Positions 1 to 47,809 of a DNA stretch of 47,809 nt are shown here, one piece after another. Source of the stretch: a virus; IMG/VR virus record IMGVR_UViG_3300014886_000004, positions 1 through 47,809 of that record, one strand, 5' to 3'. Every line of letters starts with the position of its first letter. The stretch's first letter is position 1. The position numbers and the translations under genes are program-made. Under the pieces are notes generated by a model. It worked only from the letters and a program-made list of their open reading frames with translations, had not been told where the DNA came from and ran no database searches.

Positions 1-993
1 AAGCAATGCTCCCTGAAGGGTAAACTCATCAAAAGGAATGAAGACTACTTCTAATCCTAAATCATTAGCTATCTTACATAGAGTTTCTCTTTTCTTTCTT
101 TCTGTTTTATATTCATCTGAATTTCTTGAAAAGCTTTCTGATAGATCAGCAGTATAAACAGTATATCCAACCACAACAGAATTCATTATACCAAATTCTA
201 ACAACCCTTCATCTTCTATTGGAATAACATTAACTATTTTTTCAAGTTCTCTTAACTCATCTTTATCTGCAATATGCTTTGTTGCAACAAGAACATCCCA
301 TGGCGTAATAGGAAAAGCCAAACAATCTGTATGGAAAAGCTTTCCTGTAGTCTGCCCTATTTTGAAAATTCTGCAATCAAAATTTTTCTCTATCCATTCA
401 AGAGCTTCTCTTGTGCTTCTTTCTCCATATCCACCAACATAATAATTATCTCTTATATATCTACAATCTGGTTCTCCTTCAAAGTAAAATCCTGCTGGTG
501 GTTGATGACATTCATAGCCACATTTTGTTAAAAAGTCAAATGCAACTGCTTCCTCTTTATCTCTTCCTTTTGCTCTAAATCTTGAAATAATACAAACTCT
601 TTTATCTAAAATATGTGGTAAATAAACGAAGCTATTTATATAATGGAGGTCGGCAAGTTTAGGGACTGTAGGGTAAGTCAATACAATTCCTTCTTGAGCT
701 AAACATTGATAAAGACAATGCCACTCATAAACCATTCTTCCTATATTAATTTCAACCTTTCCTTCTTTTGCCAACTCTTCCATCCATTCATTGTTTATTA
801 CAAATTCAGCATGTAATGGTGGAGTCATTACAAAGACTGGAAGATGTAAGTCAGATGGAGTGATAATTTTATCTTCTTTATTCTCTTCTTGGTTTTGTTG
901 CTTTCTTATAAATCTTAATTTTCTTACTTTTTCATTTTGAGCTTCTTTTTGTTGTTTTTCTTGTAGTTTTTTGACAATTTTGATTTTAGGCAT
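1..993 (-). CDS. Amidinotransferase/deiminase-fold enzyme, C-terminus cut by window edge
   Basis: I translated this gene by hand from the minus strand. It starts with ATG at 993 after CAGGAG and is still open at base 1, so 331 residues are visible. After a basic coiled N-terminus (1-40) come features of the arginine deiminase / dimethylarginine dimethylaminohydrolase / amidinotransferase superfamily (PF02274 type): a TPPLHAEF block (57-64), ISRFRAKGRDKEE (136-148), FEGEPD (171-176), GYGERS (188-193) and the catalytic-His block LFHTDC with His221. The family's catalytic Cys lies near the C-terminus, just beyond the window. Known members hydrolyse or transfer guanidino groups of arginine derivatives; the substrate here is unknown. 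It is divergent from the phosphoesterase gene, with a perfect palindrome between the two. Such an enzyme is unusual in a phage. Family assignment is fairly secure, the reaction is not. Confidence 0.7.
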   Translation of the reverse strand, partial: MPKIKIVKKLQEKQQKEAQNEKVRKLRFIRKQQNQEENKEDKIITPSDLHLPVFVMTPPLHAEFVINNEWMEELAKEGKVEINIGRMVYEWHCLYQCLAQEGIVLTYPTVPKLADLHYINSFVYLPHILDKRVCIISRFRAKGRDKEEAVAFDFLTKCGYECHQPPAGFYFEGEPDCRYIRDNYYVGGYGERSTREALEWIEKNFDCRIFKIGQTTGKLFHTDCLAFPITPWDVLVATKHIADKDELRELEKIVNVIPIEDEGLLEFGIMNSVVVGYTVYTADLSESFSRNSDEYKTERKKRETLCKIANDLGLEVVFIPFDEFTLQGALL

Positions 994-1013
994 TTTTCTT
1001 ACTCCTGATAAAT

Positions 1014-1040
1014 GATAAGAATTTCTAATAAATTCTTATC
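1014..1040. promoter_or_regulatory. Perfect 11-bp inverted repeat between divergent genes
   Basis: GATAAGAATTT (1014-1024), five bases, then AAATTCTTATC (1030-1040) form a perfect palindrome in the 63-bp gap between the leftward deiminase-like gene and the rightward phosphoesterase gene. Each arm is a copy of a motif (AAGATAAGAATTT) that recurs before other modules at 4235, 26112, 35470 and 39977. The palindrome could be a pair of back-to-back promoter elements or an operator. No T-tract follows, so it does not look like a terminator. Confidence 0.6.
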
Positions 1041-1056
1041 TTTAAAAAGATAGTTA

Positions 1057-3861
1057 ATGCAAATATTCCGCATAGTATTAAATAGAAGCCCAGTTAACTT
1101 TGAATTAATCCCAGTTTACGACATACACTTCGGAACAGTATTCCATGATAAGCATCTTTTCAATAGGTTAGTAAGGTACATCCAAGACAATGAAAATGCT
1201 TATTGGTTTTGTGGTGGGGATATTTGTTATGATGAAGAAACAGAAATTCTTACTCCTGAAGGATGGAAAAAATTTACTGAAATTAAAGAAAGAGATACTG
1301 TAATATGTTATTGGGAAGATTCTCATTGCTTGAGACCTTCTTACATAATAAAAAAGTTTGTTTTCGATTATGGAGGAATAGCTATAAAATTAGAAAGCAG
1401 ATATATAGACCTTTTAGTAACTCCAGAACATAGAGTTTTAATCAAAGATGCAAGTAAATCTCGAATTGTAAAAAGAGCTTTTGAACTACTGGGAAGAAAA
1501 AAACCTTTTTGGATACCTGTAGCAGCTCCTTTCTATAAAAGACATACAGCAAATGGAATGCAAATTACTCATCATGTTAGCGAGCATACTATCAAACTTT
1601 TAGCTTGGATTATAACAGAAGGCTGGTTAGAATATCATCATAGAAATGGAAAACCTTTCAGAATAGGTATAGGACAATCTATAAAGCATAAAGAATATGT
1701 AAAAGAAATAGAAGAATGTATAACAAAATTAGGTTTATCAGCCAGAAAATATCAAAGAAAAGATGGAGTTATTCTTTGGAAATTTAATACAAGATCTACT
1801 GAAAAATTACTTTCCTATTTTGATAGTTTAGATATACATAGAATTCCAAGAAGACTTTTAAATCAAGATTATCCAAACTTAAAAATCTTATTTGATACTT
1901 TAATGAAAGGAGATGGTATTATATCAAAAAACACTTATTGCACTACTTCAGAAAAACTAAAAGATGATTTCTTAGAGCTTTGCTGTAAATTAGGCTACAG
2001 TTGTACAGTTACAAAAACCAGTTCTAACAACATTGTTATGAACAGAAAATGTAAAGTCAAAGACATCTACTTAATTTATATAAGAAAACGCAATGGAGAA
2101 GGTTGGGCAAAAGTTGATAATGTTTCTACTCAATACTATAAAGGAAAAGTTTGGTGTGTTACTGTTCCTTCTGGTTTTATCGTAGTAAGAAGAAATGGAA
2201 AAATAGCAATATGCGGTAACTGTGAATTTATAAACTTACAGGATAAAAGATTCGAATATGAAACTCTTGAAAAATCATTTCAGAAAAATATAGAAAGAAT
2301 CCTAACCTATTCAGTAGAGTATGCAACAGAAAAACTAAAACCAATTGCAAATAAATGTCTATTTATGATAAGTGGGAATCACGATGAAACGCACAGAATT
2401 AGATTTGGGTTTGATCCTATTTCTTCTATCTGTAAAAATTTAGGAATAAAAAACTATACCAATTCTTATGAAGCATTAGTAAAAATTTTATTTAAGCATA
2501 ACAGAACAAGTTCACTTACTTTATATGCTCATCATGGACATGGTTATTCAAAAGTAAGAAGTGGAACTTTACTCAATCCATTAGAAGATGCTATGACAAA
2601 TTTTGACGCTGACATCTTTATAATGGGACATTGTTTATCAGAAGATACTGAAATATTAACAAAAGAAGGCTGGAAAGGAATTGATGAAATTAAAGAAGGA
2701 GATGAAGTCTTAACACTTAACTTAGAAAAAGATATATTAGAATATAATAAAGTACTTGCAAAATGGGTTTACAGTAAAGAAGATTATCCTGAACTAATAC
2801 ATATAAAAAGAAAAGGATTAGATATCTTAGTGACCAAAGATCATAGGATTATATACAAAAGAGAAACAGGATATTTCGAAACTACAGCAGATAACTTAAA
2901 AGCAGTTATGAAAATACCTCAAAGTGGAACTTTTCCAACTGAAGGCTTAAATATGTCAGATGAAGAAATAAAACTTTATGCTTGGATAATTTCTGAAGGA
3001 AGTCTTTATAATATAAAAAATGGAAAAGAATCAGTAGGATTAAACATTTATCAAAATAAAGGAAGTAAATATAGTCAAGAAATCAAAGCAATTTTGGATA
3101 AACTAAAAATCAAATACACTATTGAAGAAAGGAAATTTAAAGGGAGAAAATTTACAATTAGAGGAAAAACTTATAAGACAAAAGATAATTGTTTAAGATT
3201 TTATATCTGGGCTAAAGATGCAAAGAAAATAAGAAAAATCTTAAAAGATAAAACAATACCTCAAATTTTTAAAGATAAAATGAATGATAGACAATGGCTC
3301 ATTTTTTTAAAAGAACTTGTTAAAGGAGATGGACATTTTTCAAAAAATGCTAAATTTTCTTGGCAGTACTATACAAAAAATAAGAAACTTGCAGATGATA
3401 TTCAAGAAATGTGTATAAAACACAATTTAAGATGCTCCATAAAACAAAGAAGAAATCAATATGAACTATATATTTCTAAGCATAATACTTATACAATATG
3501 TAAATATTATAATATATCAAAAACTGTAAAAAATACAGGAAGAGTATGGTGTGTTAGTGTAGCAAATGGAACTATTGTTACAAGAAGAAATGGAAAGGTA
3601 GCAATTTTAGGTAATAGCCATTATTTAGTATTTACATACAAAAACTTTCTCACTTTAAATAATAGTGGAACAAGATTAAAAGTTAAACAAAAATTGTTAT
3701 TAAGAGTTGGCGGATTTAGATTTTCAAGAAAAGTTGGTAGCTGTAGCTATGAAGAAAAAAGAGGAATGCGTCCGAATGCAACTGGAACTTATATCATAAA
3801 AATTATTGCTAATCCTTATCCAATTGGATCATTGAAATTTTCTGTGATTCCTTTTATTTAG
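1057..3861 (+). CDS. Calcineurin-like metallophosphoesterase interrupted by two inteins
   Basis: The 934-residue precursor should splice to about 274 residues. Exteins carry the five metal-binding motifs of the calcineurin-like phosphoesterase fold: D22-I-H24, GGD (53-55), GNHD (440-443), HHGHG (492-496) and GH|SH, formed from G524-H525 plus S854-H855. Intein 1 (57-388) sits directly after GGDI in motif II, and intein 2 (526-853) splits motif V between GH and SH, so the unspliced protein should lack an intact active site. Phage enzymes of this fold act on nucleic acids, nucleotides or phosphoproteins; the substrate here cannot be read from sequence. The start has only a weak ribosome site. 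The gene is transcribed against both neighbours and ends 5 bp from the convergent gene at 3867, like an inserted unit. Confidence 0.85.
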   Translation: MQIFRIVLNRSPVNFELIPVYDIHFGTVFHDKHLFNRLVRYIQDNENAYWFCGGDICYDEETEILTPEGWKKFTEIKERDTVICYWEDSHCLRPSYIIKKFVFDYGGIAIKLESRYIDLLVTPEHRVLIKDASKSRIVKRAFELLGRKKPFWIPVAAPFYKRHTANGMQITHHVSEHTIKLLAWIITEGWLEYHHRNGKPFRIGIGQSIKHKEYVKEIEECITKLGLSARKYQRKDGVILWKFNTRSTEKLLSYFDSLDIHRIPRRLLNQDYPNLKILFDTLMKGDGIISKNTYCTTSEKLKDDFLELCCKLGYSCTVTKTSSNNIVMNRKCKVKDIYLIYIRKRNGEGWAKVDNVSTQYYKGKVWCVTVPSGFIVVRRNGKIAICGNCEFINLQDKRFEYETLEKSFQKNIERILTYSVEYATEKLKPIANKCLFMISGNHDETHRIRFGFDPISSICKNLGIKNYTNSYEALVKILFKHNRTSSLTLYAHHGHGYSKVRSGTLLNPLEDAMTNFDADIFIMGHCLSEDTEILTKEGWKGIDEIKEGDEVLTLNLEKDILEYNKVLAKWVYSKEDYPELIHIKRKGLDILVTKDHRIIYKRETGYFETTADNLKAVMKIPQSGTFPTEGLNMSDEEIKLYAWIISEGSLYNIKNGKESVGLNIYQNKGSKYSQEIKAILDKLKIKYTIEERKFKGRKFTIRGKTYKTKDNCLRFYIWAKDAKKIRKILKDKTIPQIFKDKMNDRQWLIFLKELVKGDGHFSKNAKFSWQYYTKNKKLADDIQEMCIKHNLRCSIKQRRNQYELYISKHNTYTICKYYNISKTVKNTGRVWCVSVANGTIVTRRNGKVAILGNSHYLVFTYKNFLTLNNSGTRLKVKQKLLLRVGGFRFSRKVGSCSYEEKRGMRPNATGTYIIKIIANPYPIGSLKFSVIPFI
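1225..2220 (+). other. Intein 1 in phosphoesterase motif II, LAGLIDADG type
   Basis: The intein is 332 residues, from Cys57 to Asn388, with Cys389 as the +1 extein residue. Block A begins CYDEETEILTPEGW, block B is TPEHRVL with the expected His, and block F/G ends RRNGKIAICGN. The two LAGLIDADG helices are LLAWIITEGW and LFDTLMKGDG, each retaining an acidic residue (E, D), so the homing endonuclease may be active. The penultimate residue is Gly instead of the usual His; inteins without this His are known and can still splice. It closely resembles the inteins at 2632 and 27877. Confidence 0.9.
2632..3615 (+). other. Intein 2 in phosphoesterase motif V, LAGLIDADG type
   Basis: The intein is 328 residues, from Cys526 to Asn853, with Ser854 as the +1 residue. 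Block A is CLSEDTEILTKEGW, block B is TKDHRII, and the end is RRNGKVAILGN. LAGLIDADG motifs are LYAWIISEG and FLKELVKGDG. It shares the GN ending and the NTxxRRNGK-like block F with intein 1 but uses Ser, not Cys, as the downstream nucleophile, because the extein residue belongs to the GHSH metal-binding motif. The two inteins are recognisably related throughout, which suggests descent from one ancestor. Confidence 0.9.
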
Positions 3862-3866
3862 AAAAA

Positions 3867-4196
3867 TTATTCACTTGATGAATAAAATTCTTTAGTTAGA
3901 CTTTTTATTTCTTTTTGTAATTCTGTCAATATATTTTCAATCTTTTCTAATCGGTTCTCTAAGAAATCGAGTCGTGTTGATAACAGTTTCAAATCAGAAC
4001 GGTATTCTTGTTCCAATTCTGTCTTTAATCTATCTGTTAATTTGTTATAATCCGACAGAGTTAAGTAGTTACTATTTAAAGGTTTTGGTTCTATTGTCCT
4101 CAATAAAACTCTTTGTAAGAGAAAGATAAAAATCCCTGAAAAAATTCCAAGAGCTACAAATTGAAATAAAATCAATGAAATCTTTTCCCAAGTCAT
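3867..4196 (-). CDS. Membrane-anchored coiled-coil protein, function unknown
   Basis: The 109-residue protein has one N-terminal membrane segment (about 7-29) followed by a basic stretch and a long heptad-rich region (about 50-105, LENRLEKIENILTELQKEI). The topology suggests a cytoplasmic or periplasmic coiled-coil stalk. It is the last gene of the leftward early block and converges on the phosphoesterase gene. A copy of the AAGATAAGAATTT motif lies about 40 bp upstream. No family was recognised. Confidence 0.6.
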   Translation of the reverse strand: MTWEKISLILFQFVALGIFSGIFIFLLQRVLLRTIEPKPLNSNYLTLSDYNKLTDRLKTELEQEYRSDLKLLSTRLDFLENRLEKIENILTELQKEIKSLTKEFYSSSE

Positions 4197-4234
4197 ATCT
4201 TTTTATTATTATTCTGAAAATTTTAAACTTTTAC

Positions 4235-4247
4235 AAATTCTTATCTT
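4235..4247 (-). promoter_or_regulatory. Copy of recurrent AAGATAAGAATTT motif
   Basis: In the minus orientation the sequence reads AAGATAAGAATTT, exactly as at 26112 (plus strand) and 35470 (minus strand). It lies in the gap just after the stop of the 4249-5232 gene and about 40 bp before the 4196 start, a position suited to a promoter element for the terminal gene. No clear -35 hexamer accompanies this copy. Confidence 0.4.
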
Positions 4248-4248
4248 T

Positions 4249-5232
4249 CTATGAAATCTTTTCATAAATCCTTCTAAGCAAAGCTTTAACTGAAAAGAAT
4301 TGCTGAATATTATCAAAATACTTTCCTTTATTTACAAAATAAGAAAACAAATAAGAATAGTAATTAAGGTTTATATCATTTCTCCAATAAATTTCAACTG
4401 GAATTCTATAAAACATGCAGGTAATAATATCAAATACTTCATAAAGATAGTAATCAACTTCATAGCATTCAAAATCAAAAAGAATACCTTTATTAGACTT
4501 TTTACCAAAATTTTCTAAAACTTTATCAACAAGAACATAAAGAGAAACAGCAATATTCTCCGAAACTTGATAAAAAGGTAATAAACTTAAGAATATAATA
4601 TCAAACAAAGTTTCCTTTTTATCTTTGGCAACATTAAAAGAAGGTCTTACTGCTATCAAATATTCTTTTATATTCATTTCTTTTTCTACTAATTCAATCA
4701 AAGTATCAAATATTCCTAAACTTAATTCTCTGAAAGATAAGTTTACATTCTTTAGATAAAGAAGAAGAGTTTTAGGATTGTTATAATATTTCTTGATTTC
4801 ATTGCAGTATTTCTCCAAAATAGGATAATGATATAGATGGAATAGAGCATTACAATTAGTGCAATACATTATAAGATTACATCTTTTGCTAAAATTTCTT
4901 ACATTGAAACCTGAAGGATATACCAATCTAATAGCTTTAGCTTTGCATTCCCATAAGAAAGTATGAATATTGAATAAAGCTAACGGAGAATTAATAAAAT
5001 GAGCATAAACTTCTCTTTTAGCCTTATTCAGCTCAGAAGCTTTATCTGGAGAAACATAAAATAACTTTCCACTTATTTTTTCCTTTCTTAGATACCTCGG
5101 TAATTTAGAAATAGGTATATTGTAATGCTTTATATCAAGAAAAGAAATTCTTGGCTGATATAAATCAAAGAAATCTGTAAATTTAAATCTGTTAAAATAT
5201 TCTGTTTTGTCTGTTAAATAGATAAGTTTCAT
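4249..5232 (-). CDS. Phage protein of unknown function, 327 aa
   Basis: This aromatic-rich, probably soluble protein has a possible metal-binding cluster near 118-140 (CNLIMYCTNCNALFHLYHY, with Cys and His residues). The rest shows mixed alpha/beta character and no motif that I recognise. The first codons overlap the end of the methyltransferase gene by four bases (ATGA), implying translational coupling within the leftward operon. It could be a DNA-transaction protein judging only from its neighbours. Confidence 0.6.
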   Translation of the reverse strand: MKLIYLTDKTEYFNRFKFTDFFDLYQPRISFLDIKHYNIPISKLPRYLRKEKISGKLFYVSPDKASELNKAKREVYAHFINSPLALFNIHTFLWECKAKAIRLVYPSGFNVRNFSKRCNLIMYCTNCNALFHLYHYPILEKYCNEIKKYYNNPKTLLLYLKNVNLSFRELSLGIFDTLIELVEKEMNIKEYLIAVRPSFNVAKDKKETLFDIIFLSLLPFYQVSENIAVSLYVLVDKVLENFGKKSNKGILFDFECYEVDYYLYEVFDIITCMFYRIPVEIYWRNDINLNYYSYLFSYFVNKGKYFDNIQQFFSVKALLRRIYEKIS

Positions 5233-6518
5233 TGATTAAAGTTTAATTTTAGTTGTCTTGTTTCTTTTAAAATCCTTCTCTTTGCAATTTCACAATATTC
5301 AGGATTAATTTCTTTTCCTATCCATCTTCTTCCTAATCTTTCTACTACTACTGCAACTGTTCCACTGCCCATAAAAGGATCTAATACAATACCACTTTCC
5401 CAACCAGCATTACAACCGCAATCAGTCCAACCAATAGTATATATTTCATTATGCCCTTCTAAACCAGTTCTTGCTCTTGGAATTGCAGGCATCTCTTTAG
5501 AACCAGAAATTACATTTTGATAAGCTTTTCTTTTATCTTCAAATACTTTGTGAACAACTAATTTTTTCTCTATTATTCTTTCTCTTATAAAACCACATTT
5601 TTTACAAATCCATTGAGGACAAGCACATTTTATCATTGGTTCGACTAATTTTTCTGAAAAAGTAGCAAAATGAGATTCTGGAAAAGGTTGAGTTGGAATT
5701 TCCCAAAGATCTCCTGGATTTTTACCAAGAGGATGTAGAGGAGCAACTATACCCTCTATACTTTCTCTATGTTGAACTGTTCCTATCTTTTCTAAATATT
5801 TAATATTAGGTCGTGGTTTATTAATACCTCCTCCACCTCCATAATCAGGCAAGTTTGCATACTTATGGCTTGAGCTAACTCCTCTCATTGCTCTTTCAAT
5901 TGAAACTTGTTTATGTGGGACTCTTACTGCATCTAAATCAAACCAATATTTCTTATTCTTAACTAACATAAAGATAGGTTCATAAGCATTAGTAAATCTA
6001 TCCCTTACTGAAGAAGGCATGTGATTAGGCTTATACCAAATAATTATATTTCTTAAAATTAATCCAAGTTCATCAACACATTTTAAAATAAAGCGATAAT
6101 TTTGAAGACATAAACACTTTTGAGGAATTTTAACTTTAAATCTATTCGGTCTTATATTATTTCGTGTATTTTTTGCAGAAGGATATTTAGGATCTATACT
6201 TCCATAACCTTTCCCACTACCTGAATAACAATCATCATGATTCCAAAATATTACTCCTGTCTTTTTTAAAATTCTTTTTAATTCTCTCATTACTTTAAAA
6301 AGTTTTTCAAGATATTCTTCTAAAGAAGATTCTAATCCAATTTGATCTTCTATCTGATAATCTCTTAAACCCCAATAAGGAGGTGAAGTAATAATACAAT
6401 CTATACTTTCATCAAGAAATTTAGGTAATATTTCCAAAACATTAGCACAATATAAAATTCCATTGTCGGCTTCAAAATACCTGTTTTCTTTTGGAAATTT
6501 ATCTTTCCAATTACTCAT
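5229..6518 (-). CDS. DNA methyltransferase, N4-cytosine/N6-adenine type, with Cys cluster
   Basis: The 429-residue protein carries the two hallmark motifs of the beta-class arrangement: catalytic TSPPYWGLRDY (44-54) first and the S-adenosylmethionine-binding DPFMGSGT (380-387) near the C-terminus. The TSPPYW form is typical of exocyclic-amine methylation of cytosine or adenine; which base is modified cannot be decided. Between the motifs lies a large insert with a likely zinc site (C298, C300, C305, C308, with a later CGC at about 368-370). No restriction enzyme is adjacent, so it probably protects phage DNA or alters regulation as an orphan methylase. It overlaps the next gene by ATGA. Confidence 0.88.
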   Translation of the reverse strand: MSNWKDKFPKENRYFEADNGILYCANVLEILPKFLDESIDCIITSPPYWGLRDYQIEDQIGLESSLEEYLEKLFKVMRELKRILKKTGVIFWNHDDCYSGSGKGYGSIDPKYPSAKNTRNNIRPNRFKVKIPQKCLCLQNYRFILKCVDELGLILRNIIIWYKPNHMPSSVRDRFTNAYEPIFMLVKNKKYWFDLDAVRVPHKQVSIERAMRGVSSSHKYANLPDYGGGGGINKPRPNIKYLEKIGTVQHRESIEGIVAPLHPLGKNPGDLWEIPTQPFPESHFATFSEKLVEPMIKCACPQWICKKCGFIRERIIEKKLVVHKVFEDKRKAYQNVISGSKEMPAIPRARTGLEGHNEIYTIGWTDCGCNAGWESGIVLDPFMGSGTVAVVVERLGRRWIGKEINPEYCEIAKRRILKETRQLKLNFNQ

Positions 6519-6523
6519 AACCC

Positions 6524-7072
6524 TTAAAAGAAATAGCTTATTAAAACTTCTACTTTATCTCTCAAAAACTTATCTTTTATTTGAAAACTAAAATCCAATT
6601 CTAAATCTCTACAAAACTGTAAAAAAGAGGCAATATGAGAAGTAAAGAAAACATTGCAAGCCAAAACTATCTTATTTCCCTTCCAACCTAATCCTGAAAA
6701 GAAAACATCTAACTTTGCATTATAAACATAAGAATATAAAAAAAGAACATCTTTATTTTTTAATTCTTTAGAAGCAAAATCATAAACTATTTCCAGTAAG
6801 AAATAAGGATTATTAAAATTTCTTAGTTTTTGTCTTGGTAATCCAAATATTCTGTCCATTGTTAGTCTTGCATTATGCTGACCATCACTAAAGGAAAACC
6901 AATCATCTGAAAAAGGCAATCTCCATAAAACAAATAATTCATTTCCTTTCAAAAAATCAGCTAAAATCTCAAGATTATCTTTATTAACCTGATAATTTAG
7001 CAAATAAAGAAAGTTATCATTAAAATATGACAAATACTGCACATTTGCATTTATTTGCGTTGCATTTCTCAT
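6524..7072 (-). CDS. Unknown early protein, 182 aa
   Basis: A soluble protein rich in Phe and Leu with predicted alternating strands and helices. There is one polar stretch (FSFSDGQHNARLTMDR, about 60-75) that could form a functional loop. No family was recognised. It lies 5 bp from the methyltransferase gene and 4 bp from the gene upstream, so it is firmly inside the operon between the primase and the methyltransferase. Confidence 0.55.
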   Translation of the reverse strand: MRNATQINANVQYLSYFNDNFLYLLNYQVNKDNLEILADFLKGNELFVLWRLPFSDDWFSFSDGQHNARLTMDRIFGLPRQKLRNFNNPYFLLEIVYDFASKELKNKDVLFLYSYVYNAKLDVFFSGLGWKGNKIVLACNVFFTSHIASFLQFCRDLELDFSFQIKDKFLRDKVEVLISYFF

Positions 7073-7076
7073 TTTT

Positions 7077-7481
7077 CTAATCTTCTTCTAAAATTCTTAT
7101 TATTTTATCTTTATTAATTACAAAATAAACAATTGCAGAAAAATATCTTCCTAAAATATCTTCTACAAGAATGAAAGCTCTATTGTAATCTTCTTTCAAC
7201 GCTAAATCTTTTTCTTTAACTTCTTTTTCTGATAGAAAACATATTTCTCCTTTTAATTTTCCAAAATCAAATTTTTTTCTTATCAAATCAAAATCAAATG
7301 CAAAAAGCTTAATTAAAGATAAATCAAGAAGATAAAAATCTGAATCTTTAACTTTATAATAGTAATAATCCCAACTGCTACAATATTTTATTTCATTTCC
7401 TTTTCTTTGAATACTAAAAATAGAATATAGACCAAATGGAATAAAGACTGGAAAGTGATCATAGTAAAGTCTCAAATTCAT
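7077..7481 (-). CDS. Unknown early protein, 134 aa
   Basis: A small Tyr- and Phe-rich protein without membrane segments or recognised motifs. Its start lies 23 bp inside the end of the primase gene, an overlap that suggests coupled translation. Nothing in the sequence gives a function; its position suggests a helper of replication. Confidence 0.55.
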   Translation of the reverse strand: MNLRLYYDHFPVFIPFGLYSIFSIQRKGNEIKYCSSWDYYYYKVKDSDFYLLDLSLIKLFAFDFDLIRKKFDFGKLKGEICFLSEKEVKEKDLALKEDYNRAFILVEDILGRYFSAIVYFVINKDKIIRILEED

Positions 7482-8382
7482 TTTCGTTCTCTTGTAAGAA
7501 ATCTACTATGGAAACATATCTTATAGGTAAATTATAAATCTCTTTACCTATTTCACAAGGATCTTTATCTTCTGGCAGTTCAACTATTCCTATATCCATT
7601 ATTCCTTCTTTCATCAAATCATAAGCAAGCTTGTAAGCATCATCAATTGCATCAGCATCTAAACAAATATAAATCTTCTGCCAAGTATTCTTTATTAGTC
7701 TTTTCTGTTGCTTTGTTAAACTCTTACCGAAACAGGCAACTGCTTTTTCTGGAAAGGGCAATATATCAAATATTCCTTCGCAAAGAAAAACTTCATCAGA
7801 ATTCTTAACTCTATCATAATTGAAAACATAATCTTTCATATTTCTACTTTTATAATTATAAGTATAGTATTTAGGTTCTTCTCCAAATATTGCTCTAAAC
7901 TGAAAGCCTACCAACTCATTTTCAACTTTAACTGGTATCATTATTCTTTGATACAAATGTGGAAAGCTTTTATCAACACAAAAACTAATTTCATATTCCT
8001 GAATAAACTTATCAATATAATCCTTTGAGTAAATCTTTTCTAATTTGTTTAAGAGAAATTGATAGCCTATACTATCAAAAACAGGAATACTCTCTGGAAT
8101 TTTGTCTAAAGAACTTCCTTTTATTGGCTTAGGTAAACTTATTCCATCAATATAAAAGCTATGTTCTATTTTGAAGTTTTTATCGAACTTTAATATTTTT
8201 CCACATCTGAAACAATATCCAACTCCTTTTGTAAGATTGATATATAAATGAAACTTTGTGTCTGGAGGTTTTCCTATTTGAACACAATAAGGACAGCAAA
8301 ATCTTATTTCATCATCATGACTTGGAACTTCTTTATATTGTCCAAATTTTTTAACTAATTTCTTCAGATTAAGTCTTTTCAT
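7459..8382 (-). CDS. DnaG-like Toprim DNA primase
   Basis: The 307-residue protein has an N-terminal zinc ribbon (CCPYC at 29-33 and CFRCGK at about 57-62) and a Toprim core: LCEGIFDILPF carries the conserved Glu and ICLDADAIDDAY the Asp-x-Asp pair. This is the layout of bacterial and phage primases that lay down RNA primers on single-stranded DNA. It is shorter than DnaG and lacks a fused helicase, and no replicative helicase is present in the window. It overlaps ThyX upstream by 14 bp and the unknown gene downstream. A second primase candidate of another superfamily is encoded at 9341-10222. Confidence 0.85.
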   Translation of the reverse strand: MKRLNLKKLVKKFGQYKEVPSHDDEIRFCCPYCVQIGKPPDTKFHLYINLTKGVGYCFRCGKILKFDKNFKIEHSFYIDGISLPKPIKGSSLDKIPESIPVFDSIGYQFLLNKLEKIYSKDYIDKFIQEYEISFCVDKSFPHLYQRIMIPVKVENELVGFQFRAIFGEEPKYYTYNYKSRNMKDYVFNYDRVKNSDEVFLCEGIFDILPFPEKAVACFGKSLTKQQKRLIKNTWQKIYICLDADAIDDAYKLAYDLMKEGIMDIGIVELPEDKDPCEIGKEIYNLPIRYVSIVDFLQENENEFETLL

Positions 8383-9322
8383 TAAATAATGCTTGTTTTA
8401 AGATTTTTGCTATTTCTCTTATTTCTTCTTGAGCTTGTAAAATACATCTTTTTTCTACAAAATCTTTCCATACAAATATTGGAGCAGAAGCAATCAAAGT
8501 AGTTGCAGTTCCTTGCGGCATTAGAAATCTTAATTCTTCTTTCCTAAATTTTTCTCTAACTTTTAAGCTTGTATATAAACCATACAAATCCTGAAAGTCC
8601 ATATAAATACGATTAAATAAATCATAATCTTCCTGAAATCTATAAGGCAAGCAGAAAGCATCTACATCAGTATATCTATGACTTCTCTGATTGAAATTGA
8701 TAGAAGTATGTCTTACCCATTGATGAGAACATACTCTACTAATATTATAAGCTAAAACTACTTTCCATTCTGGAATACTACTATTAAAGATAAAAAGCTT
8801 TGATTGTAAATACCTTGCATTAAATTCACTTAATTCAATAACAATATTAGATTTTAACTCAAATGATTTCATGAAATCATTATCCTTTCTCCAATCATAA
8901 AGCTCTATATCAATTAACTTTCTAAACTTTTCTTCTGGTAAGTTTTCTGCAAAATGTCTCAAAGTAAATATTGCTATAAATTCATCTATTGGAAATACTT
9001 TAAAGAAATATTTGAAAATTCTTTCTCTTGTTTCTACATTAATATCTGATAAATTAACAACAATTGGAGTATGAGCAAATATACTGAAATGTTTTTTCTC
9101 ATACAAATTAAGTAAAAATTGAGTTCTCTTTTCTTTATCTAAAAATTTTTCTTCAAATAGAATTCTGATAGGATAATCTGAATAATAGCAAATTCTTGCT
9201 CCTAAATAACTGAAAATCAAATCTTTTTTTAGGCTCTCTTTATTCATTCTTTCATATAACAATTCAGCATAATATTTTCTTTTTTCTTTTAGATAAGTTT
9301 CATAATTGTTTTTTGTTAGCAT
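8369..9322 (-). CDS. thyX: Flavin-dependent thymidylate synthase ThyX
   Basis: ThyX converts dUMP to dTMP with methylenetetrahydrofolate and reduced FAD. The family signature is at 204-217, RHTSINFNQRSHRY, which keeps the core Arg, His, Asn, Ser, Arg and Tyr, although the third residue of the classical RHR is Thr. The C-terminal block RFLMPQGTATTLIASAP (about 263-279) is also typical. At 317 residues it is longer than many ThyX proteins because of an N-terminal extension. It lies between the two primase candidates and complements the anaerobic ribonucleotide reductase in feeding phage DNA synthesis. Confidence 0.92.
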   Translation of the reverse strand: MLTKNNYETYLKEKRKYYAELLYERMNKESLKKDLIFSYLGARICYYSDYPIRILFEEKFLDKEKRTQFLLNLYEKKHFSIFAHTPIVVNLSDINVETRERIFKYFFKVFPIDEFIAIFTLRHFAENLPEEKFRKLIDIELYDWRKDNDFMKSFELKSNIVIELSEFNARYLQSKLFIFNSSIPEWKVVLAYNISRVCSHQWVRHTSINFNQRSHRYTDVDAFCLPYRFQEDYDLFNRIYMDFQDLYGLYTSLKVREKFRKEELRFLMPQGTATTLIASAPIFVWKDFVEKRCILQAQEEIREIAKILKQALFNEKT

Positions 9323-9340
9323 TTTCCATACCTTTCTTTA

Positions 9341-10222
9341 CTATGCTTTTAAATAACTCGTTATATCTCTAACATAATCATTTATTCCAGCAGGAATATG
9401 AGTTAAACATTGCCCAGTTTTTATTTCTACTTCTTCAATACCAAATTTAACTTGCTCCCCAAAAGACTTAACATTCGACACAAAATTACATCTTTCTTTG
9501 AAAATATTTTTACCAACTTTTTCATCTATTTCAAAAAGTAAATGCATACCTTTTGAAGGAGTAGTGCAAGCATACTTCAAATTATCTATTATATCCAAGT
9601 TTAATAAGAAACTCTGCAAAAGTTTTATAAACCTATTTAAAATATCATTATAATAGAAATTTTCTTCATTCTCAAGTTTACTATTGTAATCAATATCTAC
9701 TAAAACAAACTTTTTATTTCCATTCTTTCTTTTTGATTTATGTACAAACTTATACCATTCATAATCTAAATGTTGTATATCTCTTTCTGTAAAATCTCCA
9801 CTAATTAACTTTCTTACATATTCAGTAACCATCATTCTGGCTGCTTTAAATAAATCTCTTGGTTCATAAGTTATCAAAATAGAAAAAGCATTTTTATATT
9901 CCTTATACAAAAGAGCAACATTGTATTTCATACCTTTAAATACTTTTTCCTTAGCAAAATCTTCAGTCAATACAGACAATTTTGTAATAATCTTATTGGA
10001 AAATTCAAATATATCCCCAGATAAAACGAACTTTTCTATACACATTTCATCACTATTGAACAAATGTCTAAATTCTAATTCCTTTTCTGGAAATTGCTTT
10101 ATTAACCACTTTCTTCTAAACATAATTAAACAAATAAAACCTTCTGTATCATAAAACAAAGGTAATCTTTTATAAATAAAGTTATCTAAATTAGATTTAA
10201 TTCTAACTATATTCATCATCAT
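9341..10222 (-). CDS. Possible archaeo-eukaryotic-type (AEP) primase/polymerase
   Basis: The 293-residue protein is not obviously similar to a common family, but its C-terminal half contains the motif series of archaeo-eukaryotic primases: a hydrophobic strand with two metal-binding acids (FVLVDIDYN, D176 and D178), then TPSKGMHLLFEI with His227 fitting the sxH motif. The acidic third motif would fall near 262-266 (IEEVEI). Helical N-terminal residues 1-160 may be accessory. If correct, the phage has both a DnaG-type and an AEP-type primase three genes apart. The assignment rests on short motifs and could be wrong. Confidence 0.45.
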   Translation of the reverse strand: MMMNIVRIKSNLDNFIYKRLPLFYDTEGFICLIMFRRKWLIKQFPEKELEFRHLFNSDEMCIEKFVLSGDIFEFSNKIITKLSVLTEDFAKEKVFKGMKYNVALLYKEYKNAFSILITYEPRDLFKAARMMVTEYVRKLISGDFTERDIQHLDYEWYKFVHKSKRKNGNKKFVLVDIDYNSKLENEENFYYNDILNRFIKLLQSFLLNLDIIDNLKYACTTPSKGMHLLFEIDEKVGKNIFKERCNFVSNVKSFGEQVKFGIEEVEIKTGQCLTHIPAGINDYVRDITSYLKA

Positions 10223-10228
10223 AAACTT

Positions 10229-10432
10229 TTAACCATTTCCAAGCAAGCAACTAAGAACTCCAAATATTACAGCCAATACTAAACATATTCCAAATCCAAT
10301 AAAAGTTTTCTCTACTATCTGATAAAATACCCTACTTTCCTTCCCAAATGTATAAAAAGAAGTAATAGATGATATAGCAAATAAAACAATTGCAATAATT
10401 GAAAAGAACTTAGCTAAAACTTCCATAATCAC
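10229..10432 (-). CDS. Small two-segment membrane protein
   Basis: A 67-residue protein with two hydrophobic helices (about 6-26 and 44-64) joined by a polar turn containing GKESR. No holin signature or family was recognised. It is located 6 bp from each neighbour in the replication operon, far from the lysis genes, so a role in tethering replication proteins or altering the host membrane is as likely as lysis. Confidence 0.55.
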   Translation of the reverse strand: MIMEVLAKFFSIIAIVLFAISSITSFYTFGKESRVFYQIVEKTFIGFGICLVLAVIFGVLSCLLGNG

Positions 10433-10437
10433 TCTTT

Positions 10438-10944
10438 CTACAATAAACTCAACTCTAAAGCTTTTTCTTTTAACAAATCTTCAAACTTACAAATGATAAA
10501 AATCTCATCTGCAATTTCACTTTCAAATGTAATAATTGTCTTAATACACTTTCTTGTCTTTACTGAAAGCAATATCTCTTTGAAAGTTTTCATTAACATC
10601 AAACACAAAATTGGAAAGTAATCCTTTGTAAAAACTAATACAAGTTTTAATCTTTCTCTTTCATTTTCTAATTTATCAGCAAAACCAATCCACCATCTTA
10701 ACAAAACATTCTTTTCTGGATTATTGAAAACAGTTTGTAAATTAAATTTCTCACTTTTCTTTACTGCCAAATAAACCGGAAATCTTTCAAAGTGTTTATT
10801 CAACTTTATAAACCCTTTTTCTTCTTCTATATCTTTCAATGAAATACTGAAATATTTACAGAGTAGCTTTTTAACTTCAAAACTAAAATCTTGCTTCTTT
10901 ATATTTTTCTTTATCTGATTATTTAACTCTGCAAAATTTATCAT
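10438..10944 (-). CDS. Unknown early protein, 168 aa
   Basis: A Lys- and Leu-rich soluble protein with no recognised domain. Its start codon shares the sequence ATGA with the stop of the zinc-finger reading frame upstream (10941-11063), which is the main support for that frame being translated. The central strand-rich part (RLKLVLVFTKDYFPILCLML) could be a Rossmann-like or nuclease core, but no catalytic residues can be named. Confidence 0.55.
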   Translation of the reverse strand: MINFAELNNQIKKNIKKQDFSFEVKKLLCKYFSISLKDIEEEKGFIKLNKHFERFPVYLAVKKSEKFNLQTVFNNPEKNVLLRWWIGFADKLENERERLKLVLVFTKDYFPILCLMLMKTFKEILLSVKTRKCIKTIITFESEIADEIFIICKFEDLLKEKALELSLL

Positions 10945-11063
10945 TTTTTCTTTTTCTTCTTTTTTCTGTTTTTTCTATAAACCTTATCATAACAAGCAGC
11001 ACAAAGTCCTCTTGCATAAAGTCTTTTCTCTTTTCCGCATAAAGAACAAATAATTATTTTTAC
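10941..11063 (-). CDS. Zinc-finger reading frame without start codon, likely reached by slippage
   Basis: In the minus strand this frame encodes about 40 residues with a treble-clef-like CSLCGKEKRLYARGLCAACY and a poly-Lys tail. It has no ATG, GTG or TTG. It begins immediately after a run of seven A (11065-11071) at the very end of the 11060-11350 gene. A -1 shift there (AAA AAA to AAT GTA) would fuse the finger to that 96-residue protein just before its stop codon. The frame ends with TGA overlapping the next gene's ATG. Transcriptional slippage, translational frameshifting, an ATA/ATT start or a sequencing indel are all possible. Confidence 0.5.
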   Translation of the reverse strand, partial: VKIIICSLCGKEKRLYARGLCAACYDKVYRKNRKKKKKKK

Positions 11064-11350
11064 ATTTTTTTAACTTTCTTCTCATTTTGAGTTCTCAACT
11101 GCTCTAAATATTTTCTTCTCTTTTCATAAACTTCTTCAGAAAGCTTCTTCCACTCTTTGCAACTTTTACAACAGATAGGTTTAGTCAAATAAGTTTTATC
11201 ATCTATCTTTTTAGCAGAAGATAATTGTTCTGCCCTTTCTCTTAATTTTTCACAAGCTTCAGGAGAAAATCTTCCATACTTACACTGAAATGTATTTATC
11301 TCTAACCATAATTCCTTATCTTCTACATTAATAGGAGGAACTTTATTCAT
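11060..11350 (-). CDS. Unknown Cys-containing early protein, 96 aa (plus possible shifted extension)
   Basis: A charged helical protein with a CCKSCKEW motif (about 59-66). The last codons are GTT AAA AAA ATG TAA; the A7 tract before the stop can move translation into the zinc-finger frame that follows (see 10941). It starts four bases inside the end of the resolvase gene. The unshifted product may be a truncated form. Function unknown; it may be a nucleic-acid-binding accessory. Confidence 0.6.
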   Translation of the reverse strand: MNKVPPINVEDKELWLEINTFQCKYGRFSPEACEKLRERAEQLSSAKKIDDKTYLTKPICCKSCKEWKKLSEEVYEKRRKYLEQLRTQNEKKVKKM

Positions 11351-11811
11351 TTACTGTTAGATAATAAAACCCTTCTCCCATATTCAGCAATCAATAATGC
11401 ATCTGCTTTTCCATCATGTTTGCCAATATCAAGATAAGGAAAAAGACTTTTAGCTTTTTCTAAAGATAATTGCTTTATTTCCTTTCTTGTTTTCTTTCCA
11501 TAATTTCCTAACATAACCTTTTGCCATTTCTTGGCAGTAATTTCTTCATAAGGAATTCTTAAAGTTTTAAGAATTCCTAAAATCATTCCATATTGAACAC
11601 CCAACTTGAATGTAGAAACAACTCCCTGTTTTGGAAATGCTTGCTGTTTCTCTACCAATGTGATCAAAATATTTTCCTGAAGTTTCTTTTCAAAAAGAGA
11701 AATAACTTCTGAAAAATCATCTGGCATTGCATAAACTTCAGCTCTTAATGTTTTTGAATTAATAAATGCAATTGCTCCTTTCTTTCCTATATCTATTCCT
11801 GAAATCAACAT
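11347..11811 (-). CDS. RuvC-like Holliday junction resolvase
   Basis: The 154-residue protein has an RNase H-fold nuclease layout: GIDIGKKG with Asp7 on the first strand, LVEKQQ with Glu54, and KHDGKADALLIAEYG with Asp133 and Asp137. This matches phage and bacterial RuvC-type crossover junction endonucleases, which resolve branched recombination and replication intermediates before packaging. Size is typical. It lies in the recombination segment of the operon with RecA-, SSB- and UvsY-like genes. Confidence 0.85.
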   Translation of the reverse strand: MLISGIDIGKKGAIAFINSKTLRAEVYAMPDDFSEVISLFEKKLQENILITLVEKQQAFPKQGVVSTFKLGVQYGMILGILKTLRIPYEEITAKKWQKVMLGNYGKKTRKEIKQLSLEKAKSLFPYLDIGKHDGKADALLIAEYGRRVLLSNSK

Positions 11812-11824
11812 TACTATTTCTCAA

Positions 11825-12022
11825 TTATACTTCTGATCCATCTCTAATACTTGCAACTACTTCTGCATCAATCCAACCCATTTCTTCAAATAGTAAAAAT
11901 AAACCTTCTTTATTAGTCTCCCATCCTATTAATCTATCTACAAAAGTAAATCCATCTTTAAAAACAACAATACAATATCTGCCCAATTTACCTTTCAAAT
12001 CTTCAAAGTTAATCATTTTCAC
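11825..12022 (-). CDS. Small beta-rich protein, paralogue of the 18751 gene
   Basis: A 65-residue protein with alternating strands. It shares a clear pattern with the 67-residue protein at 18751-18954: LGR-C-V, G-FVD-LI, ET-KEG-FL-FE. The pattern and length suggest a small beta-barrel of the Sm/SH3 kind, but no catalytic residues are visible. It overlaps the upstream gene by four bases (ATGA). Confidence 0.6.
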   Translation of the reverse strand: MKMINFEDLKGKLGRYCIVVFKDGFTFVDRLIGWETNKEGLFLLFEEMGWIDAEVVASIRDGSEV

Positions 12023-12258
12023 TCCAAAAATTCAGAAAGTTCTTTCAAAAATTCTATATACCTATCAGGAAACTTTTCCAAAACTACTTGAATAATCTTT
12101 TTCTTATCTTCTTTACTAATATTATTATTCTCTAAAACTAACTCTACAATTTTTAAGTTTCTTATAAGCTCTTTCAAATTACTCCAAACTTCATACATAC
12201 TTAATCTCCTTGCTAATCTATCCAATTCCTTATTCACATTCACTTCATTCATATTCAT
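12019..12258 (-). CDS. Small helical protein, function unknown
   Basis: A 79-residue, Asn-, Lys- and Leu-rich, all-helical protein with no Cys, membrane segment or recognised motif. It lies 4 bp downstream of the recA-like gene and is coupled by ATGA overlap to the next gene. It could be a recombinase-associated factor on position alone. Confidence 0.5.
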   Translation of the reverse strand: MNMNEVNVNKELDRLARRLSMYEVWSNLKELIRNLKIVELVLENNNISKEDKKKIIQVVLEKFPDRYIEFLKELSEFLE

Positions 12259-12262
12259 TCTT

Positions 12263-13267
12263 TTATAAAAGATTTTCTTTACTCAAATCAATATTTAATT
12301 CCTTTCTTAGAGAAGTCTCAATTTCTTTATCTTCTTCAAGAACTTGCATTAATTCTTTCTTTCTATATTTCTTATTCTGATACTCATACCAACCTTTTCC
12401 TTTATCTTCAATCATACCTTTTTTCACTAAGAAATGTAAAATGTTAAAACTATTTCTGAATCTCAAAGTTTCCATATCAAATAATAAATCAAGCTCTCTA
12501 AAAGGAATTGCTACATGGTTTTTTGTTGCTTTCAATCTGAAATATATAAAAGAAATATCTCCATTATCATCTTTTTCTTCTTTTATCCTTTTTATCTCTA
12601 AAGTAAGAACTGGAGCAAATTCAACTGCATGCCCACCTAATCTTGCAACTCCTCCACCAAAAGGAAGCATAGAAATCTTTTCTTTATTTTGAGAAATATA
12701 AACCAATGTTGCATTCCAATCGTATAATTGACTTCTTACTTTCCTAAAAATATGAGATAATACTCTTGCATGAACTCCAGGTTGATATTCTCCTTTCTCT
12801 ATTTCATACTCAACAGCAGCACTTAAAGAATCAATAACTGCTAAAATATGTGGTTCTTTTCCATATTTCTTTCTTACTGTCTTTACTAAATCTTCAAAAA
12901 TTTCAAAAACTCCTTCTACTGTTTTAGGGGTAAAAATAAGTAATCTTTTAATATCTCCGCCTAACTTAACAAAGAAATCTTTATCAAATGCATACTCAGT
13001 ATTAAATAGAACTGGAATTCCATTTTCATATCTTCTTTGAAATGATATAAGAAACTGTTGAGCAAGTAAGCTTTTACCACTGTCTTCAAAACCTGCTATC
13101 TGAGTTATTCTCCATGCAGGAATTCCTGGTCTCCCAATCACATAATCTACCCCAATTAAATCAGTTGGAATACATTTAACTTCAAATGTTTCTTCTTCAG
13201 CAAGCCCTAATATCACTTCATCTTTATACTTTGACTTCATTTCATCTAACAATTTATTGAAATCCAT
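12263..13267 (-). CDS. RecA/UvsX-like recombinase
   Basis: A 334-residue ATPase of the RecA fold. Walker A is GFEDSGKS (59-66); Walker B is HILAVIDSLSAA with the usual Asp-Ser; a strand YISQNKEK follows, as in RecA/Sak4/UvsX proteins, where it senses bound nucleotide. The N-terminal IGVDYVIGRPGIPAWRITQIAG is the standard RecA lead-in. It would form filaments on single-stranded DNA for strand exchange. Neighbouring genes encode an SSB with the gp32 zinc pattern and a UvsY-like mediator, so the trio resembles the T4 recombination system. Confidence 0.88.
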   Translation of the reverse strand: MDFNKLLDEMKSKYKDEVILGLAEEETFEVKCIPTDLIGVDYVIGRPGIPAWRITQIAGFEDSGKSLLAQQFLISFQRRYENGIPVLFNTEYAFDKDFFVKLGGDIKRLLIFTPKTVEGVFEIFEDLVKTVRKKYGKEPHILAVIDSLSAAVEYEIEKGEYQPGVHARVLSHIFRKVRSQLYDWNATLVYISQNKEKISMLPFGGGVARLGGHAVEFAPVLTLEIKRIKEEKDDNGDISFIYFRLKATKNHVAIPFRELDLLFDMETLRFRNSFNILHFLVKKGMIEDKGKGWYEYQNKKYRKKELMQVLEEDKEIETSLRKELNIDLSKENLL

Positions 13268-13293
13268 TTCTTCTTTCTTTTTCTTACTAAATT

Positions 13294-14061
13294 TTAGACT
13301 CCTAAATCAACTTCTTTCTTTCCAACTTCTAATGGAATATCTTCTGGTAATTTAGGCTCTCCCATTTCATCACTTTCTTCTTCTTCAGTTCTAATAACAT
13401 CAGCATAAATATTCCATAACTCTTTCTGTTCATCATAAGAATGAACTATCCAAATATTCTCAAAATCATCTAAATTGTATAACTCTTTCAAGTACCTTCT
13501 ATCTGGAAGAGGAGATGATTTTCTTGCTGGAATTACATTATAATCTGGATATAATCCTGCTGTTTCCTTTTCTATCTTTATATCATAACCATTTTCAGGA
13601 TGAGTAAAATCTCCATATTCAGGATCTTTTGCATAATTGATTAAAGATTGAACTACTTTCTTAATAGGTAAACTCATTATTTGAACTCCTTTATCAAGCT
13701 CTTTTAAATCTAATCCATTGCAGAAAGCTCTTTTTACAGCATAATAAACTCTTGCAGTTTCTTTAGTCAAAACTTCTGCTGCTAAAAGCTTCTGAATAAT
13801 CTCACAAATATAACATCTTTTCTGAAATTGTCTTAAACATAATGTAGCAACTCTATTATTTTTAGAACCAAACCAATGCAATGCTAAAACTTTGAAAACA
13901 AGCCCTTTTTCATTCCAGGGTGGAAGTATTCTAATCAAGTTTTGACCTTCCTTTGGTGTCCAAATAGGAACTTTACAATAAGATGGAGCAGTTCTTTGAG
14001 CTACTTCTTTCTCTGTTAAATCAAAATTTGGTGAATAATAGTTTACTATTTCTGAATTCAT
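13294..14061 (-). CDS. gp32-like single-stranded DNA-binding protein
   Basis: 255 residues, preceded by a strong AAGGAGGT site. The central domain opens with PKEGQNLIRILPPW (36-49), a block seen in gp32-type SSBs, followed by a His-Cys3 zinc pattern: H62, C75, C83 and C86 (RCYIC). The C-terminus (about 226-255) is acidic with a run of Glu and Asp, as expected for an SSB tail that binds partners. It would coat single-stranded DNA in replication and recombination. It lies next to the RecA-like gene in the same operon. Confidence 0.8.
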   Translation of the reverse strand: MNSEIVNYYSPNFDLTEKEVAQRTAPSYCKVPIWTPKEGQNLIRILPPWNEKGLVFKVLALHWFGSKNNRVATLCLRQFQKRCYICEIIQKLLAAEVLTKETARVYYAVKRAFCNGLDLKELDKGVQIMSLPIKKVVQSLINYAKDPEYGDFTHPENGYDIKIEKETAGLYPDYNVIPARKSSPLPDRRYLKELYNLDDFENIWIVHSYDEQKELWNIYADVIRTEEEESDEMGEPKLPEDIPLEVGKKEVDLGV

Positions 14062-14092
14062 AGCCTTTTACCTCCTTTCTTTGGTTTTTTAT

Positions 14093-14416
14093 TTAATGCA
14101 AAAATTTTTGTTCTATATCCTTAATCAACTTTGAATTTCTAATCTCCAAATAGTTAGCAAGCTCTGGAATAGATATAAGAAAGAAAGTATAAACAACAAT
14201 AGTCTGAAAAACTATCTCTTTTAATAGTTCTTTTTTATCTTTGAATTCATTTAAATCTTGTCTATTATATCCTTTTGCAACTCTTTGTAGCAATTCATAA
14301 ATTTTCTGTTTCAAGATTTCATTTTCAGAAGATTTTATTAAATTATCAGGCAAGCAAAATACAAACTCTTTCACAAAAGAATTATAAACTTCTTCAAAAA
14401 TTTCTTTTCTTGTCAT
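14093..14416 (-). CDS. Helical early protein, 107 aa, unknown
   Basis: An all-helical protein; the segment 72-90 (VFQTIVVYTFFLISIPELA) is hydrophobic enough to be a membrane segment or a buried helix. No family was recognised. Starts 2 bp from the end of the 14419 gene, in the first operon segment below promoter 14722-14749. Confidence 0.5.
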   Translation of the reverse strand: MTRKEIFEEVYNSFVKEFVFCLPDNLIKSSENEILKQKIYELLQRVAKGYNRQDLNEFKDKKELLKEIVFQTIVVYTFFLISIPELANYLEIRNSKLIKDIEQKFLH

Positions 14417-14418
14417 GA

Positions 14419-14682
14419 TTACTCTTCTTCTTTTCCTCTTTCTATAATCTCAAATCCTTTTCTTTTCACTAAAGAATATGCTTGTCCTGAACTTATCTCT
14501 AATGGAGACAAACCACAAACAAGAGCAACTACTTGAACTATTGGAAACATAATTCCATTTATGTTAACGAAGTATTTATGCCTTTTACTTTCAAAATAAG
14601 GTTTGAAATCCTTAAGGTATTCCTCAATCTCTTCCTTTGACATATTGACAAATTTCTCAAACTTAGGGTTTACCTTTGGCAT
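14419..14682 (-). CDS. Small protein resembling the McrA-type N-terminal head domain
   Basis: An 87-residue protein. Residues about 36-78 follow a pattern I associate with small DNA-interacting head domains attached to some McrA-like nucleases: YFVNINGIMFPIVQVVALV, then GLSPLEISSGQAYSLVKRKGFEI (a strand, a Pro-containing turn, a helix, a Gly-Leu, and a final helix-Gly-Phe). Here it stands alone. AAGGAGGG precedes the start and a consensus promoter lies 40 bp upstream, so this gene heads a transcription unit. Confidence 0.5.
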   Translation of the reverse strand: MPKVNPKFEKFVNMSKEEIEEYLKDFKPYFESKRHKYFVNINGIMFPIVQVVALVCGLSPLEISSGQAYSLVKRKGFEIIERGKEEE

Positions 14683-14721
14683 ATCTCAAGTCCCTCCTTT
14701 CAGTTAGCTTTATTTTCTATT

Positions 14722-14749
14722 ATTATATCATAAAAATAAGAAATGTCAA
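14722..14749 (-). promoter_or_regulatory. Sigma70-type promoter, leftward
   Basis: In the minus strand TTGACA (14744-14749), a 16-base spacer ending TTATGA, and TATAAT (14722-14727) followed by AATAG. The -35 box overlaps the end of the 14746 gene. A leader of about 30 bases with AAGGAGGG leads to the 14682 start. One of four nearly identical early promoters. Confidence 0.85.
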
Positions 14750-14976
14750 GACTTTCTATCTTTTCTTAACCAAATTTCAAGAAATACACTCAATCTTGTA
14801 ATATCTATCAACCTATTAAGTAAAAACTCTATGATATAAAGTTCATCATTTTCACTATCAAATTTAAGTTTTTGGATTGTTCTCTCAAATTTAGCTGCAA
14901 TTTGTTTCACTTCTGGCTCAATTTCTCTTGATAATTCTTCTTCAACTTTTCTTAAAGTTTTTATACATTCTTTCAT
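14746..14976 (-). CDS. Helical early protein, 76 aa, unknown
   Basis: A charged helical protein with coiled-coil character in the first half (RKVEEELSREIEPEVKQI). No motif was recognised. Coupled to the upstream gene by ATGA overlap. Its 3' end contains the -35 element of the next promoter. Confidence 0.5.
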   Translation of the reverse strand: MKECIKTLRKVEEELSREIEPEVKQIAAKFERTIQKLKFDSENDELYIIEFLLNRLIDITRLSVFLEIWLRKDRKS

Positions 14977-15473
14977 TTCTTTTCTCTAATAAAACTTAAC
15001 CAATAATCAAGTATTTTATCTTTATTAAAACATTTTCTTTTATCTGCCTCTAAAAAGAATATAAATACTTCTTCTTCTGGCATATTTTCAAAAGAAATAA
15101 TATAACTATAAGAAGTATCAATAGCATACTTTTGCTTAAAACTCTCTGAAAATAAATCTCCTCCTTTCTTTTTTCTATGAAGATCAAACTCATTCTGCAC
15201 TTCCTCTAAAGTTGGGGCTATTGATAGAGGTAATCTTATAAGAGTTAAATAAGAAGTTTTAAGAAAATCTATTTTATAAAATATCTTCTTAAAAGTATTT
15301 AAAATGATAAATCTATTTTCAAAAGAAATGCCTACTACCCAATGTCTTTCTTCTTCTAATCTCCTAACTGCTTCTACTAAATGAGGTTTATACTCTCCTA
15401 ACTGAACTAAATCCTCAAATTCTCCATCTATTTCTTCCTTTCTTCTTTTAGCTTCTTCATCTAATAGAATCAT
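14973..15473 (-). CDS. Unknown early protein, 166 aa
   Basis: A soluble protein with a charged helical N-terminus (1-45), a strand-rich middle and a helical end. No catalytic motif is evident. It lies between the UvsY-like mediator and small helical genes, so a role in recombination is possible but unproven. Confidence 0.5.
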   Translation of the reverse strand: MILLDEEAKRRKEEIDGEFEDLVQLGEYKPHLVEAVRRLEEERHWVVGISFENRFIILNTFKKIFYKIDFLKTSYLTLIRLPLSIAPTLEEVQNEFDLHRKKKGGDLFSESFKQKYAIDTSYSYIISFENMPEEEVFIFFLEADKRKCFNKDKILDYWLSFIREKK

Positions 15474-15484
15474 CCTACATCTCC

Positions 15485-15916
15485 TTAAAGTTTATTTTCT
15501 GGATTCTCATAAAGCAAAAATAACATCCTACCTTGATCTTCCAAAGCTTCTTTACAAGCTTGCAAAATTCCTACTTTTTCCTCAGCTTCTAAAACTTTTT
15601 TAGAAGCTTCAATATATTCTTCATCTGTATAAATTAAACTTTTCACTCCTTCTTCCGTAATCTTCAATCCTTTCTCTACTGCATCCTGTTTATATTTTCT
15701 ATATAATCTATAATAAGTCTCTTTCTGTTGCAACTTTAATTCTGCTAATTTGGAACGCATTCTTTCAAGAGCTAAGGCATATCTTGCTTTTCTTGAAGGA
15801 TAATCTCTTATCAAATCATCTAAATTGAATTCTCCTAATCTAACTGATTTTATAAATTCCTGATATTGCTCTAAAAAAGCATCTAATACTTTTTCATCAA
15901 ACTTACCATTAATCAT
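15485..15916 (-). CDS. UvsY-like recombination mediator (candidate)
   Basis: A 143-residue, highly helical protein. Layout and spacing resemble T4 UvsY: an acidic N-terminus, a basic heptad-rich helix (RYALALERMRSKLAELKLQQ, about 46-65), a Tyr/Lys-rich turn with VKSLIYTDEEYIEA (about 88-101), then a long helix and a hydrophobic C-terminus. UvsY helps load the recombinase onto SSB-coated DNA. The presence of UvsX-like and gp32-like proteins in the same operon supports this, but sequence identity to UvsY was not measured. Confidence 0.5.
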   Translation of the reverse strand: MINGKFDEKVLDAFLEQYQEFIKSVRLGEFNLDDLIRDYPSRKARYALALERMRSKLAELKLQQKETYYRLYRKYKQDAVEKGLKITEEGVKSLIYTDEEYIEASKKVLEAEEKVGILQACKEALEDQGRMLFLLYENPENKL

Positions 15917-15917
15917 T

Positions 15918-16460
15918 TCATTTACCTCCTTTTTCTTTTTGTTCTTTTTGGAACTTTGTTAGTATAGCTTTAACATAAGAGTTATGATATTTACAAAGCT
16001 GTTCCAAATCAAACTTAATCATTAATAATAACTGACAGAAATCTTTAACAGTCCTATATAAATCCAATTTTGCACAAGCTGAAACTATCTTATCAATACA
16101 ATCAAGAACATTTTCTAAAGTAATTCTTTCTGATAATGCTTTCTTATTTTCTTCATAAACATACAGAATTCTACGAGCAATCTCTTCCAAACTTCTTCTT
16201 GCTACAAAATGTTCTTCTTGTAAAATCCATCCAATCAAAAAAGCCCAAGCTTTCACTAATCTATCTTTTACTTCTAAAAGATTTTCATCATTAATTCCTT
16301 TATATAGAAGCAAAACAATTTCTGAAACTGTTCCATAAACTATTCTATTCCAGAAAGGATTTTCATTCTTTTTCCAATCATAATCATTAAAAAGCAGATC
16401 ATTAAATTTCATTTGATTAAGAAAGGATTTTTGTAATAATCTTAAATAATTTTCTTTCAT
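15918..16460 (-). CDS. Helical early protein, 180 aa, unknown
   Basis: A mostly helical soluble protein with several Trp residues in the first third (DWKKNENPFW, WAFLIGWILQEEH). The regular helices suggest a helical-bundle fold. No family was recognised. It starts 3 bp downstream of the 16463 gene and is followed 2 bp later by the UvsY-like gene. Confidence 0.5.
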   Translation of the reverse strand: MKENYLRLLQKSFLNQMKFNDLLFNDYDWKKNENPFWNRIVYGTVSEIVLLLYKGINDENLLEVKDRLVKAWAFLIGWILQEEHFVARRSLEEIARRILYVYEENKKALSERITLENVLDCIDKIVSACAKLDLYRTVKDFCQLLLMIKFDLEQLCKYHNSYVKAILTKFQKEQKEKGGK

Positions 16461-16462
16461 TT

Positions 16463-16648
16463 TTACTTTCCTTCAAAAATTTTCTTCATTCCTTCATATT
16501 CTTCTCTTGTTATCATTTTACTTGAAAAATCTACCCATTTATTGAGATGCTTATCCCAAAACTCTTTTGTTATAAGAACTGAATTTTCTTCTAATTGTAC
16601 AACTCTAATTCTATAATCACTTTCTTTATTTACGATAACTTCTTTCAT
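16463..16648 (-). CDS. Small beta-rich protein, tandem paralogue of the 16626 gene
   Basis: I start this gene at ATG 16648 because AAGGAGA lies just upstream; an in-frame ATG at 16663 is possible but has no ribosome site. The product (61 residues) shares with the next protein upstream the pattern of a polar strand pair followed by EFW, F-S-K-I, REEYE and KK-FEG. The duplicated pair looks like a recent tandem duplication of a small DNA- or protein-binding domain. Confidence 0.6.
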   Translation of the reverse strand: MKEVIVNKESDYRIRVVQLEENSVLITKEFWDKHLNKWVDFSSKMITREEYEGMKKIFEGK

Positions 16649-16835
16649 TTTTGTCTCCTTCAAATAATTTCTTTAAAGCTTCATATTCTTCTCTAAGAAT
16701 TATCTTGCTATTGAAAAATGTACAAAAACTACTTCCTGGCTGCCAAAATTCCTCTATTATCTGAACCATATTTTCATTTATCTTAACTGCATAAGTTCTT
16801 GAATTTTGACTTTGTGATATTAAAACTTTTTCCAT
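16626..16835 (-). CDS. Small beta-rich protein, tandem paralogue of the 16463 gene
   Basis: 69 residues. It ends with SKIILREEYEALKKLFEG plus a basic tail, matching the neighbour at 16463. It has no Shine-Dalgarno site; the ATG follows the -10 box of a consensus promoter by only nine bases, so the message is probably leaderless or nearly so. Function unknown. Confidence 0.6.
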   Translation of the reverse strand: MEKVLISQSQNSRTYAVKINENMVQIIEEFWQPGSSFCTFFNSKIILREEYEALKKLFEGDKNERSYRK

Positions 16836-16844
16836 TTTCTTATT

Positions 16845-16872
16845 ATTATATCATAAAACTGAAACTTGTCAA
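16845..16872 (-). promoter_or_regulatory. Sigma70-type promoter giving a near-leaderless message
   Basis: TTGACA (16867-16872), 16 bases ending TTATGA, TATAAT (16845-16850), then AATAAGAAA and the ATG at 16835. With the usual 6-8 bases from -10 box to start site, transcription would begin at or within about three bases of the ATG. Confidence 0.85.
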
Positions 16873-16888
16873 GATTGAATTTCTCCTT

Positions 16889-17449
16889 TTATTTTTCATT
16901 CTTCATTAATTCTTTAATCTTCCTTTTTATTTGTATAAAAGGTATTCTTTTTCCATATTCATTTACAATTTTCCATTTCCATTCCTTTGATACCCTCTCC
17001 AAAGTATCTTCACTATTACCCCAATACCCATCATCTAATTTTCCCCAATCAATATTCAATATCTCACAAATAATCGCAAGCCAAGGCTTGCCATAATATT
17101 CATAATTTTTCATTTCTTCTACTAACATATCCATATCTTCATCTCCAAACATATAAAACCAATTTCTATAATGTTGAAGTGAACGCCAAGCTGATAAACC
17201 TCGACAATCATTAGCTTTATTCCATGCAAATTCCATATACTCTTTCATTCTCTCTATCACATTTTCTGGAGTGTAAGGAAAATATTCCCACTTTTCTTCT
17301 CCTTTTTTGACTTTTTGAACATATTCTTCTCTTAATAAGCCTGTAGAAAGAGCTTCTTCCCAAGTCATAAAATAAAGAGGATCATCAAGTGTAACTCCAA
17401 ATGGATCTTCTTTCTTTACAAATTCCAATACTCCCAATATATTTCTCAT
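16889..17449 (-). CDS. Unknown early protein, 186 aa
   Basis: A Trp-, Tyr- and Glu-rich soluble protein with an AAAGGAGG site before the start. The middle (GLSAWRSLQHYRNWFYMFGD, about 83-102) looks like the core of a helical domain, and the end is basic. It does not resemble a family I know. It is followed by promoter 16845-16872. Confidence 0.5.
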   Translation of the reverse strand: MRNILGVLEFVKKEDPFGVTLDDPLYFMTWEEALSTGLLREEYVQKVKKGEEKWEYFPYTPENVIERMKEYMEFAWNKANDCRGLSAWRSLQHYRNWFYMFGDEDMDMLVEEMKNYEYYGKPWLAIICEILNIDWGKLDDGYWGNSEDTLERVSKEWKWKIVNEYGKRIPFIQIKRKIKELMKNEK

Positions 17450-17452
17450 TTT

Positions 17453-17539
17453 TTAACCTCCTTTAAATAAACTTTCTTGACTTATTTTCTCACTTTCTAT
17501 CTTTTCTTTATCTTTCTTCTCTTTTAATCTTCTTTTCAT
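17453..17539 (-). CDS. Possible 28-residue leader or small basic peptide
   Basis: The reading frame starts with ATG at 17539, overlapping the stop of the 17536 gene by ATGA, and ends with GGTTAA, whose bases contain the AAAGGAGG site of the 17449 gene. The product is Lys- and Glu-rich (MKRRLKEKKDKEKIESEK...). It may simply keep ribosomes moving between genes; no function is claimed. Confidence 0.3.
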   Translation of the reverse strand: MKRRLKEKKDKEKIESEKISQESLFKGG

Positions 17540-17853
17540 AATTTTGTTTTCTCAAATCTGTCTATCATAAATTTGATTTTCCTATTTAACTCTTCAATAG
17601 AACTTACAACCTTATCCATTTCTAAAATCAGACCTAATAAGTCTGCTCTTAAAAGTTGCAAACTCCAGCATTCTTCTTTATTTTTTAATTCTTTCATCTT
17701 CTTTTCTAAAATATCCCTAACAACATTCCATTCCAACTGACAAGCTATATCTTTACTATTAATTTCAACTGAAAGCAGTTTATTATGAATATCCTTCAAA
17801 TATTCTAACATCTCTTTACATAATTCTGAACCTAAAATCTCTCTTAGTGTCAT
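17536..17853 (-). CDS. Helical early protein, 105 aa, unknown
   Basis: A heptad-rich protein, likely coiled-coil in the last half (ILEMDKVVSSIEELNRKIKF). No family was recognised. The ATG stands nine bases from the -10 box of promoter 17863-17890 without a ribosome site, so it is probably translated from a near-leaderless message. Confidence 0.55.
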   Translation of the reverse strand: MTLREILGSELCKEMLEYLKDIHNKLLSVEINSKDIACQLEWNVVRDILEKKMKELKNKEECWSLQLLRADLLGLILEMDKVVSSIEELNRKIKFMIDRFEKTKL

Positions 17854-17862
17854 CTTCTTATT

Positions 17863-17890
17863 ATTATATCACAAAATAAATTTTAATCAA
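17863..17890 (-). promoter_or_regulatory. Sigma70-type promoter giving a near-leaderless message
   Basis: TTGATT (17885-17890), 16 bases ending TTGTGA, TATAAT (17863-17868), then AATAAGAAG and the ATG at 17853. The downstream sequence and spacing match promoter 16845-16872 almost base for base. Confidence 0.8.
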
Positions 17891-17892
17891 GC

Positions 17893-18738
17893 TTACTTCT
17901 TAAATTTATTATACAAATACAAAATGAACTTTTCATATTGAGAAAAATTCATAAACTTCATAACAGAAGGCTTATTGCTTAAAGGAGATTGCAATGAAAC
18001 CTTAGCATTTATGAATAGTAATCTTCCATAATAATATCTCCAGTATGCATTCACTATTATTCTGATACCATGTTTCAAGTAAAAGATATACTCATTTCCT
18101 AACTTTTCCCATCTCTTTGCAATTCTTCCCAAAGTATTTCTCAGTAATCTGCTTTTTATCTTTAGTAAATCAAATTTGTCTTTAAATTTTTGCTTTAATC
18201 CAATTGAACGGATAAACATTTTTACTTTCTTAATTCCTTGTTTCCAGCTCCATTCTTTGAAAAAGGAAATTGCTTCAAAGCTTTTCTGAGACTTCTTTAT
18301 CATATAGCCGATATTGATACCTTCCAGATTCTTTATGTGAATATATCCATATTTGAAATCTTTAGTAAAGAAATTTTTCATTCCTAAATTTTCAAAATGT
18401 ATATATTTATTGCTTGCAATGTAAATATGCCAGTGAATTACCTGTCTTTGCTGAAATTCTGCATAAGTGAAATATTCATATTGAACATTTCTATAATGAT
18501 AATCAAGATAATCTCTTAAGTGTTTAATAAAACCTGAAATTCCACCAATCTCTTTTATAAAATCTGCATAGCTATCCCAGTCATTAAAACTAAGAGTAAT
18601 TAATTTTACTTTCCAACCCTTTCTTTTTAAATATTTGAATAATCTGGCACTGATGGCAATATTATCAATAACTCTTTTTCTGCACAATTCAATATAGCTT
18701 AATTCTATTAAGTTCTCTTTTCTTTCTGGAATATTCAA
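17893..18738 (-). CDS. HUH endonuclease, Rep-like
   Basis: The 281-residue protein contains an HUH core: strand VKLITLSF (44-51), then QRQVIHWHIYIAS with His102-Trp-His104, and NIGYMIKKS with Tyr145 placed like the catalytic Tyr of Y1 enzymes (Y-x-x-K). HUH enzymes nick one strand of DNA and attach to the 5' end through Tyr, as in rolling-circle initiators, plasmid relaxases and some transposases. The basic C-terminal half (160-281) could bind DNA. Its place in an early operon suggests replication initiation or a domesticated mobile enzyme; no transposon ends were seen. Confidence 0.7.
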   Translation of the reverse strand: MNIPERKENLIELSYIELCRKRVIDNIAISARLFKYLKRKGWKVKLITLSFNDWDSYADFIKEIGGISGFIKHLRDYLDYHYRNVQYEYFTYAEFQQRQVIHWHIYIASNKYIHFENLGMKNFFTKDFKYGYIHIKNLEGINIGYMIKKSQKSFEAISFFKEWSWKQGIKKVKMFIRSIGLKQKFKDKFDLLKIKSRLLRNTLGRIAKRWEKLGNEYIFYLKHGIRIIVNAYWRYYYGRLLFINAKVSLQSPLSNKPSVMKFMNFSQYEKFILYLYNKFKK

Positions 18739-18750
18739 TTTATCTCTCTT

Positions 18751-18954
18751 CTATTCTTCTGTATATTTTTCAATGCTTGAAATTTCTTTGAAATTATATC
18801 TTACTGGAGCTTTTTCAAAGATAAGAAAAGCTCCTTCTTTTTCTGTTTCTATTGCTATCAATTTATCTACAAAATCATACCCACTTTGCAGTTTTACTGA
18901 GCATTTTCTTCCAAGCAATTTTGTAAGAGCAGTTACTTTTGTAGTTAAAGACAT
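18751..18954 (-). CDS. Small beta-rich protein, paralogue of the 11825 gene
   Basis: 67 residues with LGRKCSVKLQSGYDFVDKLI and ETEKEGAFLIFE, matching 11825-12022 in order and spacing. An AAGGAGGTGAT site precedes the start at a slightly long distance. Both copies may be Sm-like or SH3-like folds that bind RNA, DNA or protein; nothing more specific can be said. Confidence 0.6.
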   Translation of the reverse strand: MSLTTKVTALTKLLGRKCSVKLQSGYDFVDKLIAIETEKEGAFLIFEKAPVRYNFKEISSIEKYTEE

Positions 18955-18978
18955 AGAAAATAAATCACCTCCTTCTTA

Positions 18979-19413
18979 TTAGTTATAAAACTTTTCAATA
19001 TTCTTGTAGTAACAATATTGAGATAAACAAATTGAATTCATTTTTTCAAAAAGAACATTTAGAAACTTATTAAAATCTTCCAAAGATTTATTTTCATTTT
19101 TTGCATATATAATCAAATTTCTTTCAATAATTTCCATTACTTCAGAACTTTTCTTATTAAAATCACAAATCAATACAAAAAGAACTGATAAAACATTTCC
19201 ATCCAACAGCTTTATTATTCCTTTTACTACCGTAAAAATAAGAGTAGAAAGAATCCTCAACTTTCTATCTATTTCATTCAAAGAGTAAAATTCTTCAGGT
19301 TTAAGTATTGCTTCAGAAAGTTCCTTATTTGTAATCCCTATTGCTTGCCAGAAATCATTAGCATCATGATCAAATGGTAAAGTCTTGATTTGAGTTATCT
19401 GCTGCTGCATCAT
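18979..19413 (-). CDS. Unknown early protein, 144 aa
   Basis: A helical soluble protein with an excellent AAAGGAGGT site before its ATG. It overlaps the end of the SemiSWEET-like gene by 44 bp. Heptads in the middle (IDRKLRILSTLIFTVVKGIIKLL) suggest an amphipathic or membrane-peripheral helix. No family was recognised. Confidence 0.5.
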   Translation of the reverse strand: MMQQQITQIKTLPFDHDANDFWQAIGITNKELSEAILKPEEFYSLNEIDRKLRILSTLIFTVVKGIIKLLDGNVLSVLFVLICDFNKKSSEVMEIIERNLIIYAKNENKSLEDFNKFLNVLFEKMNSICLSQYCYYKNIEKFYN

Positions 19414-19726
19414 TTTTAGACCTCCTTTCTCTTTTTTCTTTCCATCTATAATAACAAATCAAAAACACTATAGTTCCTACCAAAACAAAGCATTCCAGAG
19501 AGCAGAAGATATTTCCATATATTTTATCAAAGCCAATTTTCATTCCAATCAAAGTAAATACAATAAAGCAAAATGTTGCATTCAGCCAAACTGCACTTTG
19601 ATAGATAAGGCTTATATCCTTTGCTGTTTTTCTTTTAAGAAGCAATCTTATTTGAGCTATTGCAAAGCTTCCTGTTATAATTGATAAGATTGTAATAATA
19701 CTTTGCAGATAAGGTAGTATTTCCAT
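19370..19726 (-). CDS. SemiSWEET/PQ-loop-like membrane transporter (candidate)
   Basis: 118 residues with three predicted membrane helices (about 9-29, 44-62, 71-92) and a cytoplasmic basic tail. The turn after helix 1, AIAQIRLLLKRKTAKDIS (23-40), matches the PQ-loop region of bacterial SemiSWEET sugar carriers (PQ-x-K-x-KSAKDIS pattern, with AQ replacing PQ), and YGNIFCSL in helix 3 mirrors their conserved Asn. SemiSWEETs work as dimers that move sugars down a gradient. A transporter in a phage early operon is unusual; substrate and activity are unknown. Confidence 0.5.
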   Translation of the reverse strand: MEILPYLQSIITILSIITGSFAIAQIRLLLKRKTAKDISLIYQSAVWLNATFCFIVFTLIGMKIGFDKIYGNIFCSLECFVLVGTIVFLICYYRWKEKRERRSKNDAAADNSNQDFTI

Positions 19727-19752
19727 TCATTTTCTCCTTTCAACTTATTAAA

Positions 19753-20052
19753 CTATTGAATTATTGTTTCTTCTGTTTTTTGAGTTAAAACATTAATAAG
19801 AAAATCCAAATCTTCTCTTAAAAGAAGAACTTGGACATACTGATTTGAGATCCAGCAATCCATTTGCTTATACTTATCCCAGCTTTCCTTTGCCTGTTTT
19901 AGCTGTTGGACAAAGTATTCCTTTTCAGTTTCATTCATGAGATAAATTGTAACTCTTCCCAGAGCATAAGTAAGAGCATAGCTTTCATCCTGCAAAGATT
20001 TACGGATTTTCCATCTATCATTTTCTCCTATGAGAATGCTTTGCATTGACAT
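19753..20052 (-). CDS. Small early protein, 99 aa, unknown
   Basis: A soluble, mostly helical protein with central QQLKQAKESWDKYKQMDCW, and no family match that I recognise. It ends 1 bp before the 20054 gene's stop region, making the two a tightly spaced pair. Confidence 0.5.
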   Translation of the reverse strand: MSMQSILIGENDRWKIRKSLQDESYALTYALGRVTIYLMNETEKEYFVQQLKQAKESWDKYKQMDCWISNQYVQVLLLREDLDFLINVLTQKTEETIIQ

Positions 20053-20053
20053 T

Positions 20054-20338
20054 TTATTGCTCCTTTTTACCTTTTTCTACTTCATAACAAATTTCCTGAA
20101 TAATATTTTGCAATTTAATTATTTTGCAATAAATCGCATTTTCAGAACTTACTTTTTGAGATTCCATCCATTTTCTAATTGCTTTACATATTTCCAGTAT
20201 ATCTTTTAAATACTTTAGTTGAATAAAACCCGAACTAAGCAAAAGTTCTTTAAGATCAAGTTCAACAGTAATATCAATCTTTATACCTTTTTCTCTTGAA
20301 CCTTTCAGCTCATTGAGTATTGCCTTTATTATGCTCAT
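20054..20338 (-). CDS. Small early protein, 94 aa, unknown
   Basis: A soluble helical protein (IKAILNELKGSREKGIKIDI at the N-terminus, then a Leu-rich core). The start overlaps the end of the 20310-20489 frame by 29 bp and is preceded by GAAGGAGAAAG, a good ribosome site. No family was recognised. Confidence 0.5.
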   Translation of the reverse strand: MSIIKAILNELKGSREKGIKIDITVELDLKELLLSSGFIQLKYLKDILEICKAIRKWMESQKVSSENAIYCKIIKLQNIIQEICYEVEKGKKEQ

Positions 20339-20489
20339 GTTTATCTTTCTCCTTCACAAAATAGTTTTTATAAACATAAGAAGACATATATCTTATTAAA
20401 ACCCATTCCAATGCTTTAGCCCAGTAGAAAAACTCTGGATTATATTCATACATTGGATCAATCGTTGTAGTATTACTATCCCGAAACAT
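20310..20489 (-). CDS. First gene of the leftward operon, 59 aa, near-leaderless
   Basis: I read this frame by hand: ATG at 20489, stop TGA at 20310-20312. The start begins seven bases after the -10 box of a consensus promoter, exactly where transcription should start, so the message is probably leaderless. The product (MFRDSNTTTIDPMYEYNPEF...) is Tyr- and Trp-rich with no known motif. An in-frame ATG at 20453 is an alternative start, but it has no ribosome site. Confidence 0.55.
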   Translation of the reverse strand: MFRDSNTTTIDPMYEYNPEFFYWAKALEWVLIRYMSSYVYKNYFVKEKDKHEHNKGNTQ

Positions 20490-20496
20490 TTCTATT

Positions 20497-20525
20497 ATTA
20501 TATCATGATTTTATTATTTTGTCAA
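20497..20525 (-). promoter_or_regulatory. Consensus promoter of the leftward early operon
   Basis: TTGACA (20520-20525), a 17-base spacer ending CATGA and TATAAT (20497-20502), followed by AATAGAA and the ATG at 20489. It is the best match to consensus in the window and the likely start of the 17-kb leftward operon. It is back to back with promoter 20536-20563. Confidence 0.88.
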
Positions 20526-20535
20526 CACTAAAAAG

Positions 20536-20563
20536 TTGAAATTTTAAATTTTTATGATAAAAT
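20536..20563 (+). promoter_or_regulatory. Rightward promoter in the divergent control region
   Basis: TTGAAA (20536-20541), 16 bases, TAAAAT (20558-20563), ten bases before the ATG at 20574 with no Shine-Dalgarno site. Its -35 box is 10 bp from the -35 box of the leftward promoter, so one protein bound between them could control both directions. Confidence 0.65.
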
Positions 20564-20573
20564 AAAAAGTAAA

Positions 20574-20843
20574 ATGAAAACAGAAGACAAAATTTATCAA
20601 GAAGTAAATAATCTAATTAAAAGCTTATACAATTCAGATGGAACTATTAATATCAAAAAGCTAAAGGAATTGCAGCTTTATGGTTCTTCTGTCAATTGGG
20701 GGGATTTAAGCTGTTGCCATGTAGAAAAAGCTTATGTAGTTTATGTCAGTGAAGCTGCTCCTGATGCTTATGCATTACAGAGGTATATAGAAGAAGAAAT
20801 GAGAAAGAAAGGTTATAAAGTTAAAGTAATAACAGAATGGTGA
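20574..20843 (+). CDS. Small protein at the divergent switch, 89 aa, unknown
   Basis: A soluble protein with helices at both ends and a polar middle (YGSSVNWGDLSCCHVEKAYVV). No helix-turn-helix is evident, though a regulator role would suit its place beside the divergent promoters. The ATG follows the promoter closely without a ribosome site, suggesting a near-leaderless message. Confidence 0.55.
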   Translation: MKTEDKIYQEVNNLIKSLYNSDGTINIKKLKELQLYGSSVNWGDLSCCHVEKAYVVYVSEAAPDAYALQRYIEEEMRKKGYKVKVITEW

Positions 20844-20850
20844 CAATCTC

Positions 20851-20991
20851 ATGAAAACATTTCTATTAATCCTTTATGCATATTCCATCTCTCTGCTAAC
20901 AATTGCAATACTGAAAAGCAAACCTGCCCTTGCAATGCTCGTTGCAATATTCGTAGGAATACTATCAGCATTAATATCAAAAGAAAATTAA
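20851..20991 (+). CDS. Small two-helix membrane protein, 46 aa
   Basis: I read this frame by hand: ATG at 20851, stop TAA at 20989-20991. It has two hydrophobic segments (about 3-21 and 26-42) separated by KSKPA, a typical hairpin membrane protein. It starts seven bases after the stop of the previous gene. There is no strong ribosome site, so translational coupling is likely. Confidence 0.5.
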   Translation: MKTFLLILYAYSISLLTIAILKSKPALAMLVAIFVGILSALISKEN

Positions 20992-21431
20992 ACTTAAAAT
21001 AAACCCACCAAAATAATACTATAGCAATAGCAAAAATCTAAAAAATCTCTATTCCAATAATAGTTCCTTAACCAAAAATCAAAAAACAAAACAAATTAAT
21101 GAGAAATTTTACCTTTAAAATTTCGAATGAATTAAAAAAGAAAAATTTCTTAAATTCAAACAAAAAGTAAAAAACAAATAGAATAAAAAATAAAATAAAA
21201 ATCAAAATAAGAAAAAAGAAACTTATATTCCAAAAATAGTAAGTAAAAAGAAAAGAAATCCTACTAAATGAATTTAGAAAAATCTATCTTAATTTCTTCT
21301 ATTAATAACTACCTTAAAACCTCTTTCTCTATACTTTATATCCTCTATCCTTCTTATAATCAATATCAAAAGTATAACATATGAATCTAATACTTTTTCT
21401 TTCTTTAAATAACTGCTTCAAATCCTTTTTA

Positions 21432-21468
21432 ATATTTCATATCCCTTACTCCGTAAGATATGAAATAT
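21432..21468. repeat. 16-bp inverted repeat (hairpin) in gene-free block
   Basis: ATATTTCATATC (21432-21443) pairs with GATATGAAATAT (21457-21468), and TTAC pairs with GTAA inside it, leaving a two-base CC bulge and a three-base TCC loop. The stem is AT-rich with no T-run directly downstream, so it is unlikely to be a rho-independent terminator. It may be a cruciform, operator or origin element. Confidence 0.75.
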
Positions 21469-21538
21469 AGTATAAAATACCAAACTTCAAAAGATGATAA
21501 TAAGAAAAAAATTTATGATAATTTTATATGAAAAAATA

Positions 21539-21566
21539 TTGAAGAAAATGAAAAGTATGGTATAAT
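21539..21566 (+). promoter_or_regulatory. Sigma70-type promoter, rightward
   Basis: TTGAAG (21539-21544), 16 bases, TATAAT (21561-21566) followed by AATAAG, the same downstream bases as the leftward early promoters. It leads to AAGGAGG (21583-21589) and the ATG at 21600, so it should drive the zinc-protein, RAMP-like and polA genes. Confidence 0.8.
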
Positions 21567-21599
21567 AATAAGAAAAAGAAGTAAGGAGGCAATAAAGGG

Positions 21600-21980
21600 A
21601 TGGTAATGGTTAGAAATAGGTTATATTCTGAAAAAGATTATAAAGGACAGTGGATTGATGCTCCTGATGAATGTTGTCCTTGCAGACCTTGTTGGCATTT
21701 GTATCATTTTCCTTGGTGGGATAGTTCAGGAAAGATGCATAGTCATTTTAATTGTGTTACAAGACATAATAGTGGATGTCCTTTTCCTAAACTAAGACCT
21801 CTTCATATTTTTTATCTTTCTAAGAGATTTAAAAAGAGAAAGAAAGGGGATGTATTCAGATGTTTAAGATGTGGAAAGGAAGTAAGGCTAGGAGAAGAAG
21901 AATGTGATTGGATAGCTGTTCCACATCGTCAAAGAAAGAAAATTATAGAATATTTAAGACAAAAGGGAATAAGAGCATAA
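21600..21980 (+). CDS. Zinc-binding protein, 126 aa, unknown
   Basis: The start is ATG 21600, ten bases after AAGGAGG; a second ATG at 21606 is possible. The protein is rich in Cys and His: ECCPCRPCWHLYHF (25-38), HSHFNCVTRHNSGCPF (48-63) and a zinc-ribbon half-site FRCLRCGKEV (86-95), suggesting at least two metal sites. The end is basic. It could bind DNA or RNA. It shares an operon with the RAMP-like protein and the polymerase. Confidence 0.6.
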   Translation: MVMVRNRLYSEKDYKGQWIDAPDECCPCRPCWHLYHFPWWDSSGKMHSHFNCVTRHNSGCPFPKLRPLHIFYLSKRFKKRKKGDVFRCLRCGKEVRLGEEECDWIAVPHRQRKKIIEYLRQKGIRA

Positions 21981-22004
21981 AAACACAAGAAAGGAGGGGA
22001 CAAG

Positions 22005-22805
22005 ATGATAGAAACATTAGAGTTAGTAGTAAGGTTAAGTTTTATTTCTGACATACTTGGGACAGCTCCAAGTCCAGAATTATTGAAATTAGATTTCTTT
22101 AAAATGATTGGAAAGAAAGCTTTAAAGGATGCAAAGAAGTTGGAAAAAGAAACAGAAAGATTATCGACCGAAGCTTATACTAAAGAAGACTATAAGGTAT
22201 CAAAGTCTTCCGAAGAGAAAGAAAAGAATAATGAAATAACACAGATAACTTATTTCAGAAAAGATAATAAAGGAATTTATTTACCAAATTTTATGGTTAA
22301 GGGATTTCTTAAAGCTGCTGCTCAAGCTTTAAAGGAGCAAATTAACTTACCAAATCCAAGAGCGAAGATTGACAGATATGTTTTTATATTTCCTAACAAA
22401 ATTTATTTGTATAGAAATGGAAATGTTCTTAAGAAACATAAAGATGAGTATATTCGTCCAATAAGGGCAATGACTCCAAAGGGTGAGAGAACTTCTTTGG
22501 TATCATCTGAGAGAATTGAAGCATCGGAAGATAATCCTGTTATAACAGATGAAATTAGAATTGTGTTGATTAAGAATAGAGAAATAAATCTGAAGAAATT
22601 GAAGAAGATGTTGGAGTATGGACTTTATTCTGGAATAAGTCAATGGAGGAGTGCTGGATTTGGTAGATTTAAATGGGAGCTTATTTCTCAGACTGAAGAA
22701 ATAGAAGAGGAGAAGGAAAAAGTTGAGAATAAGAGTGAAAACGAAGAAAACAATAATGAAGTGAAGAAAAAGAAGATAAAAGTGAAAAAGGCAAATGAGA
22801 AGTGA
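22005..22805 (+). CDS. Possible RAMP/Cas7-fold RNA-binding protein
   Basis: 266 residues after AGGAGGGG. Three regions resemble RAMP (Cas5/Cas6/Cas7-type) proteins: an opening beta-strand ELVVRLSFISDILGTA (6-21), LPNFMVKGFLKAAAQAL (93-109), like the (I)PGSSLKGALR helix, and GISQWRSAGFGRFKWE (210-225), like the Gly-rich RSxGFGR loop. Residues 165-187 (LVSSERIEASEDNPVITDEI) fit the usual strand before it. The C-terminal 40 residues are a Glu/Lys tail. No other CRISPR gene is present. This rests on pattern recognition and needs structure comparison; an unrelated ferredoxin-like protein is the alternative. Confidence 0.4.
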   Translation: MIETLELVVRLSFISDILGTAPSPELLKLDFFKMIGKKALKDAKKLEKETERLSTEAYTKEDYKVSKSSEEKEKNNEITQITYFRKDNKGIYLPNFMVKGFLKAAAQALKEQINLPNPRAKIDRYVFIFPNKIYLYRNGNVLKKHKDEYIRPIRAMTPKGERTSLVSSERIEASEDNPVITDEIRIVLIKNREINLKKLKKMLEYGLYSGISQWRSAGFGRFKWELISQTEEIEEEKEKVENKSENEENNNEVKKKKIKVKKANEK

Positions 22806-23412
22806 TGGAAGGATTTTGTTTTGGGAATTATTGTTTAGTGAAGCAAAGGTAAAGTTTTGATTAGAGGAGTGAAGTTTTGATAAGGTAAAGGTTGTGTGCA
22901 GGAGTGTTAGGTATTGGTTTAGAAATGTTATGAGTTGAATGAGTACTGTTATGGAGAAGTGGAGAAATGTGTCGCAGAGTTTTGGTTTTGTTATGTAATG
23001 AAACGAAGAGTTTTGCAAAGGAAAACTATTATCTTGTATCGTTGTGGTTATGTTAAGATTGGTAATGTTGAGGTTATGTTATATATAGACTTGTATTGTT
23101 GAGGTTAGGTTAAGTAACCTGATGTTTAGTAATGGTTTTGTTTCGTCCAGTTGGATCTTGTTTTGGAGCTGTTTTGCATATTAATGTTTTGGAACTGTTA
23201 AGTAAAGATTAGTAATGGTAAAGTTAGAAGATGTTTTGTAGTGTAGAGGATAAGCATTGTTTTGTGCAGTAAAGGTTGTGCAATGTTAATTAAAGCAATG
23301 TTTTCTCTTGTTCTGAAAGTAAAGTTAAAGTTATGCTTTGTAGTATAGGGTTAAGGTTATGTTCAGTTTGATAGAGTAGTGTAAAGATAAAAAATAAGCA
23401 AAGGAGTTTGTA
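22806..23412 (+). repeat. Gene-free G/T-rich, C-poor block with 12 GTTTTG motifs
   Basis: 607 bp without a credible gene. The plus strand is rich in G and T and poor in C. GTTTTG occurs at 22818, 22854, 22874, 22979, 22985, 23010, 23135, 23160, 23171, 23186, 23233 and 23259, while I see no CAAAAC. Longer degenerate units recur, for example GTAAAGTTTTGAT / GTGAAGTTTTGAT (22850s-22880) and GGTTATGTTA (23046 and 23072). Its last bases carry the polA ribosome site. It could be a degenerate repeat array, an origin-like single-strand zone or a noncoding RNA. Confidence 0.7.
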
Positions 23413-26067
23413 ATGGCAGATTATGTAAATGTAAAAGAATGGTGTCCAGTATTAAATCCTTTTGATGAGTTTTGCTATAGGATAATAGAGAAATATGGAA
23501 ATGGAGATTTTGAAAATTTACCTTGTATGAAGTTATATTCAAAAGTAAAAACTCCATGTGTAAGAAGTGAAGGGAATAAAGATAAAAGTATAATGATTAC
23601 AGCCCAAAACCCAGGCATTCAGGAAGATGAAGCTGATAGACCTTTTATAGGTCCTTCAGGAAAGAAGTTAGAAGAAGTTTTGAAAGATTTAGGATATAAA
23701 AGAGAAGACTTTTATATAACAAATGCAGTTAAATGTTATGGAGAAACAGATGAGATAACTCAAAGTATGATAAAGATATGTTCTATTTCTATTTTAAGAA
23801 GAGAAATAAACTTAATTAAACCAAATATGATAATCTGTTTAGGAAGGATTGCATTTTTAGGAGTTCAGTATGCATTATTAGGAAAGATAAAAGAAGAATT
23901 TGAAAGAGGAAAAATCGTAGAAATTGAAAGTCCTATTTTAGGAGAAAAGAAAAAAGTAAAAGTATGTATGACATATCATCCTTCTTACATTTTGAGAAAT
24001 CCAAATTATGAGCCAGAATTCAAGAAAGACTTAAGCACTTTTCTGAAAGAAGGAGATATAACAATAGAGTATGAAATTTTAAATACCTATGAAAAAGTGA
24101 AAGATTTTGTTGACAGTATAGTAAATAGTAAAGAAGAAGTTTATGCAGTAGTAGATTTAGAAACTTTTAGTAAAGATGTTCATGATCCTAATAACAAGAT
24201 ATTCTGTATTGGAATAGCTCTATCAGAAAAGAAAGCATTTATTATTCCTTTGAGACATTATGAAGCATTAAAAAGACAGATTATTAATTTCTTTATAGAA
24301 GGAATTCAAGAAAAAGTAATAGAAGAATTAAGAAGATTATTTTCTTATGAGAAATTAAAGATAATAGGACACAATTTTAAGTTTGATGCATTGGTTCTGT
24401 TAAGAGATTTAGAAGTAGATGTGATGGATAAAGTTTATGCTGATACATTAGTTTATCATCATTTATTAAAGGAAACTCCACCACATGATTTGAAAACATT
24501 AATTACTCTTTATACCCCTTTTTCAAACTATTACAAAGAAATGAAAGAAGTTTTTGTATCAAAGAAAGAAAAGTGGTATCATTATGTTGATTTTAATGAT
24601 TTGTATAGATATTGTGCTTATGATTGCTGCTCCAATTATTATCTCTGGAAAGAGTTAGACAGAAGAATAAAGCAATTAGATTTATGGCAAAAAAATTTAT
24701 CCAATAAGGTCAATAAACTAATAGAAGAACACAAAAAGCTAAATAAACCTTACATAACTCCTTACTATACTTACTTTCAGATAGAGAAGCTTAAAGAATT
24801 AGAAATGGAACATTATAGAATTCTTTTTGAAATGGAAAAGAATGGATTACCTTTTTCAAGAAGCTATGTGGAAAACTTAAAAGAAGAAGTTCAATATAAA
24901 ATGAAGGAAAAACAGAATGAATTAAGTAAATTAGCTGGGAAGATGATAAATTGGAATTCTCCTCAGCAGATTTCCAAATTATTTAAAGAATTGGGAATAG
25001 ATTCTCCAAAGAAAACTCCTAAAGGAAATCCTTCTTATGATGAAGAAGCTCTAAAGATTTTAGCGGAAAATGGAGTAGAAATAGCCCAAAAATTGCTTGA
25101 ATATAGAAAATTGTTGAAGAATTATACTACTTATGTTTTATTTCTTGAAAATTATAATTATAGATTAAAACAAACAGAAACTGAAGATATTGTCAGACTA
25201 TCTTGCAATATTAATATTGCTGGAACTGAAACAGGGAGATTATCAACATCTAATCCTGCTTTTCATGGAATTCCAAGAGATAATTTATATAGAAATATGG
25301 TTCAAGCAGAAGAAGGCTGGTTAATAGTAAGTGCAGATTATTCTATGGCAGATTTAAGAATGCTTGCTGGTTATAGTAATTGCAAAGGTATGATAGAAGC
25401 ATTTAATAGTGGAATTGATTTTCATACTTTAACAGCATCATTAATATTTGATAAAGATCCTGAAGACATATCTGTAGAAGAGAGGACAACAGCCAAAACA
25501 ATTAATTTTTCTGTTGCTTATTTAATTACTCCTTTTAAACTGTCTCAAAAACTCAAAACTTCAATAAAAGAAGCTCAAAATTTTATAGATAGATGGTTTC
25601 AGGACAAGCCAGAGATAAAATACTTTTTCAATGTTTTAATTTCTCAATATGATAAAGTAGAAGAAGGAAAGGAAGCTAAATTTGTAAATGTTTTTGGGAG
25701 AATGAGAAGAGTTCAAAAAGTAAGAAAATTTTATGAAGATAAATTTACAGGAAAAAGAAAGCTAAATCCTGAATATTCTCATAGAGTTAAGGAAATAGTT
25801 AATTTTTATCCTCAATCAACAGTAGCAGATGCATTAATGATAGGTCTTATTAGACTAAAGAAAAAGTTAGTAGAAAAAGATTTAATTCCTTATTGTAGAT
25901 TTCTCCTAACAATACATGATGCTCTATTATTAGAAGTAAAGAAGGAAAAAGTAGATGAAATATGTGAAATAGTCAAATGGGCAATGGAATTTCCTATTCC
26001 TTTTGCTAACTGTCAAATAGTAATTCCAGTTGATTTCACTATTGACAAAATGTGGAAGAAGGAATAA
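23413..26067 (+). CDS. DNA polymerase A with N-terminal uracil-DNA-glycosylase-like domain
   Basis: 884 residues in three parts. Residues about 40-215 resemble a family-4-type UDG (AQNPGIQEDEADRPFIGPSG at 64-83; YHPSY with His189), known in SPO1-type phage polymerases; the usual GExPG is AQNPG, so activity is uncertain. A 3'-5' exonuclease follows with D248/E250, D325, Y400 and D404 all present. The polymerase has motif A ADYSMADLR (D642; Asp647 where E. coli Pol I has the Glu710 steric gate), motif B R691-K695-F699-Y703, and motif C HDA (835-837), where HDE is usual. This should be the phage replicase. AAAGGAG precedes the start. Confidence 0.93.
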   Translation: MADYVNVKEWCPVLNPFDEFCYRIIEKYGNGDFENLPCMKLYSKVKTPCVRSEGNKDKSIMITAQNPGIQEDEADRPFIGPSGKKLEEVLKDLGYKREDFYITNAVKCYGETDEITQSMIKICSISILRREINLIKPNMIICLGRIAFLGVQYALLGKIKEEFERGKIVEIESPILGEKKKVKVCMTYHPSYILRNPNYEPEFKKDLSTFLKEGDITIEYEILNTYEKVKDFVDSIVNSKEEVYAVVDLETFSKDVHDPNNKIFCIGIALSEKKAFIIPLRHYEALKRQIINFFIEGIQEKVIEELRRLFSYEKLKIIGHNFKFDALVLLRDLEVDVMDKVYADTLVYHHLLKETPPHDLKTLITLYTPFSNYYKEMKEVFVSKKEKWYHYVDFNDLYRYCAYDCCSNYYLWKELDRRIKQLDLWQKNLSNKVNKLIEEHKKLNKPYITPYYTYFQIEKLKELEMEHYRILFEMEKNGLPFSRSYVENLKEEVQYKMKEKQNELSKLAGKMINWNSPQQISKLFKELGIDSPKKTPKGNPSYDEEALKILAENGVEIAQKLLEYRKLLKNYTTYVLFLENYNYRLKQTETEDIVRLSCNINIAGTETGRLSTSNPAFHGIPRDNLYRNMVQAEEGWLIVSADYSMADLRMLAGYSNCKGMIEAFNSGIDFHTLTASLIFDKDPEDISVEERTTAKTINFSVAYLITPFKLSQKLKTSIKEAQNFIDRWFQDKPEIKYFFNVLISQYDKVEEGKEAKFVNVFGRMRRVQKVRKFYEDKFTGKRKLNPEYSHRVKEIVNFYPQSTVADALMIGLIRLKKKLVEKDLIPYCRFLLTIHDALLLEVKKEKVDEICEIVKWAMEFPIPFANCQIVIPVDFTIDKMWKKE

Positions 26068-26111
26068 GATTGAAACTATATAATAAAGAGAAATTTTGTT
26101 TATTGAAAGTT

Positions 26112-26124
26112 AAGATAAGAATTT
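26112..26124 (+). promoter_or_regulatory. Recurrent AAGATAAGAATTT motif upstream of nrdG
   Basis: An exact copy of the motif, facing nrdG, lies 45 bp after the polA stop and about 50 bp before the terminator hairpin. If it is a promoter element, the terminator lies inside the nrdGD leader. Confidence 0.4.
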
Positions 26125-26173
26125 TTAGCCCAAATGCAATCAAATGTTTTCTTTTTATTAAATAAGACAACTC

Positions 26174-26223
26174 AAGTCTCCAGAGCATTATTTTCAACAA
26201 TCCTTGCTCTGGAGACTTTTTTT
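26174..26223 (+). terminator. Rho-independent terminator after polA
   Basis: AGTCTCCAGAGCA pairs with TGCTCTGGAGACT (13 bp, loop 17 bases) followed directly by a run of seven T. It is the clearest terminator in the window. It ends the polA transcript, but since only 36 bp separate it from the nrdG start, it could also attenuate transcription into nrdGD. Confidence 0.92.
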
Positions 26224-26258
26224 AGTTATTTGAAAATCTATTAGATAGGAGTTTTGTA

Positions 26259-26771
26259 ATGAAAAAAGATGAAGCAAGAATAGTTCCTGAAGTTCATTTT
26301 TCTTTTAATGATCATCCATTTAGAAAACCTTCATTTGTATTGTATTTTTGTGGTTGTCCTCATAAATGTAAAGGATGTCATTCTCAAGAATTACAAAATC
26401 CTTATTCAGATTTATGTGAGACTATAACTGTTTCTAAATTGAAGGGAGTTTTGAAATATTATTTTGACAGTTATAATGGAAAGATAAATAGTGTAGTTCT
26501 TTTAGGCGGAGACCCAGTTGTTTATACAGATTTTCTCATTAAGCTTTTTTCAGAATTAAGAAAAGAAGTTAAGAATATTGAAGTAGTTCTTTATACTGGA
26601 TACTTATTTGAAGAATTGAAAGAAGAACTAAAAAACTTGGTTGATATAATAGTTGATGGAAAATATAGAGAAGATTTAAAGACAGGAAAGTTCCCTGCAT
26701 CATCAAATCAAAGAGTTTTTATTAAAGAAAATTCAGAATGGAAAGATAAAACATATCTATTTTTAGGATAA
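26259..26771 (+). CDS. nrdG: Anaerobic ribonucleotide reductase activating protein NrdG
   Basis: 170 residues, the typical length. NrdG is a radical-SAM iron-sulfur enzyme that makes the glycyl radical on NrdD. The cluster-binding motif is C33-PHK-C37-KG-C40 (CGCPHKCKGCHS), and LLGGDPV (near 86-92) is the Gly-rich SAM-binding strand. The ribosome site is ATAGGAG. It lies 31 bp before nrdD, in the same operon, an order opposite to many bacterial nrdDG operons. Confidence 0.93.
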   Translation: MKKDEARIVPEVHFSFNDHPFRKPSFVLYFCGCPHKCKGCHSQELQNPYSDLCETITVSKLKGVLKYYFDSYNGKINSVVLLGGDPVVYTDFLIKLFSELRKEVKNIEVVLYTGYLFEELKEELKNLVDIIVDGKYREDLKTGKFPASSNQRVFIKENSEWKDKTYLFLG

Positions 26772-26802
26772 AGCTTTGAAATTTTGTAGGAAGGAGGTCA
26801 GT

Positions 26803-29763
26803 ATGTATGGAATTGAATTGTTTTTCTCAAATACTTTATTTGGTAAGAGAGTTTATTCTTATTTTTTAAAAGAGCATCCAAAGATATTAGAATATTGGAA
26901 AATACATCCTAAGAATTTTGATTTTAATAAGTTTCAGAAGAAATATTTTACAGTTGATTATATTCAAGATATTTCTGCAAATCCTTCAAGTAATGTAACA
27001 AATAAAAGCATTGCAAGATTTAAAGTTGAAATGATAACTCCATTTATAAAGTATCTAACATTTTCAACTTTATTTGAGAAAATGGTAGAAATGTATGGGA
27101 TAAATGAAGCTACAGAATATTCAAAAATGTTATTAGATGGAACTTTTTATTTACATGATACAGCAGCTTATATAATGTCCTATTGTCTTGGAGTTGACTT
27201 CAGTAAACTATTATTAGAAGGAATGCCTTATGGTCAATTACATTCATTACCACCTAAAAAACCAAGAACTTTTATTAATCAAGTAAAGGAAGCAATAATT
27301 GAGTTATCAAGTGAATTTGCTGGTGCTATAGCATTTCCAAGCTTGATTGTTTTATACACTTACATTTATCTTAAATACTATGGAAAAGATTATAAGATAA
27401 ATGAGAAAGAAGTAGAAGATGATTTTCAAAATTTGGTTCATACAATTAATAAAGAATTAAGAAATGGGCAAGAAAGCCCCTTTTCCAATTTATCTTTCTT
27501 TGACAGATACATCTTAGATGAATTGTTGACTTATGTTTATTCCTATTTTACAAATGAAATAGGAGATAAGGAATTATTTCTTAAGAGAATTTTAGAAATT
27601 CAAGAAATTGTAATGGAATTTTTATGTAAAGGAGATCCAATTACAAAAGCTCCTTATAGATTTCCTGTAATTACTGTAAATTTTATCAAAGATAAGAAAA
27701 TGGGAAAAATATTGGATAGAGAATTTTTAGATTTAGTAGCTAAAAATAACACAAAAGGACAAATGAATATTTATGTTTCTGATGATGCAAGAAAATATTC
27801 CTTATGTTGTCGTTTTCAGCCAGACATTACCACATTTAAATTTGATAGTTTTGGTAATGGTGGAATCAATGTTGGTTGCTATGATGAGAAAACAGAAGTA
27901 TTAACTGATAGAGGTTGGAAGTATTTTAAGGATTTGAAAGAAGAAGATTTAGTTTTGACTTTAAATATGGAGACAGGGAAAGCAGAATTTCAAAAACCTA
28001 CTCACTATTTTGAGTATGAATATGAAGGAATTATGCACCATTATAAGTCAAGAGATATTGATTTGCTTGTTACTCCTAACCATAATATGTTAGTCAAGTC
28101 AAGGAAAACAGGAGAATTGAAACTAATAAAATCAGAAGATTTGAATGGTCAAGGATATAATTTACCTGTTTCTGGATTTCATATTAGTAAAGATAAATTA
28201 GGAACCATTACTATTGGGAATAAAAAATATGATAGCAAAGTTTTTTGTAGATTTTTGGGTTTCTTTTTAGCAGATGGTTCATGCTATCTTAATGAAGAAA
28301 TTGCAAAAAAATATGGTTGGGAAATATCTTTTTCAGTAAAAAAGAGTAGAAAAATTAAGTTTTTGAAAAGGGTTTTAGAAAAAATGCAAGCTAAATATAA
28401 TAAATATCAAGATAGATTTGCTATTTACGAAGGTAAAGAATTTTATGAATTTTTAAGAAAATTTTATGATAGTGAAAACAAAAAGTGTATAGATAAAGAT
28501 TTTATGTTAAAGCTTGGATATGAAGATTTGCTATGTTTATTTGAAGGTTTAATAGAAGGAGATGGTTATAATAATAAAAAAGCTAATCAGGTTATTTTTT
28601 ATACTTCTTCTGATAAATTAAAAGATGATTTTTGTTACCTTTGTGCTTTAATAGGTTATCAAACAACTGTAAGAAAGAAAGGTAATCCCAGAATTAGAGA
28701 AACTTATTTTAAAAAAGAAAATAGGGTAATTATTGGAAAATGTTATGAAATAGTTGTTAGAAGAAATAAAGAAATCCATAAAATAGTGAAATATAAACAG
28801 ACAAGATATTATAAAGGAAAAGTTTATTGTGTTGAAGTTCCAAATCATATTCTAATGATTAGAAGAAATGGACATACTTTATGGTGTGGTAATAGTATCC
28901 GAGTTCTTACTATAAATCTTAATAGAATAGCTTTAGAAGTGTTAGAGCAAATTGAGGATAATTTTGATATTGATTACAAGACTATTTACTTACAAAAGCT
29001 TAAAGAGAGAATGAATGTTGCAAAGAAAATTTTAGATAGTTTTAGAGAATGTATAAGAAACTTCATCAAGCAAAGTTGTTATAGATTTTTCAATCTTGGT
29101 TGGTTTGATTTGGATAAGCATTTCTATTCTACAATTGGTTTTATTGGATTATATGAAGCATTGAGAACTTTAGATAAAGATTTAAGAAGTAGCTTTGCAA
29201 TAGATATTTTAGAAACAATGGATGATATGATTACAGAGTTCAATAAAAATAGAAAAATAAAATACAACTTAGAGCAAGTTCCTGGAGAAAGTGCAGCAGG
29301 ATTACTTCCAAGTCTTGACAGATATTTTTATGGAGAAGAAAAAGTTCCTTATGTTTTATATTCCAATCAATTTGTTCCTTTATATGAAAGACATTCAATA
29401 CTTGATAAAATAGAAATAGAAGGAAGATATTTTAAGTATCTATCTGGAGGTGGGATAAGTCATATAAATATATTACATGAAATGAAGCCAGAAGAAGTTA
29501 AGTTTTTGATTGAATTATGTGTAGAAAAAGGAATAGAGCATTTTGCATTAAATCCAGTTTATTCTATTTGTGAAAATGGACATTATTTATTGGGAAAATA
29601 TGATGAATGTTATATTTGTGGAGCAAAAATAAAAGATCATTTGACAAGAGTAGTAGGTTTCTTCACTCCAGTTAGTGCTTGGAATGACAAGCGAAGAAAT
29701 TGGGAATTTTCAAGAAGAGTTTGGAATACTCTAAAAGGAGATATAAAGAGAGAAAAGAAATAA
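26803..29763 (+). CDS. nrdD: Anaerobic ribonucleoside-triphosphate reductase NrdD with one intein
   Basis: I set the start at ATG 26803, four bases after AAGGAGGT, rather than at the upstream in-frame TTG 26776. The precursor is 986 residues; after removal of the 339-residue intein about 647 remain, normal for class III reductases. The C-terminal glycyl-radical site is TRVVGFFTPVSAWN with Gly952, and the zinc site is SICENGH...CYICGAK. The enzyme reduces ribonucleoside triphosphates without oxygen and implies an anoxic host. The intein is inserted between Gly and Ser at the join NVG|SIRVLTINL, so splicing is required for activity. Confidence 0.93.
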   Translation: MYGIELFFSNTLFGKRVYSYFLKEHPKILEYWKIHPKNFDFNKFQKKYFTVDYIQDISANPSSNVTNKSIARFKVEMITPFIKYLTFSTLFEKMVEMYGINEATEYSKMLLDGTFYLHDTAAYIMSYCLGVDFSKLLLEGMPYGQLHSLPPKKPRTFINQVKEAIIELSSEFAGAIAFPSLIVLYTYIYLKYYGKDYKINEKEVEDDFQNLVHTINKELRNGQESPFSNLSFFDRYILDELLTYVYSYFTNEIGDKELFLKRILEIQEIVMEFLCKGDPITKAPYRFPVITVNFIKDKKMGKILDREFLDLVAKNNTKGQMNIYVSDDARKYSLCCRFQPDITTFKFDSFGNGGINVGCYDEKTEVLTDRGWKYFKDLKEEDLVLTLNMETGKAEFQKPTHYFEYEYEGIMHHYKSRDIDLLVTPNHNMLVKSRKTGELKLIKSEDLNGQGYNLPVSGFHISKDKLGTITIGNKKYDSKVFCRFLGFFLADGSCYLNEEIAKKYGWEISFSVKKSRKIKFLKRVLEKMQAKYNKYQDRFAIYEGKEFYEFLRKFYDSENKKCIDKDFMLKLGYEDLLCLFEGLIEGDGYNNKKANQVIFYTSSDKLKDDFCYLCALIGYQTTVRKKGNPRIRETYFKKENRVIIGKCYEIVVRRNKEIHKIVKYKQTRYYKGKVYCVEVPNHILMIRRNGHTLWCGNSIRVLTINLNRIALEVLEQIEDNFDIDYKTIYLQKLKERMNVAKKILDSFRECIRNFIKQSCYRFFNLGWFDLDKHFYSTIGFIGLYEALRTLDKDLRSSFAIDILETMDDMITEFNKNRKIKYNLEQVPGESAAGLLPSLDRYFYGEEKVPYVLYSNQFVPLYERHSILDKIEIEGRYFKYLSGGGISHINILHEMKPEEVKFLIELCVEKGIEHFALNPVYSICENGHYLLGKYDECYICGAKIKDHLTRVVGFFTPVSAWNDKRRNWEFSRRVWNTLKGDIKREKK
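27877..28893 (+). other. LAGLIDADG intein in NrdD
   Basis: 339 residues beginning CYDEKTEVLTDRGW and ending RRNGHTLWCGN, with Ser as the +1 residue. Block B is TPNHNML. LAGLIDADG motifs are FLGFFLADGS and LFEGLIEGDGYN, each with its acidic residue. The Gly-Asn end without penultimate His is shared with both phosphoesterase inteins. Confidence 0.9.
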
Positions 29764-29893
29764 ATGGAAAAGCTGGAAATATGATGCAAAATATAGCTCA
29801 GTAAGAAAAAGAATAAAAAGGAAGACAAATAAAAAGGAAAGATTTTTAGCAAAAGAACAAATTAGAAAAGAATTAAATGAAATAGATTACTAA
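29747..29893 (+). other. Open frame just after nrdD, no start codon, highly basic
   Basis: After nrdD the +1 frame stays open for about 48 codons (W-K-S-W-K-Y-D-A-K-Y-S-S-V-R-K-R-I-K-R-K...) to TAA 29891-29893. It has no ATG, GTG or TTG, though an overlapping ATG at 29764 runs into a stop after six codons. The coding-like basic composition suggests a small gene that has lost its start by an indel, or an extension reached by frameshifting at the nrdD stop. The rest of the 29764-29984 gap has no feature that I can support. Confidence 0.25.
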
Positions 29894-29984
29894 ATAGATA
29901 ATTTTACTAAACAACTTACTTTACTCTATACTGAAACTTTAGAAATTTTGCAAGATTAATTTTTATAGATTGGTTTGGAAACTT

Positions 29985-30353
29985 TCAAAATCTATCTAAA
30001 ATCCAAAAAGATTTAGGAATTTTCTCATTAGAAATCTCACAATGGATAAATTTCTCTGAGACTCCTATATGTTCAAATCCTACTTCTAACAAAGCTGATA
30101 TTATTAAGAATCTTGAAAAGTTGTCAATACAAGCAATTTTGCAAGCTCTTCCTTCTAAATGCCCTTTTAATTTTAAATCAATAAAACTATTTAACCTTTT
30201 AGCATAACTTTCGCAAATGTATCCTAATTTTATAACAAGTGGAAACTTAAGCAATTCTTGAGCTTTGTCCAATTTGTTTATTAATTCAGGATGAGTATTA
30301 TTCCTTCCACAACAAGGACAGGCAAAATCTTCATACTTGAAATGTTTCCACAC
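29985..30353 (-). CDS. Peptidase M15-like protein with altered metal site
   Basis: 122 residues starting at GTG 30353. The fold pattern follows phage and bacterial M15 (D-Ala-D-Ala carboxypeptidase) domains: FKYEDFACPCCG at the start, LVIKLGYIC, then GHLEGRACKIAC, and EKFIHCEIS near the end. His65 and His104 align with zinc ligands, but the ligand Asp expected seven residues after the first His (HLxGxAxDI) is Lys72, so zinc binding and catalysis are doubtful. It stands at the distal end of the lysis cluster and could be a degraded endolysin or a wall-binding protein. Confidence 0.65.
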   Translation of the reverse strand: MWKHFKYEDFACPCCGRNNTHPELINKLDKAQELLKFPLVIKLGYICESYAKRLNSFIDLKLKGHLEGRACKIACIDNFSRFLIISALLEVGFEHIGVSEKFIHCEISNEKIPKSFWILDRF

Positions 30354-30356
30354 TAT

Positions 30357-30503
30357 TTAATCTAATTTTTGTTGAAGTTTTTCAATTTTATCGTTAATAA
30401 TTAACCAAGCTTTATAAACTTCCCTTTTAAGAATTTTAGCTTTACATTGACCTAAATAGTATCCTATAATTAGACAAACTAAGCCTATAAGAAAGTAAGA
30501 CAT
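30357..30503 (-). CDS. Small membrane-anchored protein, 48 aa
   Basis: I read this by hand: ATG 30503, stop TAA 30357-30359. One N-terminal membrane helix (MSYFLIGLVCLIIGYYL) and a charged coiled tail. It lies between the M15-like gene and another small anchor in the lysis region and could assist holin or spanin function. AAGGA directly abuts the ATG, an unusually short spacing. Confidence 0.5.
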   Translation of the reverse strand: MSYFLIGLVCLIIGYYLGQCKAKILKREVYKAWLIINDKIEKLQQKLD

Positions 30504-30541
30504 TCCTTATTAGTATAAGAAATTAATAAAAATAAAAACTC

Positions 30542-30718
30542 TCATTTCTTTATCTTTTCAATTCTTTCTTTAGCTTCTTTCTTTAATTCTTCAATTACTT
30601 TTTTTATCTCTTGATGTTGCTCTTCAACATATTTACTCATTTCTCTATTTTTGAAGAAGATAACACAACCTATTACAATTAATAAAACAATTACAACAAT
30701 TGCAGCATAACTTACCAT
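30542..30718 (-). CDS. Small membrane-anchored coiled-coil protein, 58 aa
   Basis: I read this by hand: ATG 30718, stop TGA 30542-30544. An N-terminal membrane helix (about 4-22) is followed by a charged heptad-rich helix (MSKYVEEQHQEIKKVIEEL). The upstream AAGGGGGT is a good ribosome site. Size and topology recall small phage Rz- or holin-accessory proteins, but no family was recognised. Confidence 0.6.
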   Translation of the reverse strand: MVSYAAIVVIVLLIVIGCVIFFKNREMSKYVEEQHQEIKKVIEELKKEAKERIEKIKK

Positions 30719-30744
30719 GATTTTTACCCCCTTGTTGTATTACA

Positions 30745-31152
30745 TTACAAAGTTATTGCTACTCCTATCAAAATTCCCAAAGTTAGAAATAAGCTATTTT
30801 CTTTTATTTTATCATAAAAACTTTTTTTGTAAAGATGTTTGTAAGCTTCATTTTGGTAGTTAATGATTTCTTGCAAATTTTCAATAGTTTCTTTTGAAAT
30901 TTGTAATTGCTTTTTCTGAAGTTCTATAATAGTTTTCAAATATTCAATCTGTTTCTTTAACTCCTGATTTTCTTTAATGAGTATTTCAATTTGTTTGTTT
31001 GTAATTCTGCATTGTTCTAATTCTACTATCATTCTTTTAGCTGTTTCTTCAGAAAAACAGATTATAGGTTCATCTTGCTTTTGAGAAAAAGCTAAAGAAG
31101 GTAATGATAAAATAAAAATACTAATTAATAGGCTTATAACCCAGTTTTTCAA
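30745..31152 (-). CDS. Spanin-like protein: signal peptide, coiled coil, C-terminal membrane helix
   Basis: 135 residues: a Sec-type signal peptide (about 1-23, cleavage possibly after SLAFS), a long coiled coil (40-105, with many Ile/Leu/Glu/Gln heptads) and a C-terminal hydrophobic helix (121-135, LFLTLGILIGVAITL). This is the shape of a unimolecular spanin or a periplasmic tail-like protein. It overlaps the next gene upstream by 32 bp, as nested Rz/Rz1 pairs do. No cleavage or lipobox motif was confirmed. Confidence 0.55.
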   Translation of the reverse strand: MKNWVISLLISIFILSLPSLAFSQKQDEPIICFSEETAKRMIVELEQCRITNKQIEILIKENQELKKQIEYLKTIIELQKKQLQISKETIENLQEIINYQNEAYKHLYKKSFYDKIKENSLFLTLGILIGVAITL

Positions 31153-31492
31153 ATCTTTCCCTCAATTCTTTAGAAGTTTTAGGTAATTCTATTTTTTCTT
31201 TAGTTAATTGTAATCTTTTGTAAACTCTTTCGTAATATAGTACTTTCTCTTGAACATTCTGATAAAGCTTCTTATATCTTTCCATTTCTTTCTTATAGTT
31301 TTCTAAGTTTTCTTCATACCATTTAATTTCCTTTTCAACCTTTCTATTAACTTCCTTTTCTATATTTCTAATTTTTAATCTCATCTTAATGGAATCAATA
31401 AGGCTAACAACTAAGATAAAAAAGAAAATCAGAAACAAAAAATACCAAAAAAGATTTGAATATTCTGTTAGATTCTTAATCTTTATATTCAT
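31121..31492 (-). CDS. Inner-membrane coiled-coil protein, Rz-like (candidate)
   Basis: 123 residues: an N-terminal membrane helix (about 14-34) followed by a long charged coiled coil (40-110). This matches the i-spanin (Rz) topology, cytoplasmic N-terminus and periplasmic rod. Together with the overlapping 30745 protein it may bridge the membranes at lysis. Function is inferred from topology and location only. Confidence 0.5.
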   Translation of the reverse strand: MNIKIKNLTEYSNLFWYFLFLIFFFILVVSLIDSIKMRLKIRNIEKEVNRKVEKEIKWYEENLENYKKEMERYKKLYQNVQEKVLYYERVYKRLQLTKEKIELPKTSKELRERFEKLGYKPIN

Positions 31493-31498
31493 TTTTAT

Positions 31499-32176
31499 TT
31501 ACCAAAAAGGAAATGCTAATTCTCTTTCAACTCTTTGCTCAGAACATAAAAGATTATTCCATTTTTGTCCATATTCATAAACTTTCTGACTATAGCTATA
31601 ATTTATTTCACAAGCACTTTTCCATTGAATGCATTTCCCATACTTTTTCCAAACACAAACTTTTTTCCTTCTACAACAATTGTAACAATCTTCCCATTTA
31701 TCACTCTTTGCTCTTTTACATTCTATAATTACCCAATTTCCACCATTATATCTTTGATAAGTAATCCAAAGCTTTTTTAACCATTCTGGATTACTTCTCC
31801 AAAGCATTCCAATATAGTAAATTGCAGCTTCGATATGCTGTTTGCTATAAGGTTTATCATAATCAGGAAATAAAGGTCTTAAGTATTTATCTAAAAATTT
31901 AGGGGTTAATTGAAAATAGCCTACTGAACCATGTCCATCTACAGATATTCTCCATCTACAATTTGTCTCAACTTTTGCTACTGCTATGTTATACCAGAAA
32001 GGAAATTTTTTGCTAATATATCTTTCTGAAGCTTTCCTTACTGGTTCAATAAGAAAACTACATCTATCTTTTTTTGCTTTTGCTGAGGCTATGGTGAGAA
32101 TACCGAATATAAGTAAAGCAAGTCCAATTAGAATTAATAGAATATCAATAAAGGTTTTGAGTAATTTGTTTTTCAC
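31499..32176 (-). CDS. Lytic transglycosylase-like endolysin with membrane anchor
   Basis: 225 residues: an N-terminal hydrophobic segment (about 9-33), acting as signal anchor, then a Slt/GEWL-type lytic domain with AVAKVETNCRW, whose Glu70 is the predicted catalytic acid, GHGSVGYFQLTPKFL (81-95), a classical substrate-binding segment, and TYQRYNGG. A Cys-rich stretch (YNCCRRKKVCVWKKYGKC) follows and may form disulfides in the periplasm. It cleaves the glycan strands of peptidoglycan. The signal anchor suggests SAR-endolysin-type export. Confidence 0.8.
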   Translation of the reverse strand: MKNKLLKTFIDILLILIGLALLIFGILTIASAKAKKDRCSFLIEPVRKASERYISKKFPFWYNIAVAKVETNCRWRISVDGHGSVGYFQLTPKFLDKYLRPLFPDYDKPYSKQHIEAAIYYIGMLWRSNPEWLKKLWITYQRYNGGNWVIIECKRAKSDKWEDCYNCCRRKKVCVWKKYGKCIQWKSACEINYSYSQKVYEYGQKWNNLLCSEQRVERELAFPFW

Positions 32177-32179
32177 TTT

Positions 32180-32446
32180 TTAACCCAATGCGATTACAAT
32201 AGCATACGCAATTAATAAAACAAGTGCATAAATTTTTCTCCATTCTCCCTTTTCATTCCAGTTAATCATTCCAATTCTTGCTCTTCTTATTGCATACCAG
32301 ACAAAAGTAAGTAAACCACACAAACCTACTTTTCTTCCAAGCATTGCAATGAATTCTTTTTGGTCAAAGACAAATATGTAGCCTATTATAATACCTACTA
32401 TTGCCAAAACCAATTCAAACCAACTTCTTCTAACAGTTACTAACAT
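32180..32446 (-). CDS. Holin candidate, membrane protein of 88 aa
   Basis: Two to three hydrophobic helices (about 10-28, 36-53, 70-87) with basic residues between them. Size, position directly upstream of the transglycosylase gene and the short charged N-terminus fit a phage holin that lets the lytic enzymes act. It starts with AGGAGG and overlaps the 32440 gene by seven bases. No holin family motif was recognised. Confidence 0.55.
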   Translation of the reverse strand: MLVTVRRSWFELVLAIVGIIIGYIFVFDQKEFIAMLGRKVGLCGLLTFVWYAIRRARIGMINWNEKGEWRKIYALVLLIAYAIVIALG

Positions 32447-32772
32447 TTTGTCCTCCTAAATGCTATACCCCAAATTTGGCTACCATCGTCCTTTGGTCTC
32501 GCACCAATGTAAAACTCAAATCGCTTTCCTCTGTAACTAAAAAACGGTAAAATTAAATTCCATTTTCTTTTACTATGCCAAACTTTCCACTCAGAAGGAT
32601 AATTTCCAGTTCCAATCCAGTAATAACAAAAATTATGCAAAGGATTTCTTACAAAATACCAATAAAAATAAGCAAATTTTCTATATTTTTGAAAGCACCA
32701 ATCAGGAGGAACAGGGTCATCATAGTTACCGAATGGGTTAAATTTTGAGTTCCATATTTTAAGCAAATCCAT
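32440..32772 (-). CDS. Conserved phage lysis-region protein, RNPxHNF type
   Basis: 110 residues with WYFVRNPLHNFCYYWIGTG (38-56), a motif seen in a widespread family of uncharacterised tailed-phage proteins near lysis genes, plus a strand-rich C-terminal half ending GIAFRRT. The aromatic, basic character suggests a membrane-associated protein. Function unknown. Confidence 0.6.
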   Translation of the reverse strand: MDLLKIWNSKFNPFGNYDDPVPPDWCFQKYRKFAYFYWYFVRNPLHNFCYYWIGTGNYPSEWKVWHSKRKWNLILPFFSYRGKRFEFYIGARPKDDGSQIWGIAFRRTKC

Positions 32773-32774
32773 TT

Positions 32775-33125
32775 TTATCCCACTTCTTCAGAAGGTTTTA
32801 ATACATCTAAATTAGCTTTCTTAACTATTTCTTTTTTTAATTCAATTGGTATCTCTCTCACATTAACAACAAAAATTCCTTTTTCTAAAAAGGATTTTAT
32901 TAAAGCTTTCTTATCCTGTGCAGATAAAAGTTTTGATTGAGGTCTAATTGCTTCCTCTACAATTTTATCAATATTTTGTCTTACTCTTTGCTTGATAAAA
33001 TTTGTGTGAAACTCAATAATATCTGCTATATCAAAAAAAAGTGCCTTTGTCTCTTCTTCTGTTAGTTCAAGTTCTTTTAGAGTTTCGTTTGTATCTGTGT
33101 TAATATAAACTATTTTAAGCTTCAT
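32775..33125 (-). CDS. Unknown protein between tail fibre and lysis genes, 116 aa
   Basis: A charged, mixed alpha/beta protein (KLKIVYINTDTNETLKELEL strands, then helices). No family was recognised. Its place directly downstream of the tail fibre suggests a fibre chaperone or lysis-related role, without direct support. Confidence 0.45.
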   Translation of the reverse strand: MKLKIVYINTDTNETLKELELTEEETKALFFDIADIIEFHTNFIKQRVRQNIDKIVEEAIRPQSKLLSAQDKKALIKSFLEKGIFVVNVREIPIELKKEIVKKANLDVLKPSEEVG

Positions 33126-33148
33126 TTTATCACTCCTTACAGATTATT

Positions 33149-34114
33149 TTATGTTATTTTTATGACACTTAAAAAAGTTGCTCCATAGCCACCTCGAAGC
33201 GTTGAAGAATTATTTAAGTTTTTTGCATAAAGTTCGATGTAATCAGAAGCGTTTAAATTTAATATTTTGCTTATAATTAAATCGTGTGTGTCCGCTTCAG
33301 CTGCTTGTAACACTGTTGAAAATTTTTCAGCTCCGTTGATGTAAATTGCATTTATCAAAAAATCTCCTGCTGCACCTGGAATAAATCTTATTTTTCCTGT
33401 TATTAAGTATTTACCTGTTTCATTCACAGTAATACGATTGTTTGTAGAATCAAACTCATTTTGAGTGTCAATCTCTGTAGTATCTAAAGCTACTTTTGTC
33501 CATGTGTTTGCACTAATTGACTGATCTGTAGAAAGATATACTACACAACAGCTTTGCTTAGGAAAAGTTAAAATTCCTGCAGTGCTGATATTAAAAACTT
33601 GAGTTCCTGAAATAGAAATACTTATATCTGAATCAGAACTTACAGGAACAAAATCTGAAGCATGTTTACCATCTAAAAGATCAGCATCTAACCCTGAACC
33701 ACTTCCTTGTTTTATCCAATCATTTATATATCCACTACTATTGGCAACTGGGATAGTAAGTGGTGTAGGGGAAATATCCGCATGATGCCCATCAACTGTA
33801 TCACTATCTAAACCGCTCCCGCTACCGTCAACGTTTTTAAGCTTTGTCAATATTGTATTATCATCAACATTGCTTAAATCAACTTTAGCAAGATAACTTT
33901 CAAGCTGAGTAGATAAATTTGCTATTGTATCTTTTATCCATTTAGAAGTAGAACTATCATATCTTAAAATATTCCAATTATCAGGAGTTGAATTCCATAA
34001 ATCTTCAAACTTTGCTAAATAATCATTTAATTTTTGGAAGTTAGAAGAGTATATTGCATTCCACCCAGAAGTTCCATAATCACATCCCTCAAGCTGTGTG
34101 GGCTCGTATGTCAT
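33149..34114 (-). CDS. Tail fibre with collar-type repeats and C1q/TNF-like end
   Basis: 321 residues. Residues about 93-112 and 135-154 carry phage fibre repeats of the form GSGSGLD-D-DGHHA / GSGSGLDADLLDGKHASDF, which form trimeric shafts. The C-terminal 130 residues are beta-rich with N-G-R-Y-L-I and a final GGYGATFLSVIKI, resembling C1q/TNF-like receptor-binding heads. It probably contacts the host surface. The first 26 bases overlap the end of the DUF723 endonuclease gene. Confidence 0.75.
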   Translation of the reverse strand: MTYEPTQLEGCDYGTSGWNAIYSSNFQKLNDYLAKFEDLWNSTPDNWNILRYDSSTSKWIKDTIANLSTQLESYLAKVDLSNVDDNTILTKLKNVDGSGSGLDSDTVDGHHADISPTPLTIPVANSSGYINDWIKQGSGSGLDADLLDGKHASDFVPVSSDSDISISISGTQVFNISTAGILTFPKQSCCVVYLSTDQSISANTWTKVALDTTEIDTQNEFDSTNNRITVNETGKYLITGKIRFIPGAAGDFLINAIYINGAEKFSTVLQAAEADTHDLIISKILNLNASDYIELYAKNLNNSSTLRGGYGATFLSVIKIT

Positions 34115-35459
34115 GGTAATAGCCTCCTTCTCTATCTGAATTTAGTATATCTTTTACAAAAATTTCAGTATTGCCGTTACTTATTAGTATTTTTTCATTT
34201 CCATTATATAAGAAATCTTTATATTCTTTTAGAATCTTTTGTTCTTCTTTGAGAGCCTCATAACCATTTTCAAATTTCCAAACCCTAATAACTTTTATCT
34301 TTTTTTGGTCTTCTGGTTTAAATCTATTATAAATATCCTTTTTATTTGTAATCCCAATCTTGTAAAAGTCTTTGTTATTATGTTCTATTCTTATATAATA
34401 CAGAAAACTTGGTTTTGTAAAATCAATTCCTCCTTTATTACAATGAGGACAACCATATCCAGTAAGATGATTATGGGGAGTTTGTAAGAAGATTCTATTA
34501 CAGTTTTTACAAATTATTTTGACTTTTGTATCTTTATTTACATATTTTACTAAACTATAATCATATTTGTTTCCATGAATCCTTTTAGCTTTTTCGATAA
34601 ATTTCTCTTTACCTATTTTCTCTTTTTCTTTAATTCTTTCTATTGCACATTTTGGGCAGCCATTCCCTTGTAAGTGCATGTAAGCTAATTGTTCAAAAAT
34701 TCCATGTTTAGGGCAAATAATTTTAACTTTACTATGAGCTTTTTCATATTCTACTAATGAGTAGTCATACTTGTTTCCATGAACCTTTTTAGCTTTTTCT
34801 ATGAATTGTTCTCTTGTCATTGTTTGTCTTTTGCTTCGTTCTTCTAAAGCACATTTAGGACAACCTTGACCACTTAAATGTCTATTAGGAGTTTGTTCAA
34901 ATATTCCATGTTTTGGACATATAATTTTAACTTTTGTTTTGTTATTCTTATATTCTACTAAAGAGTAATCATATTTATTACCATAAATTTTTTGGGCTTT
35001 TTGAATAAACTCTTCTTTCGTCATTGATAATTTTTGTCTAATTTTTTCTATTCCACACTTAGGACATCCTTCCTTTCTTCTTAAATGTCTATATGGAGTA
35101 GTTTGAAATTCACCATGTTCAGGGCATATTACAGTTATAGGAGTATCACAATTAACATAAATCACTTTTGAGTAATCATACTTTCCCTTGTGGACTTCAG
35201 TAGCTTCTTTAATAAACTCTTCTAAAGACATTTTTCTTTTATCTGAATTCCTTTTTATGGTACACTTTTTACATCCTTTACTTCTTAATAGAGCATAAGG
35301 TAAAACTTCCCAAACATAACCACATTTTTTACATTTTACTTTAACTTTTGTTTTACTATTGACATAAACTGTTTCTGAAAAATCAAAAATATCATTACCA
35401 AATCTTTCAATACATCTTCTTATGAATTCTTCTTGAGTTAATTCTCTTTTTCTTTTCAT
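34089..35459 (-). CDS. DUF723-repeat GIY-YIG homing-type endonuclease
   Basis: I prefer ATG 35459; an in-frame TTG at 35471 would add four residues. Neither has a good ribosome site. Five tandem DUF723-type zinc modules (pattern HGNKYDYSLVEY, KVKIICPKHG, GCPKC) cover residues 5-330 and should bind DNA. The C-terminal domain has LYYIRI and FYKIGIT, the GIY-YIG nuclease pair, then NRF and E-rich helix ALKEEQKILKEY. Such genes are selfish free-standing endonucleases. Its stop lies 26 bp inside the tail-fibre gene, so the insertion is tightly fitted between two genes. Confidence 0.8.
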   Translation of the reverse strand: MKRKRELTQEEFIRRCIERFGNDIFDFSETVYVNSKTKVKVKCKKCGYVWEVLPYALLRSKGCKKCTIKRNSDKRKMSLEEFIKEATEVHKGKYDYSKVIYVNCDTPITVICPEHGEFQTTPYRHLRRKEGCPKCGIEKIRQKLSMTKEEFIQKAQKIYGNKYDYSLVEYKNNKTKVKIICPKHGIFEQTPNRHLSGQGCPKCALEERSKRQTMTREQFIEKAKKVHGNKYDYSLVEYEKAHSKVKIICPKHGIFEQLAYMHLQGNGCPKCAIERIKEKEKIGKEKFIEKAKRIHGNKYDYSLVKYVNKDTKVKIICKNCNRIFLQTPHNHLTGYGCPHCNKGGIDFTKPSFLYYIRIEHNNKDFYKIGITNKKDIYNRFKPEDQKKIKVIRVWKFENGYEALKEEQKILKEYKDFLYNGNEKILISNGNTEIFVKDILNSDREGGYYHDIRAHTA

Positions 35460-35469
35460 CTTTTTTTTC

Positions 35470-35513
35470 AAATTCTTATCTTAGCATTTTATTCTTAAAT
35501 TGCAATACTTCTT
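35470..35513 (-). repeat. Right-cassette boundary repeat with AAGATAAGAATTT motif
   Basis: This 44-bp stretch matches 39977-40020 at about 35 of 44 positions without gaps, in the same orientation. It contains AAATTCTTAT, TTCTTAA and TTGCAATA. At 39977 the copy includes the last codons of the tail hub gene, whereas here it is noncoding. The two copies bracket the five-gene glycan cassette. TTGCAA stands 17 bases upstream of the AAGATAAGAATTT motif in both copies, which may be promoter spacing. Confidence 0.65.
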
Positions 35514-35528
35514 AGGATTTTGGTATTA

Positions 35529-36305
35529 TTACCTTTCTATTTTAATCCAATTTTCAATTTTGCAAATCTCTTGCAATTTCTTTCTGTAAACAGTATATAA
35601 TCTATTCCTCATTTCTAAATACTCTTTTGGCTTATAATTTATGTATTTTGCTTGAATACAATTCGAATAAAATTTTAGCCATCCTTTTTCTTTCATAATA
35701 TAATGCCACAATTCGTGTTCACATAATTTCAATTCTTCGGGACACTTGCAGTCTAATAAGCATTCTATTTTAGCTATAAAGAAATTTCTTGTAATGCTAA
35801 CTGGAAGAAATTTTATATTCTTATAAACTATAGGAGGTTCTTTTGGAGTCTTAAGTAAAAAATATTTTCCTTTTACTAATTCAATATCATATTCATACTT
35901 TACCCTACCAACTAATTCAAACCCTACCAAAGCTCTTTTTTCTTCTTGACTAAGAAATTCAAGAACTATTTGAATTTCTTTATCATAATTTCTTTCAAAA
36001 ATGATACTATCTGCTATTAGAAATACAAAATTACAATTGCTCTCATAAGCCTTTTCAACTAAGAAATTTCTTGCTTTACATAATCCACAATCATATTCTA
36101 ACTTATAGTATTGTCTTTTTGCTTTTGTGTTATTTCTGAATCCTAACTTGTCAAAGTAATTATCTTTCTCTTTTGTAAAATGACCTTGATCTGCTACTAT
36201 TATGTAATAATCAGGGTAATATTTTACTAAAGCATTGATACATTGATATAAGAGTTTATCTCTTAGAAAAGTAGTAACTAAAAATGCTAAATTATTCATA
36301 ACCAA
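35529..36305 (-). CDS. GT2-type glycosyltransferase
   Basis: 258 residues with the nucleotide-sugar-binding fold of family 2 transferases: FLVTTFLRDKLLYQCINAL (start), YYIIVADQG, YKLEYDCGLCKARNFLV, and CNFVFLIADSIIFE, where the acidic residues take the place of DxD. It is the last gene of the glycan cassette, overlapping the sulfotransferase gene upstream by 14 bp. Acceptor and sugar are unknown. Confidence 0.75.
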   Translation of the reverse strand: MVMNNLAFLVTTFLRDKLLYQCINALVKYYPDYYIIVADQGHFTKEKDNYFDKLGFRNNTKAKRQYYKLEYDCGLCKARNFLVEKAYESNCNFVFLIADSIIFERNYDKEIQIVLEFLSQEEKRALVGFELVGRVKYEYDIELVKGKYFLLKTPKEPPIVYKNIKFLPVSITRNFFIAKIECLLDCKCPEELKLCEHELWHYIMKEKGWLKFYSNCIQAKYINYKPKEYLEMRNRLYTVYRKKLQEICKIENWIKIER

Positions 36306-37047
36306 AAATCTTTTTGAAAGTTTGAATTTTAATGTTTTCTCTAACTAACTTTATTTCTAATGGTGTTAATATTCTTTTGTATCTATTTTTATCAAAGAAA
36401 ATTTCTCTACTTCTCTTTAGACTTGGGTTACCATAAAGATAATGATGTTCAAGATTCCAAAATTGTAACATCTTTGGTTCAAACTCAATTCCTATAAAAT
36501 TACAAATATCTTCAGTAGTTTTCTCTGGAAACTGTGCTAAATTTTCATACTTAACTAAATAACTTACTTCTTTATACTGAGAATAAAAATAAAGTAATCT
36601 TTGCACTATTTCTGTCCACCTTACTATAGCTTTCTCTGGAGAATAAGATATTCTTTTACCTTTATAGAAAATGGTTTTCTGTTTTTTTAAAGAAGCTACA
36701 AATTCTTCAGGTTGTCTTATTAAAAAAATAAATTTTATTTTTACTTCGTATTTCTGACTATGTTTCTTTAGAAACCAAGTAAAGTCTTTTGAACTATCAA
36801 CTAAAATATCTTTATTTGTAACATCAAATAGTAAGTCATAAATATTGTCAATGGAAAACTTTTCCCGCTTTATCTTTGACCATATAGAGCAATTATTACG
36901 ACAGTATACACAAATAAAGAACCTATTTTCTCTGAAAGCTTTTGCTAACTCTCCTACATTAAATATTTTAGAATGTGAACCTAAAATAGTAGATAAGAGA
37001 GTTGAACCAGAATGGGGTGGACTTGCTATATTAACTACTAATTTCAT
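36292..37047 (-). CDS. PAPS-dependent sulfotransferase
   Basis: 251 residues with the 5'-phosphosulfate-binding loop IASPPHSGSTLLSTIL (7-22, like family loop PRSGTT) and a 3'-phosphate-binding segment FLIRQPEEFVASLKK, followed by VKYENLA. Such enzymes move sulfate from PAPS to a hydroxyl on a sugar or protein. Between two glycosyltransferase genes, a sugar acceptor is most likely. Overlaps both neighbours by 14-17 bp. Confidence 0.8.
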   Translation of the reverse strand: MKLVVNIASPPHSGSTLLSTILGSHSKIFNVGELAKAFRENRFFICVYCRNNCSIWSKIKREKFSIDNIYDLLFDVTNKDILVDSSKDFTWFLKKHSQKYEVKIKFIFLIRQPEEFVASLKKQKTIFYKGKRISYSPEKAIVRWTEIVQRLLYFYSQYKEVSYLVKYENLAQFPEKTTEDICNFIGIEFEPKMLQFWNLEHHYLYGNPSLKRSREIFFDKNRYKRILTPLEIKLVRENIKIQTFKKIFGYE

Positions 37048-38683
37048 AAGCTATTCCTTTTAAATCTAATTTAAATTCTCTTATTTGTGGGTATAATTGT
37101 CTAACTAACCTTTTACCTAAATACTTTCTCTTGTCTATTTCAAACTTTTCTTTTACAATAGACAAATTTTTTCTTTTATCTATTTCATTAGCCAATACAG
37201 GATGTTCTATATGATAAAGAATGCAATGAGGATAAGCTGGAATTACTTTTATACCTTTTGCTATAAATCTTTCAATTAAATCATTATCTTCAATTCCCCA
37301 GCCTTCTAATCTTTCATCAAAACCCCCAATCTCTATATAGTTCTTCTTATAACCAGCAGAAATACCTAAACCAAAAGGATAAAAGTAGGAATTGTCAAAT
37401 AAATTTCCACTCAAATCTTCATATTTAATATATCTTACATCAAAACTAATTATTTTATTTTTATCCAAAAATCTTTCTAATCTACTTGTAAACTCTTTTT
37501 CCAATACAATATCAGCATCTATAAAACATACATATTCATAATTAGCTAAAAATAATCCTGTATTCAAAGCTTTACTCCTACCCCATTTATCAGCTTCAAC
37601 TCTATACAGAAACCAATCAATTTGTAATTGATTCTTACATAATTCATACAGCAAACTGCTATATGTTTCGTCTGAACCATAGTCGATAACAATTAATTCA
37701 AAATTCTTGTATTCTTGTTCATTAATACTTTTCAGAAACTCTTTTACTAACTTCAAATCTTTATTTCTTATACCAACAATAAAACTTATGTTCTTTCTTT
37801 CTTTTTGTTTAAAAGAAGGTAAGAACATCTTATTATCGTGTATGAATTTAGCATGCCCATTTGTCATAAAATTAGAAGCAAACTTTTTTATTTCAGTAAT
37901 TTTCTTATTATTAAACCAAAAAACAGTTTTTCTAAATTTAATTCTTTCTTCTGCAGTTTTCAAATTTTCCAAATGTCTGCTATGTTTCTGATGATAGAGT
38001 GAAGTAAAATTATCAATCCATAATTCCTTGCAACCTTTAGCTAATAATCTCATATACAAATCTTGTCCATGTCCTACAGACATTAATTCTATATTCATTC
38101 CACAAACTAACTTCATCAGCTCAGTTGATACAGTTATGGAATTTCCATATCCATGTCTTAAATCTGCTTTATTTAAATAAAAGTCTTTTTCAAATCTTTC
38201 AAAATTTAATCTATTAGGAACATAAGGTAAACATTTCCTTTTACAGAAAATGATAGCATTAGGATATTTCTGTAATGTTTTTAAAGTTACTTCAACAAAA
38301 TTAGGACTATGTATTTCATCAACATCTCCATAATGTATATACAGTGTGTTTATTCTTTCGGTTGCATAAATCAAAGCTAAAGGTTTGTTTGGATAGTCTT
38401 CTTTGTGATAAATATATTCAACTTCAAGTTCTTTACAAATTTCTATATATCTATTACTATACCTTTTATTGCTACTTATATCTGACAATATAATTTTAGG
38501 TTTGCCAATATTCTGATTACAGAGCGACAATAAAGTATTATAAACTATCTTAGGTCTAACATTCCAAGCTGGAAAACAAAAAGTAATGTCAGTAGGTTTT
38601 AATTTTAATTCTTGATTAATTATTTCATTATTTATATACTTACCAAATTTATGTTCGAATCCTATTGTAGACTTTTCTATCAC
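37031..38683 (-). CDS. Two-domain GT2 glycosyltransferase
   Basis: 550 residues with two GT-A domains. The first (about 30-260) has FCFPAWNVRPKIVYNTLL and YIHYGDVDEIHSPNF, with GDVD fitting DxD; the second (about 296-520) has ISFIVGIRNKDLKLVKEFL, VIDYGSDETYSSL, CFIDADIVLE with clear DAD, and GFDERLEGWGIEDNDL, as in chondroitin-synthase-like and other processive enzymes. It may add two alternating sugars. It overlaps the upstream sulfotransferase by ATGA. Confidence 0.85.
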   Translation of the reverse strand: MIEKSTIGFEHKFGKYINNEIINQELKLKPTDITFCFPAWNVRPKIVYNTLLSLCNQNIGKPKIILSDISSNKRYSNRYIEICKELEVEYIYHKEDYPNKPLALIYATERINTLYIHYGDVDEIHSPNFVEVTLKTLQKYPNAIIFCKRKCLPYVPNRLNFERFEKDFYLNKADLRHGYGNSITVSTELMKLVCGMNIELMSVGHGQDLYMRLLAKGCKELWIDNFTSLYHQKHSRHLENLKTAEERIKFRKTVFWFNNKKITEIKKFASNFMTNGHAKFIHDNKMFLPSFKQKERKNISFIVGIRNKDLKLVKEFLKSINEQEYKNFELIVIDYGSDETYSSLLYELCKNQLQIDWFLYRVEADKWGRSKALNTGLFLANYEYVCFIDADIVLEKEFTSRLERFLDKNKIISFDVRYIKYEDLSGNLFDNSYFYPFGLGISAGYKKNYIEIGGFDERLEGWGIEDNDLIERFIAKGIKVIPAYPHCILYHIEHPVLANEIDKRKNLSIVKEKFEIDKRKYLGKRLVRQLYPQIREFKLDLKGIAYEISS

Positions 38684-39303
38684 CCTTTATTTTCCCACAC
38701 AAATCTATAAACTCTATCCTTTTCTGGTATTTCTAAATAGTCAAACAATTCTTTTTGCTTCTCTTTTTTGTTCAAATCATAAACATATATCCAAAAGATT
38801 TCACTTTTTATCTTTAAATTCTTCACTCTATTCATATATAATTCCCAATATTCAGCAATTGCTTCTCTTTTAGTAGTTGTATAATCTAAATCTGGAAAAG
38901 CGATATCCCAAATACTATCTTTATATATTTTATCTTTCCTTTTACTTGAATGCCAATGATTTCTTAGAATTCCGTCTTTTTCTGTCTTTCTTATAAAAGA
39001 TTCAACTACTTCTTCCTTGTCTCTCCAAATATGTACTACTTTTAGATTATCTAAATGATTATCAAAAAATTCAATATAATTCAGATAATAGAAAGCTGTA
39101 TCCCCCACTAATTGACCTTGAAAACTTTGTAACTCTTTCAATCTTTGCCGAGCTTTGTTAATATTAAAATTCCAATGTAATATTCCTTGTGGGGCTTTAT
39201 ACTCATGATAAACACAACAATTCTTACAACCATCTATTAGCTTTGCAATAGAAACAGTTCCACAACGACCTGTTCCAATTATAATCACATATTTCTTACT
39301 CAT
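38680..39303 (-). CDS. PAPS-dependent sulfotransferase
   Basis: 207 residues with the P-loop-like IIGTGRCGTVSIAKLI (8-23) that binds the 5'-phosphosulfate of PAPS, and VVHIWRDKEEVVESFIRK (88-105), which binds the 3'-phosphate. Middle DTAFYYLNY carries a potential acceptor-site segment. It is a second, distinct sulfotransferase in the same cassette. Confidence 0.8.
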   Translation of the reverse strand: MSKKYVIIIGTGRCGTVSIAKLIDGCKNCCVYHEYKAPQGILHWNFNINKARQRLKELQSFQGQLVGDTAFYYLNYIEFFDNHLDNLKVVHIWRDKEEVVESFIRKTEKDGILRNHWHSSKRKDKIYKDSIWDIAFPDLDYTTTKREAIAEYWELYMNRVKNLKIKSEIFWIYVYDLNKKEKQKELFDYLEIPEKDRVYRFVWENKG

Positions 39304-39305
39304 CT

Positions 39306-39968
39306 TTATTTCTTTTCTTTAAATAAATCAAAAAGATTTACATAAGGAATATACTCATTTAAACCTGACTTTTCATAACAAGAATATACTTGAATCCCTT
39401 TTTCTTTTAAAGCTTCAATAGTTCTTACAAATTCTGTTATGAAAAAATTACAAATTTTTTTCTTAATGCTTTTTACCCAAGATTCTGGATAATCATCATG
39501 AAAATGCATTTTATCTGTTCCAAAATGTTCTTTAACTAAATCAATTCCTACCAGATAAATAGGATTTAGACCTAATAAGTACGCAATTCTTAAAGCTACT
39601 ACTCCACTATTATTAGCAGTCCTAATACAATTAAAAGTAGTAGGCAAATAATTAGCAGTACAGTTCTTAAATATAAAAGTATCTTCTCTATCCTTAAAAT
39701 CTTGAAGTCTTTCTGCCCAACTTGGGGCTAATTTAATGCAATCTAATTTATTAATCTCTTCTTTATATTGTTGATAGAATTTGAAATCTAAAAATATTAA
39801 AAATTTTACTTTACAGACTTTATAAGCTTTATTTGCTCCTACTGTTATTTCATCATTTAATAAGGAAAAATCAAACCCTTTCTCTTGATATTCTCTAATC
39901 GAATATCCCCCACCAATAACAAAACCTCTTTTTCCTTTGTATTTATTTATATATTCCGATAAATTCAT
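39306..39968 (-). CDS. DUF115/MAF-like glycosyltransferase, first gene of glycan cassette
   Basis: 220 residues with GFVIGGGYSI (15-24) and NNSGVVALRIAYLLGLNPIYLVGIDL (about 119-144; this matches the family pattern GsalaL-A-LG-pIyLlG-D), features of the DUF115 / motility-accessory-factor family, some of which glycosylate proteins with sialic-acid-like sugars. ATG 39968 follows the boundary repeat directly without a ribosome site. This hints that the cassette may modify a protein rather than only a polysaccharide. Confidence 0.65.
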   Translation of the reverse strand: MNLSEYINKYKGKRGFVIGGGYSIREYQEKGFDFSLLNDEITVGANKAYKVCKVKFLIFLDFKFYQQYKEEINKLDCIKLAPSWAERLQDFKDREDTFIFKNCTANYLPTTFNCIRTANNSGVVALRIAYLLGLNPIYLVGIDLVKEHFGTDKMHFHDDYPESWVKSIKKKICNFFITEFVRTIEALKEKGIQVYSCYEKSGLNEYIPYVNLFDLFKEKK

Positions 39969-39976
39969 ATTTTTCT

Positions 39977-40020
39977 AAATTCTTATTCTGATATTTCATT
40001 CTTAATTTGCAATATATTCT
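39977..40020 (-). repeat. Left-cassette boundary repeat, overlaps end of tail hub gene
   Basis: Direct-repeat partner of 35470-35513, about 80% identical. In the minus strand it spans the last codons and stop of the tail hub gene and a motif AATAAGAATTT close to the DUF115-like start, so it could also serve as the cassette's promoter (TTGCAA, 17-base gap, motif). Confidence 0.65.
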
Positions 40021-42374
40021 CCATCAGCAGTTCCAACTGTTAGACTTAAGCTATCAGAATAATACCCATTCCATTTAGCTCTTACAGATAAAGTAAAGCT
40101 ATTTGAGTTATCAATTGTAAAATGGCAGGTATCATATAAGGTCTCATCCCCACTATCGATATTCACTGCAATTTGTCCTTCATATTCAAATGGATATGTA
40201 TCAGTATAACTATCAGGACTTACTTTGCCTGCTCCTGTTAAGTAAACTTTTGTTATTGGAAATACATCTATTTTTACTATACTTCCACTTCTTACTGCTT
40301 TAATTCTTTCTGGTTTCAATGGTTTCCTTGCCTTTAATGTAGGATTGATTTCAATTGCAGTAGCATCTTCTAAACTTCCAATCCTATCTGCAAAAACTGG
40401 AACTATTTTCATGTAAAAAGTAGAAGTGTAATTTAACTGTATTACATTATCTGCAATTTCCGTAATAAAAGCTTCGGCATTGGCATTATGACTTGCTTTA
40501 CCAGACCAATGTATTCCTCTTATAATTCCAGTTATATGATAATCGGTATCACCATAAGGGTCATAATTTTGAAATGCCATTATTTCGTCATCTATTATCA
40601 AAACTCTTGGTTCTATAAACAATCTATCTCTTGATATATTATCATAAACTTTAAATTCCTTATAAGGTCTAAATATTACTCCTACTTCATCATCTATATC
40701 ATAAGTTGTATCTGGATAATCATTAACAATAGTTCCTGCTGTTGCAAATGTCTTAAAAGTTCCTTGATACTTATAATCTGTTCCATCAGTACTTACATAA
40801 ACAGCAAATCCTGTTTCATATCCTTTTTCTTTGCTAACACAAATCAAATAAGCTGGATTAGTTTTATAAGTTTCTGTATATTCTAACTCCACTATCTTTA
40901 TTTTTGTAAAAGGAGTTAAATCATAAGTGGGAGTAATCCAATGAGTTCCACCAGTATCAAGATAATGTTCATCAAATATTACATCTGTATGTTGTAACAA
41001 TGTCATTTCAACTTCATTGCTATCAATTTTTGGTTCACTAATACTGACAATTCTAAAATCTCCTTTTATTCCAATTTCAGTATTTTCTATTGTTATAACA
41101 TCTCCGATATTGTAGTAGGAATATTTTAATGGAACAGTAATATTCAATGCAATTCTTGGATAGCTCTCTCTTTTCATTACATCAAAAAGTCTTTTTAAAG
41201 CAATACTTCTTTGAGAAAATGCTGTCAAATCATAAGTCTTCTGAATATCTTTACCAGCAAGAAGCTTTGCAGCAGGATTTTCTACTACCAAAGTTCTTAC
41301 TACTCCATTTTCTACAAAATTCGCTTGAAACTCATTAGGAACAGTATTCCAGCTTGGTTTACTAAATTGAAAAGAAATAAAATCGTCTTTTATTGTTCCA
41401 ACTGAAGTATCACTTTTCTTTAAAACTCTTATTGTAATTTTTCCATTATCATCATATTCCAATTGAGCATCTACCATATCACAAATTTCCTGAACAACTT
41501 CTCTTAACTCTCTTGTAGAAGAAATAACATAACTAATTCCTATTTTCTGATTGTAAAAATATTCTGCTGCTTCTGAAAATGAAGTAGAATTAATATAAGT
41601 TACATCTAATTTTCCCCAATTAACCAATAAGTCATATATTACTGCTGCTGGATTATTTCCATAATAAACTCCATCAACTTCTATATCTTCATAAGGTAAT
41701 CCTGTTTCTAATATTCTTCTAACCCAGAAATATATAGTAGGAACATAAGTTCTATTTAGTCCTATATGCATTTTCTTGAAAAAGATATGAGCAACTCCAG
41801 GAAGTCTGCTTGCATATTGTAAATCTGAATTATCTGAAGTAGTTGGATAATCTTCAGTTGTCCCATCATTAAATATTAGATAAGAAACATATACTTTATT
41901 ATTTGGAATATCACTAACAACTCCTACTGCAATAGAAAAAGGATATTCTTCTTCACCAATAGTTTTGCTTTCATCATTATCAATAAAAATCTTTTCTAAA
42001 GCAATCTTTCCCATACAGATTGCTTGCCAAATATCTAAATAATAGTGATAGCCAACGGTAACTTCTTCACTACCTCCACCTTTTCCACCTTCTACTTTTT
42101 CTGTTTCTTCTTCAGTTACTAAGCCTCCATAGTAGATAATATTTCCTGGAATTTTTACTCTACCATAAACAATTGGAATAGGTTGCCCTTCATTTGCTTG
42201 AGAAATAGAAAAATCAGATAAAGAAGCAGGTTTCATTTCCAATCCTTTAGGTTTAGGTCTATATAGATAAGCCAAATAAGATAATCCTGCCATTACAATA
42301 GCAGCAAGAATAGACCCAGTAAAATACCAAGTTAAAGCTCCAGTCATTAATACTCCTAAAAGCCAGCCAGCCAT
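40002..42374 (-). CDS. Tail tip / baseplate hub protein, J-like
   Basis: 790 residues. A hydrophobic start (1-36) is followed by DFSISQANEGQPIPIVYGRVKIPGNIIYYGGL (positions about 52-83), a block characteristic of siphophage central hub (TipJ, lambda gpJ and GTA hub) proteins; further on IWQAICMGKIALEKIFIDND and NPAAVIYDLLVN are also typical. Beta-rich domains fill the C-terminal half, including a Fn3-like end. It forms the tail tip that contacts and penetrates the envelope and follows the NlpC/P60 gene as in lambda-like tail modules. Confidence 0.85.
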   Translation of the reverse strand: MAGWLLGVLMTGALTWYFTGSILAAIVMAGLSYLAYLYRPKPKGLEMKPASLSDFSISQANEGQPIPIVYGRVKIPGNIIYYGGLVTEEETEKVEGGKGGGSEEVTVGYHYYLDIWQAICMGKIALEKIFIDNDESKTIGEEEYPFSIAVGVVSDIPNNKVYVSYLIFNDGTTEDYPTTSDNSDLQYASRLPGVAHIFFKKMHIGLNRTYVPTIYFWVRRILETGLPYEDIEVDGVYYGNNPAAVIYDLLVNWGKLDVTYINSTSFSEAAEYFYNQKIGISYVISSTRELREVVQEICDMVDAQLEYDDNGKITIRVLKKSDTSVGTIKDDFISFQFSKPSWNTVPNEFQANFVENGVVRTLVVENPAAKLLAGKDIQKTYDLTAFSQRSIALKRLFDVMKRESYPRIALNITVPLKYSYYNIGDVITIENTEIGIKGDFRIVSISEPKIDSNEVEMTLLQHTDVIFDEHYLDTGGTHWITPTYDLTPFTKIKIVELEYTETYKTNPAYLICVSKEKGYETGFAVYVSTDGTDYKYQGTFKTFATAGTIVNDYPDTTYDIDDEVGVIFRPYKEFKVYDNISRDRLFIEPRVLIIDDEIMAFQNYDPYGDTDYHITGIIRGIHWSGKASHNANAEAFITEIADNVIQLNYTSTFYMKIVPVFADRIGSLEDATAIEINPTLKARKPLKPERIKAVRSGSIVKIDVFPITKVYLTGAGKVSPDSYTDTYPFEYEGQIAVNIDSGDETLYDTCHFTIDNSNSFTLSVRAKWNGYYSDSLSLTVGTADGEYIAN

Positions 42375-42376
42375 TT

Positions 42377-42868
42377 TTACTTTCCTTTCTTAACCAATCT
42401 AATAACCAACCTTAAATGCCTTTTCCAATAATTAGTTAGCTTTTCTATGCAAACTCCCCTTTTAGGAGTAGAATGTATAAATTCATCATTTCCTAAATAA
42501 ATTCCAGAATGGTTTATAATTCCTTTCTTATTTAGTAGAGAAAATCCTAAATAGTCTCCTTCTAATAAATTTTCTTTATTGAAATCTATTTCCTGAAAAT
42601 CAAATCCATTCTTTAATAACTTTCTATGTTTTTCTACATAATCCAAAATAATCTGTTTATCTGTATGAAGCCACCAGTCTTTAGGATAATAATCATAATT
42701 CAAATCTTTCAATATTCCCAAATTCACTAAGGTTTTACCTATAAACATATTGCAATCAACCCCTCTGCCTTTGACAGTTCCCATGTGCTTATAGGGAGTT
42801 TGTATCCATGATAGAAGTTCTTCTTTTGCTCTTTTCCAATTTTCCTTATTCTCAAAATAATAAATCAT
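42377..42868 (-). CDS. NlpC/P60 tail-tip peptidase
   Basis: 163 residues with catalytic Cys39 in GRGVDCNMFI, His120 in INHSGIYLG and His132 in FIHSTP, as in NlpC/P60 cysteine peptidases. Lambda gpK-type proteins in this position help local wall cleavage or tail-tip assembly. It is 2 bp upstream of the hub gene. Confidence 0.88.
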   Translation of the reverse strand: MIYYFENKENWKRAKEELLSWIQTPYKHMGTVKGRGVDCNMFIGKTLVNLGILKDLNYDYYPKDWWLHTDKQIILDYVEKHRKLLKNGFDFQEIDFNKENLLEGDYLGFSLLNKKGIINHSGIYLGNDEFIHSTPKRGVCIEKLTNYWKRHLRLVIRLVKKGK

Positions 42869-42871
42869 TCT

Positions 42872-43666
42872 TTAGATTCCCCAAATTGTCGGATTCTTAC
42901 TTGGTATGTATGGAAAACCTAAAAAGTTTTTCAAATTATTAAATCTGTTTTTGCAAGTTTGAGGAGTCTTATCACAACCAGGATAAACTGTTACAACTTT
43001 TCCATCAACATCTTGGTCAAATGGAGCATGCAAATATATTAAATTGTTAGCTTTATCATGTTTTGTTATCATTCTATATTCTTTATTATATTCAACATAA
43101 CCATAAGTAAAGTAATCTTCTTCATAATCCCCAAAAGTAGAAGATTGCAATGCAGAACCATTATTTACAACAGCTACAGTAGTTTCTACTTTGTATTCTC
43201 CTCTATTTAATCCACATCTGCTATCAAATAAAGTGTTATTACAATAAGAAGAATAAACTAAAGGAGGGACTATTGCTTTATTTAAGCTTAATATGTCAAC
43301 TGCTCTAAAAGTTAGAGTTCTATTACTAACTCCAACAATTTCTCCTTCTCCAACAAATATTACTTTTCCAACATCTTTTTCTATAAAATATCTTGTAATC
43401 TTAACTTTTATTCTCGGAATGTTATAGTTCAGAAATTGGAATGTAACATTTTCTTTTGTTGCAAATGAAATAGTAACAACCTTCTCTTCTCCTTTTTCCT
43501 TTGTTATTTCAGTTCTTTCCATTACACAAGGAGTATAAGTATTTGTAGCATAAGTAATCTCTTGTGGATATGGAGTTAAATATAAAGTAAAATCAGGAAA
43601 TATAATATCATATAATTCTGCAAAAACTGAAAGCTGTGTTTGTTTTACTTCATCTTGGTAAGCCAT
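42872..43666 (-). CDS. DUF2163 / BR0599-type tail protein
   Basis: 264 residues. The C-terminal block YPGCDKTPQTCKNRFNNLKNF, then GFPYIPSKNP, is diagnostic of this minor tail (gpL-like) family. Together with YCNNTLFDSRCGL earlier, four Cys (about 158, 167, 237, 244) are placed as in relatives where a metal or iron-sulfur centre has been reported; that is inference here. It forms part of the baseplate between the distal tail and hub. Confidence 0.85.
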   Translation of the reverse strand: MAYQDEVKQTQLSVFAELYDIIFPDFTLYLTPYPQEITYATNTYTPCVMERTEITKEKGEEKVVTISFATKENVTFQFLNYNIPRIKVKITRYFIEKDVGKVIFVGEGEIVGVSNRTLTFRAVDILSLNKAIVPPLVYSSYCNNTLFDSRCGLNRGEYKVETTVAVVNNGSALQSSTFGDYEEDYFTYGYVEYNKEYRMITKHDKANNLIYLHAPFDQDVDGKVVTVYPGCDKTPQTCKNRFNNLKNFLGFPYIPSKNPTIWGI

Positions 43667-43668
43667 AA

Positions 43669-44331
43669 TTAAGTTCCTTCTATTTCTTTATATTCTGAAG
43701 GTAATTCTAAAAAGTTACAGGAAACTTTTACATGTAATTCATTAGTTCTTGCAAAGAAACATTGCAATTCTATTCCAGTTTCACCAAATCTTACAAGCAG
43801 AACTCTTCCAAATATAGTAACTTCTTGCGGATATATCTTTCTATTAACTACATTATCAAAATATAAAGTTTCAATTTTGTTTTCTGTATTAACTACAATA
43901 TCTGTTATCTTTCTGACAATTAGCTCACTTTCAGATAAATCTCCTTTATAAATAAATAGAAATATTCTTAAATGTTCATCATTTCTTAAGGCTAAATTTG
44001 TGGAATATATTTTTGCTTCAGAAGAACTTTTTTCTATTGGCTCTACCAATTTGAATTCATTAAACCAGCAAGGTATCCAGAATCTTTTCAATGCTCCTTT
44101 TCTATCATACCAAAAATCTATAAAATCATTTAATTCTTTTCTATTAGTAAAAGTAAAGCTACAGGAAATTCTTCTTCTGCCCTTATCTTCAAATGGATAA
44201 ATAGCAGTAGGAGTTCCTGCAAATGAGAGAACTAATCCTTGTGGCAATATTTCTACAGTATAATCATCAAAATTAGGAATAAGAGTTAATATAGTACTTT
44301 CAGTTCCTAATCCAGTAATATCAGTAATCAT
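43669..44331 (-). CDS. Minor tail protein, baseplate
   Basis: 220 residues, beta-rich. FTNRKELNDFIDFWYDRKGALKRFWIPCW (around 59-87) resembles minor tail proteins (DUF2460-like neighbours of DUF2163) at this location. It has an overlap of four bases with the next gene. The assignment relies on position and a short similarity. Confidence 0.6.
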   Translation of the reverse strand: MITDITGLGTESTILTLIPNFDDYTVEILPQGLVLSFAGTPTAIYPFEDKGRRRISCSFTFTNRKELNDFIDFWYDRKGALKRFWIPCWFNEFKLVEPIEKSSSEAKIYSTNLALRNDEHLRIFLFIYKGDLSESELIVRKITDIVVNTENKIETLYFDNVVNRKIYPQEVTIFGRVLLVRFGETGIELQCFFARTNELHVKVSCNFLELPSEYKEIEGT

Positions 44332-45377
44332 AGGTTAGCATAAATTTCTTGTAATTCTAAATTTACTTCTCCATATTTTCCTTTTATAAATTTTGGATTT
44401 ATTGAAACTATTTTACATAAAATCATTGGAAATACAAGAGTAGATTTTTTCTTAAATGAGAATGAAATAGATTCACTTAAAGTTATTTTCTTATTTGTAG
44501 CATCTACTGAAGTAACTTCTTCAGCAGTAAAATTTTGTTGCTCTTTATCGTAAATAAATATATACTTACACCTAAAGATTTCTCTGTAATTAGTGAAATC
44601 TTCATTGACATGAAATTCAGATAGATACTGTAAATCATCTTCAACTGGAGTTAATGGTTCTATACAATAAGGAACTCCTACAATCATCCCACCAGTTAGT
44701 TCAAATAAGTTCATTAATGAAGTTTTGCCTAAAATATCTATAAAAAATCTTCCAGTAAAATTTTTCTTTTCTCTATCTACTAATACTTTTCTCTGTTCTT
44801 CATTAAACATATTACTGCTTATAACAACTGGAATTTCATACCTTATTGAAAGTTCTCCAGAAATGTATTCATATAAAGGTAATAAAATTATTCTTAAACC
44901 TCTTACTGTAAGTTTCAAATGAGAATAATCTCCAGTATCATCTGTTTCAATATCAAAGTAACCATCAACAGTTGCACTTCCTTCTTTCTTAACTTCTACA
45001 AGAAAGTTTTCATAGTATAATGGTTTGTAGCTTTTATTAGTTATATCTTCAATATTGACATTATTTAAGTTGACATTTGTAATATCTTTAACTGTAATGG
45101 TTCTAAAGAAATAAGTATTCCAAAACATTACACTATAAGTTAAGTCTCTTGTAATCATTTTACAATCAATATAATTTGGGTAAATCCAAACTTGATTATA
45201 GAAAAGGTTTAAATCCAAAGAATTAAAAGCATAGTAAACTCCACTTAAGCTTTTAGTTAATGGAGCAAAATCATAATTGATAGTTGTATTTTCATTAAAT
45301 TCATTATAATCACTATAAGTAGTAGCAGTCTGTCCAGTCCAAACTGTATCTGCAAATAGGTAAGAATATGTTAACAT
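44328..45377 (-). CDS. Minor tail protein, unknown fold
   Basis: 349 residues, beta-strand rich throughout, no transmembrane segment. Late residues (KGKYGEVNLELQEIYAN) look like a beta-sandwich end. In a tail module between minor tail genes, so a virion baseplate or distal tail part is likely. No domain was recognised. Confidence 0.6.
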   Translation of the reverse strand: MLTYSYLFADTVWTGQTATTYSDYNEFNENTTINYDFAPLTKSLSGVYYAFNSLDLNLFYNQVWIYPNYIDCKMITRDLTYSVMFWNTYFFRTITVKDITNVNLNNVNIEDITNKSYKPLYYENFLVEVKKEGSATVDGYFDIETDDTGDYSHLKLTVRGLRIILLPLYEYISGELSIRYEIPVVISSNMFNEEQRKVLVDREKKNFTGRFFIDILGKTSLMNLFELTGGMIVGVPYCIEPLTPVEDDLQYLSEFHVNEDFTNYREIFRCKYIFIYDKEQQNFTAEEVTSVDATNKKITLSESISFSFKKKSTLVFPMILCKIVSINPKFIKGKYGEVNLELQEIYANL

Positions 45378-45378
45378 T

Positions 45379-46356
45379 TTATAAGTTTCCTACTTCAAAC
45401 GCTATTCCAAACTCATTAGCAAAATCTGCAACTACTAAAGGATAAATCTTAAACTTTCTTGTATTATAAGTTAAAGTTTTGTTATACCATTCAATTCCTT
45501 TATATTTGCAAAGATAAAAAGGAGTTTCTGCAATTGGTTGAATATAAGTAACACTATCTTGTTCATATTTATGATAAACAATTAAAGTCCTTAAATACAA
45601 CCTACCAAATTGATAAGGTTGAGCAGGTAATCCAGGAAGTTTATTTGTTACATCATAACAAGAATAAGATTGATCAGGGTTTCCATAATTATCCTCATTA
45701 TAGAAAATGTATCTATAATGTAATCCATAAAAAGTTTTATAGCTATTATTATAATTTCCTGAATCTGGTTCTATAGTTTCTGGGCAACAAGAAGTATCCT
45801 TATAGTAAACCTTAAGTTGATTGCTTGGAGCACATCCAAAAAAAACATTTCCTCCTGGATAGTGATTACTATAAGAAGGAACTACCCAAAGAAAATTTCC
45901 CTGTTGATTCTCATTTGGAATTTCTAACTGTCCAAACATATAAAAAACACAATGAGAATAATCAGGTTGATGGTAAGTATATCCTTCTAATATTAATACA
46001 CAAAATTGACTATTTACTATGCAATAACTATTGGTAACTACAAAATAAGAAGCATCAGCAGACCCTTGATAGGATAATGTAGGACTATACCAAGTTCCTG
46101 TATCAACTCCAGTATTTGCATCTACTTTATAAGGATGGTAATGATCATAATTTTCACTAAGATTTTGATAATTAGGGGCTTTGTATATTGTATAATAACA
46201 CTGGGTATCAGTTACATGAAAAGCTAATTTTCCTTCAGAAGAAATTTTATCATAATCTATTGTCCACCCATTTTCAGATAATTTATCTTTTAAATTATAT
46301 AGAACATCATCTATATTACTTGTTCCAAAAGCATAATAATTAAAAACCATACTCAT
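45379..46356 (-). CDS. Virion structural protein of the tail module
   Basis: 325 residues, rich in Tyr, Ser, Asn and Gly, beta-rich. The start (YYAFGTSNIDDVLYNLKDKL) and many Tyr are typical of virion surface proteins. It starts from AAGGAG and is separated from the next upstream gene by 18 bp. No family was recognised. Confidence 0.6.
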   Translation of the reverse strand: MSMVFNYYAFGTSNIDDVLYNLKDKLSENGWTIDYDKISSEGKLAFHVTDTQCYYTIYKAPNYQNLSENYDHYHPYKVDANTGVDTGTWYSPTLSYQGSADASYFVVTNSYCIVNSQFCVLILEGYTYHQPDYSHCVFYMFGQLEIPNENQQGNFLWVVPSYSNHYPGGNVFFGCAPSNQLKVYYKDTSCCPETIEPDSGNYNNSYKTFYGLHYRYIFYNEDNYGNPDQSYSCYDVTNKLPGLPAQPYQFGRLYLRTLIVYHKYEQDSVTYIQPIAETPFYLCKYKGIEWYNKTLTYNTRKFKIYPLVVADFANEFGIAFEVGNL

Positions 46357-46374
46357 AATCTCAACTCCTTTTTC

Positions 46375-47460
46375 TTATTCTTCTAAAATTGCATGCCAAT
46401 ATCTCCAATCATTTCTATAAACATCAGGAAATACTATATAACTATTCCCTTCTGTATCAGTAATAGTTGTTTCACTTGTAAAATCACTTGCGGGAACATA
46501 GTAAAGCCCTTGATAAGCTCCAACTGAGTAATCCCAAGAAGGAGAAACAATAATAGGATAAAAGAACTTGGGAAACCCAGAAGGATAATTAATTTGGGTT
46601 GAACTATCTAAATGCATTTTAGGTTGAACATAATAACAAGCATATTCATCTTTTACATTCCAAGTAGCAGTATCATCAAAATAAGCATAGCCTCTATGCA
46701 ATGGAAAATATGCTTTATCTTGTTCATCATGCCACCAAGCTTCACTATAATCATATTTACATCTATGAGAAGCAGTCAAAACTAAAGGATATTTATATTC
46801 GTCAGGCAAACATAATCTCAAAGTTAGTCCTGCATATCCAATACTATAAAAACCTTCACTTTCAACTACAATAATAACTCTTCTTTGATTAGAAAATATC
46901 CATAAATTATTGGGATTATTCCAAAATGAAATAGCAAAATTAGTATCTTCTTCTAAAGTTAAATTTCCACTATCATCAATAGAATAAGCAGCTCCTAATC
47001 TTATATGTGCTTCTGTTTCCTGTTCATAAATTTGAAATTTCATCTTTACTACTACTTCTTCTGAACCATCAGTATTATACAATACATATTCAGCTCTTTT
47101 GAATTTGTAAGAATAATCTACAGTATCTCCAGGAGAAACAGAACCAGAAGAAAAAGTAACTATTCCTAATTCTTTATCTAATGTATAATCAACTCCTTCT
47201 GTTAAAACAGTTGAACCTAAAGTAAAAGTAGCTTCTTCGACACTTATAGTAGGTAAGTAAACAGGAGAATAAGAACTATCAATTGTTATACTTCCACTAT
47301 AGTTTTTATATTGAACATTCTTTGGATCATCTTCATTTACAGTATATCTTTTTATTTGCCAATCCTTTCCAGCAGTAGAGCTATCTTCACAAATAAATCT
47401 AATTATTTTTGTCCAAGTTTCATAAATATCATTACAAGCTGTTTTTGATAAGTAAGCCAT
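46375..47460 (-). CDS. Virion structural protein of the tail module
   Basis: 361 residues, beta-rich. ATFTLGSTVLTEGVDYTLD and GIVTFSSGSVSPGDTVDYSYKFKRAEY form a small beta-domain common in phage structural proteins (a DUF2460/KGG-like turn region, residues about 77-112). The gene follows the tape-measure end by 11 bp and is preceded by AAAGGAG. Likely a tail-tip component like its neighbour at 45379. Confidence 0.65.
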   Translation of the reverse strand: MAYLSKTACNDIYETWTKIIRFICEDSSTAGKDWQIKRYTVNEDDPKNVQYKNYSGSITIDSSYSPVYLPTISVEEATFTLGSTVLTEGVDYTLDKELGIVTFSSGSVSPGDTVDYSYKFKRAEYVLYNTDGSEEVVVKMKFQIYEQETEAHIRLGAAYSIDDSGNLTLEEDTNFAISFWNNPNNLWIFSNQRRVIIVVESEGFYSIGYAGLTLRLCLPDEYKYPLVLTASHRCKYDYSEAWWHDEQDKAYFPLHRGYAYFDDTATWNVKDEYACYYVQPKMHLDSSTQINYPSGFPKFFYPIIVSPSWDYSVGAYQGLYYVPASDFTSETTITDTEGNSYIVFPDVYRNDWRYWHAILEE

Positions 47461-47471
47461 ATCTTACTCCT

Positions 47472-47809
47472 TTATCTACTTAACAAAATTTTTCTAACTT
47501 TACTTGCTTGATTTGATATTACATTCAATACCATTTTTTGTCCTACTGGAGTTGCTAAATATTCTCCTACTAATTTTGGATCAAGAACATTTACTATTTG
47601 TATTGGTTGAGAAGTTATTTTTTCTTGTCCTATTATTTCAACTGGAATTGCTTTTCCATTTGGTAATGGGACTACTGCTTCTGGTTTTCCTTCTCCTATT
47701 AATCCTAATGTAGGCTTTTCTACAATTCCACCATAAGCAAATTGCTTTAAAGGGATAAAGTTTCCTGGTAATATTCCACCTTTAGCTGCTGTAATTCCAA
47801 ATAATTGTC
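47472..47809 (-). CDS. Tape-measure protein, C-terminal fragment (window edge)
   Basis: I translated the last 112 codons by hand; the gene continues beyond the window. Residues near the start of the fragment read FAYGGIVEKPTLGLIGEGKPEAVVPLPNG, which contains the motif GGI...PT-ALIGE-GPEAVVPL found near the C-terminus of most siphophage tape-measure proteins. It sets tail length and is ejected with DNA. Stop TAA at 47472-47474. Confidence 0.85.
   Translation of the reverse strand, partial: QLFGITAAKGGILPGNFIPLKQFAYGGIVEKPTLGLIGEGKPEAVVPLPNGKAIPVEIIGQEKITSQPIQIVNVLDPKLVGEYLATPVGQKMVLNVISNQASKVRKILLSR

Follow-up and report, generated by a model that had tools for sequence, protein, structure and literature searches.

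Glycosylation of phage virions and phage-borne sulfotransferase genes are both already known; for sulfated phage virions, a search of open-licence papers returned no report. Glycosylation of capsid and tail-tube proteins has been described in phages (PMC12363180). The role of phage sulfotransferases has been stated to be unclear (PMC10580990). Other phages carry sugar-transfer genes as morons, such as the gtrABC genes of O-antigen conversion, and co-conversion of flanking sequence has been documented for free-standing homing endonuclease genes (PMC2988022). The window analysed here, a viral contig of 47,809 nucleotides taken at its full length, carries a cassette of glycan and sulfotransferase genes next to a homing endonuclease in its tail module.

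Gene content of the cassette

On the minus strand, five genes for sugar and sulfate transfer are flanked by the tail-hub gene and the gene for a homing endonuclease, in the order DUF115/sialyltransferase-like protein, sulfotransferase ST-A, two-domain GT2 glycosyltransferase, sulfotransferase ST-B and GT12-like glycosyltransferase (Table 1). Neighbouring genes overlap at three of the junctions and are 2 nt apart at the fourth; the cassette therefore reads as one operon in the direction of the tail genes. The overlapping arrangement and the two sulfotransferases agree with a preliminary description of this DNA. The last gene, listed there as a GT2, is instead GT12-like by its profile match to B4GALNT1, the second GT2 is corrected to a two-domain enzyme, and the homing endonuclease adjoining the cassette had been left outside the interval.

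Table 1. Features at the hub-fibre junction of the window
Feature	Position	Strand	Evidence or remark
Tail hub/central tail protein, upstream neighbour	40002..42374	-	phrog_1101 4e-70, Phage-tail_3; 96% identical in L002
Direct repeat copy A (hub 3' end, stop, spacer)	39970..40014	-	Orthologous single copy in L002 12361-12405
DUF115/MptE-like, sialyltransferase-like (GT42-type) protein	39306..39968	-	phrog_4603 alpha-2,3-sialyltransferase 1e-15; MptE-like 2e-4 (below cut-off)
Putative sulfotransferase ST-A	38680..39303	-	PAPS motifs, homologs over Sulfotransfer_4 cut-off, predicted fold
Two-domain glycosyltransferase	37031..38683	-	Glycos_transf_2 7e-28, CHGN 4e-12, Glyco_transf_7C 4e-13
Putative sulfotransferase ST-B (Sulfotransfer_3)	36292..37047	-	Sulfotransfer_3 7e-14 (above cut-off); CurM sulfotransferase 4gbm 4.5e-14
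GT12-like glycosyltransferase	35529..36305	-	Profile A3 vs B4GALNT1 3e-14
Direct repeat copy B (noncoding, just upstream of homing endonuclease start)	35463..35507	-	
Homing-endonuclease-like gene, free-standing	34089..35471; likely start ATG near 35459	-	phrog_681 endonuclease 1.7e-103
Tail fibre	33149..34114	-	N-terminus common to L002 and L004; tip different, C1q/BclA_C-like

No terminator-like sites were found within the cassette, and promoter-like matches, scored against the sigma-70 consensus only, were near chance (67 versus 56 expected). As the genes overlap and share the strand of the tail genes, the cassette is probably co-transcribed with them. Base composition carried no foreign signature (GC 0.26-0.29, compared to 0.28 overall). 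None of the cassette proteins reached a membrane-segment-like hydrophobicity peak, and no flippase or polyprenyl-phosphate transferase was found among them. The components of gtr seroconversion (GtrA flippase, GtrB bactoprenol glucosyltransferase and membrane-bound GtrC) were likewise not found, the cassette GT2 matching GtrB-like phrog_841 at only 9e-6 and at the domain level.

ST-B is a clear Sulfotransfer_3 protein; an SPPHSGSTLL loop and an IRQPEEFVAS motif (R-QPEEFVA-S) were read from its sequence. ST-A itself scored 15.9 bits, below the Pfam cut-off of 22.8, and passes a curated cut-off only via its homologs: those in phage loci L107, L109 and L110 (35-37% identical) exceed that of Sulfotransfer_4. 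The GTGRCG loop, S18, R94 and S102 of ST-A are invariant in nine phage homologs, and we take them to match the PAPS-binding motifs of the sulfotransferase superfamily. A 5'-phosphosulfate loop and a 3'-phosphate Arg/Ser motif are thus present in both proteins. The predicted model of ST-A (pLDDT 77.8) has a sulfotransferase fold; its best PDB matches were sulfotransferases (E 2e-5), with moderate TM-scores of 0.5-0.6. It resembles tyrosylprotein and other PAPS sulfotransferases as well as viral ones from Synechococcus phage S-SCSM1 and Xanthomonas phage FoX4; no annotated sulfotransferase was found in the hub neighbourhood of FoX4. We therefore regard both proteins as putative PAPS-dependent sulfotransferases, the weaker candidate, ST-A, being confirmed via its relatives and predicted fold.

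The C-terminal domain of the two-domain glycosyltransferase is of the GT2/chondroitin GalNAc-transferase/beta4GalT-like type. It retains the DAD and GWGxEDxD (GWGIEDND) motifs, and the structure matches were chondroitin synthase and beta4GalT. The GT12-like protein was aligned with three homologs to obtain the B4GALNT1 profile match. It has IADS where the homologs have DDD, and its activity is doubtful because of this loss. Its predicted model was poor (pLDDT 55.8) and was set aside.

The hub-fibre junction in related phages

The preliminary description had reported imperfect direct repeats on either side of the cassette. These were confirmed and refined to two 45-nt copies, identical at 36 positions and spaced 4507 nt apart. 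Copy A contains the final hub codons and stop, while copy B is noncoding provided that the endonuclease starts at its likely ATG. The preliminary description had likewise placed the hub end in one copy and called the other noncoding. The ungapped repeat score of 27 was reached by none of 1000 dinucleotide shuffles of both boundaries (mean 13.3, maximum 21) and, when real 300-nt stretches of this AT-rich window were paired at random, by one of 1452 pairs.

The insertion itself is apparent from L002 (IMG/VR 3300021513_000006), a near-identical relative. Its junction consists of the hub stop, one repeat copy, a Shine-Dalgarno sequence and the fibre ATG, and both the cassette and the homing endonuclease are absent. 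This empty site, where the repeat occurs once, identifies the cassette as an insertion. The hub region adjoining the repeat is 92.5% identical to that of L002. Identity between the copies was 36/45 for A and B, 36/45 for A and L002, and 33/45 for B and L002; as the three are about equally diverged, either the scar is of some age or these spacers change quickly.

In the window and L002-L005, a weight matrix made from copies A and B and the L002 copy matched at these three sites only, with scores of 52-54 and a next best of 18. This bears on another account of the repeats, namely that they are a recurring regulatory or ribosome-binding-site-like spacer motif and no insertion scar. Both copies directly precede a start codon, and at a few further gene junctions there are ATAAGAATTT-like cores. 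However, full-length matches are confined to two places in the window and one at the empty site, and the match extends through the final codons and stop of the hub. This account is already disfavoured, and we consider it highly improbable. The ATAAGAATTT-like cores were seen at window 26092, 4267 and 992-1062 and at L002:12970, and include an inverted pair near window 1015-1039, a possible regulatory element.

Further states of the junction were found in other relatives. In the more distant L005, L006, L007, L008 and L012 the hub is joined directly to the fibre. In L004 a DUF2341 gene lies between hub and fibre in place of the cassette, and just upstream of the fibre (L004:9606-9669) 18 residues of the endonuclease C-terminus persist as a remnant (score 67 in the alignment, compared to a maximum of 57 in 500 shuffles), a fossil of the homing-endonuclease insertion. 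L003 stops within the hub and was uninformative. The junction therefore exists in at least three states among the window and its relatives, and because L004 has both a different gene and an endonuclease remnant, it is a hotspot for gain and loss of homing endonucleases and host-interaction cassettes rather than a simple moron site. A distant relative, L011, carries its own sugar cassette downstream of the hub (L011:14861-21657; GT2, hexapeptide acetyltransferase and methyltransferases), which suggests that glycan genes have repeatedly entered this region.

Downstream, the window departs from L002 in its fibre tip and the genes after it, until about 32450. By this sequence comparison the cassette is part of a larger variable host-interaction block that includes the homing endonuclease and a different fibre tip, and the repeat-bounded interval is therefore not the sole change. 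On the proposed check for precise absence of the interval between the repeats, L002 lacks the cassette but differs in endonuclease and fibre tip too. The suggestion of an inserted moron stands as to insertion and absence of the genes from a close relative, but not as to a moron in the strict sense, with a promoter and terminator apart from the flanking operon: there is no terminator, promoter-like matches are near chance, and the genes overlap in a row on the strand of the tail genes. The preliminary description would have been refuted by relatives that all carry the genes without repeat scars or by sulfotransferases lacking PAPS residues; neither was the case.

The neighbouring endonuclease gene encodes zinc-finger repeats (DUF723/DUF4379) and a C-terminus judged by eye to be GIY-YIG-like. 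Its family, intergenic position and empty allele in relatives are those of a free-standing homing endonuclease gene, with putative cleavage activity. L002 has two adjacent homing-endonuclease-like genes (ETQYWLGFIYADG motif) at 20317-22247 that are absent from that place in the window. Since the cassette abuts such a gene, and co-conversion of flanks is documented (PMC2988022), it could be a passenger of no benefit to the phage, either dragged along as flanking DNA or hitch-hiking neutrally. Its absence from close relatives and the degenerate motif of one enzyme fit this reading, but the five frames are all intact and tightly packed, PAPS motifs are kept in both sulfotransferases and catalytic motifs in the two-domain glycosyltransferase, and sulfotransferase-glycosyltransferase pairs recur beside structural genes of unrelated phages. 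We consider a mere passenger unlikely.

Host, PAPS supply and relatives of the sulfotransferases

The phage host is probably Thermodesulfobacterium, a hot-spring bacterium. Binning and shared genes underlie the pairing: the window forms one complete contig in a 1.05-Mb metagenome-assembled genome (MAG) that is 70% complete, and window genes are 65-75% identical at the DNA level to parts of same-genus genomes (a set that includes Thermodesulfobacterium hydrogeniphilum DSM 14290) and to another contig of the MAG. A CRISPR-array match in a same-genus genome, to a poly-A/T low-complexity spacer at 88% identity, was discarded. For the proteins at window 1057-3861, 8369-9322 and 26776-29763, PHROG matches (thymidylate synthase, phrog_85; PhoH-like, phrog_32482) overlap in a manner suggestive of inteins, and inteins are possible in ribonucleotide reductase and other window genes.

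APS kinase was strong in 5 of 13 same-genus genomes and in pieces in two more, and several complete members of the genus are without it. No real APS kinase was found in the host MAG, which may be explained by its incompleteness. In genomes G002 and G006 the kinase is on the same contig as sulfotransferases, in glycan loci at G002:C7 24000-60000 (L105, L106) and G006:C37; these loci suggest sulfated surface polysaccharides in a sulfate reducer. As several Thermodesulfobacterium carry APS kinase in glycan loci, PAPS synthesis by the host is plausible.

Relatives of ST-A were found at 11 IMG/VR loci by an alignment-based scan and in 184 Salinibacter phage records by tblastn. Many of these loci are mutually related and so do not represent that many independent events; the distinct contexts number roughly four. 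In Salinibacter phages, as in L035, L111, L112 and L114, the homolog directly follows the major capsid gene (MCP) and is itself followed by a glycosyltransferase gene, which in the last three loci is of the GT12-like type. L115 shares this layout by position, and in L113 and L117 the block is cut at one side. ST-A homologs in these blocks are 24-28% identical in IMG/VR loci and 26% in L035. No notable flanking direct repeats were found around the halophile blocks, and in the Salinibacter records examined the genes are annotated only as hypothetical proteins. The block is a possible capsid-modification module. Elsewhere, the sulfotransferase lies upstream of the terminase (L109) or within a sugar cassette beside the terminase (L110). 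In L107 a tail-completion gene is followed by the gene for a 535-residue protein with the sulfotransferase at its N-terminus; the C-terminal part of this protein appeared glycosyltransferase-like by eye only and had no profile match.

No close relative was obtained from IMG/VR pattern scans with ST-A alone or with the GT2, ST-B and DUF115 proteins, or from a genome scan with ST-B. Host-genus genomes contained no relatives of ST-A, and those of ST-B and GT2 were distant or at the domain level only. Recent capture of the cassette from a sampled host is therefore unsupported.

Possible acceptors and comparison with described systems

We propose, with roughly even confidence, that the recombination-acquired cassette attaches a sulfated glycan to a virion protein. 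The 4.5-kb operon would have been gained at the hub-fibre junction in a lineage of Thermodesulfobacterium tailed phages, with the duplicated 45-nt hub end and spacer as the insertion scar. A cassette-bearing circle or donor may have recombined at the duplicated hub end, or an endonuclease-made break may have been repaired with co-conversion, as known for such genes (PMC2988022). Either route would leave the 45-nt duplication, and the phage carries a UvsX-like recombinase gene. The operon would be expressed late, with the tail genes; soluble glycosyltransferases would assemble a short glycan in the cytosol, and the two sulfotransferases would sulfate it from host PAPS. The most likely acceptor would be the hub, fibre or tail tube, giving a tail with a negatively charged sulfated coat.

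Alternatively, the cassette might remodel the surface of the infected host, adding sulfated sugars to the host's lipopolysaccharide core, S-layer or flagellar protein and so blocking re-adsorption of siblings or trapping of progeny. Enzymes of the DUF115/sialyltransferase-like and GT2 kinds typically serve in the glycosylation of host surfaces and flagellin, and the fibre tip changes within the same variable block. Sulfated surface glycans are plausible in both hosts, as sulfotransferases are present in the Thermodesulfobacterium loci, together with APS kinase, and in Salinibacter O-antigen clusters (PMC6060240). However, the cassette lacks Gtr-type membrane proteins, an acyltransferase and a polyprenyl glycosyltransferase, it would be expressed late along with the tail genes, and homologs occur next to capsid genes. 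Host remodelling is possible, though we hold it to be doubtful. Decoration of the virion is favoured over masking of the host because the genes recur beside capsid and tail genes and membrane components are lacking. Counting against virion decoration, the soluble core-type enzymes could also fit host lipopolysaccharide or glycoprotein, the GT12-like enzyme is without its DDD motif, and the host MAG is without a real APS kinase.

More tentatively, phages of several unrelated groups, among them thermophilic and halophilic ones, might independently have placed a sulfotransferase-glycosyltransferase module beside capsid or tail genes to display sulfated glycans. If true, this would explain what a class of so-called auxiliary sulfotransferase genes does. 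Their embedding in virion operons makes sulfated glycans on phage particles a concrete hypothesis, and the isolated Salinibacter ruber M8 phages are a cultivable system in which it can be tested.

Among described systems, the gtrABC and O-antigen conversion morons are likewise phage-borne sugar-transfer genes, but the window cassette has no membrane flippase, GtrB or GtrC and lies in the tail operon, not near attP. The endonuclease gene resembles T4-type seg/mob genes in its family, intergenic position and empty alleles in relatives, but differs in that five cassette genes and a duplicated 45-nt flank lie next to it. Phage sulfotransferases classed as auxiliary metabolic genes (OM43 phages, PMC10580990; S-SCSM1, FoX4) share the PAPS-sulfotransferase fold and the Sulfotransfer_3 family, whereas those of the window are paired with glycosyltransferases within a structural module, as part of a demonstrated insertion. 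As reported in PMC12363180, citing Freeman et al. 2023, mycobacteriophages Che8, Corndog and Myrna also encode glycosyltransferases, with capsid and tail-tube proteins as acceptors; the window differs in its two sulfotransferases and a five-gene operon beside the hub, and its acceptors are candidates. The MCP blocks of Salinibacter and IMG/VR phages (L035, L111, L112, L114, L115) likewise have an ST-A homolog followed by a GT-A-type glycosyltransferase beside a virion gene, but there the two genes lie behind the capsid gene, compared to five in the window.
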